Source: an uncultured Clostridia bacterium
GTDB taxonomy: Bacteria > Bacillota > Clostridia > TANB77 > CAG-508
Assembly: GCA_949388605.1 (NCBI GenBank)
Contig: CASKJV010000002.1
Span: 1-64,000 of the forward strand
Length of the DNA: 64,000 bases
Reading direction: 5' to 3'
The notes beneath the pieces are model-generated. The model made no database searches and was not told the origin of the DNA. It saw nothing but the letters and a program-made list of their open reading frames with translations. Positions 1-64,000 of this stretch are shown in pieces (position 1 is the stretch's first letter; every line of letters starts with the position of its first letter). The position numbers and the translations under genes were made by a program.

Positions 1-372
1 TACGCTTACATTTTTGCATTTTTATATTGTATTATTTGCAAACATATTTGATAAATTATATTCTAATAATCTCTTATTTATAGATTATTAACAAATTATA
101 TTATGAATGAAAGTTCCGCCTTGAAAGTAATTCGAATTAGAAATTCTTAAATATAATTTTGAGAGGGAATCTCAATTTTATCATTGAGGGCGCTGTCAAA
201 ATTTATATTAGAATTTCTATGAGAATTAGCTTGAACTAGGAACTGAATATGAATAATATAATTTTGTTAATAATTATGATATTAAGTAAAATTTAATTAA
301 AGCAATATAACAATGAAATTTTTATATACATGCCAATAATTTTGAAAATAAATCTAACCTACAAATTACAAT
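1..372. other. Intergenic region downstream of dnaE with nested palindrome
   Basis: No gene with a ribosome binding site is visible. The region holds a nested inverted repeat. AGAAATTCT (139-147) pairs with AGAATTTCT (210-218) and the pairing extends inward through AT-rich arms. Inside lies a perfect small hairpin, CTCAAT / ATTGAG (171-188). It could be the dnaE terminator, since dnaE ends at 373 reading leftwards, or an unrecognised structured RNA. No U-tract directly follows the inner stem, so a simple intrinsic terminator is not obvious. Confidence 0.4.
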
Positions 373-3300
373 TTATTTAATTTCTATATTTTCTTCTCCC
401 ACAAGTTCTTTAAAAACATGATATATTTTATCATTTAGAAACAAACCTCTGCACTGTGTTATTTGTTCACCATTTACAATTTCCAATTTTACAGTTGCTC
501 TATCTCCAGTAAAGAACTTTATAGCACCTTTTAATTTTATTCGTTGTTCTTCTGTCAAATTAGTTATATTTATAGATAAAGTCTTAATTCCTGTAAATTG
601 TATATTTTTCTTTTCTTCAAATCTTTCATTTTCAGAAAATTCTCTTATATTTGAAGCAACAATTTTTACTGGTTCATCTTCTCTTATACTTAATCTTCCA
701 TCAACAAAAATAATATTATCTTCAATAATAATATTACTCATTTTCTGATAAACTCCATCAAAAATAATAAGTTCAGTACTACCATAAAAATCTTCTAATG
801 TAACAAAAGCCATTGTTGTATTTCTCTTAGTAAATTTTTTCTTAACTTTCGAAATAATTCCAACAAATTTAATATTTTGTCCATCCTTATATGTTCTAGA
901 TTCACCAAATTCTTGAACTTCCTCATTTATTTTCATCATATTTATAGTAGAAATATTAGATTGTTTTTCTATTTGATTTCTATACTTATCTAATGGATGC
1001 CCAGAAATATATACTCCAAGCATTTCTTTTTCTAAACTTAATAGTTCTCTTGTTTCCATTTCTTCTTTTTCAACAAAAGAATATTTCTTCTTTTCAAGAT
1101 CTTCTTGATTATCTTCCATTAAATCAAACATTGAAACTTGATTTTCTATTTTGTTTCTGCTTTCATTGTTTATTGTATCTATAATAGTTTCAAAAGAAGC
1201 TAAAAGAGTCGCTCTTGTTTTTCCAAAGTCGTCAAATGCACCAGCTTTAATTAAACTTTCTATACACTTTTTGTTAACAGATTCATCTTTTATTCTTTCG
1301 CAAAATGATGTAAAACTTTCATATTGTCCATTTTTCTCTCTTTCTCTTACAATACTGTCTACAACTCCAATCCCAACATTTTTTATAGTTCCAAGTCCAA
1401 AACGTATTTTGTTATCAACAACAGTAAATCTTGTTTCACTTTCGTTTATATTAGGATTTAGAATTTCTATTCCCATATCTTTACAATCTTGTATATATAT
1501 TGGAATTTTATCTAAATTTCCTAAAAAACTATTTAAAGTAGCTGCCATTAATTCTTCTTTATAATATGCTTTTAAATACGCTGTTCTGTAAGAAATAACA
1601 GCATATGCTGCTGCATGAGATTTATTAAAAGCATATTTTGCAAATTCAGACATCTCATCAAAAATTTTATTTGCAGATTTTTCATCAATTCCATTTCTTA
1701 CACAACCTGGGACAATAATATTTCCATCTTCGTCAGTTTGACCATTTATAAATACTTCTCTTTCTTTTGCCATTACATCTAGTTTTTTCTTACCCATAGC
1801 ACGTCTAACTAAATCTGCTCTACCTAAAGAATATCCTGCTAAGTCCCTAACTATTTGCATAACTTGTTCCTGATAAACCATGCATCCATAAGTTACATTT
1901 AATATTGGCTCTAATGCTGGATGAGTATATTCATTATGTCCAGGATTTAATTTTCCTTTTATATATCTTGGAATTTGATCCATTGGACCAGGTCTATATA
2001 ATGAAACACCAGCCACAATATCTTCAAAACAGTCTGGTTTTAATTCTTTCATAAAGTTTGTAATTCCAGCACTTTCAAATTGGAATATTCCAAAAGATTT
2101 ACCTTCTTGCCATAATTTATAAACTATTGGATCATCCATTTTTTCGTCAAAAATAACATCTATTCCTCTGTTCTTTTTTATTAGTTCTAAACTATTGGCT
2201 ATTACACTTAGAGTTCTTAATCCTAGGAAATCCATTTTTAACAATCCTAATTCTTCTAATAAAACCATAGTATATTGAGCTACTACGTTACCATCATTTG
2301 TACATAATGGTACATATGTATCTACTGGATCTTTTGTAATAACAACTCCGGCATGCATGTGTTGATGCATTTCTAGGCATTCCTTCTAACCCTTTTGCTA
2401 TATCTATTATTTGTCTTGTTGTTTCATCATTTTCATATTGTTCTTTTAATTCTCTATTTTGTTCTAGAGCTTTGTCAAGTGTCATATGAATTTCAAATGG
2501 TATCATTTTAGCAATTTTATCAACGTCTCCATATGGCACATCTAATACTCTTCCAACGTCTCTTATAACACTTTTCGCAGACATTGTACCAAATGTAATT
2601 ATTTGAGAAACATGATCTCTTCCATATTTTCTTGCAACATAATCAATAACTTCTTGTCTTCTTTCATCTGAAAAATCTACATCAAAATCTGGCATACTAA
2701 TTCTGTCTGGATTCAAAAATCTTTCAAAAAGTAAATTATATTTTAATGGATCTATATCAGTTATACCTATTGCATATGCAACTATTGAACCAGCTCCAGA
2801 ACCACGTCCTGGCCCTACTGGTATTCCAATAGATTTTGCATAATTTATATAATCCCAAACAATAAGATAATAATCTATATACCCCATTTTTGAAATTATA
2901 CCAAGTTCATATTCTGCTCTTGCTTTTATTTCGTCACCATAATCTTTTCCATATCTTTTTTCAATTCCATCCCAAGTTAATTTATAAAAATATTCCTCAT
3001 GAGTTTTGTATTCTGGTGGAACATCATAATTTGGAAGCTTTGTGACTCCAAATTCGAATTCAAAATTACATTTATCTGCAATTTTTACTGTATTTTCGAT
3101 TGCCTCTGGAACTGCAGAAAAGTAATCTGCCATTTCTTCTGGAGATTTTATATAAAATTCGTCAGTTGAAAATCTCATTCTATCTTCATCAGTCATTTTC
3201 TTTGCAGTCTGTATACATAGTAAAATTTCATGATTATAACTATCTTCTTTTTTTAAATAATGTGCATCATTTGTTCCTACTAATGGAATATTTAATTCTC

Positions 3301-3880
3301 TTGATAAAACTATTAATTTTTGATTAACCATTACTTGTTCTGGAAGTCCATTATTTTGAATTTCTAAATAGTAATCCTCTCCAAAAATATCTTTATGCCA
3401 TAATGCTATTCTTTTGGCTTCTTCCATATCATCTTTTAAAATTGCTTTGTTTACTTCTCCTGCTAAACACGCACTTAAACAAATTAAACCTTCACTATAT
3501 TGTTCTAATATGTCATGGTCAATACGAGGTTTATAATAATATCCGTCTGTAAATGATAATGATACTAACTTTATAAGATTTTGATATCCAATTTTATTTT
3601 TTGCAAGCAAAATAAGATGTGAATAATTTTCATCAATTCCAGATTCTTTTTCAAATCTAGTTCTTGGTGCTACATAAACTTCACATCCTATAATTGGTTT
3701 TATTCCTTCTTTTATACACTCTTTATAAAAATTAACAGCTCCATACATTACGCCATGATCTGTAATTGCTATTGCTTTCATTCCAAGTTCTTTTGCTCTC
3801 TTTGGTAAGTCTTTTACTCTACACATTCCATCTAATAAACTGTATTCACTATGGACATGTAAATGAACAAAATCTGGCAT
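373..3880 (-). CDS. dnaE: DNA polymerase III alpha subunit, split by a one-base frameshift
   Basis: Replicative DNA polymerase. The reading frame 3880-2294 carries the PHP domain (FVHLHVHSEYS near the N-terminus), the GRGSGAGS segment and the catalytic PDFDVDF motif. The frame 2370-373 carries the rest of the palm/fingers, the helix-hairpin-helix region, a clamp-binding peptide (QVSMFDL) and an OB fold. Joined, the two give about 1,170 residues, normal for DnaE. The break is in the conserved STHA-GVV segment: the first frame runs ...STHACR and stops, and the second resumes at GVVITKDP. One extra base around 2348-2355 explains it. Start at 3880 has a good AGGAGG. The rqcP-like gene lies 10 nt upstream. 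dnaE is essential, so a sequencing or assembly error is more likely than a true pseudogene. Confidence 0.93.
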
Positions 3881-3890
3881 AAGTTGCCTC

Positions 3891-4127
3891 CTATATTATT
3901 TTTATTATTTCTCCCATATCTTTTCCTTGTACTTTTGGGATTTGCAATATTTCAAATCTAGATATTTTATCTCCAAATTTGATTTCTACTATATCTCCTA
4001 TTTTTACTTCATAACTAGGTTTTACAATTTTTCCATTAACTGCAATTCTTCCATTGTCAGCTGCTTCGTTTGCAACTGTTCTTCTTTTTATTACTCTACT
4101 AACTTTTAAAAATTTGTCTAATCTCAT
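3891..4127 (-). CDS. rqcP: S4 domain RNA-binding protein, RqcP/YabO type
   Basis: A 78-residue protein made almost entirely of an S4 domain (MRLDKFLKVSRVIKRR..., then the NGRIAVNGKIVKPSYEVKIGD core split by a turn). Length and composition match the RqcP/YabO family, which works with RqcH in ribosome-associated quality control by assisting C-terminal alanine tailing on stalled 60S-like subunits. That function is family knowledge, not visible here. It lies 10 nt upstream of dnaE on the same strand, so the two are probably co-transcribed. Hsp15-like heat shock proteins share the fold but are usually longer. Confidence 0.85.
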   Translation of the reverse strand: MRLDKFLKVSRVIKRRTVANEAADNGRIAVNGKIVKPSYEVKIGDIVEIKFGDKISRFEILQIPKVQGKDMGEIIKII

Positions 4128-4142
4128 TTCATGTCCTTTCTC

Positions 4143-4284
4143 TTCGCATAACTTATCTGTGCGTTGCTTTGCTCCTACGGCTTAGAAAAACGGAACTAAG
4201 ATTTTCTAGCTCGTTTCTCTTCGCATAAAATCTAACTTTCGCATAACTTATCCGTACGTTGCTTCGCTCCTACGGCTTAGAAAA
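4143..4284. repeat. Two copies of a ~46-bp direct repeat
   Basis: The segments 4143-4189 and 4238-4284 are near-identical direct repeats (shared words GCATAACTTATC, CTCCTACGGCTTAGAAAA; three or four mismatches). A shorter shared piece, TTTCTCTTCGCATAA, occurs at 4137-4151 and 4214-4228. The repeats are clearly richer in G+C than the flanks. The second copy runs through the stop codon of the metallophosphoesterase gene, so its last codons are repeat-derived. No inverted ends or transposase are present, so this looks like a REP-like or locally duplicated intergenic element. Confidence 0.75.
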
Positions 4285-5179
4285 CAAAGTAGTTTTTATA
4301 TTTTTCTGCTAAACTGATCCATATATCATCATCAAATAATTTGAAATATTTGAATATTCCTTTTGCATCGTCTTTATACCATTTTCCATTTCTTTCAAGC
4401 ATTAATTTTTTTGCATCTTGAAAAAATTCATACCTTTTTAACCCATTTCCATTTATTCCATTATAGGTAAGATTCATTAAAACATTATCTTCTTCAAGTA
4501 TTCCACTTTCTATTATCTTCTTTTTGATAATTTCTATGTCATATTTTACTAATCTTAAATCTATATTGTCTACTTTACCATTGTTTATGTCTAAAATAAC
4601 ATATTCTGCTTGACTAACATAATATGGGCAAACTCCTAAACACCCTGCATTTATAACTAGTTTATTATTGATTGTTTCATACCACATTTTATCATGTGTA
4701 TGTCCAAATATTAAAACATCTTCTTCCAAATTTTCAGTGTAATAATTTAAAAGTTGTCTATCTTCTTGATGTATTTGCTCTTCAACTGATTTTGGAGAGC
4801 CATGAGTTATAAGTAATTTTACTCCTTCATATTCTAATTTCATACAATGTGGTAATTTTTTTATATATTCTATATTTTCTTTACTAAGTTCATTATACAT
4901 GAACTTAATTGTTCTAAATTGAATATTTTTCCAATCATATTTCTCTTTATCATATTCTATTAAATATTGTTCTTTATTACCTTTTAAAACTTTATTTGTT
5001 AATCCTTTTATTATTGCTAATGTTTCATTACCAAAAGGCAAATCTGCTACTAAGTCTCCTAAAATTAAAAATTCATCAACATTGTTTTTTTCTGCATCTT
5101 TTATTACTTCTTTTAATGCAACACTGTTTCCATGTATATCTGTAAGAATAGCTATTTTTATTTTTATCACTCCTATCAT
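4277..5179 (-). CDS. Metallophosphoesterase, calcineurin-like (YfcE/MPP superfamily)
   Basis: A 300-residue protein. The N-terminal two thirds hold the metal-binding signatures of the family in order: DIHGN (near residue 14), GDLVAD, GNKE, THGSP and GHTHD. Such enzymes hydrolyse phosphomono- or diesters with two metal ions; the substrate cannot be told from sequence. The C-terminal ~100 residues are not recognised. The annotated ATG lacks an upstream ribosome site, whereas a GGAG lies just inside the frame, so initiation may be a few codons later. truA ends 21 nt upstream. The 3' end overlaps a 46-bp repeat. Confidence 0.85.
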   Translation of the reverse strand: MIGVIKIKIAILTDIHGNSVALKEVIKDAEKNNVDEFLILGDLVADLPFGNETLAIIKGLTNKVLKGNKEQYLIEYDKEKYDWKNIQFRTIKFMYNELSKENIEYIKKLPHCMKLEYEGVKLLITHGSPKSVEEQIHQEDRQLLNYYTENLEEDVLIFGHTHDKMWYETINNKLVINAGCLGVCPYYVSQAEYVILDINNGKVDNIDLRLVKYDIEIIKKKIIESGILEEDNVLMNLTYNGINGNGLKRYEFFQDAKKLMLERNGKWYKDDAKGIFKYFKLFDDDIWISLAEKYKNYFVF

Positions 5180-5200
5180 TATTACAATATTATTTATATT

Positions 5201-5936
5201 TTAATAATTAACCTCTACAAGACATAATCCTCTAGCTGGCAATGTTTTTCCTGCTCTTATTCTTTCTTTACTTTCTATAATATCCTTAATTTCTATTGGT
5301 TTAATTTTTCCAGTTCCCACATCTAATAGCGTTCCTGATATTATTCTAACCATATTATATAAGAAACCACTTCCTGTAAGTTCTATATAAATTCTATCTT
5401 CATTTTTTATTACTTCTGCTTTATATATTGTTCTTACACTACTTTTACTACTTGTACCACTAGCTTTAAATGCTTTAAAATCATGTTCTCCTTCAAAATA
5501 TTTAGTTGCTTCTTGCATTTTCTGAACATCTAATTCAAATGGGAAATGGTATTCCATATCTCTATAAATAGCTGTACCATATTTAGAATTATTTATTGTA
5601 TATCTATATTTTTTAGATTTTACTGAATATCTACTATGAAATCTTTCTTCTACTTCTTCAGCACTTTTTATTACAATACTTTTTTTCACTTTTGAATTTA
5701 TTGCTATTGGAATTTTTTCAATTGGTATATTACTATTAGTTTTAAAATTAGCTGTTTGACCTAAACTATGAACACCACTATCTGTTCTTCCGAGATGCAA
5801 TTAAATCTATTTCTTCTCCAGTTATTTCTCCAATTGCTTTTTCTATTTCTCCTTGAATATTTAATTTGTTTGGCTGTTTTTGCCAGCCATTAAATTCTTT
5901 GCCATCATATTCTATAGTTAATTTAATATTTCGCAT
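5201..5936 (-). CDS. truA: tRNA pseudouridine(38-40) synthase TruA, frameshifted; 5' end supplied by the prophage
   Basis: TruA isomerises U38-U40 in the tRNA anticodon arm. The main frame (5800-5201) contains the catalytic RTDSGVHSLGQ block and the C-terminal SGFLYNMVRIISG block. The true start is ATG at 5936 (MRNIKLTIEYDGKEFNGWQK...) with GGAG upstream, but this frame stops after ...DLIAS because of one extra base near 5792. Removing it restores LIASGRTDSG, the family consensus. The first ~10 codons lie in attL and are phage-derived; the displaced host start survives at 47275. The gene is probably functional if the extra base is a sequencing error. Confidence 0.9.
5872..5936. other. attL, left prophage attachment site inside truA
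   Basis: This 65-bp segment aligns with 47210-47275 at the other end of the prophage with about ten substitutions and one indel. The longest identical block is CCATCATATTCTAT (5902-5915 and 47241-47254), the best candidate for the crossover core. TGTTTTTGCCA is a second identical block. The divergence outside the core is expected if the phage carries its own version of the truA 5' end and restores the gene on integration. Confidence 0.85.
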
Positions 5937-5970
5937 TACTACTCTCCGTTCACTTTTACGATTTTTTATT

Positions 5971-6135
5971 TTATATTTTCTTTTTTATTTTAAATATTGG
6001 TACAGCCTTTGTACAGCCTTGTGTGTTTGTTTTATTATTCCAATTAAATTCATCTTGAATACCACGTCTATATATTTTGTTTGAATATCTTTTGAATATA
6101 TGTAACAATACTTTATCCAATATATTAAATTCCAT
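5971..6135 (-). CDS. Small phage protein at the left prophage end (54 aa)
   Basis: Starts at ATG 6135 with a near-perfect AAGGAGG six bases upstream, giving MEFNILDKVLLHIFKRYSNK and continuing with a tryptophan-containing, basic C-terminus ending in KIKKKI. I do not recognise a domain. It reads towards truA and ends 34 nt before it, so after integration it may drive truA transcription from a phage promoter. A longer upstream extension in the same frame lacks a ribosome site and was not used. The gene spans the putative integrase arm sites. Confidence 0.5.
   Translation of the reverse strand: MEFNILDKVLLHIFKRYSNKIYRRGIQDEFNWNNKTNTQGCTKAVPIFKIKKKI
6000..6018. promoter_or_regulatory. Left arm-type integrase sites (two GTACAGCC repeats)
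   Basis: GTACAGCC occurs at 6000-6007 and 6011-6018. The same octamer occurs twice at the other prophage end (47065-47072 and 47077-47084), in the same orientation and with similar spacing (11 and 12 bp). Paired short direct repeats flanking the core at both ends are the usual arrangement of arm-type sites for tyrosine integrases. They lie about 90 bp from the left core. Confidence 0.7.
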
Positions 6136-6288
6136 TTTGAACCTCCTTATGAATTTAGATTGGAGATATCTCTTTATAATATTATAACATATTATGTAGT
6201 TTAAAATAACTATACTGCGTGTTAGGTATTGACATAGATATTCCTTATCATAAGTGGCTTTCAAAGTTCGACATTTTTCTACATTTTT

Positions 6289-6450
6289 CTATTTTAAATC
6301 ATTTATCAAACTATCCATATAATTAGATGCGTCTTTTCCTGCTTTTATTTCTTCTTTTGTTTTTTTTATATAATTTATGGCCTCTTGATATTTTTCATTT
6401 TCTATTAACTTATTTATATTATCTAATGAATCAATAATATTTTTGTCCAT
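6289..6450 (-). CDS. Small hypothetical phage protein (53 aa)
   Basis: ATG at 6450 is preceded by AGAGGTG at good spacing. The 53-residue product (starts MDKNIIDSLDNINKLIENEK) is charged and predicted helical, with a tetratricopeptide-like spacing (YQEAINYIKKTKEEI) but too short for a repeat domain. No function is recognised. It sits on the minus strand between the left end of the prophage and the divergent HTH regulator gene. Confidence 0.55.
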   Translation of the reverse strand: MDKNIIDSLDNINKLIENEKYQEAINYIKKTKEEIKAGKDASNYMDSLINDLK

Positions 6451-6498
6451 ATAATAACACCTCTTTTGTTTTTATTTATGGTGCTATTATATCATTTT

Positions 6499-6522
6499 AT
6501 ACCTATTTTGTAAATTAGGTAT
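6499..6522. promoter_or_regulatory. Operator-like inverted repeat upstream of the HTH-MutS pair
   Basis: ATACCTA (6499-6505) and TAGGTAT (6516-6522) form a perfect 7-bp inverted repeat with a 10-bp spacer. It lies in the divergent space between the 53-aa ORF (minus) and the HTH regulator (plus), about 80 bp before the HTH start. Spacing and symmetry suit a dimeric HTH regulator, so autoregulation by the adjacent gene is plausible but unproven. Confidence 0.45.
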
Positions 6523-6604
6523 CATATATTAAACTGAAATGTATGGTAGTTAAAATAAATTATACTTTGTTTTACAATATCTATAACGAAGGTGAGGTGA
6601 GAAA

Positions 6605-6835
6605 ATGATATATGTACGAATAAATGAAATTTTAAAAGAGAAAAAGAAAACGAAGTATTGGTTTATTAAAAATATGGAAGGAGGCTACCAATCATTATCT
6701 CATTTAATGGATAATATTACTACTGGAATAAAATTTGAAACTCTAGAAAAGATGTGTATAGTTTTAGATTGTGAACCTGGAGATATTATTGTTAGAAAAA
6801 AATCCATTAGAAAGAAGGTTAATAAAAATGAGTAA
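6605..6835 (+). CDS. Small XRE/Cro-type HTH regulator
   Basis: A 76-residue protein that is essentially one Cro/CI-type helix-turn-helix: IRINEILKEK-like helix 1, the turn region around SLSHLMDNI, and the closing helices ending CIVLDCEPGDIIV, which is typical of the short HTH_26 family. The start follows AAGGTGAGGTG. It overlaps the MutS-domain gene by 8 bp on the same strand, so the two form a two-gene unit. It is divergent from the small minus-strand ORF and separated by an operator-like palindrome, which suggests it controls that region. Confidence 0.8.
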   Translation: MIYVRINEILKEKKKTKYWFIKNMEGGYQSLSHLMDNITTGIKFETLEKMCIVLDCEPGDIIVRKKSIRKKVNKNE

Positions 6836-7211
6836 ACTCTTGAATCAATATAATGAACTAAAGAAAAAAGATCCTAAAAAGATTTATATATTCAAAGTAG
6901 GAATTTTTTATAATATATTAAATGAAGATGCAAGATTAGTTTCAAAAGAAATCGGCCTAAAACTAACCGACTTAAGTCCTGAAATAATTAAATGTGGTTT
7001 TCCTGTCGCTACACTTGAAAAATACATAAATTTATTAACAGAACATAATATAAAATTTGAAGTTATATCTAATCAAACACCTTCTTATCAAAATACTTCT
7101 TATGAGCAAATTATAAACAAAATACAAAATATTGATTTAGAAAATACAACTTGCAAAGAAGCATTTGATATATTATATAATATACAACAAAATTTGAAAA
7201 ATATACAATAA
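6828..7211 (+). CDS. Stand-alone MutS domain I-like protein, candidate DGR accessory
   Basis: Starting at ATG 6828 (AAGG upstream) the product has 127 residues. Residues ~15-75 resemble the N-terminal mismatch-recognition domain of MutS: YIFKVGIFYNILNEDA corresponds to the F-x-x-G-x-F-Y motif, followed by GLKLTDLS and CGFPVATLEKYINLL, matching the MutS segment that continues to the A-x-E-K-Y-L helix. No clamp, lever or ATPase domain follows, so it cannot be a complete MutS. Small MutS-like ORFs have, as I recall, been reported beside diversity-generating retroelements; the reverse transcriptase here lies 2.2 kb away. A role in that system is inference. Confidence 0.72.
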   Translation: MSKLLNQYNELKKKDPKKIYIFKVGIFYNILNEDARLVSKEIGLKLTDLSPEIIKCGFPVATLEKYINLLTEHNIKFEVISNQTPSYQNTSYEQIINKIQNIDLENTTCKEAFDILYNIQQNLKNIQ

Positions 7212-7230
7212 GGGAGAGTAAATCTCCCTT
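7210..7230. terminator. Bidirectional terminator between MutS-I gene and endolysin
   Basis: AAGGGAGA (7210-7217) pairs perfectly with TCTCCCTT (7223-7230), loop 5 nt, and T-rich sequence follows on the plus strand. It separates convergent genes: the MutS-I gene ends at 7211 and the endolysin gene ends at 7237. Confidence 0.8.
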
Positions 7231-7236
7231 ATATAT

Positions 7237-8241
7237 TTATTTTAATTTTTTATTAACAATTGCTTGTATAGCATTATAGTCATATCCTGCTGCTTTCAAT
7301 TTGTTTACTCTGTCTTGTCCATTTCCCCATTTTCCTTGTATAACTTCATTCGCAATTGTTTCATTTGATTTTTTATCTGAAACAGGTTTTGATCCAAGTT
7401 TTTGATTAACAATTGCTTGAATTGTATTGTAATCATATCCTGCTGCACTTAACTTATTTTTACGATCTTCTCCATTCCCCCAAGCACCATTTATTACTTC
7501 TTGTGCAATAGTTTCATTAGACTTTTTGCTTGGCTTTGATGCTGAAGCTGATCCATTTAATTTTTGATTAACAATATTTTGAATAGCATTTCCGTCATAA
7601 CCTGCTTGTGCTAATCTATTAAATCGGTCAGATCCATTTCCCCACTTTCCTGCAATAACTTCATTTGCAATTTCTTCATTTGATTTTTTGTTTGTATTTG
7701 GATTTGAAACTGATGCATTTCCACCATCTAATTGAGCATTTACTGTATCTGCTAATTCTTGGAATCTACTTTGTAGATATTTACCTGGGCAGGATGTATT
7801 TGCAAACATATTATGCCTTGTTAGACTTCCATTAGGCGTTCCATCATAAACTAACCTAAAATTATATCTTCTACATACATCAACTGCTAATTTAACTAAA
7901 GTATTCCAAGCAGCATCTGAAATTTTCCATTCTCCACCAATTTCGCAATTAGAAACTTCAACTGTAATTGCTTGATTATCATTTGATCTTGAACTTGATG
8001 TATATGCTCTATCTTCTTCATAAACATTACATACTAAATCTCCATCATTTCCTATACAATAGTTTGCTGATGCAATCCTATTAGGTTTTTGAAAAATATT
8101 AACTGCACATTGTTTTCCTGTTAAAATTCCTGCCATAATATGAGGAGTAAATTTACAAATTTTATGGCCATTTCTTCCTTTTTGATAATTATTAGAATGA
8201 GCAATATAAGCACCCTGTGCTAAACTTGACATTGTTCCCAT
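7237..8241 (-). CDS. Phage endolysin: N-acetylmuramoyl-L-alanine amidase with three CW_7 repeats
   Basis: Residues ~1-165 are an Amidase_2/PGRP-type domain: HIMAG holds the first zinc histidine, LTRHNMF the second, and NTSCPGKYL the cysteine ligand. It cuts the bond between MurNAc and L-alanine in peptidoglycan. The C-terminal half has three ~45-residue CW_7 (Cpl-7 type) wall-binding repeats, each with KSNE-TIA-EVI-G-WGNG...R...AGYD...IQ-IVN-KL, joined by short Ser/Lys-rich linkers. It is the last gene of the leftward late operon. Its ATG overlaps the stop of a 24-codon upstream ORF (TAATG). Confidence 0.92.
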   Translation of the reverse strand: MGTMSSLAQGAYIAHSNNYQKGRNGHKICKFTPHIMAGILTGKQCAVNIFQKPNRIASANYCIGNDGDLVCNVYEEDRAYTSSSRSNDNQAITVEVSNCEIGGEWKISDAAWNTLVKLAVDVCRRYNFRLVYDGTPNGSLTRHNMFANTSCPGKYLQSRFQELADTVNAQLDGGNASVSNPNTNKKSNEEIANEVIAGKWGNGSDRFNRLAQAGYDGNAIQNIVNQKLNGSASASKPSKKSNETIAQEVINGAWGNGEDRKNKLSAAGYDYNTIQAIVNQKLGSKPVSDKKSNETIANEVIQGKWGNGQDRVNKLKAAGYDYNAIQAIVNKKLK

Positions 8242-8315
8242 TATTCTTCACCTTCTTCCTTTCCATTTGTTAATTCTTGTTTCATTTCTTCAGTCAATTC
8301 GATTTCTTCTTCCAT
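8241..8315 (-). CDS. 24-aa acidic ORF translationally coupled to the endolysin
   Basis: ATG 8315 has a strong GAAAGGAG upstream and the ORF ends in TAATG, overlapping the endolysin start. The endolysin ATG has GGAAGGAAG within this ORF. The product is extremely acidic (starts MEEEIELTEEMKQEL). It may serve mainly to couple or meter endolysin translation rather than make a functional protein. Confidence 0.5.
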   Translation of the reverse strand: MEEEIELTEEMKQELTNGKEEGEE

Positions 8316-8344
8316 AAAAAATCGCTCCTTTCTTTTATAAAATG

Positions 8345-8379
8345 AAAACAGGAAGATTTCTAATTTTTCTTCCTGTTTT
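8345..8379. terminator. Hairpin between holin and endolysin genes
   Basis: AAAACAGGAAG (8345-8355) pairs perfectly with CTTCCTGTTTT (8369-8379). The arm ends in a U-run in both orientations. It may partly terminate leftward transcription before the endolysin unit. Confidence 0.7.
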
Positions 8380-8415
8380 ATATAAATACCAGAAATTTAT
8401 CCTGGTATTAAAAAA

Positions 8416-8446
8416 AACGGCTTGCGAGGTTGCGTTTTAAGCCGTT
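8416..8446 (-). terminator. Intrinsic terminator after the holin gene
   Basis: On the minus strand AACGGCTT (8446-8439) pairs with AAGCCGTT (8423-8416), followed by a run of T. It begins two bases after the holin stop codon, a textbook position for a terminator. Confidence 0.8.
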
Positions 8447-8448
8447 CT

Positions 8449-8664
8449 TTATTCTTGGTTGGTATCATTTGTTGTCTCGTTTTCCGTAGTTTTTTCATCA
8501 TTTTTTCTTGTAAAGAAATAAGTCATTATTGATCCATAACTCGTACAATACAATGCTATTATTTCTGTAGGTGGATTTAAGTTAGGAATAAATAATAATG
8601 CTACTAATCCTAATGTCATTACTACGGTTACAAATGATTTTACATCATCCCACGCTTTTTTCAT
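8449..8664 (-). CDS. Putative phage holin
   Basis: A 71-residue membrane protein. Residues ~8-28 (FVTVVMTLGLVALLFIPNL) and ~35-51 form two hydrophobic segments, followed by a charged hydrophilic tail (RKNDEKTTENETTNDTNQE). Size, two-segment topology, charged C-terminus and position between XhlA and the endolysin fit a holin that permeabilises the membrane so the endolysin can reach the wall. No specific holin family is certain from sequence alone. Confidence 0.72.
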   Translation of the reverse strand: MKKAWDDVKSFVTVVMTLGLVALLFIPNLNPPTEIIALYCTSYGSIMTYFFTRKNDEKTTENETTNDTNQE

Positions 8665-8676
8665 ATTGACTCCTTT

Positions 8677-8922
8677 CTATTGGATACCGATTCCACTTTT
8701 TAATAGTGCAATTCCTATTCCAATTACTCCAGTTATAACTGCAGCTACTACAGTTCTTGTAATCCATTTTATTCTTTCGTTTATTTCTGTAATTTCTTCT
8801 TTGTTTTCTTTACTTCGTGTGTCTGCTTCATATGCTACCGATTTCAGTCCTTTGTAATCATCTAGTTTATTTTCTATCACGGCCAGTCTTGTTAATACTT
8901 CTGTTTCAAAATCGTGCTCCAT
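8677..8922 (-). CDS. xhlA: XhlA-family lysis protein
   Basis: An 81-residue protein: a soluble N-terminal helix region (EVLTRLAVIENKLDDYKG), a middle coiled segment (SKENKEEITEINERIKW) and one C-terminal transmembrane helix (VVAAVITGVIGIGIALL). This is the standard layout of PBSX-type XhlA, which cooperates with the holin and amidase in lysis. It directly precedes the holin in the leftward operon. Confidence 0.85.
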   Translation of the reverse strand: MEHDFETEVLTRLAVIENKLDDYKGLKSVAYEADTRSKENKEEITEINERIKWITRTVVAAVITGVIGIGIALLKSGIGIQ

Positions 8923-8961
8923 AAGCTTGAACTCCTTTCTTTGTATTTTAATGCAAAAAAA

Positions 8962-8981
8962 TAACGCCTATTAAGCGTTTA
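8962..8981 (-). terminator. Terminator at the end of xkdX
   Basis: AACGC and GCGTT arms around CTATTAA form a short stem, and on the minus strand it is followed by T-T-A-T-T-T-T-T-T-T. The stem overlaps the last codons and stop of the xkdX gene. Confidence 0.6.
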
Positions 8982-9123
8982 TTTCGTAATCTTCTCCAGT
9001 TATTTCTTTGTATTCTTCTTCAGTTATCCATTTACCAACAGCATTATATACCCTGGTCTTATTCCACATTCCATTGTCATAATACTTTTTTACTTTTTCA
9101 AAATTTTTACTATGTTCTTTCAT
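8971..9123 (-). CDS. xkdX: XkdX family phage protein (50 aa)
   Basis: ATG 9123 gives MKEHSKNFEKVKKYYDNGMW and continues with NKTRVYNAVGKWITEEEYKEITG. The spacing of the YYDNG-W, V-NAV-GKWIT-EEY-EITG signature identifies the short XkdX family, found in tail modules of PBSX-like phages, usually just before the lysis genes as here. Function is not known. The gene ends inside its terminator. Confidence 0.82.
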   Translation of the reverse strand: MKEHSKNFEKVKKYYDNGMWNKTRVYNAVGKWITEEEYKEITGEDYEINA

Positions 9124-9124
9124 A

Positions 9125-9454
9125 TTATACCTCCTCTAGGTCAATATCAGTCATCATTGCTAAATACTCTATATCACTTTGCATTTTTATTTCTTTTAAT
9201 TCATCTGCAGATAATTCTCTTAAGATAAAATAATATCCATCTTCATAATGAACTACTTGCACTAATTCCATATGTTCATATTCCTGTGTTATTACTTGTC
9301 CATCTTCTGTAGTTTCTTTAATTATAACTTTTGACAACTTTCCTTTGAAATCATTTTCTGTAATTTTTGTATTAGATATATAATTGTTTCCACTTAATCT
9401 AAGGTTTTCAAGTTTTGTTCCATCAGAAAGTGTAATCTCCCACGATTTTTCCAT
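9125..9454 (-). CDS. Phage tail-region hypothetical protein (109 aa)
   Basis: ATG 9454 follows AGGAGG with correct spacing, although the gene overlaps the last 61 bp of the reverse transcriptase. The N-terminal half is beta-rich (WEITLSDGTKLENLRLSGNNY), and the C-terminus is helical and acidic (DIEYLAMMTDIDLEEV). Short proteins of this build often precede xkdX in clostridial prophages. I do not assign a function. The overlap suggests coupled translation with the retroelement. Confidence 0.7.
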   Translation of the reverse strand: MEKSWEITLSDGTKLENLRLSGNNYISNTKITENDFKGKLSKVIIKETTEDGQVITQEYEHMELVQVVHYEDGYYFILRELSADELKEIKMQSDIEYLAMMTDIDLEEV

Positions 9455-10518
9455 TTTACTTTCCTCCTAAATAAATCATAATATAATTGAGACATATTAG
9501 ATATTTGTTGCATTGACATATTCTTATAATTACCTGACATCCAAGATTTAAAAATATTCTCTATTTCATTTATAGTTAAAATCCCTTTATCTAATAGTCT
9601 CTTGTATGCTTTTAATTTTCTTCTTTCTCGAGTAATTGCTTTTGGATGTATTTTTCTAACTACTCGGCCTGTTTCTGTTAATTTATATTGCAATTGCAAT
9701 ATTCTAAATAATTGAGATAATTTACACAATTGAGTTTTTTTAGGATTAATTATTAATCCTAAACTATCTGCAATTTGTTTAATCTCTTTTAGTAATTGTT
9801 TTAAAAATTCTTTATCCTTATGAATAATATACATATCGTCTGTATATCTTCCGTAATACTTAACACCTTTTACAATTTTAATATAGTTGTCTATTTTGGA
9901 AGGATATGAAATCCCTATATTTTGCGATGGTTGACTTCCTATATCAACACCTCTCATATTTTTATTATCAATATTAAATATTTCAAATAGATTCTTTAAA
10001 ATCCATAATGCAATTTTGGCTTCTCCTGGATCTACATTTTTAAAAAAAGATTCTAAACTTTTCAAATATAAATTATGAGGGATACTTGCATAATATCCAC
10101 TAAAATCTATCAGCAATATGTACCCCTCATTAGTTTTGTTTTCTCTATAATATTGATGTAAATGTACTTCTAATCTTTTTCTATGAAACGCTACACCTTT
10201 TCCTGTTTGACTGGCACTATTATCATATATAAGATAAGGAGTAATTGCTGGGTTCAAAACATTATCACATAATAAATGATTTACTGTTTTATCAATCATT
10301 TCATTAGTTGTAATATTTCTTATTTTTCCTCTTTCATTTATTGTAAATTTTGCACCTTTTGTTGGCCTATATTTTCCTTCTATCATCGCTTTTTGTAATT
10401 CTGCTGTTTCTACTAGATGATTAATTTCAAAAAGTTGTGATTTATATTTAAAAGGTGCTGCTTTTATTGCTTTTGTTCCAGCATCATATATTTTATTAGC
10501 ATCAAAAAAAATATTCAT
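9394..10518 (-). CDS. DGR reverse transcriptase
   Basis: A 374-residue reverse transcriptase. Visible motifs in order: SGYYASIPH (palm, first catalytic aspartate region), IGSQPSQNIG (the G-x-x-x-SQ form characteristic of DGR enzymes), YTDDMYIIH (catalytic YxDD box), LGLIINPKKTQL, and the LYYDLF tail. It copies the TR RNA into cDNA with adenine-directed errors and the product replaces VR in the target gene. There is no maturase, endonuclease or X domain, which argues against a group II intron. It is preceded by TR and avd, the classical arrangement. Confidence 0.95.
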   Translation of the reverse strand: MNIFFDANKIYDAGTKAIKAAPFKYKSQLFEINHLVETAELQKAMIEGKYRPTKGAKFTINERGKIRNITTNEMIDKTVNHLLCDNVLNPAITPYLIYDNSASQTGKGVAFHRKRLEVHLHQYYRENKTNEGYILLIDFSGYYASIPHNLYLKSLESFFKNVDPGEAKIALWILKNLFEIFNIDNKNMRGVDIGSQPSQNIGISYPSKIDNYIKIVKGVKYYGRYTDDMYIIHKDKEFLKQLLKEIKQIADSLGLIINPKKTQLCKLSQLFRILQLQYKLTETGRVVRKIHPKAITRERRKLKAYKRLLDKGILTINEIENIFKSWMSGNYKNMSMQQISNMSQLYYDLFRRKVKWKNRGRLHFLMEQNLKTLD

Positions 10519-10775
10519 AAAATCACTTATATAGCATTACTAGTCGTAACTAAATGCATAATGATTAGCATTTATCAGCCTTCGCTTTGCTGAAGGGATA
10601 ATCTTTCCTTTCCTTTCCCATAGCCTTACTTATGGAAACATAGCCCATTTAAAATCGCAAGGGTGTGAAATCAGGACGAACGCCGTTCACGTTCGAAGCG
10701 TTGTTGTAGTTGGCATTGCCATTGTTGTTGACATTAGCGAAGTTAGAAGAAGAAACCACATATAAAGATTACCCA
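10519..10775 (-). ncRNA. DGR template RNA region (TR plus downstream structured segment)
   Basis: The space between avd and the reverse transcriptase has no coding ORF and contains TR (10761-10667), followed on the minus strand by about 145 nt with small hairpins. Examples are CCTTC/GAAGG (10579-10596) and CCATA/TATGG near 10618-10635. In characterised DGRs the RNA downstream of TR is needed for priming and cDNA synthesis by the RT-Avd complex. Exact RNA ends cannot be seen from sequence. Confidence 0.75.
10667..10761 (-). repeat. DGR template repeat (TR)
   Basis: 95 bp homologous to VR at 11428-11522. Read in the frame of the target gene, TR encodes a peptide packed with asparagine (12 AAY codons). 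The two repeats differ at 15 positions, and every one is an adenine in the coding strand of TR (25 adenines in total). None of the other 70 positions differs. This is the defining signature of adenine-specific mutagenic retrohoming. Confidence 0.97.
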
Positions 10776-11285
10776 CTATTTTATATTTTTAAGAAATCTG
10801 TTATCAGATTGTCTAAGAGCCTTTATCATATTAAATTCTTTCTGTATTTCCAATACTAAATTTGTATATTTATTAAGATCTGCATATAAGCACTCTCCAA
10901 TATATTGTAATTCATCTTGCAGAGCATTACAGCAAGACATTGCTCTATCCATTTCCAATCTTCGTTCTTCAAATTCCGACATATAACTTGGAAATATTGT
11001 ATTTGCAATTCTTAAATGCTGACTTATTCCACAAGCAAGCTCTATTACTCTATTTGTTGATCTTCTTATTTGTTGCTTGAAATAATCGTATGTTCTTTCT
11101 TTCAATCTATTTTGATCATCTTGAGGAAATAACTTTATTTTTTCAGCAATAATACTTTCTATTTTAGATTCACTTATATAAAAATTATTTTCTGCTAATT
11201 TTGTTACGGATCTTCTTATTGAATATGCACTATGTATTGTTTCTAATTTTGACTCTCTTCTTTTACTTTTCTTTATTTCTGACAT
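10776..11285 (-). CDS. avd: Avd-like DGR accessory protein
   Basis: A 169-residue, almost wholly helical protein lying between VR and TR, the standard place for the accessory variability determinant. Avd forms a pentameric four-helix-bundle barrel that binds RT and template RNA. Here the first ~40 residues (basic, KKSKRRESK) are an extension, and the remaining part has four helix-length segments, including QQIRRSTNRVIELACGIS and EFEERRLEMDRAMSCCNALQ. It is somewhat longer than the typical Avd (~110-130 residues). The assignment rests on position and fold-like pattern. Confidence 0.8.
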   Translation of the reverse strand: MSEIKKSKRRESKLETIHSAYSIRRSVTKLAENNFYISESKIESIIAEKIKLFPQDDQNRLKERTYDYFKQQIRRSTNRVIELACGISQHLRIANTIFPSYMSEFEERRLEMDRAMSCCNALQDELQYIGECLYADLNKYTNLVLEIQKEFNMIKALRQSDNRFLKNIK

Positions 11286-11385
11286 TGCTAATAATACTAT
11301 TTTTACTCCTTCTCTATTTTATCGCAGAAATTATACCACTTTATTTTTGTCTTTTTAACTCTATTGTGCAATCACTATATTATAT

Positions 11386-11406
11386 GACAGGGCATAAAGC
11401 CCTGTC
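11386..11406 (-). promoter_or_regulatory. DGR hairpin downstream of VR
   Basis: GACAGGGC (11386-11393) pairs perfectly with GCCCTGTC (11399-11406), loop 5 nt. It lies 21 bp beyond the 3' end of VR in the coding direction, just after the stop codon of the target gene. In the Bordetella phage DGR a hairpin with an 8-bp stem at the equivalent place promotes target recognition. TR has no such hairpin after it, which fits a mark for the recipient copy. It could also terminate transcription. Confidence 0.82.
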
Positions 11407-11415
11407 GATGTCTGA

Positions 11416-12699
11416 TTATTTGATTAGGAAAGCAGGACGAACGCCGTACACGCCCGAAGCGTTGCTGTAGCCGGCATAGCCACGGCTGTTGACAAGAGCG
11501 AAGCCAGAAGAAGAAACCACATCCCTTAGCCAGTACCAATATCTTTGACCTGCATCATTTAAAGCCACTGTTGCTTCGTGTTTTAATCTGAATAATGATA
11601 ATTGTTGTTTATCAATAGTATATAAGTTTGGAATCGTTGTATTAGATGTACCAATAGTTGTATGAGGTGTAAATATATAAGAACCATATACCATAGGTTC
11701 ATTCATCAATTCTATCTCTGAATCATACCAAGTTCCACCAGTTGCATATCCATTTGTAACAGCATTCTGCAAATAATTTCTATGTTTCAAAATATGGCCT
11801 GCTCCAAAATCACCTTTTATTACATTTTTATATGGTGTTAAATTTGTAGTGTACATCTTGCTTCCAACATATCCTCCTGTTGTAACATTGGTATCATTCA
11901 TATTAGCCGTTCCCATTATTTTTTCAGGTATCATTAGAATATGAGGTGTAATGCATTCCGTATCACCCATATGTAATCTATAATTTAAATCTGCAACTAA
12001 ATATTTTCTTCCACTTTGTTGTCCTATGATATAATCTCCAATAAATATATCATCAAAAGTTCCTGCTGCAATTTGTTGACTTAAAGTTCCATCATAAAAT
12101 TTGCTTGTTATATCTTTTCCTCTATAAATTGCATTGTGTGCTGCTGCATTTGGAGCAACAACTATTTGTTTCAAAGCATTTATTTTTCCTGTATAATCTT
12201 CTGTTAATTCTGCAGCTTTTTCATTTAATTCTTGTTCATTTACATATACTGTACTTGGATCTACTGTAATTGTAACATTATTTGCATTATCTACAGTAAT
12301 TATCATATCGTAATAATGCTCTTTCTTTTCTGTTATGGAATTGTTTATATATTCTGCTTCTTCTCCATAATTTATATATGCAAACAATACTTGTTGATTT
12401 GTATCAGGATCAATAGCATATAAACCTAATTCTTTTAACCAGAAGCCTTCTTCGGCATCTGTATTTTTAAATAAACCTCTAACAGTAACTTGTGTATCAG
12501 TTTCTCTGTTTATTTTAGTTATATCGAAGTTTAATTCAGGGTTTACTAAACCTGTCAAAGCTTTTATAGTTTCTACACTAGAATCTGCAATATTTCCACT
12601 ACCTATTGAAAAATGTGAAAAACTTAATGTCTTTGATTGTAGTGTTTTAGCTGCTAATATTGCTCCCTGTGTAGTTATATAAGTTGTACCATAAGCCAT
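11416..12699 (-). CDS. DGR target: tail fibre/collar protein with hypervariable C-terminus
   Basis: A 427-residue protein. Residues ~1-150 resemble phage tail-collar fibre N-termini (AYGTTYITTQGAILAAKTL, FSIGSG, FWLKELGLYA), which attach to the tail tip. The C-terminal ~130 residues look like a C-type lectin/FGE-like fold, with RYWYWLRDVV and a GVRPAFLIK end. The last ~32 codons are VR. Ten residues differ from the TR-encoded version: eight at AAY codons changed to Gly, Ser, Tyr, Leu or Arg forms, one more AAY to Tyr, and one Asp to Ala. It is likely the receptor-binding protein whose diversity changes host range. Confidence 0.93.
   Translation of the reverse strand: MAYGTTYITTQGAILAAKTLQSKTLSFSHFSIGSGNIADSSVETIKALTGLVNPELNFDITKINRETDTQVTVRGLFKNTDAEEGFWLKELGLYAIDPDTNQQVLFAYINYGEEAEYINNSITEKKEHYYDMIITVDNANNVTITVDPSTVYVNEQELNEKAAELTEDYTGKINALKQIVVAPNAAAHNAIYRGKDITSKFYDGTLSQQIAAGTFDDIFIGDYIIGQQSGRKYLVADLNYRLHMGDTECITPHILMIPEKIMGTANMNDTNVTTGGYVGSKMYTTNLTPYKNVIKGDFGAGHILKHRNYLQNAVTNGYATGGTWYDSEIELMNEPMVYGSYIFTPHTTIGTSNTTIPNLYTIDKQQLSLFRLKHEATVALNDAGQRYWYWLRDVVSSSGFALVNSRGYAGYSNASGVYGVRPAFLIK
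11428..11522 (-). repeat. DGR variable repeat (VR)
   Basis: The 3' end of the target gene, aligned without gaps to TR (10667-10761). Fifteen substitutions, all opposite template adenines. The 3' end in coding direction is an adenine-free, GC-richer stretch (GGCGTTCGTCCTG) identical in both repeats, the expected IMH where cDNA integration begins. The hairpin at 11386-11406 follows. Confidence 0.97.
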
Positions 12700-12702
12700 T
12701 TA

Positions 12703-13251
12703 TTATTCCTCCTCTACCAATTCTATATATTTTCTATTTACAAGTAAAATTCCTACATTATAATTTGTAGGAATTTCGTGTTCTTCTTGTATTGTATCTG
12801 TGTTTATAGGTAATTCCACATAATTTCTGCGAATAAGAGTTGTTCCAAAATTATATGGTAATTCTAATATAATATTCATTTCTTCAAAATATTGATTTGT
12901 ATCATACAATATTTTTTCTAATACATTTGCTTGTTCATAATTTAATGTATTATTATTGATTATCGTTTCAGTAGTTAATGCATAGCAAAATTCTTTTAAT
13001 TTGTTTATGTTGCTTCTTATTCTGTCTATATGCGTTCTTGTTGGATAATTTTGCATATTCCAATTAGTTTTTATTACTAAATCTTCAGAGAAGCCATATT
13101 TTTTAAAAATATTCATTAAGTATTCACACCAGGACTCTACTCTATTTAAATCTGTATAGTTGTAACTTCCTTTTAAATGTGTACTACTTCCTGGATTATT
13201 CAAAGCTGTTTCAACATCACTTGCTGATCGATCATATATTAAATCATCCAT
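12703..13251 (-). CDS. Phage tail/baseplate-region hypothetical protein (182 aa)
   Basis: Lies between the large tail protein and the variable fibre, with 3 nt to the fibre gene and an 8-bp overlap with the upstream gene. The sequence is mostly helical with a conserved-looking opening (DRSASDVETALNN) and a segment rich in aromatic residues near the middle. The C-terminal part has two similar short motifs (IRRNYVELP and LVNRKYIELV), suggesting a small internal duplication. Probably a fibre adaptor or baseplate part from its position; no domain is recognised. Confidence 0.75.
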   Translation of the reverse strand: MDDLIYDRSASDVETALNNPGSSTHLKGSYNYTDLNRVESWCEYLMNIFKKYGFSEDLVIKTNWNMQNYPTRTHIDRIRSNINKLKEFCYALTTETIINNNTLNYEQANVLEKILYDTNQYFEEMNIILELPYNFGTTLIRRNYVELPINTDTIQEEHEIPTNYNVGILLVNRKYIELVEEE

Positions 13252-15025
13252 TGCTTACCTCCTCTCGAACATAAACATTTCTTACCAACATTGAAGCATA
13301 TTCTTCTTTTAATGTTGCTTGCCTTAATACAGTCAATAATCTTACTCTTGCATTTATCTCTGCACTTGCTAAAAAGCCACCAGTTAAGTCTATATCTAAT
13401 TTCTTGATGTGGCCAACTAACTGTCTGCTAAAATCGTTACTTTCTATTGCAACATCTTCTGTTAAACTTTCGCCTTTTAAAATAAAATCAAATTCAGTTT
13501 TATATGTTTTTTGGTAATAATCTAATACTTTTTGTGCAATTGTTAATGCATTACTTTTGTTAATAAAATATGCTGATTCTATATTTAAAGTATTTAGTTT
13601 GCTGTCTGTTCCTATATCTTCAACTTTTGCTGATATTTCTTGTGTATTATCTATATATTTATGGCCAGTAACAATAATTTCTTTTTCAGTTGTGCAATTT
13701 ATAATTGCATAATTACAATTAGATTCTTTTATAGTTCCTGCTGCACAAGATAAATCATATACTGGGTTATCAAATAAAATTCTATTGTCACCTTTGTCTA
13801 ATACTCCCTTAAATACTTCTTCTGCATCTGATCCTTTTATATAATTATGTGCAGTTACAGCAACTTCTGTAACAATCTCATTTTGCTCTACTTTTTTTGT
13901 ACCTTGGAATATATTAGTTTGTTCAATAGTATTGTTATCTTCTTTATCTACAATTGTATATATTCTAATTTTATCGCTTCTACTACAATCTGCAATAGCA
14001 CCAACTGCAAATACAAGTTGTTGTAATGCTTGTCTATGTGTACATATAGGAATATATCCTGTCATCATTATATTTTTTAGATTTTCTTGTATTTCGTAAT
14101 TTTCTTCAGCTACATTTGCTGAATCCATTACAGCTTTTATCATATTTTTAAAAGGTATGTTAACATACATACCACCATAAAAGGTTGTTTTATCTATTAT
14201 TCCTATTAGATCTATTGCATCAAATTCCATAATTTTGTTATCTGCATTCTTCCAAGTATCAAGGTAAAATGTACCCATATTTATTTCTTTTCCTTCTTTT
14301 AATAGAAGTTCTTTAACTTTAAATGCTTGTCTTTGCTGTAATAGACTATAAAACCCTGTTGGATTTATAATATTAAATTCGTCATCTTCAGAGTAAACTT
14401 TAAATCCTAAAGTATTTATGCTAACCTCCGAACTTAACAAATCCATCTCTTCTAAAATGTTTGCACTTATTAAATTATCGCCTTCAAAAGTTTTGTTTGC
14501 TCCATACAATATCTGATACAACTTAATATATCTGTATGGATTATTTGTACCACAAAATATAATAACTATTTTTTGGTAGTTTTCAACAATATTATTACAA
14601 ACATATTGGTAATCATCAGGATAAAAGTCTGAATCGTTGATTAGCTGATTATCTTTATCATAATAGGTTATATTTAAATGACTACAATAGTCTCCTGCTT
14701 TACTAAATAAAAATGTTAAACCTAAACTACTATGTGGTTCAGTAAAATTTATTGTTAATACAGGAGGTCTTTCAAATATTCCAGCATCATTACTCATACT
14801 GCTTGACCATAAACACATATTGTCTAGATTTTCAGGCATTAATTCAAATGTTCCATCTAATGCAAATTGATTTCTTTCCAATGTAGCATATTTTGTTTCT
14901 TCAATATCATCTTGTTTTAGATCTTCTAAATCAACAAAGTCTTGTTTATCTGTAATGCTTAACTGACTGTCTGATTTTGCTGTAACATCAATAAATCCAA
15001 ATTCTATTTGCGTTTTTGTTTTCAT
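13244..15025 (-). CDS. Large phage tail protein, tail tip/baseplate hub candidate
   Basis: About 593 residues; 5'-most usable ATGs are at 15031 and 15025. The latter has AAGGAG at proper spacing and is preferred. The stop of the upstream gene overlaps (TGATG), so translation is coupled. The protein has a beta-rich N-terminal part (~residues 40-200) and a middle region typical of tail proteins that follow the distal tail protein (e.g. IEFDAIDLIGIIDKTTF-like segments). No peptidase motif is obvious. Placed after tape measure and a small tail protein, it is best called a tail tip structural protein. Confidence 0.7.
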   Translation of the reverse strand: MKTKTQIEFGFIDVTAKSDSQLSITDKQDFVDLEDLKQDDIEETKYATLERNQFALDGTFELMPENLDNMCLWSSSMSNDAGIFERPPVLTINFTEPHSSLGLTFLFSKAGDYCSHLNITYYDKDNQLINDSDFYPDDYQYVCNNIVENYQKIVIIFCGTNNPYRYIKLYQILYGANKTFEGDNLISANILEEMDLLSSEVSINTLGFKVYSEDDEFNIINPTGFYSLLQQRQAFKVKELLLKEGKEINMGTFYLDTWKNADNKIMEFDAIDLIGIIDKTTFYGGMYVNIPFKNMIKAVMDSANVAEENYEIQENLKNIMMTGYIPICTHRQALQQLVFAVGAIADCSRSDKIRIYTIVDKEDNNTIEQTNIFQGTKKVEQNEIVTEVAVTAHNYIKGSDAEEVFKGVLDKGDNRILFDNPVYDLSCAAGTIKESNCNYAIINCTTEKEIIVTGHKYIDNTQEISAKVEDIGTDSKLNTLNIESAYFINKSNALTIAQKVLDYYQKTYKTEFDFILKGESLTEDVAIESNDFSRQLVGHIKKLDIDLTGGFLASAEINARVRLLTVLRQATLKEEYASMLVRNVYVREEVSNG

Positions 15026-15030
15026 AATCA

Positions 15031-15417
15031 TCAACTCCTTGCTGGCCTTTTAGCCGTGAAGTTTACAGTCATATCTTTCCTATATGCCTTGTTATTTTTA
15101 AAATCGTAAATTACTCTCGAAACATTATTAAAATAGGCCTTAAATTCAAGATTAGCAATTTTGACTGTATGAAACTCCTCAGGTTCTGTAAGTTTATTCC
15201 ATAATCTTTCATACTCATCATAATTGCTATCAGTTTGAGGTTCAAATTTAATGTCAGAAAAATTAAAATATACACCTATTAGTTCTCTTTTTAAGTCTCC
15301 ATCATCTGTTCTATTTGCATATTTATCTAAAAAGTCTGCTGCTTCTTTAATATTTGCATATACACCAATATTGAATTGTATTCCATCAAGTAATATAAAA
15401 TCGTACTTCTCTGCCAT
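15031..15417 (-). CDS. Distal tail-like small protein (128 aa)
   Basis: Begins MAEKYDFILLDGIQFNIG and is beta-rich with a central acidic segment (SNYDEYERLWNKLTEPEEFH). It follows the tape measure gene directly (shared base at 15417) and precedes the large tail protein, the usual place for a distal tail (Dit-like) protein. It is shorter than most Dit proteins, so the function is positional inference. Confidence 0.65.
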   Translation of the reverse strand: MAEKYDFILLDGIQFNIGVYANIKEAADFLDKYANRTDDGDLKRELIGVYFNFSDIKFEPQTDSNYDEYERLWNKLTEPEEFHTVKIANLEFKAYFNNVSRVIYDFKNNKAYRKDMTVNFTAKRPARS

Positions 15418-18400
15418 TATGTTGCACCTCCTATAATCAATTTATTACCTTTTCTTTTGCTTTCTCTATCTAGTTCAGGTTTTAATACTCTTATTAATTG
15501 TGACATTGTACCATTAAAGTTAAGTGTTATATTTTGTGCTTGAGTATTGTTGTTTGTATTATTATTGTTTTGATCTTGGAACATTTTTAAAGCTGTCAAA
15601 ATCATATCTAACATTTTATCTTCAGGTGCAACAACTTCGCCTTGATTTTTGTTATCACCAATAACTGCTAATTGAGGTGTATTTGCTTTAACATAACCAC
15701 CTTGTGCCAATCTTGGTAGATTCAATTGATTTAATTTTCCTATACTAACACCAGGAATATTATTAATCAAATCAATTGCACCATTTATCATATTTACGAA
15801 TTTATTTACTACACCCTCTATCATTCCAAGCACGCCATTTATTCCACTTTTTACTGCTCCACTTATTGCATCCCCTATTTTTGTACCTAATGCACTAAAT
15901 GTATTTTTGATGTTATTCCATATACCACTAAAGAAACTTCCAATATTTCTAAATATACCTGTAATTCTGTTATAAGCTGTTTGGAAGTTATTTATTATTC
16001 CATTTTTAATACTATTTACTGCATTACTAATACTATTTTTAATTCCATTCCATATATTTGAAACTGTATTTTTTATTGCATTGAATATATTTGAAATAAC
16101 AGTTTTTATTGCATTAAATACAGTAGTAATAATTCCTTTTATAACATTTATTACTGTTTCTATTATTCCTTTAATTGCATTCCATACAGTAGAAACAACA
16201 CCTTTAATTGCGTTCCAAATTCCTGTGAAAAATGTTTTTATTCCTTCCCAAGCTTTGTTCCAATCTCCTGTGAAAATACCAACAATAAAATCTATTAAAC
16301 CTTTAAAAGTTTGTATAATTCCACCTATTGTATCTGTAATAGCACCAAATACATTACAAATTGTGTTCCATAATGCTTCAAATATTGGAACTAATACAGG
16401 AAGAATATTTTGTATAATCCAATCAATAACTGGTTTTAGTATATTATTCCATAATGCTGTTACTGCATCTGCTATACTTCCAATTAATCCTGCAACATTG
16501 TCTACAAAAGGTTTTAAATGTGTATTCCATAATTCATTGAATTTTGTTGCTAATCTCTCTAACATAGGTGCAACATAAGTATTATATGCATCTAGGAATT
16601 TTCCAAAAGTATCACTTATTCCTGTTTTCAATGATTCCATTAAAGGATGTATATGTTGATCATAAACTTCATTCCATTTATCTCCAACATAAGTCATTGC
16701 TTGTGCTAATGTAGAAGTAAAACTTTCTATTGGTTTCATTACATTTTCAATAGTAGTTTTTATTTTTTCTGCATTATCTATAATTGGTTGGAATAGTATT
16801 GCTTTTAAATCAAGTACAAACTTTCCACATAATTCTTGAATACTCATAAATGGATTAGCAAAAATTGCTATTATATTTGCACCAATTTGTTTCGCAGCAT
16901 CACTTTTAAATACATCTGATATTTCCCCTAATGCTTGAAATAAATTACCTGTTAAAGTTAAGTCTTTACTAGAAATATCAAACATTTTACATATATGGCT
17001 TTTTATTCTTTCAACATTTTGTGACAAGTATTTATCTATACTTCCCACTAATCCTTCAGCAAGATTTATTCCTATTCTTGCTACTGAACCTGTAACCTGT
17101 CCAAGTGTGAATAATAAAGTTTTTACCCAATTCTCTGCTGCACCTAATACTTTTGGATCTGTCCAAATATTGATTATTGTATCTTTTATTCCATTTAAAT
17201 GTCCTATTATTCCATCAAAGTTTGTGTTTCCAAAACTAATGTCAAACCCACTTTTAAATATACTTGCTAATTCTTTTACTCTTTCAATTAAGCCATCAAA
17301 TGCTGATGTATCTTCAGTAATTGTACTTGATACATCCAATGTATCTTTTATACCTGCAGAACTGCCTCCTGCTCCTCCACTAGATCCACCACCTGAAGCG
17401 GATGTATCTTTTTGAAGTACATTTAAATTATCAAATGATGCTAAATTGTTTGATGCTTTTTTTGCATCTTTTCCTACTTTTTTTGCACTATCTCCAACAC
17501 CTGAAATTGCATCAGATGCATCTCCTGCTTGAGTTGCTAAATCTCCCATTCCACTTGATACAGTTTCTACGCTATCTGCTTTTAATCCAAATAATGCAAG
17601 TAATCCTGAAAGTGCTGTAAATAATCTTGTAACTACATTTACTGCACCTGTAATAATTGGAATAAATAATTTTGCTATTGGCTGTATTGCATTTCCTATT
17701 GCTGTTTTCATAGTTGTAAATGCTTGTGATAATTGTGCTACTTTACCTGAATATGTATTTGCATAAATCGCAGCATCATTACTTTGGAATTTTGTCTCTT
17801 GCAATATTCCATTTACTTCTGCTTGGATTTTTTCTTGCTGTGTTAAATTATTTGTTGTTTTTCCTATTGATTTTGCATAATCTTCCCACATTTTTGCTAC
17901 ATTTTTTGTAACACCTGCATTATCAACTAATATACTATTTTCATTTTTCAAACCTTCAGATGCAGTTTGTACTGCTTCTCCAAGACTATATGTACTCTGT
18001 CTGCCAAATGTTGCACTATTTTTTAAAGCTATCATAGTCTTTTGTATCTGATCTGAACTATAACCTCTTGCTGCTAAATTTTTATATGCTGTTACAGCAT
18101 TATTCAAAGGAACTAAACCATCTGATATATAATCATTTATGAATTGTTTTGCTTTATCAAAACTTTTTCCTTGGCCAGTTAATATTGAATTTAATCCTAT
18201 CCAAGCATTAGAAGTTTCAGTTGCAACATTTAAACATTCCTTTCCCCATTTTACAACTGCAGCAACAGAAAAAGCTGCGAGTGCAGCCTTACCTATTTTA
18301 GATAATGATGATGAGATTTTAGAAGAAGCCGTATTTGCTTGTGCATCAATATTTTTTAATTGTGAACTAAATTTATTACTATTTAATATTAAACTAAGGT

Positions 18401-18425
18401 CAATTTCCCCTACATTTGTACTCAT
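15417..18425 (-). CDS. Tail tape measure protein
   Basis: The largest phage protein, 1,002 residues. The N-terminal part (ISSSLSKIGKAALAAFSVAAV) and the stretch to residue ~270 match the helical tape-measure opening with a hydrophobic segment. A Ser/Gly-rich linker lies near residues 345-360. Residues ~640-830 hold repeated amphipathic units of about 11 residues (forms of WNAIKGVIS / FNAIKTVIS). The C-terminus has the GGYVKANTPQLAVIGDN-like segment common in these proteins. It sets tail length and is probably ejected with the DNA. A tail around 130-150 nm would be expected from its size. Confidence 0.93.
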   Translation of the reverse strand: MSTNVGEIDLSLILNSNKFSSQLKNIDAQANTASSKISSSLSKIGKAALAAFSVAAVVKWGKECLNVATETSNAWIGLNSILTGQGKSFDKAKQFINDYISDGLVPLNNAVTAYKNLAARGYSSDQIQKTMIALKNSATFGRQSTYSLGEAVQTASEGLKNENSILVDNAGVTKNVAKMWEDYAKSIGKTTNNLTQQEKIQAEVNGILQETKFQSNDAAIYANTYSGKVAQLSQAFTTMKTAIGNAIQPIAKLFIPIITGAVNVVTRLFTALSGLLALFGLKADSVETVSSGMGDLATQAGDASDAISGVGDSAKKVGKDAKKASNNLASFDNLNVLQKDTSASGGGSSGGAGGSSAGIKDTLDVSSTITEDTSAFDGLIERVKELASIFKSGFDISFGNTNFDGIIGHLNGIKDTIINIWTDPKVLGAAENWVKTLLFTLGQVTGSVARIGINLAEGLVGSIDKYLSQNVERIKSHICKMFDISSKDLTLTGNLFQALGEISDVFKSDAAKQIGANIIAIFANPFMSIQELCGKFVLDLKAILFQPIIDNAEKIKTTIENVMKPIESFTSTLAQAMTYVGDKWNEVYDQHIHPLMESLKTGISDTFGKFLDAYNTYVAPMLERLATKFNELWNTHLKPFVDNVAGLIGSIADAVTALWNNILKPVIDWIIQNILPVLVPIFEALWNTICNVFGAITDTIGGIIQTFKGLIDFIVGIFTGDWNKAWEGIKTFFTGIWNAIKGVVSTVWNAIKGIIETVINVIKGIITTVFNAIKTVISNIFNAIKNTVSNIWNGIKNSISNAVNSIKNGIINNFQTAYNRITGIFRNIGSFFSGIWNNIKNTFSALGTKIGDAISGAVKSGINGVLGMIEGVVNKFVNMINGAIDLINNIPGVSIGKLNQLNLPRLAQGGYVKANTPQLAVIGDNKNQGEVVAPEDKMLDMILTALKMFQDQNNNNTNNNTQAQNITLNFNGTMSQLIRVLKPELDRESKRKGNKLIIGGAT

Positions 18426-18817
18426 TATCTCACCTCACTTTGTGCCATAGTTTTAAACATATTCTTTATGCTTTCCATAGCTTGTTCATAATTTTCTTCG
18501 CTTATTTGAGATGCTGATTTTGTTAACCACTCATTTCTAATTTTGATTTCTTCAGGAGTAAATTTCTTTAATACTTCAGGATCTTTTTCTTTTCTAATTC
18601 TTACAATGTTTCCAAGTGGTGTATCTCCTTTAAGTCCTGCAATATCACTTATTAATTCTCCCCAGTCTAAATTATCTATTTCTTTTCTAATGCTATAACC
18701 ATATTGTGTTTTTAAACTTGAGGCCACTAAATCCCAATCATCAAATAAGTCGTATCCTGGATCATATGTCGAAGTATTATTGAAATCGTTTCTCCATTTC
18801 CTCATAACTTTCTTCAT
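18425..18817 (-). CDS. Tail assembly chaperone, downstream frame (probable frameshift product)
   Basis: A 130-residue frame (Gp15-like) overlapping the end of the upstream chaperone by 41 bp in the +1 frame. Its first ATG (18817) has no ribosome site. It ends exactly where the tape measure gene begins. In siphophages the gene just before the tape measure is normally made as a C-terminal extension of the preceding chaperone by programmed frameshifting; the layout here fits that. The N-terminal residues listed from the ATG would then be partly untranslated. Confidence 0.8.
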   Translation of the reverse strand: MKKVMRKWRNDFNNTSTYDPGYDLFDDWDLVASSLKTQYGYSIRKEIDNLDWGELISDIAGLKGDTPLGNIVRIRKEKDPEVLKKFTPEEIKIRNEWLTKSASQISEENYEQAMESIKNMFKTMAQSEVR

Positions 18818-19082
18818 TTACAACTGCTGCTAAAGCTGTTACAATTGCTTTTAATCCAGGTATAGTAAGCTTCATTTCTTTTATTTCCTTTAGGGCTTCT
18901 TTTCCCATTAACATTTCAATCATTTGGTACATAACATCAATAGAAAAATCTTGATTTTTTATTTTTTCTTGTACTAACAAATAATTGTCTGCACTTGTAT
19001 CTACTTCATAAACCTTACCTTCTGCAAGTTTTATAGTTGCTTTCTCTTTTCCTAATTTTGAACTAATATCAATTACTGCCAT
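18777..19082 (-). CDS. Tail assembly chaperone, upstream frame
   Basis: A 101-residue protein (starts MAVIDISSKLGKEKATIKLA) located between the major tail protein and the tape measure, equivalent to gpG of lambda-like phages. The reading frame ends CGA-TTT-CAA-TAA. A +1 slip of the Phe tRNA from TTT to TTC would join it to the 18425-18817 frame. It helps the tape measure protein fold and recruits tail tube subunits (family knowledge). Confidence 0.82.
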   Translation of the reverse strand: MAVIDISSKLGKEKATIKLAEGKVYEVDTSADNYLLVQEKIKNQDFSIDVMYQMIEMLMGKEALKEIKEMKLTIPGLKAIVTALAAVVNEESYEEMEKRFQ

Positions 19083-19122
19083 TTTAAATTACCTCTTTTC
19101 TTTTTATATATAAAAAAATAAA

Positions 19123-19146
19123 GCCCCAGTAGATAACTACTGAGGC
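19123..19146 (-). terminator. Terminator after the major tail protein
   Basis: GCCTCAGTAG and CTACTGGGGC arms (minus strand, one G-T pair) with loop TTAT, followed by TTTATTTTTTT. It sits 6 nt after the major tail gene and probably lowers expression of downstream tail genes relative to the abundant tube protein. Confidence 0.85.
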
Positions 19147-19151
19147 TTGTT

Positions 19152-19601
19152 TTAAGCTGCTGGTGTTACAGTTGGTTTTCCATCTGACATAACCTCGAAC
19201 TCTAAAGGTGCGACATTTGTACTATCGCCAGTACCAGCGTTTGATACAGAAATAATACAATCGAAACTAACTGTTGTTCCGTCTGCAAATTCCCATTCAA
19301 ATTTGGTTTCTACGGCTTGACCTGTTGAAAATAATTTACTTGCAACATAGTCATTTCCTTCATCACCAACATTTCTTTTTCCTGAAATGCTAATAGAGAA
19401 ACCTTTACCTGTTTGCATTCTTCTGATCCATCCTTCTGTTGTCATTGGTGTCCACTCTTCTACATTATTGTCCATTGACAAAGAAAATGTTTCACAATCT
19501 GCAATTGTTTTCATATCTTCAGCTGCAGATGCTCTGCCTTTTGTACCTATTTTAAATACATTATTAAATACTGGATATACTCCACTTGTTACAGTTGCCA
19601 T
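19152..19601 (-). CDS. Major tail tube protein
   Basis: A 149-residue beta-rich protein (NVFKIGTKGRASAAEDMKTI opening; EEWTPMTTEGWIRRMQTGKG; SGKRNVGDEGNDYVASKLF). The pattern is that of phage tail tube proteins of the phi13/Siphovirus type. It forms the stacked hexamer tube. Position between the tail terminator-like protein and chaperones is standard. A strong terminator follows. Confidence 0.88.
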   Translation of the reverse strand: MATVTSGVYPVFNNVFKIGTKGRASAAEDMKTIADCETFSLSMDNNVEEWTPMTTEGWIRRMQTGKGFSISISGKRNVGDEGNDYVASKLFSTGQAVETKFEWEFADGTTVSFDCIISVSNAGTGDSTNVAPLEFEVMSDGKPTVTPAA

Positions 19602-19604
19602 AAG

Positions 19605-20030
19605 TTATTCCTCCTTTTCATTTTTTTCATAATAAAAGATCGCCTGTATAACCCTTTCATAGATGTTTTTGTCATCTGTTCCAACATCTACAGCTTCAGG
19701 CACAAGCAATCTTATATAATTTACTTTTATATCGTTTATAACAAATTCTTTTGATTCTAAAAATTTATTATAAATCTTGTTTGAAATTTCTTCAGTTTCT
19801 TTAGCATTTTTATTCCAATGAATCAAAATACTAACTGATTTTTCTAGGGTTTTGGTATTATCAATTCCACCTATTGCAATATTAGTTTCATTGCTGGTTT
19901 TTAATTGATATACGCCAATAGACTTGTCTTTCTTATTATCTAATTTTCCTATATAACAATTCTCTGAAGCAGTATAATTTAAAGATTTTATCCAATCTCT
20001 TATATCTGCTAATCCTAACAGTTTACTCAT
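19605..20030 (-). CDS. Tail terminator-like protein (minor capsid protein 3 type)
   Basis: A 141-residue protein beginning MSKLLGLADIRDWIKSLNYT, with a middle beta region (IGVYQLKTSNETNIAIGG, VSILIHWNKNAKETEEIS) and a C-terminal strand-rich end. This is the layout of the Minor_capsid_3 family that caps the tail before head joining. Its position directly before the tail tube gene supports this. It shares one base with the next upstream gene. Confidence 0.75.
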   Translation of the reverse strand: MSKLLGLADIRDWIKSLNYTASENCYIGKLDNKKDKSIGVYQLKTSNETNIAIGGIDNTKTLEKSVSILIHWNKNAKETEEISNKIYNKFLESKEFVINDIKVNYIRLLVPEAVDVGTDDKNIYERVIQAIFYYEKNEKEE

Positions 20031-20410
20031 TATAAACCTGCCTCCTTTTTATAAAATTGTGAAAATGCCTTCTTGCAAAAATCTTTTTCTTTTCCAGTAG
20101 TCCAGGGCTCATACCAATTTCCTCTAGCATTTGGATTTTCCTCTTTCGAGAAATTATATTCAGGATGAAAATACATTCTTCTAGCATAAGGTGTAGAAGT
20201 ATTTAAACTTACTTTTCCTTGTTTGCTATTGGAATAATCCTCATATGTATTGTCATTCTGCATATTTCCACTTTTAAATGGCATTACTTGTGCATTTACC
20301 ACTTCAGTATGCAAAGCACTAACAGTCTTTTCAAGTGAAGTTATGGCTGCACGATCTAATTGTTTTATTTTAGGAGCATTTAATTTTATTTTGGAAGTTA
20401 CAGTTTTCAT
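20030..20410 (-). CDS. Minor capsid protein 2-type neck protein
   Basis: 126 residues. The segment QVMPFKSGNMQNDNTYEDYS followed by TPYARRMYFHPEYNF and NARGNWYEPW is typical of the Minor_capsid_2/HK97 gp10-like family, a head-tail joining protein. Shares its terminal base with both neighbours, showing tight operon packing. Confidence 0.82.
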   Translation of the reverse strand: MKTVTSKIKLNAPKIKQLDRAAITSLEKTVSALHTEVVNAQVMPFKSGNMQNDNTYEDYSNSKQGKVSLNTSTPYARRMYFHPEYNFSKEENPNARGNWYEPWTTGKEKDFCKKAFSQFYKKEAGL

Positions 20411-20748
20411 TACATTATCTCCAATTCCGTAAAATTAACAGTTCCATCAGGATTTCTTGCTTTTGTTCCTTGATATATTGATCTTGTTTCTCCAAATACA
20501 GTAACTTGGCCACCAGAAATAACTGCCAAATCAGGAGCAATATCTCCGACAAAGTATGCTTTTGCAGTTAATTGAATTATTACTTTCTCTGCAGTTAATA
20601 CTCTTTTAGCTTTGTCCTGGTAATTGCATTTTAATTTTGTATCTAATGCAATTATTGGTTCGCCATCTTCTGTTGTCCCTTCGTCATATAAAACAACTTG
20701 AATATCTGTTTTACAATTTTCTTTTCTTACTAATTTTGGATATACCAT
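20410..20748 (-). CDS. Minor capsid protein 1-type head closure protein
   Basis: 112 residues, beta-rich (DIQVVLYDEGTTEDGEPIIA; KCNYQDKAKRVLTAEKVIIQ; GQVTVFGETRSIYQGTKARN). This matches the small head-closure/minor capsid 1 family found between the connector and neck proteins in Firmicutes siphophages. Confidence 0.78.
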   Translation of the reverse strand: MVYPKLVRKENCKTDIQVVLYDEGTTEDGEPIIALDTKLKCNYQDKAKRVLTAEKVIIQLTAKAYFVGDIAPDLAVISGGQVTVFGETRSIYQGTKARNPDGTVNFTELEIM

Positions 20749-20749
20749 A

Positions 20750-21133
20750 TCAACACCTCATATTCCTACAAGTTAATCCTGTTTGACTTAATAAACAATA
20801 ATAATCTTTTGGTATTGCAACACCATTTTGAACTTGAATATTCCAACTTGTTCCAAAGTTCATTGATACACCATTTATTGCATAACTAGATAATGCAGAC
20901 TTTATCAAGTCCTCATTTTCATATTCAAAATCAGCAAGTTTGCATACAACTTCTTTTATAATGTCTTGTTGGAATTTTGTTAAATTTTCAAAACCTCTTC
21001 CAACTATACGATTATAAGTTAAAGTATCAATATGCATACTTGCTTCTTTTAATTTTTCTTCAATTTTATCTTCAGGAATTATTGTTCCTTTATAGGTATT
21101 TTGATAATAAGTAATATCTACATAATTACTCAT
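20750..21133 (-). CDS. Head-tail connector (gp6-like adaptor)
   Basis: 127 residues, mainly helical: YYQNTYKGTIIPEDKIEEKL, the helix pair around ASMHIDTLTYNRI, and LTKFQQDIIKEVVCKLADF. This is the pattern of gp6-like head-tail adaptors that bind the portal after packaging. It follows the major capsid gene by 14 nt. Confidence 0.8.
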   Translation of the reverse strand: MSNYVDITYYQNTYKGTIIPEDKIEEKLKEASMHIDTLTYNRIVGRGFENLTKFQQDIIKEVVCKLADFEYENEDLIKSALSSYAINGVSMNFGTSWNIQVQNGVAIPKDYYCLLSQTGLTCRNMRC

Positions 21134-21147
21134 ATCTTACCTCCAAT

Positions 21148-22050
21148 TTAGGCAGTTCTTTCGATATAGAATTGAATAGCATCGTGTTTCTTATTGTAGA
21201 TGAATACATCTTCAAAAGACTCTTCAAAGTATGTCCATTTTCCTTGTGATAAAGAACTTGGAGCACCTAATTGAGCAAAATCATATGCTATTACTGGAAT
21301 AACTGCAGATGTATGTACTAATAACATTTTTACTTCTTTTGCATTTTCAGCAATTTCAAATCCATCATCAGTAAATTTATAAGCAGATTTCATTGCAGAT
21401 TTTGGAACACCAATTACTTCAACTTCTCCAATTCTGTCTAATGATCTAGCAACTGCTGTGTCTTGTGCTGACAAGTTTCTAGCAGCTTCTTTTGCTGTAT
21501 CAATTAGAGTTTTTGTAGGAGTATCTGCATACAATAATCTTCCTGCAGCAGGAACTCTTGCTTCATCCATTTTGTCCATCATAGCATCAAATTTTGTTAA
21601 TACATTTGCTAATGTAAGAACATCATCTTCTGTAATTGCTTCAATTTCATTTTTTAAAGCATATAATGCTGTAATCATTTCAGCATCCATTTCAGGGAAT
21701 TTTTGTTCCTCATTCATAACTTTAGTGATATTTTGAATTGTTGCAACATGATTTGTTTCATCAATATCTCTTGGATGAATAAGTGTATCCCAAGTTCTGT
21801 GAGTTTTTAATTTCTTTGGTTCTTCAGCATTATTGAAGTTTCTTCCAAAGCTTCCTATTGAGTCCCTATCTCCGTTTTTTCTACCTTTTACTGATAAACT
21901 TGGTAGAATTACTGTATCATTTCTTAAAAATTTAACATCTGGTTTTGTTGCATTCCATAAAGCACCAAAGAATAATGTATATGGATATGCTTGTGCTAAA
22001 GCTTGTGAATATTCTTTAGCATAATTTAATCCTGTTTTTTCAAATGGCAT
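21148..22050 (-). CDS. Major capsid protein
   Basis: 300 residues. A short N-terminal region is followed by the HK97-fold pattern seen in this capsid family: LFFGALWNATKPDVKFLRND, the beta hairpin around TVILPSLSVKGRKNG, the long spine-helix region MITALYALKNEIEAITEDD, and the C-terminal strand AVIPVIAYDFAQLGAPSSL. No N-terminal scaffolding extension is present; a separate scaffold gene lies upstream. It forms the icosahedral shell. Confidence 0.88.
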   Translation of the reverse strand: MPFEKTGLNYAKEYSQALAQAYPYTLFFGALWNATKPDVKFLRNDTVILPSLSVKGRKNGDRDSIGSFGRNFNNAEEPKKLKTHRTWDTLIHPRDIDETNHVATIQNITKVMNEEQKFPEMDAEMITALYALKNEIEAITEDDVLTLANVLTKFDAMMDKMDEARVPAAGRLLYADTPTKTLIDTAKEAARNLSAQDTAVARSLDRIGEVEVIGVPKSAMKSAYKFTDDGFEIAENAKEVKMLLVHTSAVIPVIAYDFAQLGAPSSLSQGKWTYFEESFEDVFIYNKKHDAIQFYIERTA

Positions 22051-22080
22051 AATAAATCGCCTTCCTTTCTTTTTTTACTT

Positions 22081-22728
22081 TTAATTTTGTTTTTTAGGTC
22101 TTACACCTGTAAATCCGAAATCAAATACTCCATTATTAGAGTTTGTTCCGTTGTTCGTATCTGCACCTACTGTTATTCCTACTGTTCCTTGGACTTGTTT
22201 TTTTAATCCTGGTACATCATCAATAACTTTTTGTAATACAGTTTTTAAAGTATCTTCTAATACATTTCCATCTTTATCTGCACAATTGCTTAGATCTGCC
22301 ATTTTTAATAAATATGGCATAGTCTTAATATCAACATTAAGCTCATCAACGAAATCGTACGCTTTCTTTTCTATTCTTAATCTTTGATTTTCTAATTGTG
22401 TTTTTTGTAAAGATGCTTGTGCATCAGTAAGTTCTTTATTTTGTGCATTAGCCTGATTAGCCTTTTGAGTTTTGAAAGCATTTATTGCACTCTCTATTTC
22501 CTCTTGGCTTAAGCCTTGCTTTTGAAAATAGCTTTTTAAAACACTATCTTCTGTTTTTGCATTTCTACCATCTATCATTTCCTGGATCTTGTTATAATCA
22601 ATTCCATTAGAATTATTATTTGGTTGATTTGCATTGTTATTTTGCCCTGCAGCGTTTTGGGCATTTTGGTTAGAATTTGCATTATTATTTGTGTTATTTG
22701 CATTATTGTTTGCATCGTTTCCTTCCAT
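22081..22728 (-). CDS. Capsid scaffolding protein
   Basis: 215 residues. The first ~45 residues are an asparagine/glutamine-rich low-complexity tract, followed by a long coiled region (NAFKTQKANQANAQNKELTD, QLENQRLRIEKKAYDF) and a structured C-terminus (FDFGFTGVRPKK). Placement just before the capsid gene and this layout match DUF4355-type scaffolds. The Asn-rich tract is not part of a retroelement repeat; no related TR is present. Confidence 0.85.
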   Translation of the reverse strand: MEGNDANNNANNTNNNANSNQNAQNAAGQNNNANQPNNNSNGIDYNKIQEMIDGRNAKTEDSVLKSYFQKQGLSQEEIESAINAFKTQKANQANAQNKELTDAQASLQKTQLENQRLRIEKKAYDFVDELNVDIKTMPYLLKMADLSNCADKDGNVLEDTLKTVLQKVIDDVPGLKKQVQGTVGITVGADTNNGTNSNNGVFDFGFTGVRPKKQN

Positions 22729-22802
22729 AATCGCTACCTCCTACTTTTTTAAGTCTTGAAATGACTATATATACACAAGCTTTTATCCTCTTCAGTGTTT
22801 GG

Positions 22803-22832
22803 AGCATTAAAAAAGAGCCTTATGGCTCTTAA
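22803..22832 (-). terminator. Intrinsic terminator, identical to the one at 23357-23386
   Basis: GAGCCATAAGGCTC followed by TTTTTT on the minus strand. Its 30-bp sequence is identical to that at 23357-23386. It ends the two-gene cassette 23142-23351 / 22841-23113 before the scaffold gene. Confidence 0.85.
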
Positions 22833-22840
22833 TAATCAAA

Positions 22841-23113
22841 TTAATCAATATATCCTTTTTCTTTTAATTCTCCTGCTCTTTTAGCTGATATTTTATATTG
22901 ATTATCTTTTACTTTTGTTGTTTCAATATCTTCTTTTACAACAATAAATTCTGTCTTTTCTGCGTATTTTTCTCCTGTATATTTATCATTAAAAGAAGTA
23001 TTAGCAACTAATGTTTTTTTAGATTCTTTTTTTACTTCCTCTACTTTTTCAGTTGTTTCCTTTACTTCTTCAACAACTTCTTCTTTTACTTCTTCAGCCT
23101 TCTTTTTTGCCAT
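22841..23113 (-). CDS. Lys/Glu-rich phage protein (90 aa)
   Basis: The N-terminal ~32 residues are nearly all K, E and V (AKKKAEEVKEEVVEEVKETT), a predicted single helix or coiled coil. The C-terminal ~50 residues look folded (FNDKYTGEKYAEKTEFIVVK; AGELKEKGYID). It starts with a good GGAGG-type site. It shares a terminator-bounded cassette with the Acb2-like gene. Function unknown; it could be a head decoration protein or a second accessory factor. Confidence 0.65.
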   Translation of the reverse strand: MAKKKAEEVKEEVVEEVKETTEKVEEVKKESKKTLVANTSFNDKYTGEKYAEKTEFIVVKEDIETTKVKDNQYKISAKRAGELKEKGYID

Positions 23114-23141
23114 TTCCTTTTACCTCCTAATATTATATTTT

Positions 23142-23351
23142 TTATTCTCTTGTAATTCCTTTATTTGCCCAAAATTGTGCTTCTTCTAATTTAGTTAATA
23201 CTAATGATGTTTCTCTGCTTGATTTACAGTTTGTATCTATCACATCATACATATTAGAAAAAGAACTTCTTATTAAGTCTATTCTATCTTGCTGTTCCTT
23301 GCTTACTTCTACAAACTTTGCTCTATCATTCAAACTACTCACCCCTTTCAA
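23142..23351 (-). CDS. Acb2/Tad1-hairpin-like small protein, anti-CBASS candidate
   Basis: 69 residues, two long helices. The C-terminal segment SRETSLVLTKLEEAQFWANK has the shape of the Acb2-Tad1 hairpin family (S-R-E-x-S-L-x-x-T-x-L-E-E-A-x-x-W-A-N). Acb2 proteins form hexamers that sequester cyclic nucleotide signals of CBASS and Thoeris immunity. The match is from memory of the family pattern, so sequence search is needed for certainty. It lies between head genes, in a cassette bounded by two identical terminators, as accessory genes often do. Confidence 0.62.
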   Translation of the reverse strand: MKGVSSLNDRAKFVEVSKEQQDRIDLIRSSFSNMYDVIDTNCKSSRETSLVLTKLEEAQFWANKGITRE

Positions 23352-23356
23352 ATTAA

Positions 23357-23386
23357 AGCATTAAAAAAGAGCCTTATGGCTCTTAA
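23357..23386 (-). terminator. Intrinsic terminator, duplicate of 22803-22832
   Basis: Same 30-bp hairpin with U-tract. It separates the upstream 77-aa gene from the Acb2-like gene. Identity of both copies over 30 bp suggests recent duplication or recombination between modules. Confidence 0.85.
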
Positions 23387-23400
23387 AACAATTAAACTAT

Positions 23401-23634
23401 TTATTTTGTTATGTCATAAATGTAATCTGCTGTTTTTTCTAACAATATACTTTCTGGTGTATCTGTATAATTTTTTCCTTTTAAATATTCATTTGATTTA
23501 TCATACAAATATTCCATAAATGCAATTGCTTCATCTTCACTTATGTTTTCAATTTTACTTAAATATCTATTTATTCTTGGATCTTTTATCTTTTTTAATG
23601 CCTTTAGATCCTCGTTGCTAATTCTTATTTGCAT
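23401..23634 (-). CDS. Hypothetical phage protein (77 aa)
   Basis: Starts MQIRISNEDLKALKKIKDPR and overlaps the end of the minor capsid gene by 17 bp. It is helical and acidic/basic mixed without a recognised domain (ISEDEAIAFMEYLYDKSNEY). It may partner with the nuclease-like tail of the preceding minor capsid protein, since small genes directly after toxin domains are often immunity proteins, but nothing in the sequence shows this. Confidence 0.6.
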   Translation of the reverse strand: MQIRISNEDLKALKKIKDPRINRYLSKIENISEDEAIAFMEYLYDKSNEYLKGKNYTDTPESILLEKTADYIYDITK

Positions 23635-25144
23635 TATTATTCTTTCCTTTCAATTTTTCTGCTATTTTTGTATGTGTTTTATGTACTGTTGTTATTATTC
23701 CAGTATCAGGGTTTATATATAAAGTAGTTTTTTCTCCTATTGCTTTAAAACTTGGTCTTTCTTCTATATCATACACTATTTTACCACACTCTAGTGGATT
23801 TTTCAATGTATCTATAATGTCATCAAGTTCTATTTCCCTTTGCCTTACTCTATCTATTAAATGTTTTGAAACATCCTTTATTTCTACTTCATTTATAACA
23901 TTACCTGTTACTTTACTTTTTATAAATTCTTGTTGCCTTATTTTTTCACTTTCAATAATATCACTAAATGTTGTTTGATGGTTCATCTTAAATTTTTCTT
24001 TGTATTCTTGCCATTGTAACCTTTTATTGTGATATTTTTCTACATTTTCATTATCTGTACTTCCTAATTCTAACCTACTATATTTTTGTATATTTCTGTC
24101 AATATAATTCAATTTTTGTTCATTCTTATAATTTTCTTCTTTTTGTTTTAATTGCTCTCTAGTAGGTGGTGTTACCTCTGAATTAACACCAGGAAAGTAT
24201 GTAAGTGCTGTATCTTTACAATTAGGATGGAATAATTTTGCTTTTATTGCTGTACTTAATAAAGGATAACCTGTTTCTTTACTTTCTGCTTCTGTTCCTC
24301 CACTCCATACATCATCAATAAAAACTTTCCCCTGAAACTTTATACAATAAGGACATCCTCCACCACGATTTGGAACTAGGACTGTGTGTACTCCCCATTC
24401 AGCCCTTTTTGTTCCTTCTCCTTGTAAGTATGCCCTTTTATTTGCTGTTCTAATGGCCATTTCTGCATATGCTGCAATATTTACCATTGCACCATTTGAA
24501 TATTCTATACTATTTATTCCTTTTGAAAGAAAATCTTTTGTGGCCATATCAACTGCTTGTTGTACTGTTCCTGAACCTGTATTTGCATATACTTGAGCAT
24601 CATATATTATTTTTCTATATTGATCATTAGTATATCTTAATATTGAAAGTTCTGCTTTTTGAAAATTCTCTGTTGTTTCTTTTAATAATGCATTAAGTTT
24701 TCTATCATTTATTTTGAAAAAGTTTGATTCTGCTTGTTCTGTTTTTTCATATATTCTAGTAAGTTGTTTTTTCTTAATTCTTTTGTTTTTAGTATTTTTA
24801 TAAATATGCCATAATTTATTTATTTGCTTGTCATTACTATTGAAATTACCTTCTTTTATGGCTTCTAATATTACTCTTTCTTGATCTAGTTTTCCATTTT
24901 CAAAACTTTGTTTTATTAATGCTTCTACATCATTATTTATTGTAGAAAAATCATTTTTAAATAATTTTTTGTTATTTCTTTTAAAATGCTCTAATGATTT
25001 TAATTGTTCTGTTTGCCAAGCACTCCAATTCATATCAAGATCTCTTTCTTCGTTTAAGTGCCTTGTAAGGTTTCTTTTCATTGATTTTATAAGAGTTTCT
25101 TCTATTCTTTGAAATGCCTTTGAAACATCATATTCATTATTCAT
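23618..25144 (-). CDS. Minor capsid protein with C-terminal BECR-nuclease-like domain
   Basis: 508 residues. The central part (NGAMVNIAAYAEMAIRTANK, HTVLVPNRGGGCPYCIKFQG, HPNCKDTALTYFPG) is typical of the Phage_min_cap2/SPP1 gp7 group that sits with the portal. After a linker of ~100 residues the last ~90 residues change character: SKHLIDRVRQREI, GKIVYDIEERPSF, and YINPDTGIITTVHKTHTKIA. This resembles the phage Barnase-EndoU-ColicinE5/D-RelE-like nuclease domains attached to minor head proteins. It could cleave RNA after delivery. Overlaps portal by 8 bp. Confidence 0.8.
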   Translation of the reverse strand: MNNEYDVSKAFQRIEETLIKSMKRNLTRHLNEERDLDMNWSAWQTEQLKSLEHFKRNNKKLFKNDFSTINNDVEALIKQSFENGKLDQERVILEAIKEGNFNSNDKQINKLWHIYKNTKNKRIKKKQLTRIYEKTEQAESNFFKINDRKLNALLKETTENFQKAELSILRYTNDQYRKIIYDAQVYANTGSGTVQQAVDMATKDFLSKGINSIEYSNGAMVNIAAYAEMAIRTANKRAYLQGEGTKRAEWGVHTVLVPNRGGGCPYCIKFQGKVFIDDVWSGGTEAESKETGYPLLSTAIKAKLFHPNCKDTALTYFPGVNSEVTPPTREQLKQKEENYKNEQKLNYIDRNIQKYSRLELGSTDNENVEKYHNKRLQWQEYKEKFKMNHQTTFSDIIESEKIRQQEFIKSKVTGNVINEVEIKDVSKHLIDRVRQREIELDDIIDTLKNPLECGKIVYDIEERPSFKAIGEKTTLYINPDTGIITTVHKTHTKIAEKLKGKNNNANKN

Positions 25145-26714
25145 TTACTTTCTCCTGGTCTTTCTTTTCTTCTTTTTGACCTTCTACTTTTGTTTTTTCT
25201 TCTTTTGGTTCTGCTTTTTTTTCTTTAGGTTCTAATTCTTTTGTTGTATCTTCTTCCATTTCTAAATCAAAGTTTACTGCTGGTTCTTCTATATCAACAA
25301 TTCCTTGTTCTGCTTTTAATCTTGCAATTTCTTCTAGTTTCCACTCTTCATCTTTAGAATCGCCATATAATTCTTCTACACAGGCCTCTATTGACATTAT
25401 TCCTTGTTGTTTTCCTTTTCCAACTGTTTCAACTTGTGCTTCAAATGAAGGATTGCTGTATTCTCCAAATTTTAAACTAACTTCTATATCTTCAGATAAA
25501 CCTTTATTTTCCATTTGGTCTCTTGATTTTAAAACTGTATTAATAACCTTTGGAATAAACTCTGATAATGTATCAATTATTAAACCTCTAGTATATAGAG
25601 TAGTTTTTTCTTTTTCCCTTTGTGCTTCAGCATTGTCTAGTTTCTTTGTATCAATTCCAAGTGTTGATGGACTTACAATTCCTTGTAAACATAGATCTAA
25701 AAATGTGATATATGATTGTAAGTAATTTTCTGTTGGTATTTCTGCTTGTTTTATTTCAATAGTATCTTGTCCGTTTTCTGACATATTTCCTTCAGGAGAA
25801 ATATATTTATTGTCAAATGGATTGCTATTTAATAAAAGTTCTCCTGTTTCAGGATCTCTTGGAATCATACTTTCAGGAATATATTTTATTGCTCTTCCTG
25901 CTCTAACTGCTTCTAGCCATTGAGATATAATTTCGTCTAAACTATCAAAAGAGTCATATTTTCCTTCAAAAATAGACTCTCCTCTTCCTTTATATTTTAC
26001 TGATTCACTTAACATTACTGGTACTGCCCACATTATTGACTTATCAAAAGTTATATTTTTAAGTTTTGATAATGCAGGTACTTTATTTAAACTTACTTCT
26101 TGGCCATCTTTTAATAACTTATAAGTTATATATCCAAATCCATAATGTTCTTCTAATAAATATGTTGTATTTCCTTCCTCGTGAAAAGACTTAAATACTA
26201 GTTCTACTAATCTACCTCTTTTATAAATAAAATCGATTTTTGAACCATCTACCCATTCAAGAATTGCTTTATCAGATATATCAGCATCATAATTTATTTT
26301 TATTGCACCATCACCTATATGTAATAAATCTGCTAACAAAGCCTTTAACATTTTACTATCAAATTCATTTTCTTTGTTAACTTCTTTCCAATATTCATCT
26401 TCTACATCATCGCCTGCATAATCTGTCATAACTGTATTTATAATAGTTTTTATTATTAGTTTTGGTAATCCTGAATGTGATTTCTTCATCCTAATATCTG
26501 CCGTTTGTGCTGCACCCCAAAAAGTATCTTCAGCAAACATTAATTGTCCATAAAATTCAGATAATTCCCTACTATCGCCTCTATACCATATTTTATTTTT
26601 TATGCAATTAGCTTGAAAGTCCATATTTTCATTTATTATAAATGTTTGACCTTGTGCAGGTCTAATATCTAACCACGATTTAATCATATTTTTCACTCTT
26701 TCTCCAAGTTTCAT
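25137..26714 (-). CDS. Portal protein (SPP1 gp6 type)
   Basis: 525 residues. Clip/stem-like features of the SPP1_Gp6 family include the N-terminal WLDIRPAQGQ segment, the HIGDGAIKINYDADIS strand pair and the region SPSTLGIDTKKLDNAEAQRE that precedes the long stem helix. The final ~50 residues are very rich in Lys and Glu. The portal forms the dodecameric DNA gate. It shares one base with terminase large subunit, as usual in the packaging module. Confidence 0.9.
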   Translation of the reverse strand: MKLGERVKNMIKSWLDIRPAQGQTFIINENMDFQANCIKNKIWYRGDSRELSEFYGQLMFAEDTFWGAAQTADIRMKKSHSGLPKLIIKTIINTVMTDYAGDDVEDEYWKEVNKENEFDSKMLKALLADLLHIGDGAIKINYDADISDKAILEWVDGSKIDFIYKRGRLVELVFKSFHEEGNTTYLLEEHYGFGYITYKLLKDGQEVSLNKVPALSKLKNITFDKSIMWAVPVMLSESVKYKGRGESIFEGKYDSFDSLDEIISQWLEAVRAGRAIKYIPESMIPRDPETGELLLNSNPFDNKYISPEGNMSENGQDTIEIKQAEIPTENYLQSYITFLDLCLQGIVSPSTLGIDTKKLDNAEAQREKEKTTLYTRGLIIDTLSEFIPKVINTVLKSRDQMENKGLSEDIEVSLKFGEYSNPSFEAQVETVGKGKQQGIMSIEACVEELYGDSKDEEWKLEEIARLKAEQGIVDIEEPAVNFDLEMEEDTTKELEPKEKKAEPKEEKTKVEGQKEEKKDQEKVNE

Positions 26715-28144
26715 TATTTTTTCACTCCTATTTTACTTACATATGGAATCCAACTATACTGACAACTATTAACCATATGGTCGTTTCCATCTTCAGGTTC
26801 ATTGTCTTTGTCCTCTTTCCAACTATACACATCTAGTTCATCACAATAATTTGTGCAAGTATCAACTATAAAGTAGCAATCATCTTTGAACCATCCTAAT
26901 TGTGTGTTTATTCTGTCTATTATTAGCATCTTTGCTTTCCAAGCATCATTGAACATATAAATACAAGGATTATTTCTTTTATATTTTTTAAATTCTTTTA
27001 TTGTTGCTTGGTCTGCTGAATCTATAAACACATTCTTTGCTAATCCCCACTCTTTTCTGTTTCTTTCCAGGAAGTCTACAAAGTTTTTTACTGTATCACT
27101 TGGTGCAAGTGGCTGATCCAAGTTTGCATTGTTATAAACTTTTTCATCTAAAAGGATGTATTTGCCTTTGTTTGTTATTCCTGCAAATGACATTGCTATT
27201 GTGTCAGGACTTAATGAACTGTACGCTGTATCTAATGCTGCAGTAAATATTATAAAATGTTCATCTATTTGTCTTGTTGCTATTGGTTTTGTTGTTAATT
27301 GTACTTTTTCATTTCCTGGTGCTCTTAAATATTGTTTTGCTTCTTCTTTAGTAATACAATGTTTTCTTCTATCAAAATTAAGAAAAACAAGTCCTGTTGA
27401 CTTGCCTCGTAATCCTTTTATTTTGTTTTTCCATAACTTTGTACCTACTGGAACGGAATTTATAATACTTTGTTTTTTCTCTGGTGTTAAACTTTTATTG
27501 TGATCAAAAGAAAAATACCACCAAGTCCAATCATCCATTTGTTCTTCATTCAGCATATTTAACAATTCTAGTGGAGCATCATTTTCATATTTTTTAATTG
27601 GCCTTGATTTATTAACATATTGTTTATAGCATTCTTTATTTGGATCGTCAGGGTTCATTGTACATACCCTATAATCACAACGCATAAAGATTTCTCTTAC
27701 AAAGTCCATATCTGCAATATTAAACTCATCTATAAGGATGCATCCATATTGGCCACCAAGTACCTTTTTCCATCTTGTTTTATTATCATATCCAACAATG
27801 TATATTACTTTTACACCATTTGGCGTATGATATAAAATATGTGGTAACGAATGCACCCCTTTACCATTTGCGTTATATTCTATACAGCCACCTTGACTAT
27901 ATTCTCCAAATATTTCAATTAAACCTTTATCTTTATTTATTATATTTTTTTCAATTGTTCCAAGATCTAATCCTGCAATTATATGTAACTTTTTAGGACT
28001 TTGAGCAACTTTAAACATAAATTTAGGAACAGCAACTGTTGTTTTACCAGCAAATGTTGTTCCTTCCAAAAATTCTGTACTACAATCGTGCTTGAAAAAA
28101 TCAATATATTTTTCAGATAGTGGAAATTCCTCATTTTGTTCCAT
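26714..28144 (-). CDS. terL: Terminase large subunit
   Basis: About 476 residues from ATG 28144 (GGTGG upstream). A modified Walker A region lies at GTTFAGKTTVAVPK, and the ATPase DE pair is in CILIDEFNIADMDF. The C-terminal nuclease region carries aspartates in FTAALDTAYSSLSPDTIAM and the FIDSADQATI segment and ends with DGNDHMVNSCQY. It drives ATP-dependent DNA packaging and cuts concatemers. It overlaps the small subunit gene by 14 bp with the present start. Confidence 0.9.
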   Translation of the reverse strand: MEQNEEFPLSEKYIDFFKHDCSTEFLEGTTFAGKTTVAVPKFMFKVAQSPKKLHIIAGLDLGTIEKNIINKDKGLIEIFGEYSQGGCIEYNANGKGVHSLPHILYHTPNGVKVIYIVGYDNKTRWKKVLGGQYGCILIDEFNIADMDFVREIFMRCDYRVCTMNPDDPNKECYKQYVNKSRPIKKYENDAPLELLNMLNEEQMDDWTWWYFSFDHNKSLTPEKKQSIINSVPVGTKLWKNKIKGLRGKSTGLVFLNFDRRKHCITKEEAKQYLRAPGNEKVQLTTKPIATRQIDEHFIIFTAALDTAYSSLSPDTIAMSFAGITNKGKYILLDEKVYNNANLDQPLAPSDTVKNFVDFLERNRKEWGLAKNVFIDSADQATIKEFKKYKRNNPCIYMFNDAWKAKMLIIDRINTQLGWFKDDCYFIVDTCTNYCDELDVYSWKEDKDNEPEDGNDHMVNSCQYSWIPYVSKIGVKK

Positions 28145-28787
28145 TGTTACCACCACCCAATTGTCTGTTAATGCTTTCCAATATAGAGTTATTACCTACT
28201 AAATTTACATTTAATGTTCTATCATCTTCAGTAGTATTTAATTTGGCCAGACTTTCTAATACTTTTCTTTTTGCTTCTTGAACTCTTGTAAGTCCATCTT
28301 CTATTCTTTGTATCATATTTAAAGTTGGTTCTGCATCTGTTACAGTTTCTACTTCTGATTTGCTTTTTTTATTCCTAATAAAGTTTATTGTCATATCTTT
28401 ACCACGCTGTTTTAATTCCTGTATTCTTTTCAGCATCCTCTGTTCTCGTATAGTAAGTATTTTATATTCTTCTATTAGTAATTGCTCTCTGTCATCTGTT
28501 TTTATTTTTTTATATAATTCTAATTCTTCAGGTTCTAATACATCTTTATATATATTTTCATATTCTCCAGTAGTGACTGCATTTTTATTTTCTTCTGGAG
28601 CACCTCCATTGTTTCCTACTGAATTTTTGTTTCCTATTTGTGCTTTGCTTTTAGTTCTAGTTAACTTATTTTTATAAACAATACTTCTAAGTTCGGATTG
28701 AGTGATATTATATTTTGCAATAATATCTTTGTACTTCATACCTTGTAAATAATCATTTTTTATATTTTCTATTTCATTATCTGTCAA
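28131..28787 (-). CDS. terS: Terminase small subunit
   Basis: 218 residues. The N-terminal segment is a helix-turn-helix (DYLQGMKYKDIIAKYNITQS) of the PBSX/YqaS type, followed by a GNKNSVGNNGGAPEENKNAV linker and a helical oligomerisation region (EEYKILTIREQRMLKRIQEL). It recognises phage DNA ends and loads the large subunit. Overlap with terL indicates coupled translation. Confidence 0.87.
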   Translation of the reverse strand: MTDNEIENIKNDYLQGMKYKDIIAKYNITQSELRSIVYKNKLTRTKSKAQIGNKNSVGNNGGAPEENKNAVTTGEYENIYKDVLEPEELELYKKIKTDDREQLLIEEYKILTIREQRMLKRIQELKQRGKDMTINFIRNKKSKSEVETVTDAEPTLNMIQRIEDGLTRVQEAKRKVLESLAKLNTTEDDRTLNVNLVGNNSILESINRQLGGGNNGTK

Positions 28788-28806
28788 TGCATATCACCCA
28801 CCTCCA

Positions 28807-30012
28807 TTACTTTTCTAGTATTGCTTTTTCTCCTGTTAGGCTTTCCCATCTTTTTATAATTACATCACAATACTTTGGATCTAATTCCATCATATAACAC
28901 ATTCTATTCATTTGTTCTGCAGCAATTAAAGTTGTTCCACTTCCTCCAAATAAATCTAATATTATATCTTCTGTTTTGCTACTATTCTTTATTGCTTGAA
29001 CAACAAGATCTACAGGCTTCATAGTAGGATGTAAATCATTCTTTTTCGTTCTTTCAATATCCCATATATCAAAATTACTTCTATTTCCATAAAACAAATG
29101 AGATGCAAACCATCCATATACTATTGGCTCATACTTACTCATATAATCACTGTTAGATAAAGTATGATTTCCTTTATTCCAAATAATTAATGCTTTGTAC
29201 CTGTTATTTAATTTATCTAGTGCTCTAAATATATAATCTAATCCTAGTCTATAAAAGCAAACATAATATGCACCTTTGTTATATTTCCTTATGTTTTCAA
29301 ATATTTTTAATATAAACTCATCGCCTTCTTCTCTGGTCATATTATCATTTTTTATTTTCCCATGTGAAGCATTGAAACTTTTACTACCATCTGCATGAAC
29401 ATTTCCATCAAAATTCATTAAATAAGGCGGATCAGTAAATACCATATCGGATTTATGATTATTCATTAATTTTTCTATATCATCTTTAGATGTACTATCT
29501 CCACACATTAGTCTATGCTTACCTAATATCCAAATATCTCCTGGCTTGGAAACTGGTTCTTCTATTTCATTTAATGCTTCATCTAAATCAAAATCATCTT
29601 CTTTTGACCCCGTTATATCTTTTAGTATGCTATCTACTTCATCAAAAGAAAAACCTGTCATATCCATATCAATATCTGCTTCTTTTAATTCTGCAAGTAG
29701 TTCTTCTAATTTACCATTGTCCCATTCACCAGTAATCTTATTTAATGCTATATTTAATGCTTTTTCTTTGTTTTTATCTAAATCAACTATATTGCACTCT
29801 ATTTCGGTATAACCTAATTCTTTTAATACTTTTAGTCTTTGATGTCCACCTATAACAGTCATATCCTCATTAACTATAACAGGTGCTACATATCCAAATT
29901 CAGTTAGGCTCTTTTTTATTTTTTGATATTCTTCGTCTTCTGGTTTTAGATCCTTTCTTGGATTGTATTCTGCTGGTTTTAGATTTTCGATTTTTAATTT
30001 TTGTATATTCAT
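28807..30012 (-). CDS. ParB-like N-terminal domain fused to DNA N6/N4 methyltransferase
   Basis: About 401 residues from ATG 30012, which has AAGGAG seven bases upstream; a longer in-frame start lacks this. Residues ~1-95 are a ParB/Srx-like domain (NPRKDLKPEDEEYQKIKKSL, IGGHQRLKVLKELG). The methyltransferase follows with catalytic DPPYLMNF and, later, the AdoMet motif LDLFGGSGTTLIAAE, the order of beta-class enzymes. Such phage enzymes methylate adenine or cytosine near packaging genes, possibly for self-protection or packaging-site control. Located directly before terS. Confidence 0.9.
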   Translation of the reverse strand: MNIQKLKIENLKPAEYNPRKDLKPEDEEYQKIKKSLTEFGYVAPVIVNEDMTVIGGHQRLKVLKELGYTEIECNIVDLDKNKEKALNIALNKITGEWDNGKLEELLAELKEADIDMDMTGFSFDEVDSILKDITGSKEDDFDLDEALNEIEEPVSKPGDIWILGKHRLMCGDSTSKDDIEKLMNNHKSDMVFTDPPYLMNFDGNVHADGSKSFNASHGKIKNDNMTREEGDEFILKIFENIRKYNKGAYYVCFYRLGLDYIFRALDKLNNRYKALIIWNKGNHTLSNSDYMSKYEPIVYGWFASHLFYGNRSNFDIWDIERTKKNDLHPTMKPVDLVVQAIKNSSKTEDIILDLFGGSGTTLIAAEQMNRMCYMMELDPKYCDVIIKRWESLTGEKAILEK

Positions 30013-30088
30013 GTCCATACTCCTTAAAACAACTTGTTTCATATCTACAAGTTTTACATTCTCTTAACATACATTTACCCAAATTCAT
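29900..30088 (-). CDS. Possible small Cys-rich protein overlapping the methyltransferase
   Basis: ATG 30088 has AGAGG eight bases upstream and the product starts MNLGKCMLRECKTCRYETSC, a C-x4-C-x2-C-x5-C pattern that could bind zinc. But after ~25 residues it overlaps the methyltransferase gene in another frame, and the basic tail looks like a by-product of that overlap. Low confidence. Confidence 0.25.
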   Translation of the reverse strand: MNLGKCMLRECKTCRYETSCFKEYGHEYTKIKNRKSKTSRIQSKKGSKTRRRRISKNKKEPN

Positions 30089-30112
30089 AGGCATACCTCT
30101 TTTGTTAGTTTT

Positions 30113-30186
30113 GGTTGCGGACATAGGATTCGAACCTCGTCTATGGGATATGACCCCATTGTGCTGCCTTTGCACCATCTCCGCAA
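30113..30186 (-). tRNA. Phage tRNA-like gene, anticodon CAT, with irregular T arm
   Basis: Reading the minus strand: a 5' acceptor TTGCGGA pairing with TCCGCAA at the 3' end, a D stem GTGC/GCAC with GG in its loop, and a perfect 5-bp anticodon stem ATGGG/CCCAT. The 7-base loop is GTCATAT with U33 and anticodon CAT (Met, or Ile if lysidinylated). The T loop TTCGAAT is classic, but the T stem pairs only three of five positions and position 8 is not U. It sits between the ArpU-like gene and the methyltransferase. It may be a functional but divergent phage tRNA or a decaying one. Confidence 0.7.
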
Positions 30187-30194
30187 TATAAAAA

Positions 30195-30220
30195 GGTCGC
30201 CGACATTTCTATCGGTGACC
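30195..30220 (-). terminator. Intrinsic terminator upstream of the tRNA
   Basis: On the minus strand GGTCACCGATAG... pairs with the mirrored arm ...GTCGGCGACC, and five T follow. It ends leftward early transcription from the ArpU region before the tRNA and late genes. Confidence 0.82.
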
Positions 30221-30339
30221 CCATTACAAAAGGAGAATCAATATGCGATTCAAAAGATATTACACTAATCTCAATTATAATTATAGCATATTATTTTTTG
30301 CAAAAATACGGACAAAATATATAAATTTTATATACAAAT

Positions 30340-30765
30340 TTAAGACAATTTACTTTTGTTATATTCTTTTTGCATTATTCGTATTGATCTATCTATTGTT
30401 TTTTGTATTGCTCCATAACCTCTATTTTTATCTGTTGCTATTTCTTCAATAGACTGCATATCATAAAATCTAGCTTTTATTATGTCCTGGTTATACTTCT
30501 TTAATGTTTTAACTAAATCTTCAACTATTTTTAGTTTAGTTTTAGTTCTTTCTATGTATCTTTGTTTTTTCTCTATTTTTTCTTGTTTTTCTGCAACATA
30601 TGTTTCTATATTCGAACCTGCAAATCCTTTTTGTTTAGGCATACCATCTAAATTTGCACTTCTACAATCTAATACTTCAGCTTCTAATTCTTGTATTTCT
30701 CCTTCTACAATTGTTATACTTGCTTTAAGTGAATTATAATTTTCTAAAACTTCTTGAACCTTCAT
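30340..30765 (-). CDS. ArpU/RinA-like late transcription regulator
   Basis: 141 residues from ATG 30765 (AGGAGG eight bases upstream). The first two thirds form a long coiled coil (QEKIEKKQRYIERTKTKLKI). The C-terminal ~45 residues resemble sigma region 4 (MQSIEEIATDKNRGYGAIQK, DRSIRIMQKEY). This is the DUF1492/ArpU layout, small proteins that switch on the packaging and structural operon in Gram-positive phages. The position just before the terminator, tRNA and terminase genes fits that role. Confidence 0.8.
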   Translation of the reverse strand: MKVQEVLENYNSLKASITIVEGEIQELEAEVLDCRSANLDGMPKQKGFAGSNIETYVAEKQEKIEKKQRYIERTKTKLKIVEDLVKTLKKYNQDIIKARFYDMQSIEEIATDKNRGYGAIQKTIDRSIRIMQKEYNKSKLS

Positions 30766-30777
30766 CTTTTGCACCTC

Positions 30778-30942
30778 CTAAAACTTAAATATAGCAAAGG
30801 TTAGTACAACACTAACTACTATTTCAATCAAATTAATTATTTTATCTTTACTAGTTACATACTTGTTATTCATTCCATCTACCATTTTTGACAAGCCATA
30901 AAATCCAGTAAAAAATATAAATATTGCTTTAATTATAGCCAT
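30778..30942 (-). CDS. Small two-helix membrane protein (54 aa)
   Basis: ATG 30942 with a perfect AGGAGGTG. Residues ~2-19 (AIIKAIFIFFTGFYGLS) and ~37-53 (NLIEIVVSVVLTFAIFK) are hydrophobic, with a polar loop between. No family recognised. Located between the ArpU-like gene and early genes; could be an accessory or exclusion protein. Confidence 0.65.
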   Translation of the reverse strand: MAIIKAIFIFFTGFYGLSKMVDGMNNKYVTSKDKIINLIEIVVSVVLTFAIFKF

Positions 30943-30986
30943 TCTACACACCTCCTATATTCTTGTTATTCGAGTTGTTTTTTTGA

Positions 30987-31016
30987 AAGTAAGTAAATAA
31001 ACTTATTTACTTACTT
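30987..31016. repeat. Perfect 30-bp palindrome at the end of the 57-aa gene
   Basis: AAGTAAGTAAATAA (30987-31000) and TTATTTACTTACTT (31003-31016) form a perfect inverted repeat separated by 2 bp. It covers the stop codon of the 57-aa ORF. A plus-strand T-run follows; on the minus strand no U-run is present, so it is either a protein binding site or an RNA hairpin. Confidence 0.65.
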
Positions 31017-31176
31017 CTTTTTCAAAATGTTCTCTAACTTCTTGTTTTGTCTTATCACTATACATTAGCGTTTTTGAGACAAATTCTTCTGCCATAGCAT
31101 CTATAATTTTATTTTGTTTCTGCAGCATACCTTTATAAGTTTTTATTGTTTGTATTAATGATTTTCTATCATCCAC
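31003..31176 (-). CDS. Small helical phage protein (57 aa), GTG start
   Basis: GTG 31176, preceded by AAGGGTGG, gives a helical charged peptide (DDRKSLIQTIKTYKGMLQKQ...). An in-frame ATG start is not available at the 5' end. The frame stays open to a stop within the palindrome. No domain recognised. Confidence 0.55.
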   Translation of the reverse strand: MDDRKSLIQTIKTYKGMLQKQNKIIDAMAEEFVSKTLMYSDKTKQEVREHFEKEVSK

Positions 31177-31187
31177 TTATACCACCC

Positions 31188-32006
31188 TTACTTATTTATA
31201 TCTTCCTTAAATCTCATTTTTAGTATTTCATATTTTATTTTATCTAAAATATCTAATCCTTTTTGATTTATTACATCTGGTCTATCATCAAATCCTGTTG
31301 CCCAATTTTTAACATCATAAGTATCCTCATCAGTTTCTATTGCTAATTGTGTTGCCTCATCTTCAGATAAAACTCCTTTTTTGATTTTTATTAAATATTC
31401 TTTATTGTCTGGAACTAAACATTCTTTGTATGGCTTTTCCAAAATTGCATATTTCTTTATAAAATCATTCATTCTTAAAATGTGATGCAATTGTTTTGGA
31501 TCATATCCATATTTATTAATTTTATCTACTATTGTTGGATATGGATGTTTTAATGCTTTTAATTTTTCTTTACTCATTCCAGCCATGCATCTAATTGCTT
31601 GGTATTTATTTATGCGTGCTATTTCTTCAGCATTATCAAATAATGGTTGTACTAATTCTTCATATTTAGGATTAACTATTTTAAATTCGGTAAATAATGT
31701 TTCTATAAAATTTACATTTTGTTTTTTGTATGTTTCAAACATTACTCTTATATCTTTTACATCAATATGTTCATTATTTTCTAATACTAAAGTTTCACTA
31801 AACATTTTTCTACCATATACAAAATCTTCAAATGATGGTAATATTACTGCTTTTGTATCAACATCTGACATATAATCTTCATCATATACATCCAGTCCAT
31901 AATTTTGTGATCCTTGTAATGCTAAAAACACTATTTCAAATCCTTTTTCTTTTAAATAATCATAATGTTCTTGCACTCTTTGCATTATTTTTTCTTCTCT
32001 ATTCAT
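31188..32006 (-). CDS. Pol-beta superfamily nucleotidyltransferase, RNA-repair (RlaP-like) type
   Basis: 272 residues. GSQNYGLDVYDEDYMSDVDT holds the G-S-x-x-Y-G motif and the metal-binding D-x-D of the pol-beta nucleotidyltransferase fold. The rest (GMSKEKLKALKHPYP, DPKQLHHILRMNDFI) matches a helical C-terminal part seen in RNA-repair-associated members. Known family members are linked to RNA ligases and presumably add or restore nucleotides at damaged RNA ends. It is the third gene of a cassette after RNA ligase and kinase-HD, 9 nt from the latter. Confidence 0.85.
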   Translation of the reverse strand: MNREEKIMQRVQEHYDYLKEKGFEIVFLALQGSQNYGLDVYDEDYMSDVDTKAVILPSFEDFVYGRKMFSETLVLENNEHIDVKDIRVMFETYKKQNVNFIETLFTEFKIVNPKYEELVQPLFDNAEEIARINKYQAIRCMAGMSKEKLKALKHPYPTIVDKINKYGYDPKQLHHILRMNDFIKKYAILEKPYKECLVPDNKEYLIKIKKGVLSEDEATQLAIETDEDTYDVKNWATGFDDRPDVINQKGLDILDKIKYEILKMRFKEDINK

Positions 32007-32015
32007 AATACCTCC

Positions 32016-32891
32016 TTACTTTGCTTGTAAATCAGCTTCATATAATAAATTTAATTTTCTCCAGGTTTCTTCGCCTAACATTTTTTTATATTTAATCACT
32101 GTTTTTTCAGATAATTCTCTATGTAATAACATGTGCCATTGAATTAAATTTGCTATTTCTAGTTGTCTATTCTCATCCATTCCTTTTGTATAAAACAATG
32201 ACATATAAGCGCTAACCTTTTCATGATTATAAAAATGCGCTACTTCTGTTTTTTCTCCTTTGGTATTAATAAAAGTTTTCGTTTCGGATTTTCCAATATC
32301 ATGTAATAATCCAACTTTAAACAAAGAGAAATCTTGTAATAAAATAGCTGTCTTTTTGCAATGCTTTCCAATTGTTAAAGTATGATGCGGATTATCTTGT
32401 GGAATCTTATCTAATTCATTTAATAAGTCATAGGTCCAGTAATTTCTTTCTGTGTTAAAATGTATTCTAATTTCATCAAATCCTTCGTAATATTGCGGTA
32501 TATAAATATTGTAATACATTCTTTTTATTACATCTTCAGGAACCTTCCTTTCTCTTTGATTATTTCTTTCTAAACACTCTTCATATGGTACTGCTATTAA
32601 AATTCCTATTTTTTCTACATTTTTTATTCTTTGCAAAAATGCCATTCTTCTTTTATAGTTTATATTAGTAGCATCATATATTACATTACTTTCCTTTAAA
32701 CCATTTATGATCCTATTTTCTACTTCTTCAAATATTTTTGCGTTTTGTGTTTGGTCATTTACATCCCCAAGCAGCTCTTTTCTTATTTCATCGGAAGACA
32801 CAATTAATGCATCTTCCGCTTCTGCTAACCTCTTACCGCATGTTGTCTTTCCAGAGGCTGGCAACCCTACTAACATAAATAATTTATTCAT
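32016..32891 (-). CDS. Polynucleotide kinase-HD domain RNA end-healing protein
   Basis: About 291 residues from ATG 32891, overlapping the RNA ligase stop (TGATG). The N-terminal half is a T4-Pnkp-like kinase: MLVGLPASGKTTCGKRL (P-loop), IVSSDEIRKELLGD, VIYDATNINYKRR. The C-terminal half is an HD phosphohydrolase (GLLHDIGKSETK; HFYNHEKVSAY). Kinase plus HD could repair 5'-OH and 2',3'-cyclic phosphate ends made by ribotoxins. HD-Pnk healing enzymes are known in bacteria; here the order is kinase first, HD second. Confidence 0.9.
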   Translation of the reverse strand: MNKLFMLVGLPASGKTTCGKRLAEAEDALIVSSDEIRKELLGDVNDQTQNAKIFEEVENRIINGLKESNVIYDATNINYKRRMAFLQRIKNVEKIGILIAVPYEECLERNNQRERKVPEDVIKRMYYNIYIPQYYEGFDEIRIHFNTERNYWTYDLLNELDKIPQDNPHHTLTIGKHCKKTAILLQDFSLFKVGLLHDIGKSETKTFINTKGEKTEVAHFYNHEKVSAYMSLFYTKGMDENRQLEIANLIQWHMLLHRELSEKTVIKYKKMLGEETWRKLNLLYEADLQAK

Positions 32892-33802
32892 CAATTAAAC
32901 AACTCCCTCTTTGTTTCTTTTACTTTTTGAATAGTTAGTGCATTTAATGTTTTGAAATTTATTTTAGGATTTTTAAATTCTTTTATAAAATTCCATGTTT
33001 CTTCTTTTATTAGTTCTGAAAATACTCTACCAAGTAACATTGGAATATACTGACTTCTCCATCCTTCCTTTTCATTAACTATTTTCGCATATTCTTTTTC
33101 AATAAAAGCTTCTGTACAATACTTAGTAATTATCTTTTCTTCAATTATTTCTTGTTGAGTAACTACATCTGCTCCCATAGATTTCGCATGTTTTTCTTTA
33201 AATTCATTACTTACAATTTTTGCCCAAGTTTGTCTACCATATTTATTATAAAAATCATAATTTTTAATTACTATACCTTCTCCATTTCCTTTACCATCTT
33301 CTACTAAAAATTGACCTGTTTTTTCCAAACATCTTATTAATGACTCTCCTGTTGGATTCTTTAATATTGCTAATGGTGGTATATAATCTAATTCAAACTC
33401 TTCTAATAATGATTGGTATATTTCATACGGTATATATTCTTCTGTTTCATCTTCTTTATGTAGTGCTACATCAAAAATATAAAATCTTCTCCACGCATCC
33501 TTTCTGTATGTTTTTATTGAATGTGGCACAAGCCATTCACCATATAATCTATGGTTTGGATGTTTTTGTAAATAGGCTTTTATTCTATCATTTTGTAATA
33601 TATACTGATAAAAATCTGCATTATCATTTTCTAAAGTAAGCACCCTATTCCTACTTCCTGCTTTTATATTTCCTTCTTTATCTAAATATACTTGTCCATT
33701 TGTACCATCTATTTTATAAAATATAAAACATTTTCCAAATTCTATATTTTCTACCTCGTCAGTTCCAAATCTCTCTATATGTTGATATCTATTAAATTCC
33801 AT
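32891..33802 (-). CDS. RNA ligase (Rnl2-like nucleotidyltransferase)
   Basis: 303 residues. FYKIDGTNGQVYL contains the adenylated lysine motif K-x-D-G. Later motifs are RLYGEWLVPH, GEGIVIKNYDF and WAKIVSNEFKEK, with the final lysine motif essential for adenylyl transfer in the family. Two short segments C-terminal to this form a helical cap. It is placed immediately before the kinase-HD gene with overlapping stop/start, so they act as one unit: healing then sealing of broken RNA, likely tRNA. Confidence 0.9.
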   Translation of the reverse strand: MEFNRYQHIERFGTDEVENIEFGKCFIFYKIDGTNGQVYLDKEGNIKAGSRNRVLTLENDNADFYQYILQNDRIKAYLQKHPNHRLYGEWLVPHSIKTYRKDAWRRFYIFDVALHKEDETEEYIPYEIYQSLLEEFELDYIPPLAILKNPTGESLIRCLEKTGQFLVEDGKGNGEGIVIKNYDFYNKYGRQTWAKIVSNEFKEKHAKSMGADVVTQQEIIEEKIITKYCTEAFIEKEYAKIVNEKEGWRSQYIPMLLGRVFSELIKEETWNFIKEFKNPKINFKTLNALTIQKVKETKRELFN

Positions 33803-34236
33803 TATTTTACCTCCTCAATATCATATCCAATTATTTTAAATTGTTCTTTTGGTATAAATTTTAATATTTTAATTTGTTCTAATCCCCAGCCATTAACACC
33901 TAAGTATTTTTTGTTAGTTTTTGGATTAAAAAATTCTTTTACATTATCTATTCTTGTATCATTTGAATTGACTTTATATTTTAACAAATCATCAATTTTT
34001 ATTAATCTTTTTATATCTTTATTATGATCCACAATTTTTCCATATTGCACATCTAAAAACTTTATGCCTTGCAAAACTCTTTTTTCTTCATCTACTTTAA
34101 AAATATGTCCACTTTCTGTTCTTACAAATTCATCAACTTCTATTTCATCATAATAGCATCCTGTGCATCCCATTTTTTCTACTCTGCAATGTTTCCATTC
34201 TTTGTCACCACATTTCACTTTCGTGTACCTCCACAT
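33802..34236 (-). CDS. Hypothetical phage protein (144 aa) upstream of RNA repair genes
   Basis: Begins MWRYTKVKCGDKEWKHCRVE with several cysteines and an EVDEFVRTESGHIFKVDEEK segment, followed by a beta-rich end (ILKFIPKEQFKIIGYDIEE). Shares one base with the RNA ligase gene, so probably co-expressed. A zinc-binding N-terminus is possible (Cys/His pattern near residues 9-27). No family recognised. Confidence 0.65.
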   Translation of the reverse strand: MWRYTKVKCGDKEWKHCRVEKMGCTGCYYDEIEVDEFVRTESGHIFKVDEEKRVLQGIKFLDVQYGKIVDHNKDIKRLIKIDDLLKYKVNSNDTRIDNVKEFFNPKTNKKYLGVNGWGLEQIKILKFIPKEQFKIIGYDIEEVK

Positions 34237-34691
34237 TCTTTAGATTCTTTTATTTTATTATTAATTGGTATAACAATATTTGTAGTAATAAAATTTTCAT
34301 ATAAATCTTTCCAAGCTTTCTCTCTTTTCCAAAATGGAAGCTTGTATATTTCTTTACAAATATTAGAACACATAATAGCTTCTTTCATTCCCCAGCATCC
34401 ATCACAAGCTCTATTGTTACACCATTCACTAAATTCTTTAAATTTCATTTTTTTTCCTATTGCTCCTAACTTATATAAAATTCTTATAAATTTTATATAT
34501 AATTTGTGTTGTTTTTCATCTGAAAAAACTTTTTTATATATCCATCTGCAACTATTACCATAAACATATTCAAATTCATATAAATTACAATTTTTACAAT
34601 TATGATGTATTTCAACTGTTTCAAAACTCCCCCATATTTCTTCTGTATAATTAATTTCTTCAAGTTTTGAATTACAAATTGGACAATTCAT
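34215..34691 (-). CDS. Zinc-ribbon phage protein (158 aa)
   Basis: Opens MNCPICNSKLEEINYTEEIW; a second CxxC (HHNCKNCNLY) completes a zinc ribbon in the first ~40 residues. The rest is helical with further Cys (CNNRACDGCWGMKEAIMCSN). Overlaps the upstream RecU-like gene by 4 bp and the downstream gene by 22 bp. Function unknown; it may bind nucleic acid. Confidence 0.65.
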   Translation of the reverse strand: MNCPICNSKLEEINYTEEIWGSFETVEIHHNCKNCNLYEFEYVYGNSCRWIYKKVFSDEKQHKLYIKFIRILYKLGAIGKKMKFKEFSEWCNNRACDGCWGMKEAIMCSNICKEIYKLPFWKREKAWKDLYENFITTNIVIPINNKIKESKECGGTRK

Positions 34692-35110
34692 AGGCTTTTA
34701 CCTCCTAATATTTTTATTAAATCCCAGCTTGGATTTCCTGCTGCAGATATTGTTTTACTTTCATTTTTTAAAGTTGCTATTGCTGTATCAACATCTATCA
34801 TTCTTACATCGTGACCTTCAAAACATATAAGAAAATATGCTTTAAGACCTGCATTTTTACATTTTTTCATTTCATCACATTGTCTAATGTCTTTATCTAC
34901 CATATGCCATTTTCTTGTATTGCACTCTTTTGCATCAAATACTGCTTTATAATTTGGAAGAAATATCTCATAATCAAATGGCTCTCCCTTTTTATAGATT
35001 CCATCAACTGTTCTTTCAGGATGATTTTTGTGTGCGTGGCCACCTATGGCTTCTACATAATCACATACATTTTGAATTTGATTTTCAAATTGATTTCCTC
35101 TTCTTGGCAT
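34688..35110 (-). CDS. RecU-like Holliday junction resolvase/PD-(D/E)XK nuclease
   Basis: 140 residues. Opening RRGNQFENQIQNVCDYVEAI resembles RecU. The catalytic region GEPFDYEIFLPNYKAVFDAKECN has the D...(E)xK core, with D-A-K as the conserved lysine strand. A C-terminal helix near GLKAYFLICFEGHDVRM follows. Phage RecU-like nucleases resolve or cut branched DNA before packaging. Overlaps the following zinc-ribbon gene by 4 bp. Confidence 0.8.
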   Translation of the reverse strand: MPRRGNQFENQIQNVCDYVEAIGGHAHKNHPERTVDGIYKKGEPFDYEIFLPNYKAVFDAKECNTRKWHMVDKDIRQCDEMKKCKNAGLKAYFLICFEGHDVRMIDVDTAIATLKNESKTISAAGNPSWDLIKILGGKSL

Positions 35111-35290
35111 TTAATCACCTTCTTTTAAATATTTCATAATAACATTTTCAACCTTTGTTCTCATAGCAAGATATCCTTTTGTAGAAACACATATGATACA
35201 ATCATTTGTAAATGTATAATCTAACATCTTGTTAGTAATTGTTTCTATTGATAATCCTTGCTTATAATAATTAATTATTTTTTCTTCCAT
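35111..35290 (-). CDS. Small hypothetical phage protein (59 aa)
   Basis: ATG 35290 with an AGGTAGG-like site. The product is a helix followed by a short strand region: MEEKIINYYKQGLSIETITN then ...CIICVSTKGYLAMRTKVEN. The first part resembles a short HTH-like recognition helix pair. Abuts the RecU-like gene. No function assigned. Confidence 0.55.
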   Translation of the reverse strand: MEEKIINYYKQGLSIETITNKMLDYTFTNDCIICVSTKGYLAMRTKVENVIMKYLKEGD

Positions 35291-35297
35291 TACTAAC

Positions 35298-36800
35298 CTA
35301 CCTATAAAATAATCTATTTAATATTTGTGTTGCTTGCATTTTATTTAAGTTTTCTGTGTCAAAGTCTTTCATAAATCTTTTGATCATACTAACTTGCTTT
35401 TCACTTGCTGGTACTTTTCCCCACTTTCTCATTTGGTCAACATTCCAAATATACTCATATTGTGGATATTCATCTTGTAAATATTTAAATACTTTATCAA
35501 GTGCTCTTTGCATATTCACTTTTTGTCCACCTATTGTTGTCTTTCCTAACTCGTCTTGTGCTGGTATTCTTATTCTTTTCTTTGGAATACTAACTACCAT
35601 ATCACCATTTGGCATCTTAAAATAATTAACTCCGTGTGTATTATATTCCTGTTCTTTTGCCCATAAATTAACTATTTCTATATTTCTAATCCAACTCGCA
35701 GGACAGTCTGATTTTTTTACTATTAAGTCAGGAAGTTCAAATAAATCTCCTTGTATTTCATCTTGCTTGTTTGCTGGTACTGCATTTAAATCTACTCCTA
35801 TTAAAGTTGGTGCTGTGCATAAATTTGCCCTTCCTGTTGTACCAACTAAATCTATCAATGTAAGTTTTTCTTTTCCTGGATAAAGTCTTAGTCCTCTACC
35901 TACCATTTGTGTATATAAACTGCTGTTACTTGTTGGTCTTGCTATCATTACAGTTTCAACAAGTGGCATATCTGTTCCTTCAGTAAATATCATACAGTTT
36001 ACTAATACTGGGATTTCCCTATTCGTAAATTTTTTAATTAATTCATCTCTGTTTTTAGTCTTTGATGTTACTGCTACTGCACCTGGGATTTTCTCTGCAA
36101 TTGCTTCTGCGTGATCTACACTACAAGCAAATATTAAAGTTTGTCCTTTAGCATATTTCTTGTATGCTTCAGCTATTGCATTATTCAATACATCCTGATT
36201 CATTACTTCTTCCAATTCTCCTGGTGCAAAATCGCCCATTCTTCTTGCTACTTTTGAAATGTCGTAACCTATATTTACTCTTAAACAATAAATGTCGGTT
36301 AAATATTTATTTTGTATTGCCCATTTTATATCTCTTTCAAATATAATGTCCTGGTATATATCATCAAGTCTTACATTATCTCCCCTGTTTGGTGTTGCTG
36401 TAAAACCCAAGTGTAATCTAGGTTTGAAATACTCATATATTTTCCTATATGATTTTGCTGCAGCGTGATGTGCTTCATCAGTTATTATTAGGTCGAAATC
36501 ATCAGTCTTGAAATTTTCTAATCTATGTATTATACTTTGTACAGATGCTATTACGACTGGTTCTCCGTTGGACTTGCGATTCGCCATTTCAATTCCAACT
36601 GGACAGTCATAGTATTTAATTGGTTGTGTTACTAGTTCTTCTCTATGTGCTAGGACTAGTACACGACCTTTTCTTTTTATACTTGTAAAGGTTGCTGTTT
36701 TTCCTAATCCTGTGGCCATTTGAATTAAATATGATCCTGGTTCAAGATTATCAATCAGTTCATTACATTCTTCTTGGTAATCCCTTAATACTAGATTCAT
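35298..36800 (-). CDS. DEAH-box superfamily 2 helicase
   Basis: 500 residues. Motif order: Q-like LRDYQEECNELID, Walker A MATGLGKTATF, Ia VLAHREEL, II LIITDEAHHAAAKS, III GFTATPNRGD, IV IFACSV, V FTEGTDMP, and VI QMVGRGLRLYPGK. An SSL2/UvsW-like enzyme of phage replication that unwinds branched DNA or initiates at an origin. The C-terminal ~100 residues (PASEKQVSMIKRFMKDF) resemble a small accessory domain. It is the largest early gene and overlaps the following gene by 4 bp. Confidence 0.9.
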   Translation of the reverse strand: MNLVLRDYQEECNELIDNLEPGSYLIQMATGLGKTATFTSIKRKGRVLVLAHREELVTQPIKYYDCPVGIEMANRKSNGEPVVIASVQSIIHRLENFKTDDFDLIITDEAHHAAAKSYRKIYEYFKPRLHLGFTATPNRGDNVRLDDIYQDIIFERDIKWAIQNKYLTDIYCLRVNIGYDISKVARRMGDFAPGELEEVMNQDVLNNAIAEAYKKYAKGQTLIFACSVDHAEAIAEKIPGAVAVTSKTKNRDELIKKFTNREIPVLVNCMIFTEGTDMPLVETVMIARPTSNSSLYTQMVGRGLRLYPGKEKLTLIDLVGTTGRANLCTAPTLIGVDLNAVPANKQDEIQGDLFELPDLIVKKSDCPASWIRNIEIVNLWAKEQEYNTHGVNYFKMPNGDMVVSIPKKRIRIPAQDELGKTTIGGQKVNMQRALDKVFKYLQDEYPQYEYIWNVDQMRKWGKVPASEKQVSMIKRFMKDFDTENLNKMQATQILNRLFYR

Positions 36801-37030
36801 TCAAGACCACCACCTAAATTCTCTTTTTCTATAACATAAGAATTTTTTATTTTATATAGATCTGAATAATTAGTTTTTGCTGCTGTTTCTCCTGTATGAT
36901 AATTCACAAAAGCACCATCTTTACAAAGTCTTTTTATTTTTCCTATTTCTACAGTATAAATTTCACCAGTATAACTTTTACCTATAAAAACTACTAATTC
37001 TCCAACTTTAAAGTCCTTCAAATATCTCAC
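36797..37030 (-). CDS. Hypothetical phage protein (77 aa)
   Basis: MRYLKDFKVGELVVFIGKSY opening suggests a small beta-barrel, with a turn region GAFVNYHTGETAAKTNYSDL. Overlaps the helicase gene by 4 bp and the upstream zinc-finger gene by 23 bp. No family recognised. Confidence 0.6.
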   Translation of the reverse strand: MRYLKDFKVGELVVFIGKSYTGEIYTVEIGKIKRLCKDGAFVNYHTGETAAKTNYSDLYKIKNSYVIEKENLGGGLE

Positions 37031-37430
37031 TCCTTTGTTTTTTATATTTTTCTATTCTTTCTTGTGAAAGTCTAATTGTTTTTTCACATTCTTCTTTTTC
37101 AAACATACCAATATGTGTGCTTTCTCTTGGAAGTTTTAATTGTTCAGCTAGCCATCCATACGCTTTATATCTTGTTGTAATTCTTAACGGCTTTCTCCAA
37201 ATCTGATCAAACCAGTAATGTGCTGCTTGCCTATATCTTCTTAATTCTTCATTTGCTAAAGTTCCAAGTGGTGTATTTGTTCCTGGATGTACTCCAACAA
37301 ATGCTCTACAATTTCTACATAAATAACACTTGCCTTCGCCATATTCCTTACCATATATTTCTGCGTTTGAAGTATAAACAACTGGGCTTCCACAATATCT
37401 ACATATTGTTGGTTTTTGCATTTCTATCAC
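37008..37430 (-). CDS. Zinc-finger (DUF3268-like) phage protein
   Basis: 140 residues. ICRYCGSPVVY and CYLCRNCRAFVGVHPG give two CxxC pairs; the GTNTPLGTLANEELRRYRQA block that follows is a mark of the DUF3268 zinc-finger family. A helical C-terminus contains ERSL-like segments (ESTHIGMFEKEECEKTIRLS). Role unknown, often adjacent to phage helicases. Confidence 0.8.
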   Translation of the reverse strand: MIEMQKPTICRYCGSPVVYTSNAEIYGKEYGEGKCYLCRNCRAFVGVHPGTNTPLGTLANEELRRYRQAAHYWFDQIWRKPLRITTRYKAYGWLAEQLKLPRESTHIGMFEKEECEKTIRLSQERIEKYKKQRSEIFEGL

Positions 37431-37690
37431 TCCTTTGGCATTTCATATACTTTTGGAAGCATTGTTACTGCTTTGTTATTATCTAAATTGTATTGTCTAT
37501 ATTTGCTTACTATTTCTTGTAATACTTCTTTTGCTCTTTTTTCTGTTTCATATTCTGCTAAAATATAAGCACCATCTTCTTCTGCTATAATGAATTGTCC
37601 TATTGCTATTATCTTATTTTCTTTTACACTAATAGCTTTTATATTATTAAAATTTATAATATCTTTTTTATCTTGACTTACTATTATCAT
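37427..37690 (-). CDS. Hypothetical phage protein (87 aa)
   Basis: Starts MIIVSQDKKDIINFNNIKAI, with a beta-strand repeat (NKIIAIGQFIIAEEDGAYIL) and a helix (AKEVLQEIVSKYRQYN). This short layout is common in clostridial prophages near the early genes. Overlaps its neighbours by 4 bp on both sides. Function unknown. Confidence 0.7.
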   Translation of the reverse strand: MIIVSQDKKDIINFNNIKAISVKENKIIAIGQFIIAEEDGAYILAEYETEKRAKEVLQEIVSKYRQYNLDNNKAVTMLPKVYEMPKE

Positions 37691-38079
37691 ACAAATTCCC
37701 CCTTAAATACAGTAGCAAGTATCTCTACTGCTAAATTTATTGTTTCGCATAATCTTTCTTCAGTAATTGGTTTTGCTTCTTCAGCTTCTCCATTTAATAT
37801 TTTTCTTAATTTTGTCCTTTGCATTTCAGTATTTTTAATATGATCTATATGTTCTTGAAACATTGATGATTGAAATTCATACTCCTTACATCTTTTTTCA
37901 TAATCTGCTAATACTAATTGCTTTGTTTTACTAGCATTTTCAGTAGTTATCTGCTTATTATGAAACATTACTAATAACTGCTTTAATGCTAGAAAACAAT
38001 GTATTTCTAATAAGTTATAATCTGCAGGAGGTGTTTCAAGTTTTATAGAATCATTTATAATTTCTTCTTTACTTTTCAT
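37687..38079 (-). CDS. Hypothetical helical phage protein (130 aa)
   Basis: All-helical, charged: ALKQLLVMFHNKQITTENAS, QTKQ-type linker, and QEHIDHIKNTEMQRTKLRK. It directly follows the origin-like region in the leftward direction. Function not known. Confidence 0.65.
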   Translation of the reverse strand: MKSKEEIINDSIKLETPPADYNLLEIHCFLALKQLLVMFHNKQITTENASKTKQLVLADYEKRCKEYEFQSSMFQEHIDHIKNTEMQRTKLRKILNGEAEEAKPITEERLCETINLAVEILATVFKGEFV

Positions 38080-38082
38080 TTG

Positions 38083-38341
38083 GTCTTACCTCCAATTTAT
38101 TTTTCTTGCATACCTCAAATACGCAATTTTTATATAGGTCTTACCTGTCTTACCTTTTTCCGTGAATATATTTATATTTTTTATGAAAGTTTTATTTTTA
38201 GATTTTAATAAAAAATTTCCATATGTATATTATTATTTTGTAAGAGGTAAGACTTTTATATTTTTATTTAATGTAATCGGCTTAACTCTATATTTTTTTA
38301 TAGTCTTACCTTTGGCTTACCTTGGTTATTTTAGGTAAGAC
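38083..38341. other. Repeat cluster, candidate phage replication origin
   Basis: A 262-bp gap between the 130-aa gene and the DUF927 helicase. GTCTTACCT appears at 38083, 38138, 38147 and 38303; its reverse complement AGGTAAGAC at 38245 and 38333; and a one-mismatch form at 38315. Between them the sequence is very AT-rich (e.g. around 38160-38240). Iterons plus an AT-rich segment next to a helicase and primase is the usual look of a phage origin. A transcription control role for the same repeats cannot be excluded. Confidence 0.6.
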
Positions 38342-40246
38342 TTAAAACGGTAGATCTTCCATATTTTGTTGCTGATATTTTTCTTCATATGCAAGGTCTG
38401 ATTTTTCAGGTTCTAATCTAAATTTTATATAGTTTGCTTTTACCCCAAACGCCTTTGTTTGGTGTGTAAATTTACCTTGTGAATTTCGTTCTATTTGATT
38501 TCTATCTGCAAAATTTCTTATTACTGCTGTAAAATCAAAACCTGCTTTGTTTAATGCTTCAGCATATAAACTTTTATTTACTAAACAAATATCTTCATTT
38601 TCGATATATTTACCCCAAATTTCTCCATTTTCATTTTCTCTAAATCTATTTATGTTTTGTGAAATCCAGTTCATTGTCCATTCATATGCTCTTGTAGAAA
38701 CATCAACTTCTTTTGCACTTGTAAGCCATCCACTTACATCTTCTATTGTTAATTTTTCATCTTTAAAAATTAGATCTGTAGATATTTCATCTGCAAGTAA
38801 TATTGTGGCCATTGCCATTGCTTGTTTATCAGTTGTATCTGTCTTTTCTAATATTTCTTGAAATATCTCCCTATATCTTTTCTGTAATTCCTCTTGTTTA
38901 GGAATATTTTTTATAAATTCTTTACCAGCAAATCCATAATTTTTTCTAACAAAATTACTTACAAAATTACCATCTGCAATTACTTTTTCTGTTGCTTCTA
39001 CTTCAATTACTCTATTCTTTACTCCTCCACCTGAAGTTGCTTTTGTTATTGGTTCTTCTCCTGTAAATAAGAAACAGCAATTCCATTCTTTCAAAAGTTC
39101 TATTCCACCATAAGCCTTACCTCTACCTCTATCAACACCTTCTGTTAAATACATTACCAGGTTGTCAAAGCTATCCCATCTACTTTTAATTGTTTGTAGT
39201 TCATCTCCTGCAAATGGAATATCGTGAACAAAAGCTGCATATCTTGCTAATGCTACTTGTGTTGCATTTAATGTTCTTACTAATTTTCCTACTTCAGGAT
39301 TTCCCCAAACACTCATTGCAAACATTAATCCTACTGTTTTACCTGTTCCAGTTCCACCCCATATATGTACTACAAATGGCAGTACTCCCAACATTTGATT
39401 TAGTGTGCTAGCAAATGAAGATGCTAAAAGTAAATGTGCAATCTTGCTTTCCTTTCTTACTCTTCTACATACTTCTTTCCATTCTTCATATTTTCCCACT
39501 TCTCTTATGCTTGCATATACATCTTTAAATGCTATATCACCATCATACTTTAGGTCGCCTACATAAGGTGCAAATTCATTTTCTATCCATCCTAACCTGT
39601 CTGTGCTACGATTTACTGGAATTTCTTTTGCATTCAAGGAAACTACATCTGCAATATATGAAACTAGATCCTTTGCATTCTCTGAATTTACTTCTATTCC
39701 CCTATCTGATAATTGGATAATATTAGATTTATTTGCTACCATACTTCTTTCAATTGTTATATACTGCCATTTATTATCTTTGAAAAATGCTAGTTTTATT
39801 TTTTCTGTCTCTGAATCAACATTAATTAACCTTTCTACTGGTAATATAGGATGTGAGCAAGCTACTACTGTTTGTGGAATCATACCTGCACCCATAATGC
39901 TTTTAGTAACTCCTGTATCTTCACATTCCCATTTTCCACACTTTAGTTTTTCAATTGGTGGTTGTGTGAATTGAATTGTATTGCTGCCTCTTTGTTTGAA
40001 TCGTTGTGCAAATTCTGTTTGATATGCTTTTAAAAGTTTGTCAAAACTTCTTATGTTTCCAAGTTCCCTGGATTTATCTTGTAATCGTACAATTAGCGTT
40101 GTCCTTGCTATTTGGTTATCTATTGAAAAAATATGTTCAAATATTTCCTTGTCTAAAATTTGTTCTTTTGTTAATTCACTAATTTCCCCAAAAGGTGTAA
40201 ACCCTTCATCAATTAATTGCTCTGAAAGTTCTAACTCTTGCTTCAA
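38342..40246 (-). CDS. DUF927 replicative helicase-like ATPase
   Basis: 634 residues. The central ATPase carries VHIWGGTGTGKTVGLMFAMS (P-loop) and a later acidic segment PFAGDELQTIKSRWDSFDN. The DUF927 family acts as phage replication helicase together with a separate primase fragment. The C-terminus ends NMEDLPF, an SSB-like acidic tip. It overlaps the CHC2 gene by 38 bp. The gene ends within the last copy of the iteron cluster. Confidence 0.86.
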   Translation of the reverse strand: MKQELELSEQLIDEGFTPFGEISELTKEQILDKEIFEHIFSIDNQIARTTLIVRLQDKSRELGNIRSFDKLLKAYQTEFAQRFKQRGSNTIQFTQPPIEKLKCGKWECEDTGVTKSIMGAGMIPQTVVACSHPILPVERLINVDSETEKIKLAFFKDNKWQYITIERSMVANKSNIIQLSDRGIEVNSENAKDLVSYIADVVSLNAKEIPVNRSTDRLGWIENEFAPYVGDLKYDGDIAFKDVYASIREVGKYEEWKEVCRRVRKESKIAHLLLASSFASTLNQMLGVLPFVVHIWGGTGTGKTVGLMFAMSVWGNPEVGKLVRTLNATQVALARYAAFVHDIPFAGDELQTIKSRWDSFDNLVMYLTEGVDRGRGKAYGGIELLKEWNCCFLFTGEEPITKATSGGGVKNRVIEVEATEKVIADGNFVSNFVRKNYGFAGKEFIKNIPKQEELQKRYREIFQEILEKTDTTDKQAMAMATILLADEISTDLIFKDEKLTIEDVSGWLTSAKEVDVSTRAYEWTMNWISQNINRFRENENGEIWGKYIENEDICLVNKSLYAEALNKAGFDFTAVIRNFADRNQIERNSQGKFTHQTKAFGVKANYIKFRLEPEKSDLAYEEKYQQQNMEDLPF

Positions 40247-40817
40247 TTCTTCTCACCACCTTTTTTTCGTGTTTCCAAAACCATATTTTATCTTCGTTTG
40301 TTCCATTTATAAAAATACTTTCTATTAAATAATCAATGTAATCTTTATTGTGCATTGCTTCTACAAATAAATCGTTTGGATCTTCTTCCATATTTTTAGG
40401 TGCATATTCTTCTTCCCATTTCCAAAGTAAATGCAGATAATCACACAATAATTGAAATGTTTTATTTTCCCATTTCTTAAATATTTCTTCAGTTTTTTGC
40501 TTATTTTTATATTTATTAATTTCAAAATAGTTGCTTTTTTGATTTGGATCTAATCCTAATCCTAAAGTGTAATTTATACTTTTGGCTGCTTCTAAAGCAT
40601 TTATATTTAATAATTCTGATACAAGAGAAATTGAATCGCCACCTTTGCCACATCCAAAACATTTCCATATTTGTTTTTGTGGTGATATTGAAAGACTAGC
40701 TGTTTTTTCTTTATGGAATGGGCATACACATTTATATGCCCTATTCAGTTTTAATCCATAAAGTTCTGCTACTTTTACTATATTTGCTCTTTCTTTAACT
40801 TCTCTGATCAAACTCAT
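40209..40817 (-). CDS. CHC2-type primase zinc-finger protein
   Basis: 202 residues. YKCVCPFHKEKTASLSISPQ followed by IWKCFGCGKGGDSISL is the DnaG-type zinc-binding domain (C/H/C2). No TOPRIM core is visible; the C-terminal half is helical and unassigned. Together with the adjacent DUF927 ATPase it likely forms the phage primase-helicase pair. The rest of the primase activity may come from the host DnaG. Confidence 0.85.
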   Translation of the reverse strand: MSLIREVKERANIVKVAELYGLKLNRAYKCVCPFHKEKTASLSISPQKQIWKCFGCGKGGDSISLVSELLNINALEAAKSINYTLGLGLDPNQKSNYFEINKYKNKQKTEEIFKKWENKTFQLLCDYLHLLWKWEEEYAPKNMEEDPNDLFVEAMHNKDYIDYLIESIFINGTNEDKIWFWKHEKKVVRRIEARVRTFRAIN

Positions 40818-40827
40818 AATTTACCTC

Positions 40828-41391
40828 CTAAAAAGGAAGGTCATCATTATCTGCAGCAGATGCTGTTGCATCAAATGCTTGATCATATTGATTGTCACTC
40901 AATACTTTTTTATTTGGTATTTTTGCTTCTTCTGCTTTGTCATAAGATACTGCAAAGAAAGGCTTTACTGCTGTATGTGGTAATCCGTCTGTACCTAAAA
41001 ATTCTTCTTCTCTAAAGACTAAACCTATTTTTTTGTTAACTAATTTTTGTTCATCAAAATCAAATTTGAAATTTGCATTTGATGCTTCTACTGAGGTTAT
41101 AAGACCTTTAAATTTTGGATTTGTTGTCCCTGGATTATAACCTTCGGTAAATACTGTCCAAATACCACTCCATTTTCTTTCTTCAGGAGATCTAGTATCA
41201 TTATCAAATTTCTTTTGATAAAAATCCTTGTATTCTCCTTCTGCAATATCAAATCCAATTTTTAGAAATTCTTTTCCTGCTTGTGTTTTTTCACATACTA
41301 CTTTTTTTATTAAGCATTTATATCCTCCTGCTGGTAATGTTTCAAATTCTCCGAAGCTTTGTGCTTCATCATATCCTGCTGGTTTTTCCAT
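40828..41391 (-). CDS. DUF669 family protein, single-strand-DNA-binding-like
   Basis: 187 residues. The pattern SFGEFETLPAGGYKCLIKKV and WSGIWTVFTEG identifies the DUF669 family, proteins encoded with phage recombination and replication genes. The C-terminus ends DNDDLPF, nearly identical to the acidic tip of SSB (DDDLPF) that recruits repair proteins. A ssDNA-binding or SSB-like function is inferred, not shown. Confidence 0.8.
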   Translation of the reverse strand: MEKPAGYDEAQSFGEFETLPAGGYKCLIKKVVCEKTQAGKEFLKIGFDIAEGEYKDFYQKKFDNDTRSPEERKWSGIWTVFTEGYNPGTTNPKFKGLITSVEASNANFKFDFDEQKLVNKKIGLVFREEEFLGTDGLPHTAVKPFFAVSYDKAEEAKIPNKKVLSDNQYDQAFDATASAADNDDLPF

Positions 41392-41393
41392 AA

Positions 41394-41660
41394 TTAGTTA
41401 CCTCCCATAATTTTTTTAATATTATTTATTACTTGATCTAAATCTTTTACTGATGTTATTTTATGTACTTCTATTTTTCCAATTTTATCTTCAATTTTTG
41501 TTTTGATATCTTCTTGCTCAGTTTTACAATGTTTTCCTTCACATTCTGCTTTTTCTGTATCTTCTGTTTCTTCTTCATTCATTATATCTTCTGCTATTTC
41601 TGTAATTTTAAGTCCTGACAAAAATGCTAATCCTATAATTTCTAATGTATTAAAATCCAT
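41394..41660 (-). CDS. Hypothetical phage protein (88 aa)
   Basis: Starts MDFNTLEIIGLAFLSGLKIT with a hydrophobic N-terminal helix, then a Cys-containing acidic linker (ECEGKHCKTEQEDIKT) and a C-terminal helix. Its ATG overlaps the stop of the 46-aa gene upstream. No function recognised. Confidence 0.6.
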   Translation of the reverse strand: MDFNTLEIIGLAFLSGLKITEIAEDIMNEEETEDTEKAECEGKHCKTEQEDIKTKIEDKIGKIEVHKITSVKDLDQVINNIKKIMGGN

Positions 41661-41800
41661 TATTTTTCACCTCTTTTCTTTTTTTGAAACCATTTCCAAA
41701 ATCCTCTAAATTCTGATCTATATCTTTTGGCCACGCCTTTGTTATGGTCTTTCCATTGTTTTTTTAATTGATTTCTTTCAATTTTTCTTTGAAGGCTCAT
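41660..41800 (-). CDS. Small basic phage protein (46 aa)
   Basis: ATG 41800 with AGGAGG in range. The product (MSLQRKIERNQLKKQWKDHN...) is strongly basic. It overlaps the end of the Sak4-like gene by 23 bp, and its stop overlaps the ATG of the 88-aa gene (TAATG). Possibly nucleic-acid binding; otherwise unknown. Confidence 0.5.
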   Translation of the reverse strand: MSLQRKIERNQLKKQWKDHNKGVAKRYRSEFRGFWKWFQKKKRGEK

Positions 41801-42425
41801 TATTGTTTTCCTCCTTTTTGCTTAATTCGTAGTATTCTCTAATTGTCTGATCTACCATTTTTAAATCATTATCAATTTTATGTTCAAACATATCCATAGG
41901 ACTTTTAGCTGGATTAGTTCCATCGGAATTTGTAATAAAGAAATGCTCGCTTCCTTCTACTTGACAAAGTAAAACTATTGAAAATAAACCTTCTACAGTA
42001 AGTTGATTGTCAAGCATTTTTCCTAAAGTTTTTGCTTTTAACTTTCCATTATCAGCTAATTCTGTATGGTGTAACATATATACAATACAGTCATCAGGTG
42101 TCTTTTTTATAATAAAATCAATTAAATCTTTAAAATTTAAAGCCATATTAGTAAATTTTCCATAACCTACTTCTTTTGCATGTTCAAAACTTTCAAAGGC
42201 CATTAAGTATTGTGAATCGTCTATTACATAAGTTTTAAAATTTCCTTTTTGTATGTTTGATTTTATCTGTGTGTATGTAACATTATCTGCTTTGTTTAAT
42301 TGCTTTTTAAATGGTAATGGCTTACCTGCCACATTATAAATTGCGACATCTTCCTTTTCAAAATTTCTCAGGCTGCAGCTTTTTCCTGAGCCAGATTCGC
42401 CTAAAATTAATACTGGTATTCCCAT
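41778..42425 (-). CDS. AAA_24/Sak4-like phage ATPase, single-strand annealing candidate
   Basis: 215 residues. ILGESGSGKSCSLRNFEKED is a P-loop, YVIDDSQYLM a Walker B, and the histidine in YMLHHTELADNGKL a likely sensor. The family (AAA_24, Sak4) is a RecA-like core used in phage recombination. Neighbours (Gp157, DUF669) fit a recombination module. Another NTPase role is possible, since Sak4 and related ATPases are hard to separate without structure search. Confidence 0.72.
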   Translation of the reverse strand: MGIPVLILGESGSGKSCSLRNFEKEDVAIYNVAGKPLPFKKQLNKADNVTYTQIKSNIQKGNFKTYVIDDSQYLMAFESFEHAKEVGYGKFTNMALNFKDLIDFIIKKTPDDCIVYMLHHTELADNGKLKAKTLGKMLDNQLTVEGLFSIVLLCQVEGSEHFFITNSDGTNPAKSPMDMFEHKIDNDLKMVDQTIREYYELSKKEENNNEPSKKN

Positions 42426-42646
42426 TAATCTTTATCCTCCTCTACTAAATTTAAATTAAAATCAAATTTATATGGTGTTCCTGCTTTTATATCAAGTTTT
42501 AGTTCTCCATTTTCCAAACTCATTGTCATTACTCCATCATTAAATACTCCTGTAATGCTATCTCCATCTTCTAATTTTGCATCTTTCCCATATTCTTCTT
42601 TCATTGCTTTTTGCATCATTTCTATTGCTTTACTTATTGCTTCCAT
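42425..42646 (-). CDS. Hypothetical phage protein (73 aa)
   Basis: Starts MEAISKAIEMMQKAMKEEYG; a helix then a small beta region (ITGVFNDGVMTMSLENGELK). Shares bases with both neighbours. Function unknown; position between Gp157 and the Sak4-like ATPase implies a recombination role. Confidence 0.6.
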   Translation of the reverse strand: MEAISKAIEMMQKAMKEEYGKDAKLEDGDSITGVFNDGVMTMSLENGELKLDIKAGTPYKFDFNLNLVEEDKD

Positions 42647-43134
42647 TATTTAATCCTCAAACTTTCTCCTCTTGGCTCTAAATGTGCAAAAGGTAAATTT
42701 TCTCCATTTTCCAATGCTTGTCTTATTTTATCTGTATCATTTTCAATAACTGTTTTTGTATATTCTTCAGGTACATCTCCATCAATAGTAAGTGCTTGTT
42801 TTCCTCCATTTTTTGCTATATTAAATGTAAATAGATTAGTTGCAAATTTTGTTTTTCCTGTAGATTTCATTGTGTTAAATAAGTTTTGTTTTAAAGTATT
42901 TACTCTATTTTCAAATACTTTTGCACTTTCTGTTAGTCTTTTTGCTTCTTCTTTTCTAGCGTTTTTCTTTGCTTCGAGTTCTTTTATAATTTTTGCATAT
43001 CCATCTGCTTTATCTTCAATTTCTCCTTCGATTCCTTCTAATGTATCAAGTATCATTTGCTCATCTACTTCTTCGTCATATAGCATATTAAGTACAGTTT
43101 CATAATTATTTGTTAATTGATATAAATTACTCAT
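42646..43134 (-). CDS. Gp157-like phage protein
   Basis: About 162 residues from ATG 43134 (AGGAGG). The upstream 20-codon extension overlaps the previous gene and lacks a site. The pattern LYQLTNNYETVLNMLYDEEV, a middle coiled coil (AKKNARKEEAKRLTESAKVF) and the end PFAHLEPRGESLRIK identify Siphovirus Gp157, commonly beside phage recombination genes. It may modulate host restriction or recombination. Confidence 0.8.
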   Translation of the reverse strand: MSNLYQLTNNYETVLNMLYDEEVDEQMILDTLEGIEGEIEDKADGYAKIIKELEAKKNARKEEAKRLTESAKVFENRVNTLKQNLFNTMKSTGKTKFATNLFTFNIAKNGGKQALTIDGDVPEEYTKTVIENDTDKIRQALENGENLPFAHLEPRGESLRIK

Positions 43135-43342
43135 CTTCGTTTTCCTCCTTTTCAAACATATTGTTTTCCATTGTGTGCAAAATGACCATTCCACTTAACA
43201 TCATTGATAATTGAAATTTTGCATCATCTTTATGATTATCTCCTGCTGGCTTATCCATAGTTTGCATCATTGCATTTTTATAAATTTCTTTTATTTCATC
43301 ATAAGTATAGGTCTTTCCTTTTTCGATTTTTAAATTTTCCAT
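43127..43342 (-). CDS. Hypothetical phage protein (71 aa)
   Basis: MENLKIEKGKTYTYDEIKEI opening with two methionine-rich helices (FQLSMMLSGMVILHTMENNM). Overlaps the Gp157 start by 8 bp. No recognised domain. Confidence 0.6.
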   Translation of the reverse strand: MENLKIEKGKTYTYDEIKEIYKNAMMQTMDKPAGDNHKDDAKFQLSMMLSGMVILHTMENNMFEKEENEDE

Positions 43343-43418
43343 TTTTCCTTGTCCTTTCTAACTTTCTATGTTAAAATATAAATAGAAAGTATTTATATAA
43401 ATATTTTTTACGAATCAT

Positions 43419-43568
43419 CTATTTTTCAGTTTGGTTGCTGGTAGATGGTTCATTTTTTAAGTTATCTTCACAGATGAATAAAATTTGTTGTAAGATTTCT
43501 CTTAATTCAGCTTCATTATGAAATTCGTCTATATCTGAAATAAGATCTTTAATTTTTTGATATCCCAT
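43419..43568 (-). CDS. Small hypothetical phage protein (49 aa)
   Basis: ATG 43568 with a perfect GAAAGGAGG. The product (MGYQKIKDLISDIDEFHNEA...) is acidic and helical with a Ser/Thr/Asn-rich tail (NEPSTSNQTEK). The sequence to the next gene on its left (43343-43418) is non-coding. Confidence 0.55.
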   Translation of the reverse strand: MGYQKIKDLISDIDEFHNEAELREILQQILFICEDNLKNEPSTSNQTEK

Positions 43569-43672
43569 ATTAGTTTCCTCCTTTCAAAAGTTTTAAATTA
43601 TTTTTCATAAGTCTTAATGTAGTTAGCATATTGTTGTATCTATATATGATAAATAAACTTTTCACATAAACT

Positions 43673-43894
43673 CTAATGTTCATTTTTTTTAGCCTCACTT
43701 TCTTGGTAAATTGTTTCTATTATCAATATGATTACTAGTCCTAACATTGGAATTAAGTATTCTCCTCCTACTGCTTCATATCCTCTTAATTGATTAGCAT
43801 AATTTATTGCTAATGGTGTTATTACAATTGTTGCTATAATAACTAATAATTCTAAAATTCTTATAATAAATTTTTTCTTGTTAATTATCTTCAT
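43673..43894 (-). CDS. Small phage membrane protein (73 aa)
   Basis: From ATG 43894, with GGGGGAAG upstream, an in-frame longer start being weaker. Residues ~8-28 (IIRILELLVIIATIVITPLA) and ~50-66 (PMLGLVIILIIETIYQ) are transmembrane. Stop overlaps no gene. Lies next to the xis-like gene in the early region; may be a superinfection exclusion or immunity-linked protein. Confidence 0.6.
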   Translation of the reverse strand: MKIINKKKFIIRILELLVIIATIVITPLAINYANQLRGYEAVGGEYLIPMLGLVIILIIETIYQESEAKKNEH

Positions 43895-44085
43895 TGTTCT
43901 TCCCCCTTTAATCTTTTCTTTTTGTACCACTCTCTTATTGCACTTCCAAGTGCTACTTTTTCTTTTCCAAAGTTTTCGCTTGGAAAGTCTTGTGAATTAT
44001 AAATACTTAATGCTGTAGGTACGCTACAATTTCTTAATTCTGCAAATTGTGTTGGGGTATAAAATACATTATCTTGTAATTCCAT
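43891..44085 (-). CDS. Excisionase/AlpA-like HTH protein
   Basis: 64 residues: FYTPTQFAELRNCSVPTALS is a winged-helix MerR-like recognition region as in Xis/AlpA proteins; the C-terminal KKRLKG tail is basic. Excisionase directs the integrase to remove the prophage and often regulates early genes. A 17-bp element 20 nt upstream (44106-44122) recurs inverted upstream of int, which supports a functional link. Confidence 0.75.
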   Translation of the reverse strand: MELQDNVFYTPTQFAELRNCSVPTALSIYNSQDFPSENFGKEKVALGSAIREWYKKKRLKGEEQ

Positions 44086-44105
44086 TTAATCTACCTCCTT
44101 TTTTT

Positions 44106-44122
44106 TGTGTGTCGTGTCGCAA
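44106..44122 (-). promoter_or_regulatory. 17-bp element upstream of the xis-like gene (inverted copy before int)
   Basis: On the minus strand it reads TTGCGACACGACACACA, 20 nt upstream of the xis-like start. The identical 17 bp occur on the plus strand at 45732-45748 upstream of int, so both copies have the same orientation relative to their gene. It may bind a regulator shared by excision and integration genes. Confidence 0.72.
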
Positions 44123-44161
44123 TTTTATTTTTTAAACCTTTCATTTTTCCTCCTTTTGTTT

Positions 44162-44180
44162 AGTATCTTTTTAAGACACT
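44162..44180. promoter_or_regulatory. Operator O1 of the lysogeny switch
   Basis: AGTATCTTTTTAAGACACT, an imperfect palindrome (AGTATCTT / AAGACACT, 7 of 8 pairs) with a 3-base spacer. The same 19 bp occur at 44411-44429. It overlaps the last codons of the cro-like gene and lies 80 bp upstream of the xis-like gene. Confidence 0.7.
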
Positions 44181-44389
44181 TTTGAATTAAAAAAAATTTC
44201 GTCAACTTCACTACTTGTTAGTAAATATTTTTCTTTTATTTTGCAAATTTCATTTTGTGTAAATTCTGCTCCGTTTGTTTCATTCATTTTTGCAGATAAT
44301 GTAGTTCTTGATATTTTTAAATATTCTGCTAAATCTCCTCCGTTATCTCCATTTAAAGCCATTTTTGATTTTAGTTTGTTTATATTCAC
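44171..44389 (-). CDS. Cro-like HTH regulator
   Basis: 72 residues with a Cro/XRE-type HTH: LKSKMALNGDNGGDLAEYLK leads into the recognition helix SRTTLSAKMNETNG, closing with CKIKEKYLLTSSEVDEIFF. Divergent to the cI-like gene across a 176-bp switch region. Cro-type proteins repress the repressor gene and favour lytic growth. Its leader is part of a 35-bp direct repeat (RBS plus operator) shared with the gap upstream of the xis-like gene. Confidence 0.82.
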   Translation of the reverse strand: MNINKLKSKMALNGDNGGDLAEYLKISRTTLSAKMNETNGAEFTQNEICKIKEKYLLTSSEVDEIFFNSKVS

Positions 44390-44565
44390 CTTTTTTTCCT
44401 CCTTTCGTTTAGTATCTTTTTAAGACACTCACATAATATAATAATAATTTTTAATTGTCAATATATTTTTAAAAAAATTTTAAATTTTTAAGACACTTTT
44501 TTAAAAATACTTGTAAAAATGTTTAAAATATGATAATATTAAGACACTTATTGGAGGTGTATTAT
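44390..44565. promoter_or_regulatory. Divergent lysogeny switch region between cro-like and cI-like genes
   Basis: The region holds operator O2 (44411-44429, identical to O1) and two right half-site copies, AAGACACT at 44490-44497 and 44541-44548, spaced about 50-60 bp apart. The sequence between is extremely AT-rich and should carry divergent promoters. The last half-site lies 17 bp before the cI-like start, suited to autoregulation. Confidence 0.72.
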
Positions 44566-45159
44566 ATGAATATGGGAGAACGAATAAAACAATTAAGAAT
44601 TGTAAATGGATTAACACAAGAAGAATTGGGGAAATATATCGGTGTTCAAAAAGCTGCAATTCGTAAATATGAAAAAGGCGAAGTACAAAATATGAAAAGA
44701 AGTTCTATTGAAATTCTTTCTAACTTATTTAAGGTATCTCCTTCTTATTTAATGTGTATAGAAGATGAATATCCTAAAGAGCAATCTTCAACTTCCATTC
44801 CTTTATTATCAGATTTTAAAGAAAATCTAGAAATCTCTCTAAATCAGTTTTTTATAAAGAATATAACTATAAATGAATTACTACCTAATAACACTTTTGC
44901 ATTACAAATAAAAGATAATTCTATGTTACCTTTATTAGGCATTGGAGATATAGCAATTATATTAGCTGATTTCAAATATGAATCTGGCCAAACTTGTTTA
45001 ATATTAACTAATAATATTTATATGATTAGAAAAGTTATTAAAACAAATGATGGATTTGAATTACAAGCAATGAATCCTTATTATCCAATTGAAAAAACAA
45101 AAGAATTAAAATTTTTTGGTAAAGTTATAAGAGCAGAAAATCAAAGTGCTTTTAAATAG
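44566..45159 (+). CDS. CI-like phage repressor with S24 peptidase domain
   Basis: About 197 residues from ATG 44566, with GGAGGTG upstream; a longer in-frame start lacks a site. N-terminal HTH: IKQLRIVNGLTQEELGKYIG, with VQKAAIRKYEKGE as recognition part. The C-terminal half is LexA/S24-like: the serine in DNSMLPLLGIGD and the lysine in YMIRKVIK. Such repressors self-cleave during the SOS response and induce the prophage. It controls the operators in the divergent switch. Confidence 0.88.
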   Translation: MNMGERIKQLRIVNGLTQEELGKYIGVQKAAIRKYEKGEVQNMKRSSIEILSNLFKVSPSYLMCIEDEYPKEQSSTSIPLLSDFKENLEISLNQFFIKNITINELLPNNTFALQIKDNSMLPLLGIGDIAIILADFKYESGQTCLILTNNIYMIRKVIKTNDGFELQAMNPYYPIEKTKELKFFGKVIRAENQSAFK

Positions 45160-45171
45160 AAAGGAGTCTTT

Positions 45172-45708
45172 ATGAAAGATTATTTTATAAAACAAGTTGA
45201 GGATATAAAAGCAAGTCCTAAATGCATTATTAAAAAATGGTATTTCTGGTTAATAGTAATTGCAGTTATTTATGGTTTAATAACGGATATATTTGCACCT
45301 AAAGAAGTTTTAACTTCTTCTAATAATTTCTTAGAAGAAAACACTGTTGTAGAAGAAAAAGTTGAAACAGAAGAAGAACGAATTGCAAGAGAAGAAAAAG
45401 AAAAGAAAAAAGCTGAAGAAGAAGCTAAAAAAGAACGTCAAAAAAGAATTAATGAAAATTCTTCAAATGCATATATTTATACAGAAAAAATAGTAAAAGA
45501 TAACTTAAAGGCTCCAAGTACAGCTAAATTTTCTAATCAAAAATATGGTTATAATGAAGAATACAGCAGATATGTAGTTAGTGGCTCAGTAGATTCTCAA
45601 AATAGTTTTGGTGCTATGATTAGAGCAAACTTTTATGCTGAATATGATCAGGATTTGACTATGATATACTTTGTATTTGATAATCAAGTATTGTTAGATA
45701 ATAGATAA
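45172..45708 (+). CDS. Lysogeny-module membrane-anchored protein (178 aa)
   Basis: Starts with AGGAG. An N-terminal transmembrane helix at ~25-42 (WYFWLIVIAVIYGLITDIF) is followed by an acidic/basic coiled coil (EEERIAREEKEKKKAEEEAK) and a C-terminal globular part (KDNLKAPSTAKFSNQKYGYN). This architecture and the position after the repressor are those of superinfection-exclusion or lysogenic-conversion proteins such as Ltp-like ones. No direct evidence of that role. Confidence 0.65.
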   Translation: MKDYFIKQVEDIKASPKCIIKKWYFWLIVIAVIYGLITDIFAPKEVLTSSNNFLEENTVVEEKVETEEERIAREEKEKKKAEEEAKKERQKRINENSSNAYIYTEKIVKDNLKAPSTAKFSNQKYGYNEEYSRYVVSGSVDSQNSFGAMIRANFYAEYDQDLTMIYFVFDNQVLLDNR

Positions 45709-45731
45709 AAAAAGGATAATGTGTTGTTTGT

Positions 45732-45748
45732 TTGCGACACGACACACA
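45732..45748 (+). promoter_or_regulatory. 17-bp element upstream of int (inverted copy of 44106-44122)
   Basis: TTGCGACACGACACACA, about 104 bp before the int start. Identical to the element upstream of the xis-like gene. Shared regulation of integrase and excisionase is the simplest reading. Confidence 0.72.
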
Positions 45749-45804
45749 TTATCCAGAGCATAACCACTTTGAAAAGTGATTACTTTTGTATTATATACAA
45801 AAAG

Positions 45805-45848
45805 CCTTCATTTTTCAAGTGTTATTCAAAGAAAAATGGAGGTTTTTT
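45805..45848 (+). terminator. Leader hairpin with U-tract that includes the int ribosome site
   Basis: CCTTCATTTTT (45805-45815) pairs with AAAAATGGAGG (45832-45842; one G-U pair), followed by TTTTTT. The 3' arm contains GGAGG, the ribosome site of int (ATG 45852). It can terminate readthrough from the repressor operon and hide the ribosome site, limiting integrase. Confidence 0.72.
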
Positions 45849-45851
45849 ATT

Positions 45852-47054
45852 ATGGGTACAACTAAAACTCGTGGAAACGGCGAAGGTACAATATTCAAAA
45901 GAAAAAGAAACGGAAAAGTTATGTGGGTTACTGAATACACTATTGCAATGTATGATGAAAAAACTGGTAAAAGAAAAAGGAAAACTATATATGGAAAAAC
46001 TAGACAGGAAGTAAAAAAGAAATTAGAAAAGATTATTACTGAATTAAATACAGATACTTATGTAGATAAGTCAAAGGTTACATTTTATGCTATTGCAAAA
46101 GAATTTATTGATACTGCCTACAAAATGAATAAATTAAAAGAAAGCTCCTACTCTCGTAAATTGCATACATTAAAAAATATATCTACACATTATATTGCCA
46201 ATATGGAACTTCAAAAAATTACAGAAAAAGATCTAAAAGATTTCTTGATATATATTACAAAATATTCAGATTCTGTTATCGCTAAAATATATGGAATAGT
46301 TAATAATACTTTTAAAATAGCTGTAAGAAGAAATATTTTGCGTTATAACTTTTTAGATGATCAACTAGAATTTGAGATACCTTTATCTCAAAAGTATAAA
46401 GATAAATCTAAAAATGTATCTGCTTTTACTATTGATGAACAAAAGCAACTTATTAATGAATTACAAAATGCAAAAAAGTTCAGGTATAAATATCAAATTT
46501 TGCTAAGTCTATTTACAGGTATGAGAATGGGCGAAATAAATGCTTTAGATATAAATGATGTTGATTTTCAAAATAAAATAATTCATATAAGAAGAACTAT
46601 TACTCGTACATTTGATGATAGAGCAACAATTGGTTCTTATACAAAAACAGTAAACGGAATTAGAGATATAATGATGGATTCCAATGTTGAAAATATACTG
46701 AAGGAATATTTATCATCAGAATATTATACAGAAAATGATTACAATCTTCTATTTTGCAATTCATATAAAGAATGTATAAGTACAGATACTGTTAATATGA
46801 TGTTCAAAGAGTTTTGCAAAAATTATAACATTGGAAAAGGTTATGATGTTCATCAGCATATGCTTCGCCATACATTTGCTACTAGATGCATTGAATCGGG
46901 AATGCCTGCATCCGTTTTAGCAAAAATAATGGGACACGCAAATGTTGCAACAACTTTAAATGTCTATTGTGAAGTTTTTGACAAATTTAAGAAAGAACAT
47001 CTTGATTTATCTTACAACTATTTAAAGGAAAACGGCTTAACACTTGACTCCTAA
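45852..47054 (+). CDS. int: Tyrosine site-specific integrase
   Basis: About 400 residues from ATG 45852 (GGAGG), shortening an upstream in-frame ORF. N-terminal AP2-like arm-binding domain (NGEGTIFKRKRNGKVMWVTE), a SAM-like core-binding domain (residues ~60-150), then the catalytic domain with R in LFTGMRMGEINAL, the H-x-x-R pair in HMLRHTFATRCIESG, H/W-type HANVATT and Y in LNVYCEVFDK. It recombines attP with the truA attachment site. Located 10 bp before the right arm sites and facing the right prophage end. Confidence 0.95.
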   Translation: MGTTKTRGNGEGTIFKRKRNGKVMWVTEYTIAMYDEKTGKRKRKTIYGKTRQEVKKKLEKIITELNTDTYVDKSKVTFYAIAKEFIDTAYKMNKLKESSYSRKLHTLKNISTHYIANMELQKITEKDLKDFLIYITKYSDSVIAKIYGIVNNTFKIAVRRNILRYNFLDDQLEFEIPLSQKYKDKSKNVSAFTIDEQKQLINELQNAKKFRYKYQILLSLFTGMRMGEINALDINDVDFQNKIIHIRRTITRTFDDRATIGSYTKTVNGIRDIMMDSNVENILKEYLSSEYYTENDYNLLFCNSYKECISTDTVNMMFKEFCKNYNIGKGYDVHQHMLRHTFATRCIESGMPASVLAKIMGHANVATTLNVYCEVFDKFKKEHLDLSYNYLKENGLTLDS

Positions 47055-47064
47055 CTATATATTA

Positions 47065-47084
47065 GTACAGCCACGAGTACAGCC
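47065..47084. promoter_or_regulatory. Right arm-type integrase sites (two GTACAGCC repeats)
   Basis: GTACAGCC at 47065-47072 and 47077-47084. Same octamer, direction and near-same spacing as at 6000-6018. They lie about 155 bp from the right core, between int and attR. Confidence 0.7.
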
Positions 47085-47154
47085 ATGCGAATTATTTTTA
47101 AAATATTTTGTATTTATTTGAAAATATATTGAAAATTTAAAACATAGATATAAC

Positions 47155-47202
47155 AATGGTTTGAACCACTTTGAAATAAAATCAAAATATGTTCAAACCA
47201 TT
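47155..47202. terminator. Inverted repeat downstream of int
   Basis: AATGGTTTGAAC (47155-47166) and GTTCAAACCATT (47191-47202) form a perfect 12-bp stem with a 24-nt loop, next to attR. It may end int transcription or be an attP structure for Xis or IHF-like proteins. Confidence 0.65.
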
Positions 47203-47209
47203 GATTTTA

Positions 47210-47275
47210 GGTTGTTTTTGCCAACCGATTGAATCCTTTTCCATCATATTCTATTATTAATTTTATATTTCTCAT
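47210..47275. other. truA': attR, right prophage attachment site with displaced truA start
   Basis: 66 bp homologous to 5872-5936. Read on the minus strand from ATG 47275 it encodes MRNIKLIIEYDGKGFN, the truA N-terminus, then stops after six more codons in the phage part. The identical core CCATCATATTCTAT is 47241-47254. Sequence to its right is host, with the original truA promoter region. Confidence 0.88.
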
Positions 47276-47587
47276 AATTTCACCAAGATTATATTATCAC
47301 AAAAAAACTTATAAATCAACCAAAAACCTGCTGACTATTTTCTATTAAATCTATAGATATTTTCTACAAAATTATCTAGTGTTACACTATAAATATCTAG
47401 TTTAACTTAATCATTTGGGCAATTTTTAATTGATAAAAAAGTCATATTATGATAAAATTTATAAAGATATAATTAGTAATATAATTTATTTTTACAAAAG
47501 TAGGCAAATCAATCCTTCTACTTGTTTTTCTCATTCATATTAAATAGAAAATCAATGTAGAATAAGATAAAGTTAGGAATATAAAAA
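47276..47587. other. Host intergenic region, original truA promoter side
   Basis: No ORF or clear terminator seen. It lies between the displaced truA start (minus) and the Cof-type gene (plus) and should hold divergent promoters. Very AT-rich; no individual -35/-10 pair can be singled out with confidence. Confidence 0.4.
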
Positions 47588-48445
47588 ATGAAAGTAAAAT
47601 TAGTTGCTAGTGACTTAGATGGTACAATAATAGATAAAAATAACAAAATTTCATATAAGAATTTTGAGGCAATAAATTCAATTCATAAAAAAAATGTAAG
47701 TTTTGCAATTTGTACTGGAAAAACTTACTCTGTATCAAAAAAAATATGTGACCAATTTACAGCAGATTATGGAGTATTTGGGAATGGTACACAAATAATC
47801 GATTTCAAAAGCAATAAGGAATTACTTAGAAAAACACTTTCTAAACAGGATTTACTTTTTATTGTAACTTTTGCAAAAAGATATAATTATCATATTCATT
47901 TATATACTGATACAGAAATTATTTCAGAAAAGTTAGAATATATGGATTTAAGAAATTATAAATTAAAAAATCAAAATTCTATGGATATTTTAAATTTTAA
48001 AATTGTACCTAATATTTTAAGCTATATAGAAGAACATCCAATATTAGATGCTTTTTCTGCTGTAATTTCTTCTGATGATGTTTCATTAGGTCAATTTAAA
48101 ACATTTTTAAATATAAATCCTAATATTGAAGCAATCACTATTAATAAAAGAGGTAAATATAGAGATAAAATTATAAACAAAGATTATGAATACTTAAATA
48201 TTACTCCTACAAATGTAGACAAAAATGAAGCTTTAAATTTTCTTTCAGAATATTTAAATATATCAAAAGAAAATATGCTTGCTATTGGAGATAATATTAA
48301 TGATTTAGAGATGATTAAAGAGTCTGGTATTGGTGTTGCTGTAAATGAAGCCTATGATGATTTAAAAAAAGTTGCTAAATATGTAACAAAATCGTCTGTA
48401 TCTGATGGTGCTTTTGCAGAAGCTATTAATACATTTATTGATTAA
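47588..48445 (+). CDS. Cof-type HAD-IIB family phosphatase
   Basis: 285 residues. DLDGTIIDKNN holds the nucleophile aspartate motif, CTGK the second, and GDNINDLEMIKESGIGVAVN the metal-binding aspartate motif at the C-terminus. The middle cap is the HAD-IIB type of about 120 residues. Such enzymes dephosphorylate sugar phosphates, nucleotides or cofactors; the substrate is not clear. The start follows AGGA at a fair distance. It is the first complete host gene right of the prophage. Confidence 0.88.
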   Translation: MKVKLVASDLDGTIIDKNNKISYKNFEAINSIHKKNVSFAICTGKTYSVSKKICDQFTADYGVFGNGTQIIDFKSNKELLRKTLSKQDLLFIVTFAKRYNYHIHLYTDTEIISEKLEYMDLRNYKLKNQNSMDILNFKIVPNILSYIEEHPILDAFSAVISSDDVSLGQFKTFLNINPNIEAITINKRGKYRDKIINKDYEYLNITPTNVDKNEALNFLSEYLNISKENMLAIGDNINDLEMIKESGIGVAVNEAYDDLKKVAKYVTKSSVSDGAFAEAINTFID

Positions 48446-48469
48446 AATTATGTGCAGTATTAACTCAAG

Positions 48470-48515
48470 TTTTTATATTATAGAATGTTCAGAGGATTTT
48501 CCTATAATATAAAAA
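48470..48515. terminator. Hairpin family member A, downstream of the Cof-type gene
   Basis: A stem TTTTTATATTATAG / CCTATAATATAAAAA with interior GAATG...AGAGGATTTTCC. Its right arm keeps the TTTCC and left arm the GAA of a motif that recurs at 59074, 59121 and 59273. It ends the Cof-type transcript or is part of a repeat family. Confidence 0.65.
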
Positions 48516-48517
48516 TA

Positions 48518-48549
48518 TAGCCTGATTGTTAAAACCAACAATCAGGCTA
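48518..48549. terminator. Bidirectional terminator between Cof-type gene and cdaA
   Basis: TAGCCTGATTGTT pairs perfectly with AACAATCAGGCTA (13 bp, 6-nt loop), with T-rich flanks on both strands. It separates the convergent genes ending at 48445 and 48558. Confidence 0.88.
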
Positions 48550-48557
48550 CTTTTATA

Positions 48558-49436
48558 CTATTTTACTTTTTTATCTTGATTATTATTTTTATTTATGTAA
48601 TTATGCTCATTAATTAAATTTTTTATTAATATTTTCTTTAATACATCTTCTCTAACATCTGCAATTAAAGTTCCATCTTTTGCTATTGATATTTTTCCAG
48701 TTTCCTCAGAGACTACAACTACTATTGCATCTGATTCTTTAGAAATACCTATTGCTGCTCTATGTCTTGTTCCCAATTCTCTAGCAATATCTTTATCATC
48801 TGCTAGTGGTAACATACATGATGATGCTGCAATTTTATTCTCACTAATAATAACTGCTCCATCATGAAGTGGTGTATTTGGTTCAAATATATTTACTAAT
48901 AATTGTGGCGAAATTTCAGAATTCATTATTATACCTGTAGCAATAATATCTTGTATTCTTATTTCTCTTTCAATTACTATTAACGCACCTTTTTTTTGTT
49001 TTGCAAGTTCTACTGCTGCTATTGCTATTTTATAAATATTTTCTTTTTTCTTTGCATTTAAGTCTTGATCATTAATTCCAAACCATCTTCTAAATTTTCT
49101 TGTTGTACCTAGTTGTTCTAAAGCTCTTCTTAGTTCTGGTTGAAATATTATAATAAGCATTATAAAACCATATGACATTATTGATGTTAATACAAAGTTT
49201 ACTATATTTAATTTTAAAAATCCACTTATTAATGTTATTACAATTAATGCTACAATTCCTTTTAATAATTGCCATGCTCTAGTATTCTTTAGCATTTTTA
49301 TTGCTTTATATATAAAAAATATAACAATTACAAAATCAAGAATCGTTGTAATAATATTAAATGGATTAGAAGTAAAATTTGCAAAATTTTCAATAAAATA
49401 TGATTGATAAAATTCTTCAAATGATTGATTTAACAT
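48558..49436 (-). CDS. cdaA: Diadenylate cyclase CdaA
   Basis: 292 residues. Three N-terminal membrane helices between ~18 and 95 (IITTILDFVIVIFFIYKAIK etc.) precede the DAC domain. It carries the DGAVII and RHRAAIGI catalytic motifs that bind ATP in the head-to-head dimer. It makes cyclic di-AMP, which controls potassium and osmolyte transport and wall homeostasis. The C-terminus is short and charged. Starts with AAGGAG; a 37-aa membrane ORF lies 12 nt upstream. Confidence 0.93.
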   Translation of the reverse strand: MLNQSFEEFYQSYFIENFANFTSNPFNIITTILDFVIVIFFIYKAIKMLKNTRAWQLLKGIVALIVITLISGFLKLNIVNFVLTSIMSYGFIMLIIIFQPELRRALEQLGTTRKFRRWFGINDQDLNAKKKENIYKIAIAAVELAKQKKGALIVIEREIRIQDIIATGIIMNSEISPQLLVNIFEPNTPLHDGAVIISENKIAASSCMLPLADDKDIARELGTRHRAAIGISKESDAIVVVVSEETGKISIAKDGTLIADVREDVLKKILIKNLINEHNYINKNNNQDKKVK

Positions 49437-49448
49437 TAATTTATCTCC

Positions 49449-49562
49449 TTATACAGCTAATCCGCTGATTAAATAAAATACTAAAGTTCCACATACTGAG
49501 AATAACATTAATCCTATCATCACTCCAGCTATTATTTTTGTAAATAATTTTTTCTTATCCAT
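49449..49562 (-). CDS. Small membrane protein upstream of cdaA (37 aa)
   Basis: ATG 49562 with AGGAGG. One long hydrophobic segment (IIAGVMIGLMLFSVCGTLVF) and a short basic N-terminus (DKKKLFTK). Its stop codon lies 12 nt from the cdaA start, and the AAGGAG for cdaA directly follows it. A membrane regulator of CdaA is possible by analogy with CdaR or GlmM partners, but no homology is seen. Confidence 0.6.
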   Translation of the reverse strand: MDKKKLFTKIIAGVMIGLMLFSVCGTLVFYLISGLAV

Positions 49563-49963
49563 TCTTTCCCTCCTATTCATTACACATAATTTAGTTAATT
49601 CTTTATAAGAACAAAAGAGTAATTTTTAATAATCTCAAAGATTTTAAAATTTATGTGCAAAAATTTGGCAAAAGCTTTATATTATAATAATTCAAAAAGA
49701 ATTTATATAATACAAAGAGTTTTCATTTGCATTTTAATTTTCTATATAAATATTTATATCATAATACACACTTTTTTTCAATACTAATCTTTTCCTAATA
49801 TAAAAAAAGTTTAATCTATTTTTATCAAGTAACAATTACTATATCCAGCAATCGTGCACTATGTAAAATAGATCACATTTAATCTATTTTACATAATATA
49901 CAATGCTAGAAGTTACACATAAAAATATATTAAACTTTTTAATAATATTTAATCTATGACTTT
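49563..49963. other. Intergenic region between cdaA operon and SpoIIQ-like gene
   Basis: No gene seen. One clear structure: ATGTAAAATAGAT (49861-49873) pairs perfectly with ATCTATTTTACAT (49882-49894), loop 8 nt, 66 bp after the SpoIIQ-like stop, so possibly its terminator. The rest is AT-rich sequence with no signals I can trust. Confidence 0.5.
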
Positions 49964-50800
49964 CTATTTTAAATGTAATGTTGGATTTACATTTTCTCCA
50001 TCTTTGTACATTTCAAAATGCAAGTGTGGTTCATCTGCAACTTCAAAACTTGCAGAATCTCCTATTGTTCCTATTGTTTGACCTTTTTCAACAACTTCAT
50101 TTTCTTTTACAAATTCTGTAGTTAATAAATTAGAATATATTGTTTTAAATCCATCTTGATGTGCAATTGTTATTGTTAAACCATATCTAGGGTCATTTTT
50201 TATCGTTTCAACTGTACCTGCTTCTGATGCTGTTACAACAGACATTTTATCAGCTTTTATATCAATACCATTATGAATAGTCCATTCTTCTAGTGTATTA
50301 GAATAAACTAGTGTATCTTTTGCAAAGTCTTTCATAATTTCTCCTGATACAGGTGCTGTAAATTCAAGTTCAACTTTTTGATTATTTGCATCTACTTGAT
50401 TAGTAGCAACTTCATTTCCTATAACATTTTCATTATTACTAACATTTTGTGATGTAGCAACTGTATTATCAATTATAGAATTTACAGGAGTTGTATTTAC
50501 TTTTTCCTTTTTTGTATTATTACTAGTTGTTTCTTTTTTTTCTGTTGATGTGTTGCTTGAATTAGTCATATTAGATACTGTTGAGTCAGAAGTAAAACTT
50601 GTTTCTTCTAATTCATCATTAGAAACAATATCATTCATTTTACCAAGTTCTAAAAGACTTTGGGCTGAATCTTCCTTTAATTTTTTATTATACATAACAA
50701 AAATTGTTAAAAACACTACAATCGAAATCACTAAAACACTTGCAAAAACATATACTATTTTTTTTAATTTTTGTTCTTCATAATATTCTCTTTTTCCCAT
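49964..50800 (-). CDS. spoIIQ: SpoIIQ-like M23 peptidase domain protein
   Basis: About 278 residues from ATG 50800 (GGAGG). A membrane anchor at ~15-37 (VYVFASVLVISIVVFLTIFV), a long Ser/Thr/Asn-rich linker, and a LytM/M23 domain: TIHNGIDIKADK (H-x3-D) and EPHLHFEMYK (HxH). The zinc ligands are complete, unlike in Bacillus SpoIIQ. With SpoIIIAH it forms a channel between forespore and mother cell during engulfment. Next to spoIID as in Clostridia. A vegetative M23 wall hydrolase is the alternative. Confidence 0.85.
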   Translation of the reverse strand: MGKREYYEEQKLKKIVYVFASVLVISIVVFLTIFVMYNKKLKEDSAQSLLELGKMNDIVSNDELEETSFTSDSTVSNMTNSSNTSTEKKETTSNNTKKEKVNTTPVNSIIDNTVATSQNVSNNENVIGNEVATNQVDANNQKVELEFTAPVSGEIMKDFAKDTLVYSNTLEEWTIHNGIDIKADKMSVVTASEAGTVETIKNDPRYGLTITIAHQDGFKTIYSNLLTTEFVKENEVVEKGQTIGTIGDSASFEVADEPHLHFEMYKDGENVNPTLHLK

Positions 50801-50854
50801 AATAACCTCCATATTTTGTAATCACTAGTAACAGTATTTACATTTTTTTGAAGA

Positions 50855-51832
50855 TTATTCACTTATTTCTACATCTTTATAATAATATTTTATTATATCC
50901 TCATAATTTCTTCCATTTTTTGCCAAAGTATCACTTCCACATTGACTAAATCCAACTCCATGTCCATAACCTAATACTGAAAATTTAATATTATTATCAA
51001 TTATTTCAAAATCAAAATTTGCAGATTTTAATCCAAATATACTTCTTGCTTCTACACCACTAATCTCAGTATTTCCAATTCTAATTTTATTAACTCTATT
51101 AGAGCTTGTTCTTTCTAATATTTCTATTGGATTTGGACTAGCAAAATCTATTTTAAACTCTGAATATTTTTCAAGCATACTTTTTATTAAATCATCTTTA
51201 GACACTGTTACTTCAGAACTATATGATGTATAATTTTCTTCTCCTGAAGTTTGTACTGTTTGAAAATATGGAAAATTTCCTCCCCAAACATTTATAGAAA
51301 GTTCTGTTGCTCCTCCGCTATTGCTATGAAATAAAGCATTTATAGGTTCTCCATTATATAATATAACTTTTCCACGTGTAGTGTCTACTGCAGTAGTAAT
51401 TTTATTCCAATATTCCTCTTCTTTCCCATCTTCCCATCTTGCAAATCGATCTTCTTTTGTAATCCAAGCTTGACAACACAATGAGCTATCACAAATATCT
51501 GCATTTTCATGTTTTTTTCCGTTTCTAATTTGATATATTGTATAAGTTCTTGCGACAATTGATTGTGCTTTTAAAGCTTCTAAGTCAAATGTTGCTGGCA
51601 TCTCACTCGCAACTACTCCATATAAATATTCATCTAAATATACTTCTTCTACTTCTCCAGTGTTTGTATGTAATAACTTAATAGTTGTATATTCTCCATA
51701 ATCAAATTTTTCATACACTACTGGTTCTTCTTGTGAAGATACCTCTTCTGTTTTAAATTGATTAGTAAAAATTATTGGCATTGTAAATATCAAAATTATA
51801 ACAAATATAAAATAAAATAGTATTTTTTTCAA
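50855..51832 (-). CDS. spoIID: Stage II sporulation protein D
   Basis: 325 residues. One N-terminal membrane helix (YFIFVIILIFTMPIIF), then the SpoIID domain with EYLYGVVASEMPATFDLEAL, ALKAQSIVARTYTIY, the FHSNSGGATELSINVWGG segment and a closing LGYGHGVGFSQCG. SpoIID is a lytic transglycosylase that drives forespore engulfment with SpoIIM and SpoIIP. It lies 54 nt upstream of the SpoIIQ-like gene, likely in one operon. Confidence 0.93.
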   Translation of the reverse strand: MKKILFYFIFVIILIFTMPIIFTNQFKTEEVSSQEEPVVYEKFDYGEYTTIKLLHTNTGEVEEVYLDEYLYGVVASEMPATFDLEALKAQSIVARTYTIYQIRNGKKHENADICDSSLCCQAWITKEDRFARWEDGKEEEYWNKITTAVDTTRGKVILYNGEPINALFHSNSGGATELSINVWGGNFPYFQTVQTSGEENYTSYSSEVTVSKDDLIKSMLEKYSEFKIDFASPNPIEILERTSSNRVNKIRIGNTEISGVEARSIFGLKSANFDFEIIDNNIKFSVLGYGHGVGFSQCGSDTLAKNGRNYEDIIKYYYKDVEISE

Positions 51833-51968
51833 AATTACATCTCCTCAGATAATTTTTATTTAATATGAATATTTATAAACATATTTTAAATAACCTATTT
51901 AATACACAAAATGTATTTTAGTCATATTAAATTTTCTAAAAAATTACTACATGTAGTTTTTGATATTT

Positions 51969-52685
51969 TTATGTTGGTAGTAATTTTTTCTTAAAATCAT
52001 TCAAAATTTTCTTTTCAATTCTTGAAACATGTACTTGAGAAATTCCAAGTATTTTTGCAACTTGGCTTTGTGTTTTATCTTTAAAATATCGTAAATTAAT
52101 AATTTCTCTATCTCTAGAATTTAATTTTTTTATCATTTCTACAATTGTAATTTTATCTACTATTTTATTTGATTCATCATTTTCATCCATTAATAAATCA
52201 ACAATTTCTCTATCATCATCTTTTAATTTTACGTTTATAGATTCTACTGTTTTTTGAGCTTCCATTGCCATATATATATTTTCTTCTGGTAATTCTAATA
52301 TTTCAGATAGTTTAGTAACACATATAGATTCACCTGTTTTAATCATATATATTCTTTCAAGTTCTTTTATCTTTATTCCCAACTCTTTTACACTTCTGCT
52401 AATTCTAATTAATCCATCATCTCTTAAAAATTTTTTTATTTCTCCTATCATATATTGAACTGAATATGTAGAAAGTTGAACTTCATAGTTAAAATCAAAT
52501 CTTTGTATTGCCTCAATAAACCCTATGCAAGCAATTTGATATAAATCTTCTGCTTCATATCCTCTTCCTAAAAATCTTTTTACAATACTCCATATAAGAC
52601 CTTTATTTTCTTCTATAAGTTGTGCTAACTTATCTTTATCTCCTTGCTGCGCTAAAGTAATAAGAGTTCTATTTCTCTCATTCAT
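51969..52685 (-). CDS. sigF: Sporulation sigma factor SigF
   Basis: 238 residues. Region 2 (AEDLYQIACIGFIEAIQRFD; STYSVQYMIGEIKKFLRDDG) is followed by region 3 and region 4 (LNSRDREIINLRYFKDKTQS; LGISQVHVSRIEKK). It directs early forespore transcription and is held by SpoIIAB until SpoIIAA releases it. Third gene of the spoIIA operon, 9 nt after spoIIAB. Confidence 0.95.
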   Translation of the reverse strand: MNERNRTLITLAQQGDKDKLAQLIEENKGLIWSIVKRFLGRGYEAEDLYQIACIGFIEAIQRFDFNYEVQLSTYSVQYMIGEIKKFLRDDGLIRISRSVKELGIKIKELERIYMIKTGESICVTKLSEILELPEENIYMAMEAQKTVESINVKLKDDDREIVDLLMDENDESNKIVDKITIVEMIKKLNSRDREIINLRYFKDKTQSQVAKILGISQVHVSRIEKKILNDFKKKLLPT

Positions 52686-52694
52686 TTTAGCCTC

Positions 52695-53135
52695 CTATGT
52701 ATTTTCTTTTTTTATTTTTTTACTCATTGAAATTTTAGTTCCTAATCCTACAATAGATTCTACTTTTAATTCATCCATAAAATTTTCCATAATAGTAAAT
52801 CCCATTCCAGATCTCTCTAAATTTCCTTTTGTAGTGAATAATGGTTTCTTTGCTTCTTCAATATTTTCTATACCACTTCCAGTATCAGAAACTTCTATCT
52901 CAATTTCGTCATCATATAGAATTGCTCTAAGAGTAACTATTCCATCTTTATTTTGATAAGCATGAATTATTGAATTTGTAACTGCTTCTGAAACTGATGT
53001 TTTTATATCTGCAATTTCTTCAATTGTTGGATCTAATTGAGATACAAATGCAGCAACAGCAATTCTTGCAAAAGCTTCATTTGTTGATTTGCTAGCAAAT
53101 TCTATTTTCATTTCATTTTTTATTTTTTTATTCAT
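52695..53135 (-). CDS. spoIIAB: Anti-sigma F factor and serine kinase SpoIIAB
   Basis: 146 residues with the GHKL ATP fold: VSEAVTNSIIHAYQNKDGIV (N box), DTGSGIENIEEAKKPLF (G1 box) and RSGMGFTIMENFMDEL (G2). It binds SigF and phosphorylates SpoIIAA on serine. Standard length. Confidence 0.95.
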   Translation of the reverse strand: MNKKIKNEMKIEFASKSTNEAFARIAVAAFVSQLDPTIEEIADIKTSVSEAVTNSIIHAYQNKDGIVTLRAILYDDEIEIEVSDTGSGIENIEEAKKPLFTTKGNLERSGMGFTIMENFMDELKVESIVGLGTKISMSKKIKKENT

Positions 53136-53197
53136 ATTATTATTTCCTTTCTTTTCTTTTATTCATATTGCTTAAACTCTGTATTTATTGTCCTATA

Positions 53198-53530
53198 CTA
53201 TCCTGTTTTTTCAGTATCATCTAGATTTATAACTGAAACTATTTTTGTTATTCCAGACATTTCTAATATTCTTTTTATTCTTTCATTTACATTAACTATT
53301 TTGATTTCTCCACCAAAATTAGTTACTTGCTTGTACCTTCCTAAAATTAATCCTATTCCTGCACTGTCCATAAATTTCACTTTTGAAAAATCGAAAATAA
53401 CATTTTTAGGCATCAATCTTTGAATTTCATAGTCTGTCCTTTTTCTAATCTTGTCTACTACATGATGATCTAATTCTTCTGTAATTTCAAAAATTAAAAT
53501 TTTTTCTTCAATAAAATGTTTTACATTCAA
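53198..53530 (-). CDS. spoIIAA: Anti-anti-sigma factor SpoIIAA
   Basis: 110 residues, STAS domain. The phosphorylated serine is in KFMDSAGIGLILGRYKQ. Unphosphorylated it binds SpoIIAB and frees SigF. First gene of the operon with a perfect AAAGGAGG. The 5' intergenic gap may hold a SigH promoter (AAGGTATTT ... GAATAT), but this is weak. Confidence 0.95.
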   Translation of the reverse strand: MNVKHFIEEKILIFEITEELDHHVVDKIRKRTDYEIQRLMPKNVIFDFSKVKFMDSAGIGLILGRYKQVTNFGGEIKIVNVNERIKRILEMSGITKIVSVINLDDTEKTG

Positions 53531-53871
53531 TATATGTTTCCTCCTTTGTACTTTTACTATTTTAATATTCTAAATTTTATTCAAAATACCTTCGATGAAA
53601 AAATAGAAGTTTTGTCGCATTTTAGAAAGCCTTCGACATTTTATGCAAAATTGTCGGAATGCTTTCTATTATATGAATTCCAGAACAAAAAAAGAAAGCA
53701 AAAGCAGTTTTCTCCTACTACTTTTGCTTATCATATATACAGGAAAAATTCACACACTAATCTTTACAAGATCTTCATTATCATTTTTTCCTCTTTTGTT
53801 AATATTTAGCGCAGGAGAACCGCTGGCCTCGCTACGCTTTTTTCTTTTATTCAAATTTTATGTTTTCAATT
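53531..53871. other. Intergenic region upstream of spoIIA
   Basis: Includes a hairpin at 53625-53666 (GAAAGC...TTCGACA pairs with TGTCGGAATGCTTTC) and a short GC-rich patch at 53812-53844 with AGCG/CGCT arms, likely the terminator of the surface protein gene. No ORF found with a ribosome site. Confidence 0.45.
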
Positions 53872-55062
53872 CTATTTCGATACTGTCCATACTCCATCTA
53901 CTAATTCTGCTGGGGTACTAGATGGTAGAGAAACTACTGGACGCACGCTATAGTGCTCACAGTTATAGGGATCTGTGAAAATATGACTCATATAGTGCCC
54001 ACCATACATTGTGTCAGAGCGACTCGCATGAGGCGAAGCCAACCAATAACCATAGCACTCCTCATAGCTGCCTGAGTGTGGTATATATAAATCATAATCT
54101 TCTGTTTGGCTATCTAAGCTGGGCTGATTTGTATATACTAATTCTGTTTTATTTTTTGTATTATAACTGCTCATTAATAATTCTCCTGTTGGTGTACCTG
54201 TTACTGTTGCTCCTTCTATTCCATTTGCAAAACTATTCCATGCAATTTCATTTTTTAATCCATTTATTAACGTGTCTCTATTTGTAGTTGACCATACATT
54301 ATATGGTTTTTCTGTTGGATTTGTTGTTAATCCTAATGTTTCAGGCACTTGACTTGCTGGTAAATAATCTGCTAAGATTGCATATACTGTATCTCCTTCT
54401 TTATATAATATTCTCCAGTCATCTGTTGTAGCTTCTGTGCCTACTATATTATTTCCTAAATCTATATATTCTCCTATATTATCATTTGTTATATCTCCTA
54501 TTGATGGTTCTGAACTTGTTTCTGGTGTTTGTGATGAGCCATTTATTCCTTCACTTGTTCCTTCTTTTCCTGGCTCTACTGGCATTGCTGTTAATCTAAC
54601 TCCTATTGTTGAATTTACACTTCCTGCTATTGGTGTTTTGGTTAATTCTACTGTTACTTTTACTGTTGTTGCTTCTCCTGCTGTTAAACTTGTTTTCGCA
54701 AGTTCTGATTTTAATGTAAAATATTCTGTATTACTATTTGTTGTTGCTACAGATAAATCTGCTGATATATCTGTACTTACGTTTTGTACTGTATATTCTG
54801 CATTTACTGTTTGTCCTTTTTGAGTTAATCCATTTACACTTATTGTTGCATTTATATCATCTGTTATTCCTGCTGTTACATATGTGCTATCAGATACTTT
54901 TGGTGTTCCTGTGAACTTTACGCTAAAATTTGATTGGCTTGGATCTGCTGTAGCTGTACCTTCAATATTTAATGTTATATTTTGGATTGCTGCATATCCT
55001 ACTCCTAATAATAACATTGCTACTATTATTACTGTTACTATTATTTTGTTTGTTTTTTTCAT
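53872..55062 (-). CDS. Secreted surface protein with DUF6273/lectin-like C-terminus
   Basis: 396 residues. Signal sequence at 5-27 (NKIIVTVIIVAMLLLGVGYA) resembling SipW-processed types, then a domain like those of camelysin/TasA-type surface proteins (LNIEGTATADPSQSNFSVKF), a Ser/Gly-rich linker (~170-190) and a C-terminal FGE/C-lectin-like domain with EECYGYWLASPHASR and YSVRPVVSLPS. The end resembles the DGR target (GVRPAFLI). Its last codons are locally GC-richer and code for S/D/Y/H-rich residues. Extracellular; function unknown. Confidence 0.75.
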   Translation of the reverse strand: MKKTNKIIVTVIIVAMLLLGVGYAAIQNITLNIEGTATADPSQSNFSVKFTGTPKVSDSTYVTAGITDDINATISVNGLTQKGQTVNAEYTVQNVSTDISADLSVATTNSNTEYFTLKSELAKTSLTAGEATTVKVTVELTKTPIAGSVNSTIGVRLTAMPVEPGKEGTSEGINGSSQTPETSSEPSIGDITNDNIGEYIDLGNNIVGTEATTDDWRILYKEGDTVYAILADYLPASQVPETLGLTTNPTEKPYNVWSTTNRDTLINGLKNEIAWNSFANGIEGATVTGTPTGELLMSSYNTKNKTELVYTNQPSLDSQTEDYDLYIPHSGSYEECYGYWLASPHASRSDTMYGGHYMSHIFTDPYNCEHYSVRPVVSLPSSTPAELVDGVWTVSK

Positions 55063-55541
55063 TTCTTCCTCCTTTTATTTTTGTATTTATTTATATAAAA
55101 ATTTGTCTTAATTTAAATTAAAACAATATTTTTAACAAAACGATACATAGCACAAAAAGACTCATATTAACTACACATTTTTGCATAACACAAAAACGTA
55201 TAGTTAATATAAGCCTTTTTATATTCTATACCTAATTTTATTTTTCTATTTAATTTCTTAATACATATGTTGATATATATATATATATATATATATACAG
55301 TCTCAAGGGTTCTAGCTCTTATCATAATTCTAGTACTTCCTATTAGATTTTGTTTTTTTAGTATATCATAGAAAATTTAACTTTTCTATATTTTTATAGT
55401 TTTGTAATACAATTGTAAAAAGACAAACATAAAGTAGATTTATTAATTAAATTTCTTTTACAAATATAATTTAAATGTTTTCTAATATCTAATAATTAAT
55501 CTGAGAAAATATTATATTTTTTCTTTAATTCTCTTGCCTTT
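55063..55541. other. Intergenic region with imperfect inverted repeat and AT dinucleotide run
   Basis: AAAAAGACTCATATTAACTA (55154-55173) and the mirrored arm (55201-55220) form a 20-bp imperfect stem with terminator-like ends. (AT)n of 25 nt is at 55273-55297. No gene seen. The region precedes the surface protein start, and the promoter for it must lie here. Confidence 0.55.
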
Positions 55542-55853
55542 TCAATTCATTTTTATATTATATTTTTTCAATTTATCAATATAAATTTCTATAGTTTCAT
55601 CATTTATATCTTCTGAATTTATACTACAATATTGCATAATTTGTTTTTCTATTCCCAAAGAACAATTTATTAAGTGATTAGCCTTTTCTTCATTTGACCA
55701 TACTGATAATGTTTTATCTTTATATCTTACTTTAGCATCTTCCAGTCTTTCTTTTATTCCAACTACTCCATCTGGAGCAACTCTTTGGTCACAATAAGCA
55801 CATATTTTTCTTTCATATGAATTATATTCTAATGTTATTTCTATAATATTCAT
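55542..55853 (-). CDS. Hypothetical protein coupled to the YhcG-like gene (103 aa)
   Basis: Starts MNIIEITLEYNSYERKICAY, with CAYCDQRVAPDGV as a half zinc-finger and a helical C-terminus. It overlaps the YhcG-like gene by 4 bp, so the pair is co-translated. Function unknown. Confidence 0.65.
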   Translation of the reverse strand: MNIIEITLEYNSYERKICAYCDQRVAPDGVVGIKERLEDAKVRYKDKTLSVWSNEEKANHLINCSLGIEKQIMQYCSINSEDINDETIEIYIDKLKKYNIKMN

Positions 55854-56773
55854 ATATTTTCATCTTTTTCTTCTTTTTTTACATAATTATCTAAATTCAG
55901 TTCTTTCTTAAATTCTTCTTCTGTTGGCAAATATAACTTATACTTTGAAGCAAAAATTTGGTTATTATCTTCTGGTAAAGTATATTTTACAACTTGATCA
56001 CTCTTATCTGCACATAGTACAATTCCTATTGGTGGATTATCACCTTCATTCATCATTTCTCTTGTGTAGTAATTTACATACATTTGCATTTGTCCTAAAT
56101 CTTGATGTGTTAAATCACCTAATTTCAAATCTATTATTACAAAACATTTTAATATGTAGTTGTAAAAAACTAAATCGATGAAAAAATGTCGTCCATCAAA
56201 TGTTATTTTCTGTTGTCTTGCCACAAATGAGAATCCTCTTCCAAGTTCTAACAAAAACTTTTGTAAATGGTCTATTATTGCTTGTTCTAAGTCTTTTTCA
56301 TAAAAATTCGTATTACCTTCTAACCCTAAAAATTCTAGTACATAAGGATCTCTTATAATATTTTTAGGTTCTACTTTTTCTGGTAATTCGATTTCATTAG
56401 CAACACTTTCTTTCTCTTGGCTTGCTAATAATCTTTCATAATAAAATGTTCCTATTTGTCTTTTTAATTGTCTTACACTCCAATTTGCTTTTGCACTTTC
56501 AATTGCATAAAATTCTCTTGCTTTATCATCTTCAATTCTCATTAATAAATTATAATGTGACCAACTCAATTCGCTAGACAGTGTCTGGCGAATTGGAAAA
56601 GTACGATAAAATTGTCTCATGTTTTTCAAATTTGCAACTGTAAAACCTTTTCCAAATTCTTTAGTTAGTTGTTCTGACAAATATTGCAATAACTTTTTGC
56701 CATATTCTGCTCTGTCATTTTCTCCACATGCTTTGTGTATTTCTTGTCCAATCTCCCAATATGCTTGTACCAT
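55850..56773 (-). CDS. yhcG: YhcG-like PDDEXK nuclease (DUF1016), short N-terminus
   Basis: 307 residues. AYWEIGQEIHKACGENDRAE and EFGKGFTVANLKNMRQFYRT belong to the DUF1016 N-terminal domain; the C-terminal nuclease has DGRHFFIDLVFYN and FVIIDLKLG (D...DxK). Compared with typical YhcG (~340 residues) the first ~30 residues are missing. AAAGGAG sits directly before the ATG, only 2 nt away. YhcG proteins are seen with restriction systems and defence islands. A partial or truncated form is possible. Confidence 0.82.
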   Translation of the reverse strand: MVQAYWEIGQEIHKACGENDRAEYGKKLLQYLSEQLTKEFGKGFTVANLKNMRQFYRTFPIRQTLSSELSWSHYNLLMRIEDDKAREFYAIESAKANWSVRQLKRQIGTFYYERLLASQEKESVANEIELPEKVEPKNIIRDPYVLEFLGLEGNTNFYEKDLEQAIIDHLQKFLLELGRGFSFVARQQKITFDGRHFFIDLVFYNYILKCFVIIDLKLGDLTHQDLGQMQMYVNYYTREMMNEGDNPPIGIVLCADKSDQVVKYTLPEDNNQIFASKYKLYLPTEEEFKKELNLDNYVKKEEKDENI

Positions 56774-56795
56774 TTCTCCTTTGTTTTTTGATTTT

Positions 56796-59024
56796 TTATA
56801 TCATTTCAAATTTTACTTTTAATCCTGTATTTCTTCTTTTTGTATCACAATTATTTATCATAAATTCAATTAAATTTTTATTTCCTATTACTACTAAAAA
56901 TTTCTTTGCTCTAGTTAATCCTGTATATAAAAGATTTCTTGTTAATAACATATTTGAAGATTGTGGAATAACAAGAATAACAACATCAAATTCACTTCCT
57001 TGTGCTTTATGAATTGTAATAGCATATGCGTGCTCTAATTGGTCTAATTCTGAAAATGCATACCATGCAATTTTTTTATCATCAAATTCTATTTGTATTT
57101 GTTTTTCATTATGATTTATTTTTACTATTCTTCCTATTTCTCCATTAAATACTCCAGTTCCAGCTTCATAAGTTCTTAAATCATCTCTTGACCCTTTTTC
57201 CCAATATATGTCATAATTATTCTTTATTTGCATAATTCTGTCACCTTCTCTGAATATAACTTCTCCATAACTTTTTTCAGCTAATTCTTCATTAAATGGA
57301 TTTAATTCAGCTTGCAATTTTTGATTTAACTCTTTTGTTCCCATTTTTCCTTTTTTAGTAGGAGTTAAAACTTGTATGCTTGTAAAGAAATCATAATTAC
57401 CATAATTTTTTAACCTTTCTTTACTTAATGATAAAACTTGATATAACATCTTATCTTGATTAGATTCATTAATATAAAAGAAATCTTCTAATGAGTCTTC
57501 AATATAATCTTTTTTTCCAACAAAATTTATTCCATTATTAACATTATGGGCATTTACAATTATTTTACTTTTAGCTGCTTGTCTAAATATTTTATCTAAA
57601 TGAACAGTTGCAAATTGATTAGAATCTATTAAATCTTTTAAAATACTTCCTGGTCCTACAGATGGTAACTGATTTGGATCACCTACAAAAATCAATTTTG
57701 TTCCTAAATAAATTGCTTTTATTAAATAATTCATTATAAAAGTATCTACCATAGACATTTCATCTATTACTAAAATATCTGCATCAACTGGTGCAACATC
57801 TGTATCAATATTATCAAATTTATCTTCATCGAACTTTCCAATTTCTAATAATCTATGTATTGTTTTTGCCTCTTCTCCAGTTGTTTCACTCATACGTTTT
57901 GCTGCTCTTCCTGTTGGAGCACACAATACAACTTTCTTTTTATGTTCTTTATAAAGTTCTATAAGACATTTAATAATTGTTGTTTTTCCTGTTCCTGGTC
58001 CACCAGTAATTATACATACATTATTCTCATTAATCTGTTTTATAGCATCAAATTGCTTTTCAGATAATTCAATATTTATTTTTTTCTCTTGCTTTTTTAT
58101 CTCATTATCAAAGTTTTTTAAATATTTCGTATTATTACAATCTCTTAATGCAATTAGTCTATCAGATATATTTTTCTCCGCTTTATACAATGATTCTAAA
58201 AATATCCATTCTTGTTCGTCTTTTTCAATAATATGAATTTCACCTTGTACATTTAAATTTATTATATTATCTGTAATTTTATCTTCTTCAACTTCTAAAA
58301 TACTTTTTACATATTGAATTAAATTTTCTTTTAACACACATGTATTTCCATTATAGCTAGCTACTAATAATGCATATTTTATACCGCTTTTTATTCTATA
58401 ATCACTATCTAATGGAAGTCCTATTTGAATAGCAATATTATCTATATTGCTAAAACTTATTCCATAAACAATATCTATTAAAACATATGGATTTTCTTGA
58501 ATCTTTTCAACTGCATCAATTCCTAATTTATCATAAACCTTTTTACTGTTATTTGCTCCAATTCCAAATTTTTCTAGAAAACTTACTATTTGCCAAACTT
58601 CCCACTTTTCATTAAATTCTTCTCCCATTTCATAAGCTTTATCTTTTGAAATACCTTTTATTTCTGCTAATCGCAAAGGTTCAAATTTGAAGATAGCTAG
58701 TGTTTCATCTCCAAATTTATCAATAATTTTTCTTGCTGTTGCAGGTCCAATTCCTTTAATTGTTCCACTTGCTAAATATTTTTCTAAAGCTGCAGCAGTT
58801 TCAGGCATTAGTTTTTCAAATGTATCTATTTTAAATTGTTCTCCATATTCTTGATGTATTACAATTTTTCCAGTAAGTTTCAATGTATCTCCTACACTAA
58901 TAAAAGGTAAATATCCTACAACAGTTATTACCTCTTGTGTTTCGTCTACCGAGAAAACAGCTATTGAATAATTATTTGATTCATTCTGATATATAAATTC
59001 TTCTATTTGTCCTTTTAATTCCAA
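56796..59024 (-). CDS. recD2: RecD2-type ATP-dependent DNA helicase
   Basis: 742 residues. N-terminal OB-like and tandem helix-hairpin-helix region (GTIKGIGPATARKIIDKFGD), Walker A in ITGGPGTGKTTIIKC, LVIDEMSMVDTFIMN, and the C-terminal UvrD-like AYAITIHKAQGSEFDVVIL and LLTRNLLYTGLTRAKKF. RecD2 is a 5'-3' helicase in repair, without RecBC. The gene is separated from dnaJ by a ~400-bp region with repeated hairpins. Confidence 0.94.
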   Translation of the reverse strand: MELKGQIEEFIYQNESNNYSIAVFSVDETQEVITVVGYLPFISVGDTLKLTGKIVIHQEYGEQFKIDTFEKLMPETAAALEKYLASGTIKGIGPATARKIIDKFGDETLAIFKFEPLRLAEIKGISKDKAYEMGEEFNEKWEVWQIVSFLEKFGIGANNSKKVYDKLGIDAVEKIQENPYVLIDIVYGISFSNIDNIAIQIGLPLDSDYRIKSGIKYALLVASYNGNTCVLKENLIQYVKSILEVEEDKITDNIINLNVQGEIHIIEKDEQEWIFLESLYKAEKNISDRLIALRDCNNTKYLKNFDNEIKKQEKKINIELSEKQFDAIKQINENNVCIITGGPGTGKTTIIKCLIELYKEHKKKVVLCAPTGRAAKRMSETTGEEAKTIHRLLEIGKFDEDKFDNIDTDVAPVDADILVIDEMSMVDTFIMNYLIKAIYLGTKLIFVGDPNQLPSVGPGSILKDLIDSNQFATVHLDKIFRQAAKSKIIVNAHNVNNGINFVGKKDYIEDSLEDFFYINESNQDKMLYQVLSLSKERLKNYGNYDFFTSIQVLTPTKKGKMGTKELNQKLQAELNPFNEELAEKSYGEVIFREGDRIMQIKNNYDIYWEKGSRDDLRTYEAGTGVFNGEIGRIVKINHNEKQIQIEFDDKKIAWYAFSELDQLEHAYAITIHKAQGSEFDVVILVIPQSSNMLLTRNLLYTGLTRAKKFLVVIGNKNLIEFMINNCDTKRRNTGLKVKFEMI

Positions 59025-59073
59025 CTTCTTCTCCTATCTATAAATAATGTTTTATAAAAAATTCTTTGTATAA

Positions 59074-59103
59074 TAATAGGAATTGCAGAGCAATTTCCTA
59101 TTA
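59074..59103. repeat. Hairpin family member B
   Basis: TAATAGGAATTGC / GCAATTTCCTATTA with loop AGA and a one-base bulge. Left GGAA and right TTTCC are the family mark. Confidence 0.65.
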
Positions 59104-59120
59104 CAATTTTTCCTAATTTT

Positions 59121-59160
59121 TTCTATAATAAGAATTTTGGAGAACTTTCCTATTATAGAA
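59121..59160. repeat. Hairpin family member C
   Basis: Outer stem TTCTATAATA / TATTATAGAA, then left AGAA and right TTTCC as in the other members; the inner stem is weaker. Confidence 0.6.
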
Positions 59161-59272
59161 AAAAAGTGGACGATATGATAATTACAAAATACAAAAATTT
59201 ACTAAATCGTCCACGTATTTGTTCGAAGCACCAATTTTGTTGTACAAAATCGTGTACAAAAATTAGCAAAAC

Positions 59273-59316
59273 TGTTCTTTAGTATGAAGTGCAGTGCACT
59301 TTCCTACTAAAGAACA
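59273..59316. repeat. Hairpin family member D
   Basis: Outer stem TGTTCTTTAGTA / TACTAAAGAACA, then left TGA and right TTTCC, inner stem AGTGC / GCACT, loop AGT. Perfect outer and inner stems. Confidence 0.7.
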
Positions 59317-59318
59317 AA

Positions 59319-59354
59319 AGTGAGCTTTTATTTTATATCATTTAAAAGCTCACT
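59319..59354 (-). terminator. Terminator of the dnaJ transcript
   Basis: AGTGAGCTTTTA pairs perfectly with TAAAAGCTCACT; on the minus strand TTTTGTTCTTT follows. It lies 66 bp after the dnaJ stop. Confidence 0.8.
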
Positions 59355-59420
59355 ATTTTTTATTTTTTAGGATAATTTAACTAATACAAAAAACATTCTA
59401 TAGAAGATATTATTTTTTAT

Positions 59421-60569
59421 TTATCCAAAAATTCCTCTTTTCTTTATTGGTGGTTGTTCATTCATTGTTTTTGCAAGCTCAGTTAATAATTCTCTTTGTT
59501 CACGAGTTAACTTCTTTGGTGTTTGAACAATTACTGTAAAAACAAAATCTCCTCTCCAATTTCCATTTACACTTTTAAAACCTTTATTTTTTATTGCAAA
59601 TTTAGTTCCTGTTTGTGTTCCTTCTGGAATCTTATACTTTTCTTTTGTTCCATCAACCATTGGTATTTCTAATTCTGTTCCTAATGCTGCTCCAGTAAAT
59701 GTAATTGGAATATCGCATAATACATGTTCTGCTTTTCTTGAATAAATATTATGTCTTTTAACATGAACTACTATATATAAATCTCCGTTAGGTCCTCCAT
59801 TTTTACCAACTTCACCTTCATTTTTTAGTACTATGGTTTGACCTTCATCAATTCCTTCTGGTATTTTTACTTTTAATTTTATTGATTTTTTTACAATTCC
59901 TTTTCCTTTACAATCTGAACATGGTTCTTTTATTATTTTACCTGTACCATTACATTGTGAACATATTTTTTGAGTAGCCATTTGTCCAAATGGAGTTGTT
60001 GCTATTTGTTTAATTTTACCTGTACCATTACACATTGAACATTTTTCTGCTGTTGTTCCTTTTTTTGCACCACTTCCATTACATGTTGAACATTTTTCAT
60101 TTCTATTTATACTTATTTCTTTTTCTACACCAAGATATGCTTCTTCAAAAGTAATATCTATATTAATTTTTAAATCAGCACCTCTTCTAACTCCATTTGA
60201 TGATCTGCTTCTTGTAGAACTTCCACCAAAAAATGATGAAAAAATATCTCCTAAATCTCCAAAGTCTCCAAAATCTGAAAACCCACTAAATCCTGAACCG
60301 TATGAGTAATAACCTCCACCTTGACTACCATTAAAACCTTGTGGTCCATCAAATCCAAATTGGTCATACATTTGTCTTTTTTGTTTGTCTGAAAGAATTT
60401 CGTATGCTTCATTTACTTCTTTAAATTTTTTCTCAGCTTCTTCTTTATTATCAGGATTAGCATCTGGATGATATTTTTTTGCTAATTTTCTATAAGCTTT
60501 TTTTAATTCTTCATCTGTAACATTTTTACTTACTCCTAATACTTCATAATAATCACGTTTTTGTGCCAT
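59421..60569 (-). CDS. dnaJ: Chaperone protein DnaJ
   Basis: 382 residues. J domain with HPD ([20 protein letters not shown]), a Gly/Phe region ~75-110 ([20 protein letters not shown]), four CxxCxGxG zinc repeats ([32 protein letters not shown]) and the C-terminal substrate domain. Stimulates DnaK ATPase. Located after the MazG-like gene. Confidence 0.97.
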
Positions 60570-60591
60570 TATTATTATCTCCTCCTACAGT

Positions 60592-60951
60592 TTAAACATA
60601 TTTATTATTATTTTCTTCTTCATAATTTCTTTTTAAATTTCTATTATATTTTTCTAAATAAATCGTTGAGAATTCTTCTGCAGATATGTCTAATCTATTT
60701 AACACTTCTATGTAATACATTAAAACATCACTTAGTTCTTCTATAAATCTGCTTCTAATTTTTTCATCTGACATTACATTTTCAATTTTTTTCTTTTTAA
60801 TTATAGATATACATTCTCCTATTTCTTCAATCATATATAATATATGATTTTTAGCATATTTAGGTTCCATGTCATTCCATTTTTCTTTATTTAATTCATA
60901 TAATTTTAATTGCATTTCTTTTAGTTCAGATATTTTTAAATCTTTATTCAT
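60592..60951 (-). CDS. MazG-like NTP pyrophosphohydrolase
   Basis: 119 residues, all-helical. ILYMIEEIGECISIIKKKK holds E-E-x-x-E and FIEELSDVLMYYIEVLNR the E-x-x-D metal motif typical of the MazG/HisE superfamily. It could clean up non-canonical NTPs. Inserted between dnaK and dnaJ, an uncommon place. Confidence 0.8.
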   Translation of the reverse strand: MNKDLKISELKEMQLKLYELNKEKWNDMEPKYAKNHILYMIEEIGECISIIKKKKIENVMSDEKIRSRFIEELSDVLMYYIEVLNRLDISAEEFSTIYLEKYNRNLKRNYEEENNNKYV

Positions 60952-60981
60952 TTTAGAACTCTCCTATATAATAGCTATATA

Positions 60982-61004
60982 GAGGTCAGCCACTTGCTGA
61001 CCTC
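60982..61004 (-). terminator. Hairpin between dnaK and MazG-like gene
   Basis: GAGGTCAGC pairs perfectly with GCTGACCTC, loop 5 nt. Only a weak U-tract follows on the minus strand, so it is perhaps a partial terminator or processing site that sets dnaK above dnaJ levels. Confidence 0.65.
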
Positions 61005-61088
61005 TCTTATAACCATTACCTTATTATTTAAACATCCATCCCTAATTGATTAAAAATGTCCAATAACTAATGTTCCTAATTGGTCGAA

Positions 61089-63217
<2,129 letters not shown>

Positions 63218-63712
63218 TTAATTTGCTACTATAACCATAGAATGTCTAACTACTTTATTGCCAATTCTATATCCTTTTCTATATTCTTGAACAATCTCTT
63301 GTTCTCCTTTTGTTTCATCTTCTATATGACTAACAGCCTCATGAAATTCAGGATCAAATTTTTGCCCTACAGCTTCTATTTCTTCTAATCCTAATCTCTT
63401 TAAAGCTTCTTGAAATTGTCTTGCTACAAGTTTAACTCCATCTTGATATTGTGTATCTTCTGTTTTTGCTTCTGCTGCCTTTTCTAAATTATCCATTATA
63501 GGAAGCATAGAAGAAACAACATCTCCTGTAATCATCCCATAAATATTTTCTTTTTCTTTTTGACTTCTTTTTTTATAGTTTTCAAATTCTGCAAGTAATC
63601 TTTTATATCTGTCATTTAGTTCATCATATTCACTATTGTTTTTTTCTTCTATTACATTAGCATTTTCAACTTTTGTTTCATTTTCATTATTTACAACTTC
63701 TTCTTTATCCAA
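63218..63712 (-). CDS. grpE: Nucleotide exchange factor GrpE
   Basis: 164 residues. N-terminal acidic tail, long coiled coil (LAEFENYKKRSQKEKENIYG), and the GrpE head (DPEFHEAVSHIEDETKGEQE; YRKGYRIGNKVVRHSMVIV). Exchanges ADP on DnaK. Lies between hrcA and dnaK. Confidence 0.96.
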   Translation of the reverse strand: MDKEEVVNNENETKVENANVIEEKNNSEYDELNDRYKRLLAEFENYKKRSQKEKENIYGMITGDVVSSMLPIMDNLEKAAEAKTEDTQYQDGVKLVARQFQEALKRLGLEEIEAVGQKFDPEFHEAVSHIEDETKGEQEIVQEYRKGYRIGNKVVRHSMVIVAN

Positions 63713-63728
63713 AATTTAACCTTCCTTT

Positions 63729-64000
63729 CTAGTATTTTCCTTTTTTAAAATCATCATTCAATTTTTTGCTTATATATTTCATTACTGAAATTATTTTTGA
63801 ATAATCCATTCTTGTTGGTCCAATTATACCTATTGTTCCTATGTCTCTATCTTCTAGCAAATGATTAAAAGTAACAATACTAAAATTTTTTAATTCTTCT
63901 TTTTCTGTTTCTTTGCCTATATATATATTTATGTTATCTGCAATTCCTGTATTTAAAACATCAGCAACTAAATCTTTTGCATCTAATACATTTAAAAACT
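63729..64000 (-). CDS. hrcA: Heat-inducible repressor HrcA, C-terminal part
   Basis: Partial: only the last ~90 residues are in the window. LEDRDIGTIGIIGPTRMDYS is the characteristic C-terminal block of HrcA, followed by KIISVMKYISKKLNDDFKK and a stop at 63729. HrcA binds CIRCE and represses heat-shock genes; the operator should lie upstream outside this window. Confidence 0.92.
   Translation of the reverse strand, partial: FLNVLDAKDLVADVLNTGIADNINIYIGKETEKEELKNFSIVTFNHLLEDRDIGTIGIIGPTRMDYSKIISVMKYISKKLNDDFKKGKY

Follow-up and report, generated by a model that had tools for sequence, protein, structure and literature searches.

The window, i.e. the whole analysed stretch of 64,000 nucleotides, contains a complete diversity-generating retroelement (DGR) of the BPP-1 layout, located in a prophage tail-fibre gene and very probably working as that of BPP-1 does. 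This assignment is made because the reverse transcriptase (RT) matches 8ub7, the target carries PF12571, and the cassette is surrounded by phage genes, with host genes beyond them. The order target(VR)-hairpin-avd-TR-RT on the minus strand, given in the preliminary description, is correct, as are the coordinates and the strand. As a kind, the DGR is ordinary; its new parts are the spacer RNA and the hairpin loop. The following features were identified.

9394..10518, minus strand: DGR reverse transcriptase (RT), 374 aa, YTDD at residues 225-228, IGSQPSQ from residue 193
10519..10666, minus strand: spacer (Sp), structured RNA between TR and the RT start, 148 nt
10667..10761, minus strand: template repeat (TR), 95 bp, 25 adenines; IMH* at about positions 77-95, A91 at 10671
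10776..11285, minus strand: avd-like gene, 169 aa, all-helical model
11386..11406, no strand assigned: hairpin/cruciform 3' of VR, 8-bp GC-rich stem, 5-nt loop TTTAT (sense strand)
11428..11522, minus strand: variable region (VR), 95 bp; changed positions 18-75 (11505-11448); fixed IMH C91 at 11432
11416..12699, minus strand: target tail fibre, 427 aa; N-terminal PF12571, C-terminal DUF6273 with VR
7237..47054, no strand assigned: prophage, approximate ends; phage genes inside, host genes outside

In the host genome, a single RT match (E ≤ 0.001), a single TR and a single VR (exact 48-base pattern; target protein) were found.

Differences between TR and VR

TR and VR of the window differ by 15 mismatches over 95 bp (nine A>G, three A>C and three A>T). 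All 15 fall on the 25 adenines of TR and none on the other 70 positions, as had been described; with the TR/VR pair taken as given, the hypergeometric p for this bias is 3e-11. The adenine pattern is not a matter of chance, since it is seen again in 21 relatives. Read in the VR frame, TR stays open and contains 11 asparagine codons rather than the 12 counted initially; nine of them are changed, as reported. The Asp-to-Ala change described beside them is present at TR position 91, but does not represent mutagenesis: C occupies this position in all 22 close VRs, and therefore 14 of the 15 differences in the window count as mutagenesis.

The close loci comprised the window and 21 relatives (22 in total), which remained of 27 candidates after the removal of L081, L078 and L053, in which the pattern used picked up no TR, and of the L044 repeats L056 and L064. 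In the aligned VRs of these loci, position 91 apart, changes were found at 283 of 534 TR adenines versus 5 of 1,534 non-A bases, i.e. with the concentration at adenines that was anticipated. The mutated zone is represented by TR positions 18-76, containing 282 of the 283 changed adenines; the changed fraction is 282/501 inside this zone and 1/33 outside it. The nearest relative of the window, L008 (RT 89%), shows 17 VR differences, all at adenines of the window TR, and its TR differs at one of 95 positions. The contigs L009 and L010 differ at 15 positions over 10,022 bp, 14 of them in VR and all 14 at TR adenines, which shows VR replacement between otherwise near-identical relatives. A restrictive VR-type pattern, run over viral contigs, matched one contig.

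Invariance of VR was looked for among relatives with the same TR. Eight of 11 pairs differ in VR, each by 12-16 positions and at TR adenines only; the three pairs formed by the contigs L044, L056 and L064 show no difference in either TR or VR, which counts against a working DGR. This identity in three contigs of a relative would suit a cassette that is real but silent now, with VR as a fossil of past homing and a window copy that no longer works. Such a state is improbable: every part of the window cassette, from RT, helper, TR and Sp to hairpin and target, is open or intact, the stops inside the RT matches of relatives are the genes' own ends, and the window has no non-A TR/VR difference, so that no drift is visible after its last homing. 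The active or recent homing into the tail-fibre gene proposed in the preliminary description is seen, as recent homing, in the close relatives L009 and L010; for the window copy itself we infer it.

The 3' end of VR and the hairpin

The 3' end of VR (IMH) is unlike that of TR (IMH*) and is not replaced. All 22 close VRs, that of the window among them, carry C at TR position 91, which is therefore a fixed IMH*/IMH marker; C is found at 59 of 534 other TR adenines. In six TRs, A89 is a silent proline wobble site, and it is unchanged in VR in 6/6 cases, as would be expected if it is not copied and not because selection keeps it; adenines near it do change.

These data bear on an ordinary duplication, in which TR and VR would differ through selection or general mutation and not through RT. 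A duplicated gene end is conceivable, TR being open in the VR frame, but this origin is extremely improbable in view of the changes at 5/1,534 non-A versus 283/534 A sites in 22 loci, the retention of silent A89 beside changing adenines and the restriction of L009/L010 differences almost entirely to VR.

The hairpin 3' of VR has a perfect stem of 7-10 bp in 22/22 loci, with four stem sequences for one loop, and a loop of 5 nt in 22/22 loci (TTTAT in 15, CTTGT in seven). For target hairpins of phage DGRs, a GC-rich stem of 7-10 bp and a loop of 4 nt, reading GRNA in the sense direction, were described as a consensus, not as a defining DGR feature (PMC3240598). Here the stem length fits this consensus but the loop, with 5 nt, departs from it; the BPP-1 control gave GAAA.

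Reverse transcriptase and Avd-like helper

The RT matches PF00078 (1.4e-15), and among PDB sequences it matches the DGR RT 8ub7 (5.5e-6) and no other at E ≤ 0.01. It is 24% identical to the RT of BPP-1 (BLASTP 4e-13), and its motif IGSQPSQ aligns with IGSLTSQ of BPP-1, a motif which we take to be a mark of DGR RTs. By sequence, the RT most likely belongs to the DGR lineage. The catalytic site was checked for breakage, and YTDD is present at residues 225-228. An RT that comes from a defence system (DRT) or from a group II intron and stands beside the repeats by accident would accord with matches to PADLOC RT_UG4 (9.5e-15) and to an NCBIfam group II model (53 bits versus a cut-off of 300), but can practically be dismissed, the DGR RT being the sole PDB match at the above threshold and helper, TR and Sp RNA adjoining the RT in the close loci measured.

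The RTs of two relatives were considered as broken, and this was rejected, the stops in question being gene ends. Separately, CGG frame breaks were observed in RTs of relatives and in dnaE.

The model of the helper has the Avd fold, as indicated by structure comparison. Two results count against the reading of a working DGR: hhalign detected no similarity between the helper sequence and that of BPP-1 Avd (E 0.41), and Foldseek alone, comparing its model with 8ub7, gave E 0.64. The Avd family of Pfam was found in none of 33 helper family members, NCBIfam gave no match for the helper, the PDB sequence search returned nothing useful, and the match to phrog_17154 (3.3e-4) is uninformative.

Spacer RNA

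The TR-RT spacer is, by alignment, a covarying structured RNA that tracks this RT clade; it has no match in Rfam. Alignment A2 was composed of 17 of 20 listed spacers (L080, L083 and L084 were omitted as near copies), and its structure of 28 RNAalifold pairs and six helix 2 pairs added by hand. Two-sided changes were found in 12/34 pairs. Four of five covariation measures were reached by 0/500 shuffles, with slid versions nowhere near; the fifth, further pair types, was reached by 357/500 and counts against the structure. TR A91 pairs in an RNA helix, as A-U in 17/17 sequences. Alignment A3 also contains weak rows, with E as high as 1, and its fit to the model biases it towards pairing.

The RNA model R1 gave 176.7 bits on the window, itself among the 17 training sequences, at 10518-10681, including the 3' end of TR. 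It was run on 44 sources, including the window, L081 and BPP-1. Besides the window and L081, 22/42 sources were matched at E ≤ 0.01, probable copies among them being L052/L066, L035/L055 and L034/L054. The 20/42 misses, which count against the model, are L007, L017-L024, L026, L036, L039, L041, L042, L047, L048, L051, L063, L068 and BPP-1. With filters off, the best score on the BPP-1 spacer was 4.4 bits, which is not credible and likewise counts against it. The single-sequence fold of the window spacer is no better than that of shuffles (z 0.01), an uninformative result, also on the negative side. Among 390 family genomes, the RNA model (1e-4) and the RT (1e-60) select the same 10.

Target gene and prophage

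The target matches PHROG 7037 (5.9e-38); its N-terminus is represented by PF12571 and its C-terminus by DUF6273, above its cut-off. The C-terminal model is too poor for a fold search (pLDDT 53.7), which counts against the preferred reading. With regard to the C-type lectin fold of DGR VR domains, the best PDB profile match of this part is an unrelated protein (E 0.35). Genes of endolysin, holin, tail, tape measure, head, portal, terminase, replication, repressor and integrase were found in the prophage. Three 14-bp matches, AT-rich and unconvincing, were rejected as att repeats, and a further scan for such repeats yielded none. In another DGR, VR was observed at the end of a short peptide gene.

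Proposed mechanism

In a DGR working as that of BPP-1, the RT and its helper of Avd fold would bind a transcript that contains TR and Sp, and Sp would fold into a conserved multi-helix RNA. In BPP-1, the priming nucleotide lies in Sp; here, too, priming would occur in Sp, with the cDNA probably starting at about TR 77-88. The TR cDNA would receive random bases at template adenines and take the place of VR where the tail-fibre gene ends, with IMH (C91) and the hairpin just downstream as guides. The fibre tip would thereby be altered and TR (IMH*, A91) left intact; the fibre presumably binds a receptor, and the window copy itself is presumably active. Sequence or model supplies the adenine-only differences, the zone 18-76, the untransferred 3' end (A89, A91), the hairpin, the RNA covariation, the helper fold and the VR replacement seen in L009/L010.

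We tentatively propose that a DGR clade of gut Clostridia phages shares an undescribed class of structured RNA, which extends from the end of TR up to the start of RT and would fix the cDNA start (about TR 77-88). One base may have two jobs, TR A91 serving the RNA helix and VR C91 serving the protein and marking the recipient, and a single untransferred base pair with the 5-nt-loop hairpin may set the direction of homing.

The contig pair in which nearly all differences over 10 kb are confined to VR is a clean natural record of homing, and the transferred tract is bounded without experiments. The spacers provide a covariation-supported RNA model for DGRs outside BPP-1, with a relative in phage Fontainebleau, whose host is named. 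The question of how RT, helper and RNA start cDNA could then be extended to a second spacer fold, in which no resemblance to that of BPP-1 was detected.

Comparison with known DGRs

The BPP-1 DGR (mtd-avd-TR-brt) has the same gene order, A-specific TR/VR differences, tail target, 3'-end IMH*/IMH difference, hairpin 3' of VR and helper fold, and a spacer of like length (144 nt versus 148 nt in the window). The RTs share 24% identity, and the helper of 128 aa in BPP-1 is without sequence similarity to that of 169 aa in the window. BPP-1 also differs in its TR of 134 bp (95 bp in the window), five 3'-end TR/VR differences (one in the window), a GAAA hairpin loop instead of 5 nt and a spacer RNA unmatched by the model of the window clade.

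Acutalibacter phage Fontainebleau (ON453893), whose genome is complete and whose host is given in the record as Acutalibacter muris, is alike in RT (47-49%), avd (46%), the 5-nt-loop hairpin, the TR end GATTTC and VR end GCTTTC, and its spacer RNA matches at 1.5e-18. Unlike the window, it has a spacer of 57% GC, a target gene annotated as hypothetical and 3/20 TR/VR differences at non-A positions (92 bp compared). Prophage DGRs in MAGs of uncultured Clostridia (L008-L015) have RTs at 76-89% and the same cassette order where measured; in some of them, e.g. L009 and L012, the VR domain is joined to a different N-terminal domain.

Cassette organization and genomic context

The diversity-generating retroelement (DGR) is represented by the following elements, listed in the order of transcription:

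11416–12699, minus strand: first, the target, a tail-fibre gene with the variable region (VR) at its end
11428–11522, minus strand: VR, forming the end of the tail-fibre gene
11386–11406: second, a hairpin
10776–11285, minus strand: third, an avd-like gene (169 aa)
10667–10761, minus strand: fourth, the template repeat (TR)
between TR and the reverse transcriptase (RT) gene, minus strand: fifth, a spacer of 148 nt
9394–10518, minus strand: sixth, the RT gene

The cassette is surrounded by a prophage (approximately 7.2 to 47 kb) containing structural genes (tape measure, major tail and head proteins, portal, terminase), lysis genes (endolysin, XhlA-like holin) and genes for primase/helicase, single-strand binding protein, Sak4, repressor and integrase. 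Host genes, including dnaE, pseudouridine synthase, CdaA, SpoIID and others, lie beyond it. The N-terminus of the target belongs to PF12571 (phage tail-collar fibre) and its C-terminal domain is DUF6273; annotated VR regions are reported to have a C-type lectin fold (PMC8144416), and phage-tail targets, as well as the pair IMH/IMH* (the 3' ends of VR and TR), are described in PMC6642488.

The GC content of the window is 28%. The host genome is a draft of 2.1 Mb in 56 contigs with 97% completeness and 6.4% contamination, and is therefore probably a metagenome bin; one RT match, one TR and one VR were found in it by the searches used.

Differences between TR and VR

Relatives of the DGR were found in viral contigs, named MAGs (e.g., Clostridia bacterium, roe deer cecum) and genomes of the family; the close set comprises 22 distinct loci (the window and 21 relatives) out of 27 candidates. 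The preliminary description placed all TR–VR mismatches at adenines, which was confirmed: both repeats are 95 bp long, and 15 of the 15 mismatches fall among the 25 TR adenines. Nine asparagine codons and one Asp codon are changed, as described, but the in-frame total of TR asparagine codons is 11, not 12. The attribution of the Asp-to-Ala change to mutagenesis did not hold. All 22 loci have A at position 91 of TR and C at the same position of VR, so that, judged by the compared sequences, this change is a fixed IMH*/IMH difference.

With position 91 excluded, 283 of the 534 TR adenines in the close loci are changed in VR (159 to G, 65 to T and 59 to C), and 5 of the 1,534 other positions are changed. 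The zone 18–76 holds 282 of the 283 adenine changes: 282/501 adenines are changed within it vs 1/33 at positions 1, 14, 15 and 89 (Fisher p 2e-10, a guide only, the 22 loci being related). Adenine 89, a silent third codon position present in six TRs, is unchanged in all six, and adenine 14, also silent, is unchanged in 4/4. This confinement suggests that the 3' end of TR past approximately positions 77–88 would not be copied into VR.

Among pairs of loci with the same TR, 8 of 11 differ at 12–16 VR positions each, all at TR adenines. One such pair, L009 and L010, comes from two MAGs (G298 and G176) assigned to different genera (g29 and g30); the contigs differ at 15 positions over 10,022 bp (the full length of L010); 14 of these are inside VR, all 14 at TR adenines. 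Their near-identity across two genera points to either a phage common to both or an error in binning. The other three pairs, among the loci L044, L056 and L064, show no difference in TR and VR, and the sequences flanking TR/VR also agree fully between L044 and L056; these may thus be one phage seen repeatedly.

The element of the window belongs to a known kind: it is very probably a DGR that works as that of Bordetella phage BPP-1 does, and this copy is likely active at present.

Spacer RNA

The spacer is 147–159 nt long in the 19 loci measured. In an alignment of 17 sequences with 34 pairs, six of them added by hand, 96.2% of cells pair, and two-sided changes with pairing kept were found at 12 pairs. 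The observed covariation was reached by none of 500 shuffles, which ignore relatedness, on four of five measures; on the fifth, concerning further pair types, it was reached by 357 of 500. Sliding of the partners abolishes the pairing. The TR base A91 pairs with U of helix 1 in 17/17 sequences; this pairing is weakly indicated, because helix 1 is nearly invariant in the close set.

The spacer covariance model R1 matched 22 of 42 other sources at E<=0.01, including phage Fontainebleau (1.5e-18), in every case no more than approximately 30 nt from where the RT match begins. Since no match was obtained for BPP-1, for the ten sources whose RTs are most distant or for nine more of the 42, R1 covers only part of the wider clade. 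In the wider alignment, fitted to R1, two-sided changes occur at 33 of 34 pairs, and 98% of the helix 6 cells are paired. Among 390 genomes of the family, R1 (1e-4) and RT (1e-60) pick the same 10; no R1 match was found at more distant RTs, e.g., in genomes G015 and G024, and contig 12 of genome G023 contains additional weaker R1 copies within its cassette. Rfam at the gathering threshold detected only a tRNA in the window. No literature on covariation in DGR spacers was found among the matches listed, mostly covering open-access papers.

Unusual cassettes in related loci

Genome G023 contains three DGR RTs of the window's family (L079, L080 and L081) on three contigs. In L081 (contig 12, 7458–9734), VR ends an ORF of 37 codons, which is too short for a lectin domain; the flanking genes, as judged by eye, are housekeeping genes. 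Two TR copies, degenerate spacer copies and three related short ORFs are present, with 26 residues common to two ORFs and about 20 to the third. Comparison of a TR copy with VR gives 5 gaps, 9 differences at A and 2 at other bases. A DGR with VR on a short ORF was found in G023 alone among the 390 genomes.

In 7 among 36 avd ORFs listed (loci L035, L041, L045, L052, L057, L066 and L067), avd reads on in frame through TR and ends like the target peptide.

Frame breaks at CGG codons

A +1 frame break at TGC CGG interrupts the gene dnaE (373–3880); this CGG (2348–2350) is the only one in 63 ORFs of the window (17,793 codons, 631 Arg codons). The site reads TGY CGG, in a search whose pattern required CGG, in 12 of 53 genomes of the genus, including the window's own, and in-frame TGY GGN in 39; neither pattern occurs in two. 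The host genome (97% complete) yielded 34 tRNA genes, of which those for Arg have the anticodons ACG, TCT and CCT, and none has CCG. Elsewhere in the 12 dnaE loci, CGG accounts for 5 of 395 Arg codons, which counts against its simple absence. The break is possibly a programmed +1 frameshift.

The RT gene is split at codon 53, AAR CGG AA, in all seven loci of one RT sub-clade (L004, L005, L062, L080, L081, L083 and L084). Both parts are under selection (pN/pS 0.16 and 0.18, seven loci), while the zero-frame tail, which overlaps the other frame, is not (1.02). CGG was found in 0 of 149 Arg codons of the downstream parts, and a TTG 23 nt upstream, a possible separate start, is present in 7/7. The split is a candidate for a +1 frameshift or for two proteins.

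A +1 shift in glass sponges is reported at CGG_(A) codons, which are extremely rare there (PMC5009743); in some low-GC Firmicutes, CGG is described as very rare and without tRNA or reassigned (PMC8629427). CGG is reportedly read without its own tRNA in B. subtilis (PMC10454642), which speaks against starvation as the cause. Among the matches listed (titles and abstract starts, mostly of open-access papers), none concerned frame breaks in DGR RTs.

Hairpin and comparison with known DGRs

In a search accepting perfect pairing only, stems of 7–10 bp with 5-nt loops were found after VR in 22 of the 22 close loci; the loop is TTTAT in 15 and CTTGT in 7, and the stems differ. Of 27 more distant loci, 10 have 5-nt, three 4-nt and two longer loops, and no perfectly paired stem was found in 12. 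For phage DGRs, post-VR hairpins with GC-rich stems of 7–10 bp and 4-nt GRNA loops are reported, and enlargement of the BPP-1 loop by as little as 2 nt reduced activity to near background (PMC3240598). The spacer RNA and this hairpin variant are parts worth describing.

Fontainebleau (ON453893, locus L078), a phage of a named host, Acutalibacter, carries the same DGR as the window's family, with the hairpin loop CTTGC. Its record carries an annotation for RT and calls the avd-like and target genes 'hypothetical'; neither TR nor VR appears among the features listed. The cassette layout of the window is the same as that of BPP-1, whereas the loop found in BPP-1 as the control for the hairpin search is GAAA, in contrast to the 5-nt loops of the close set.
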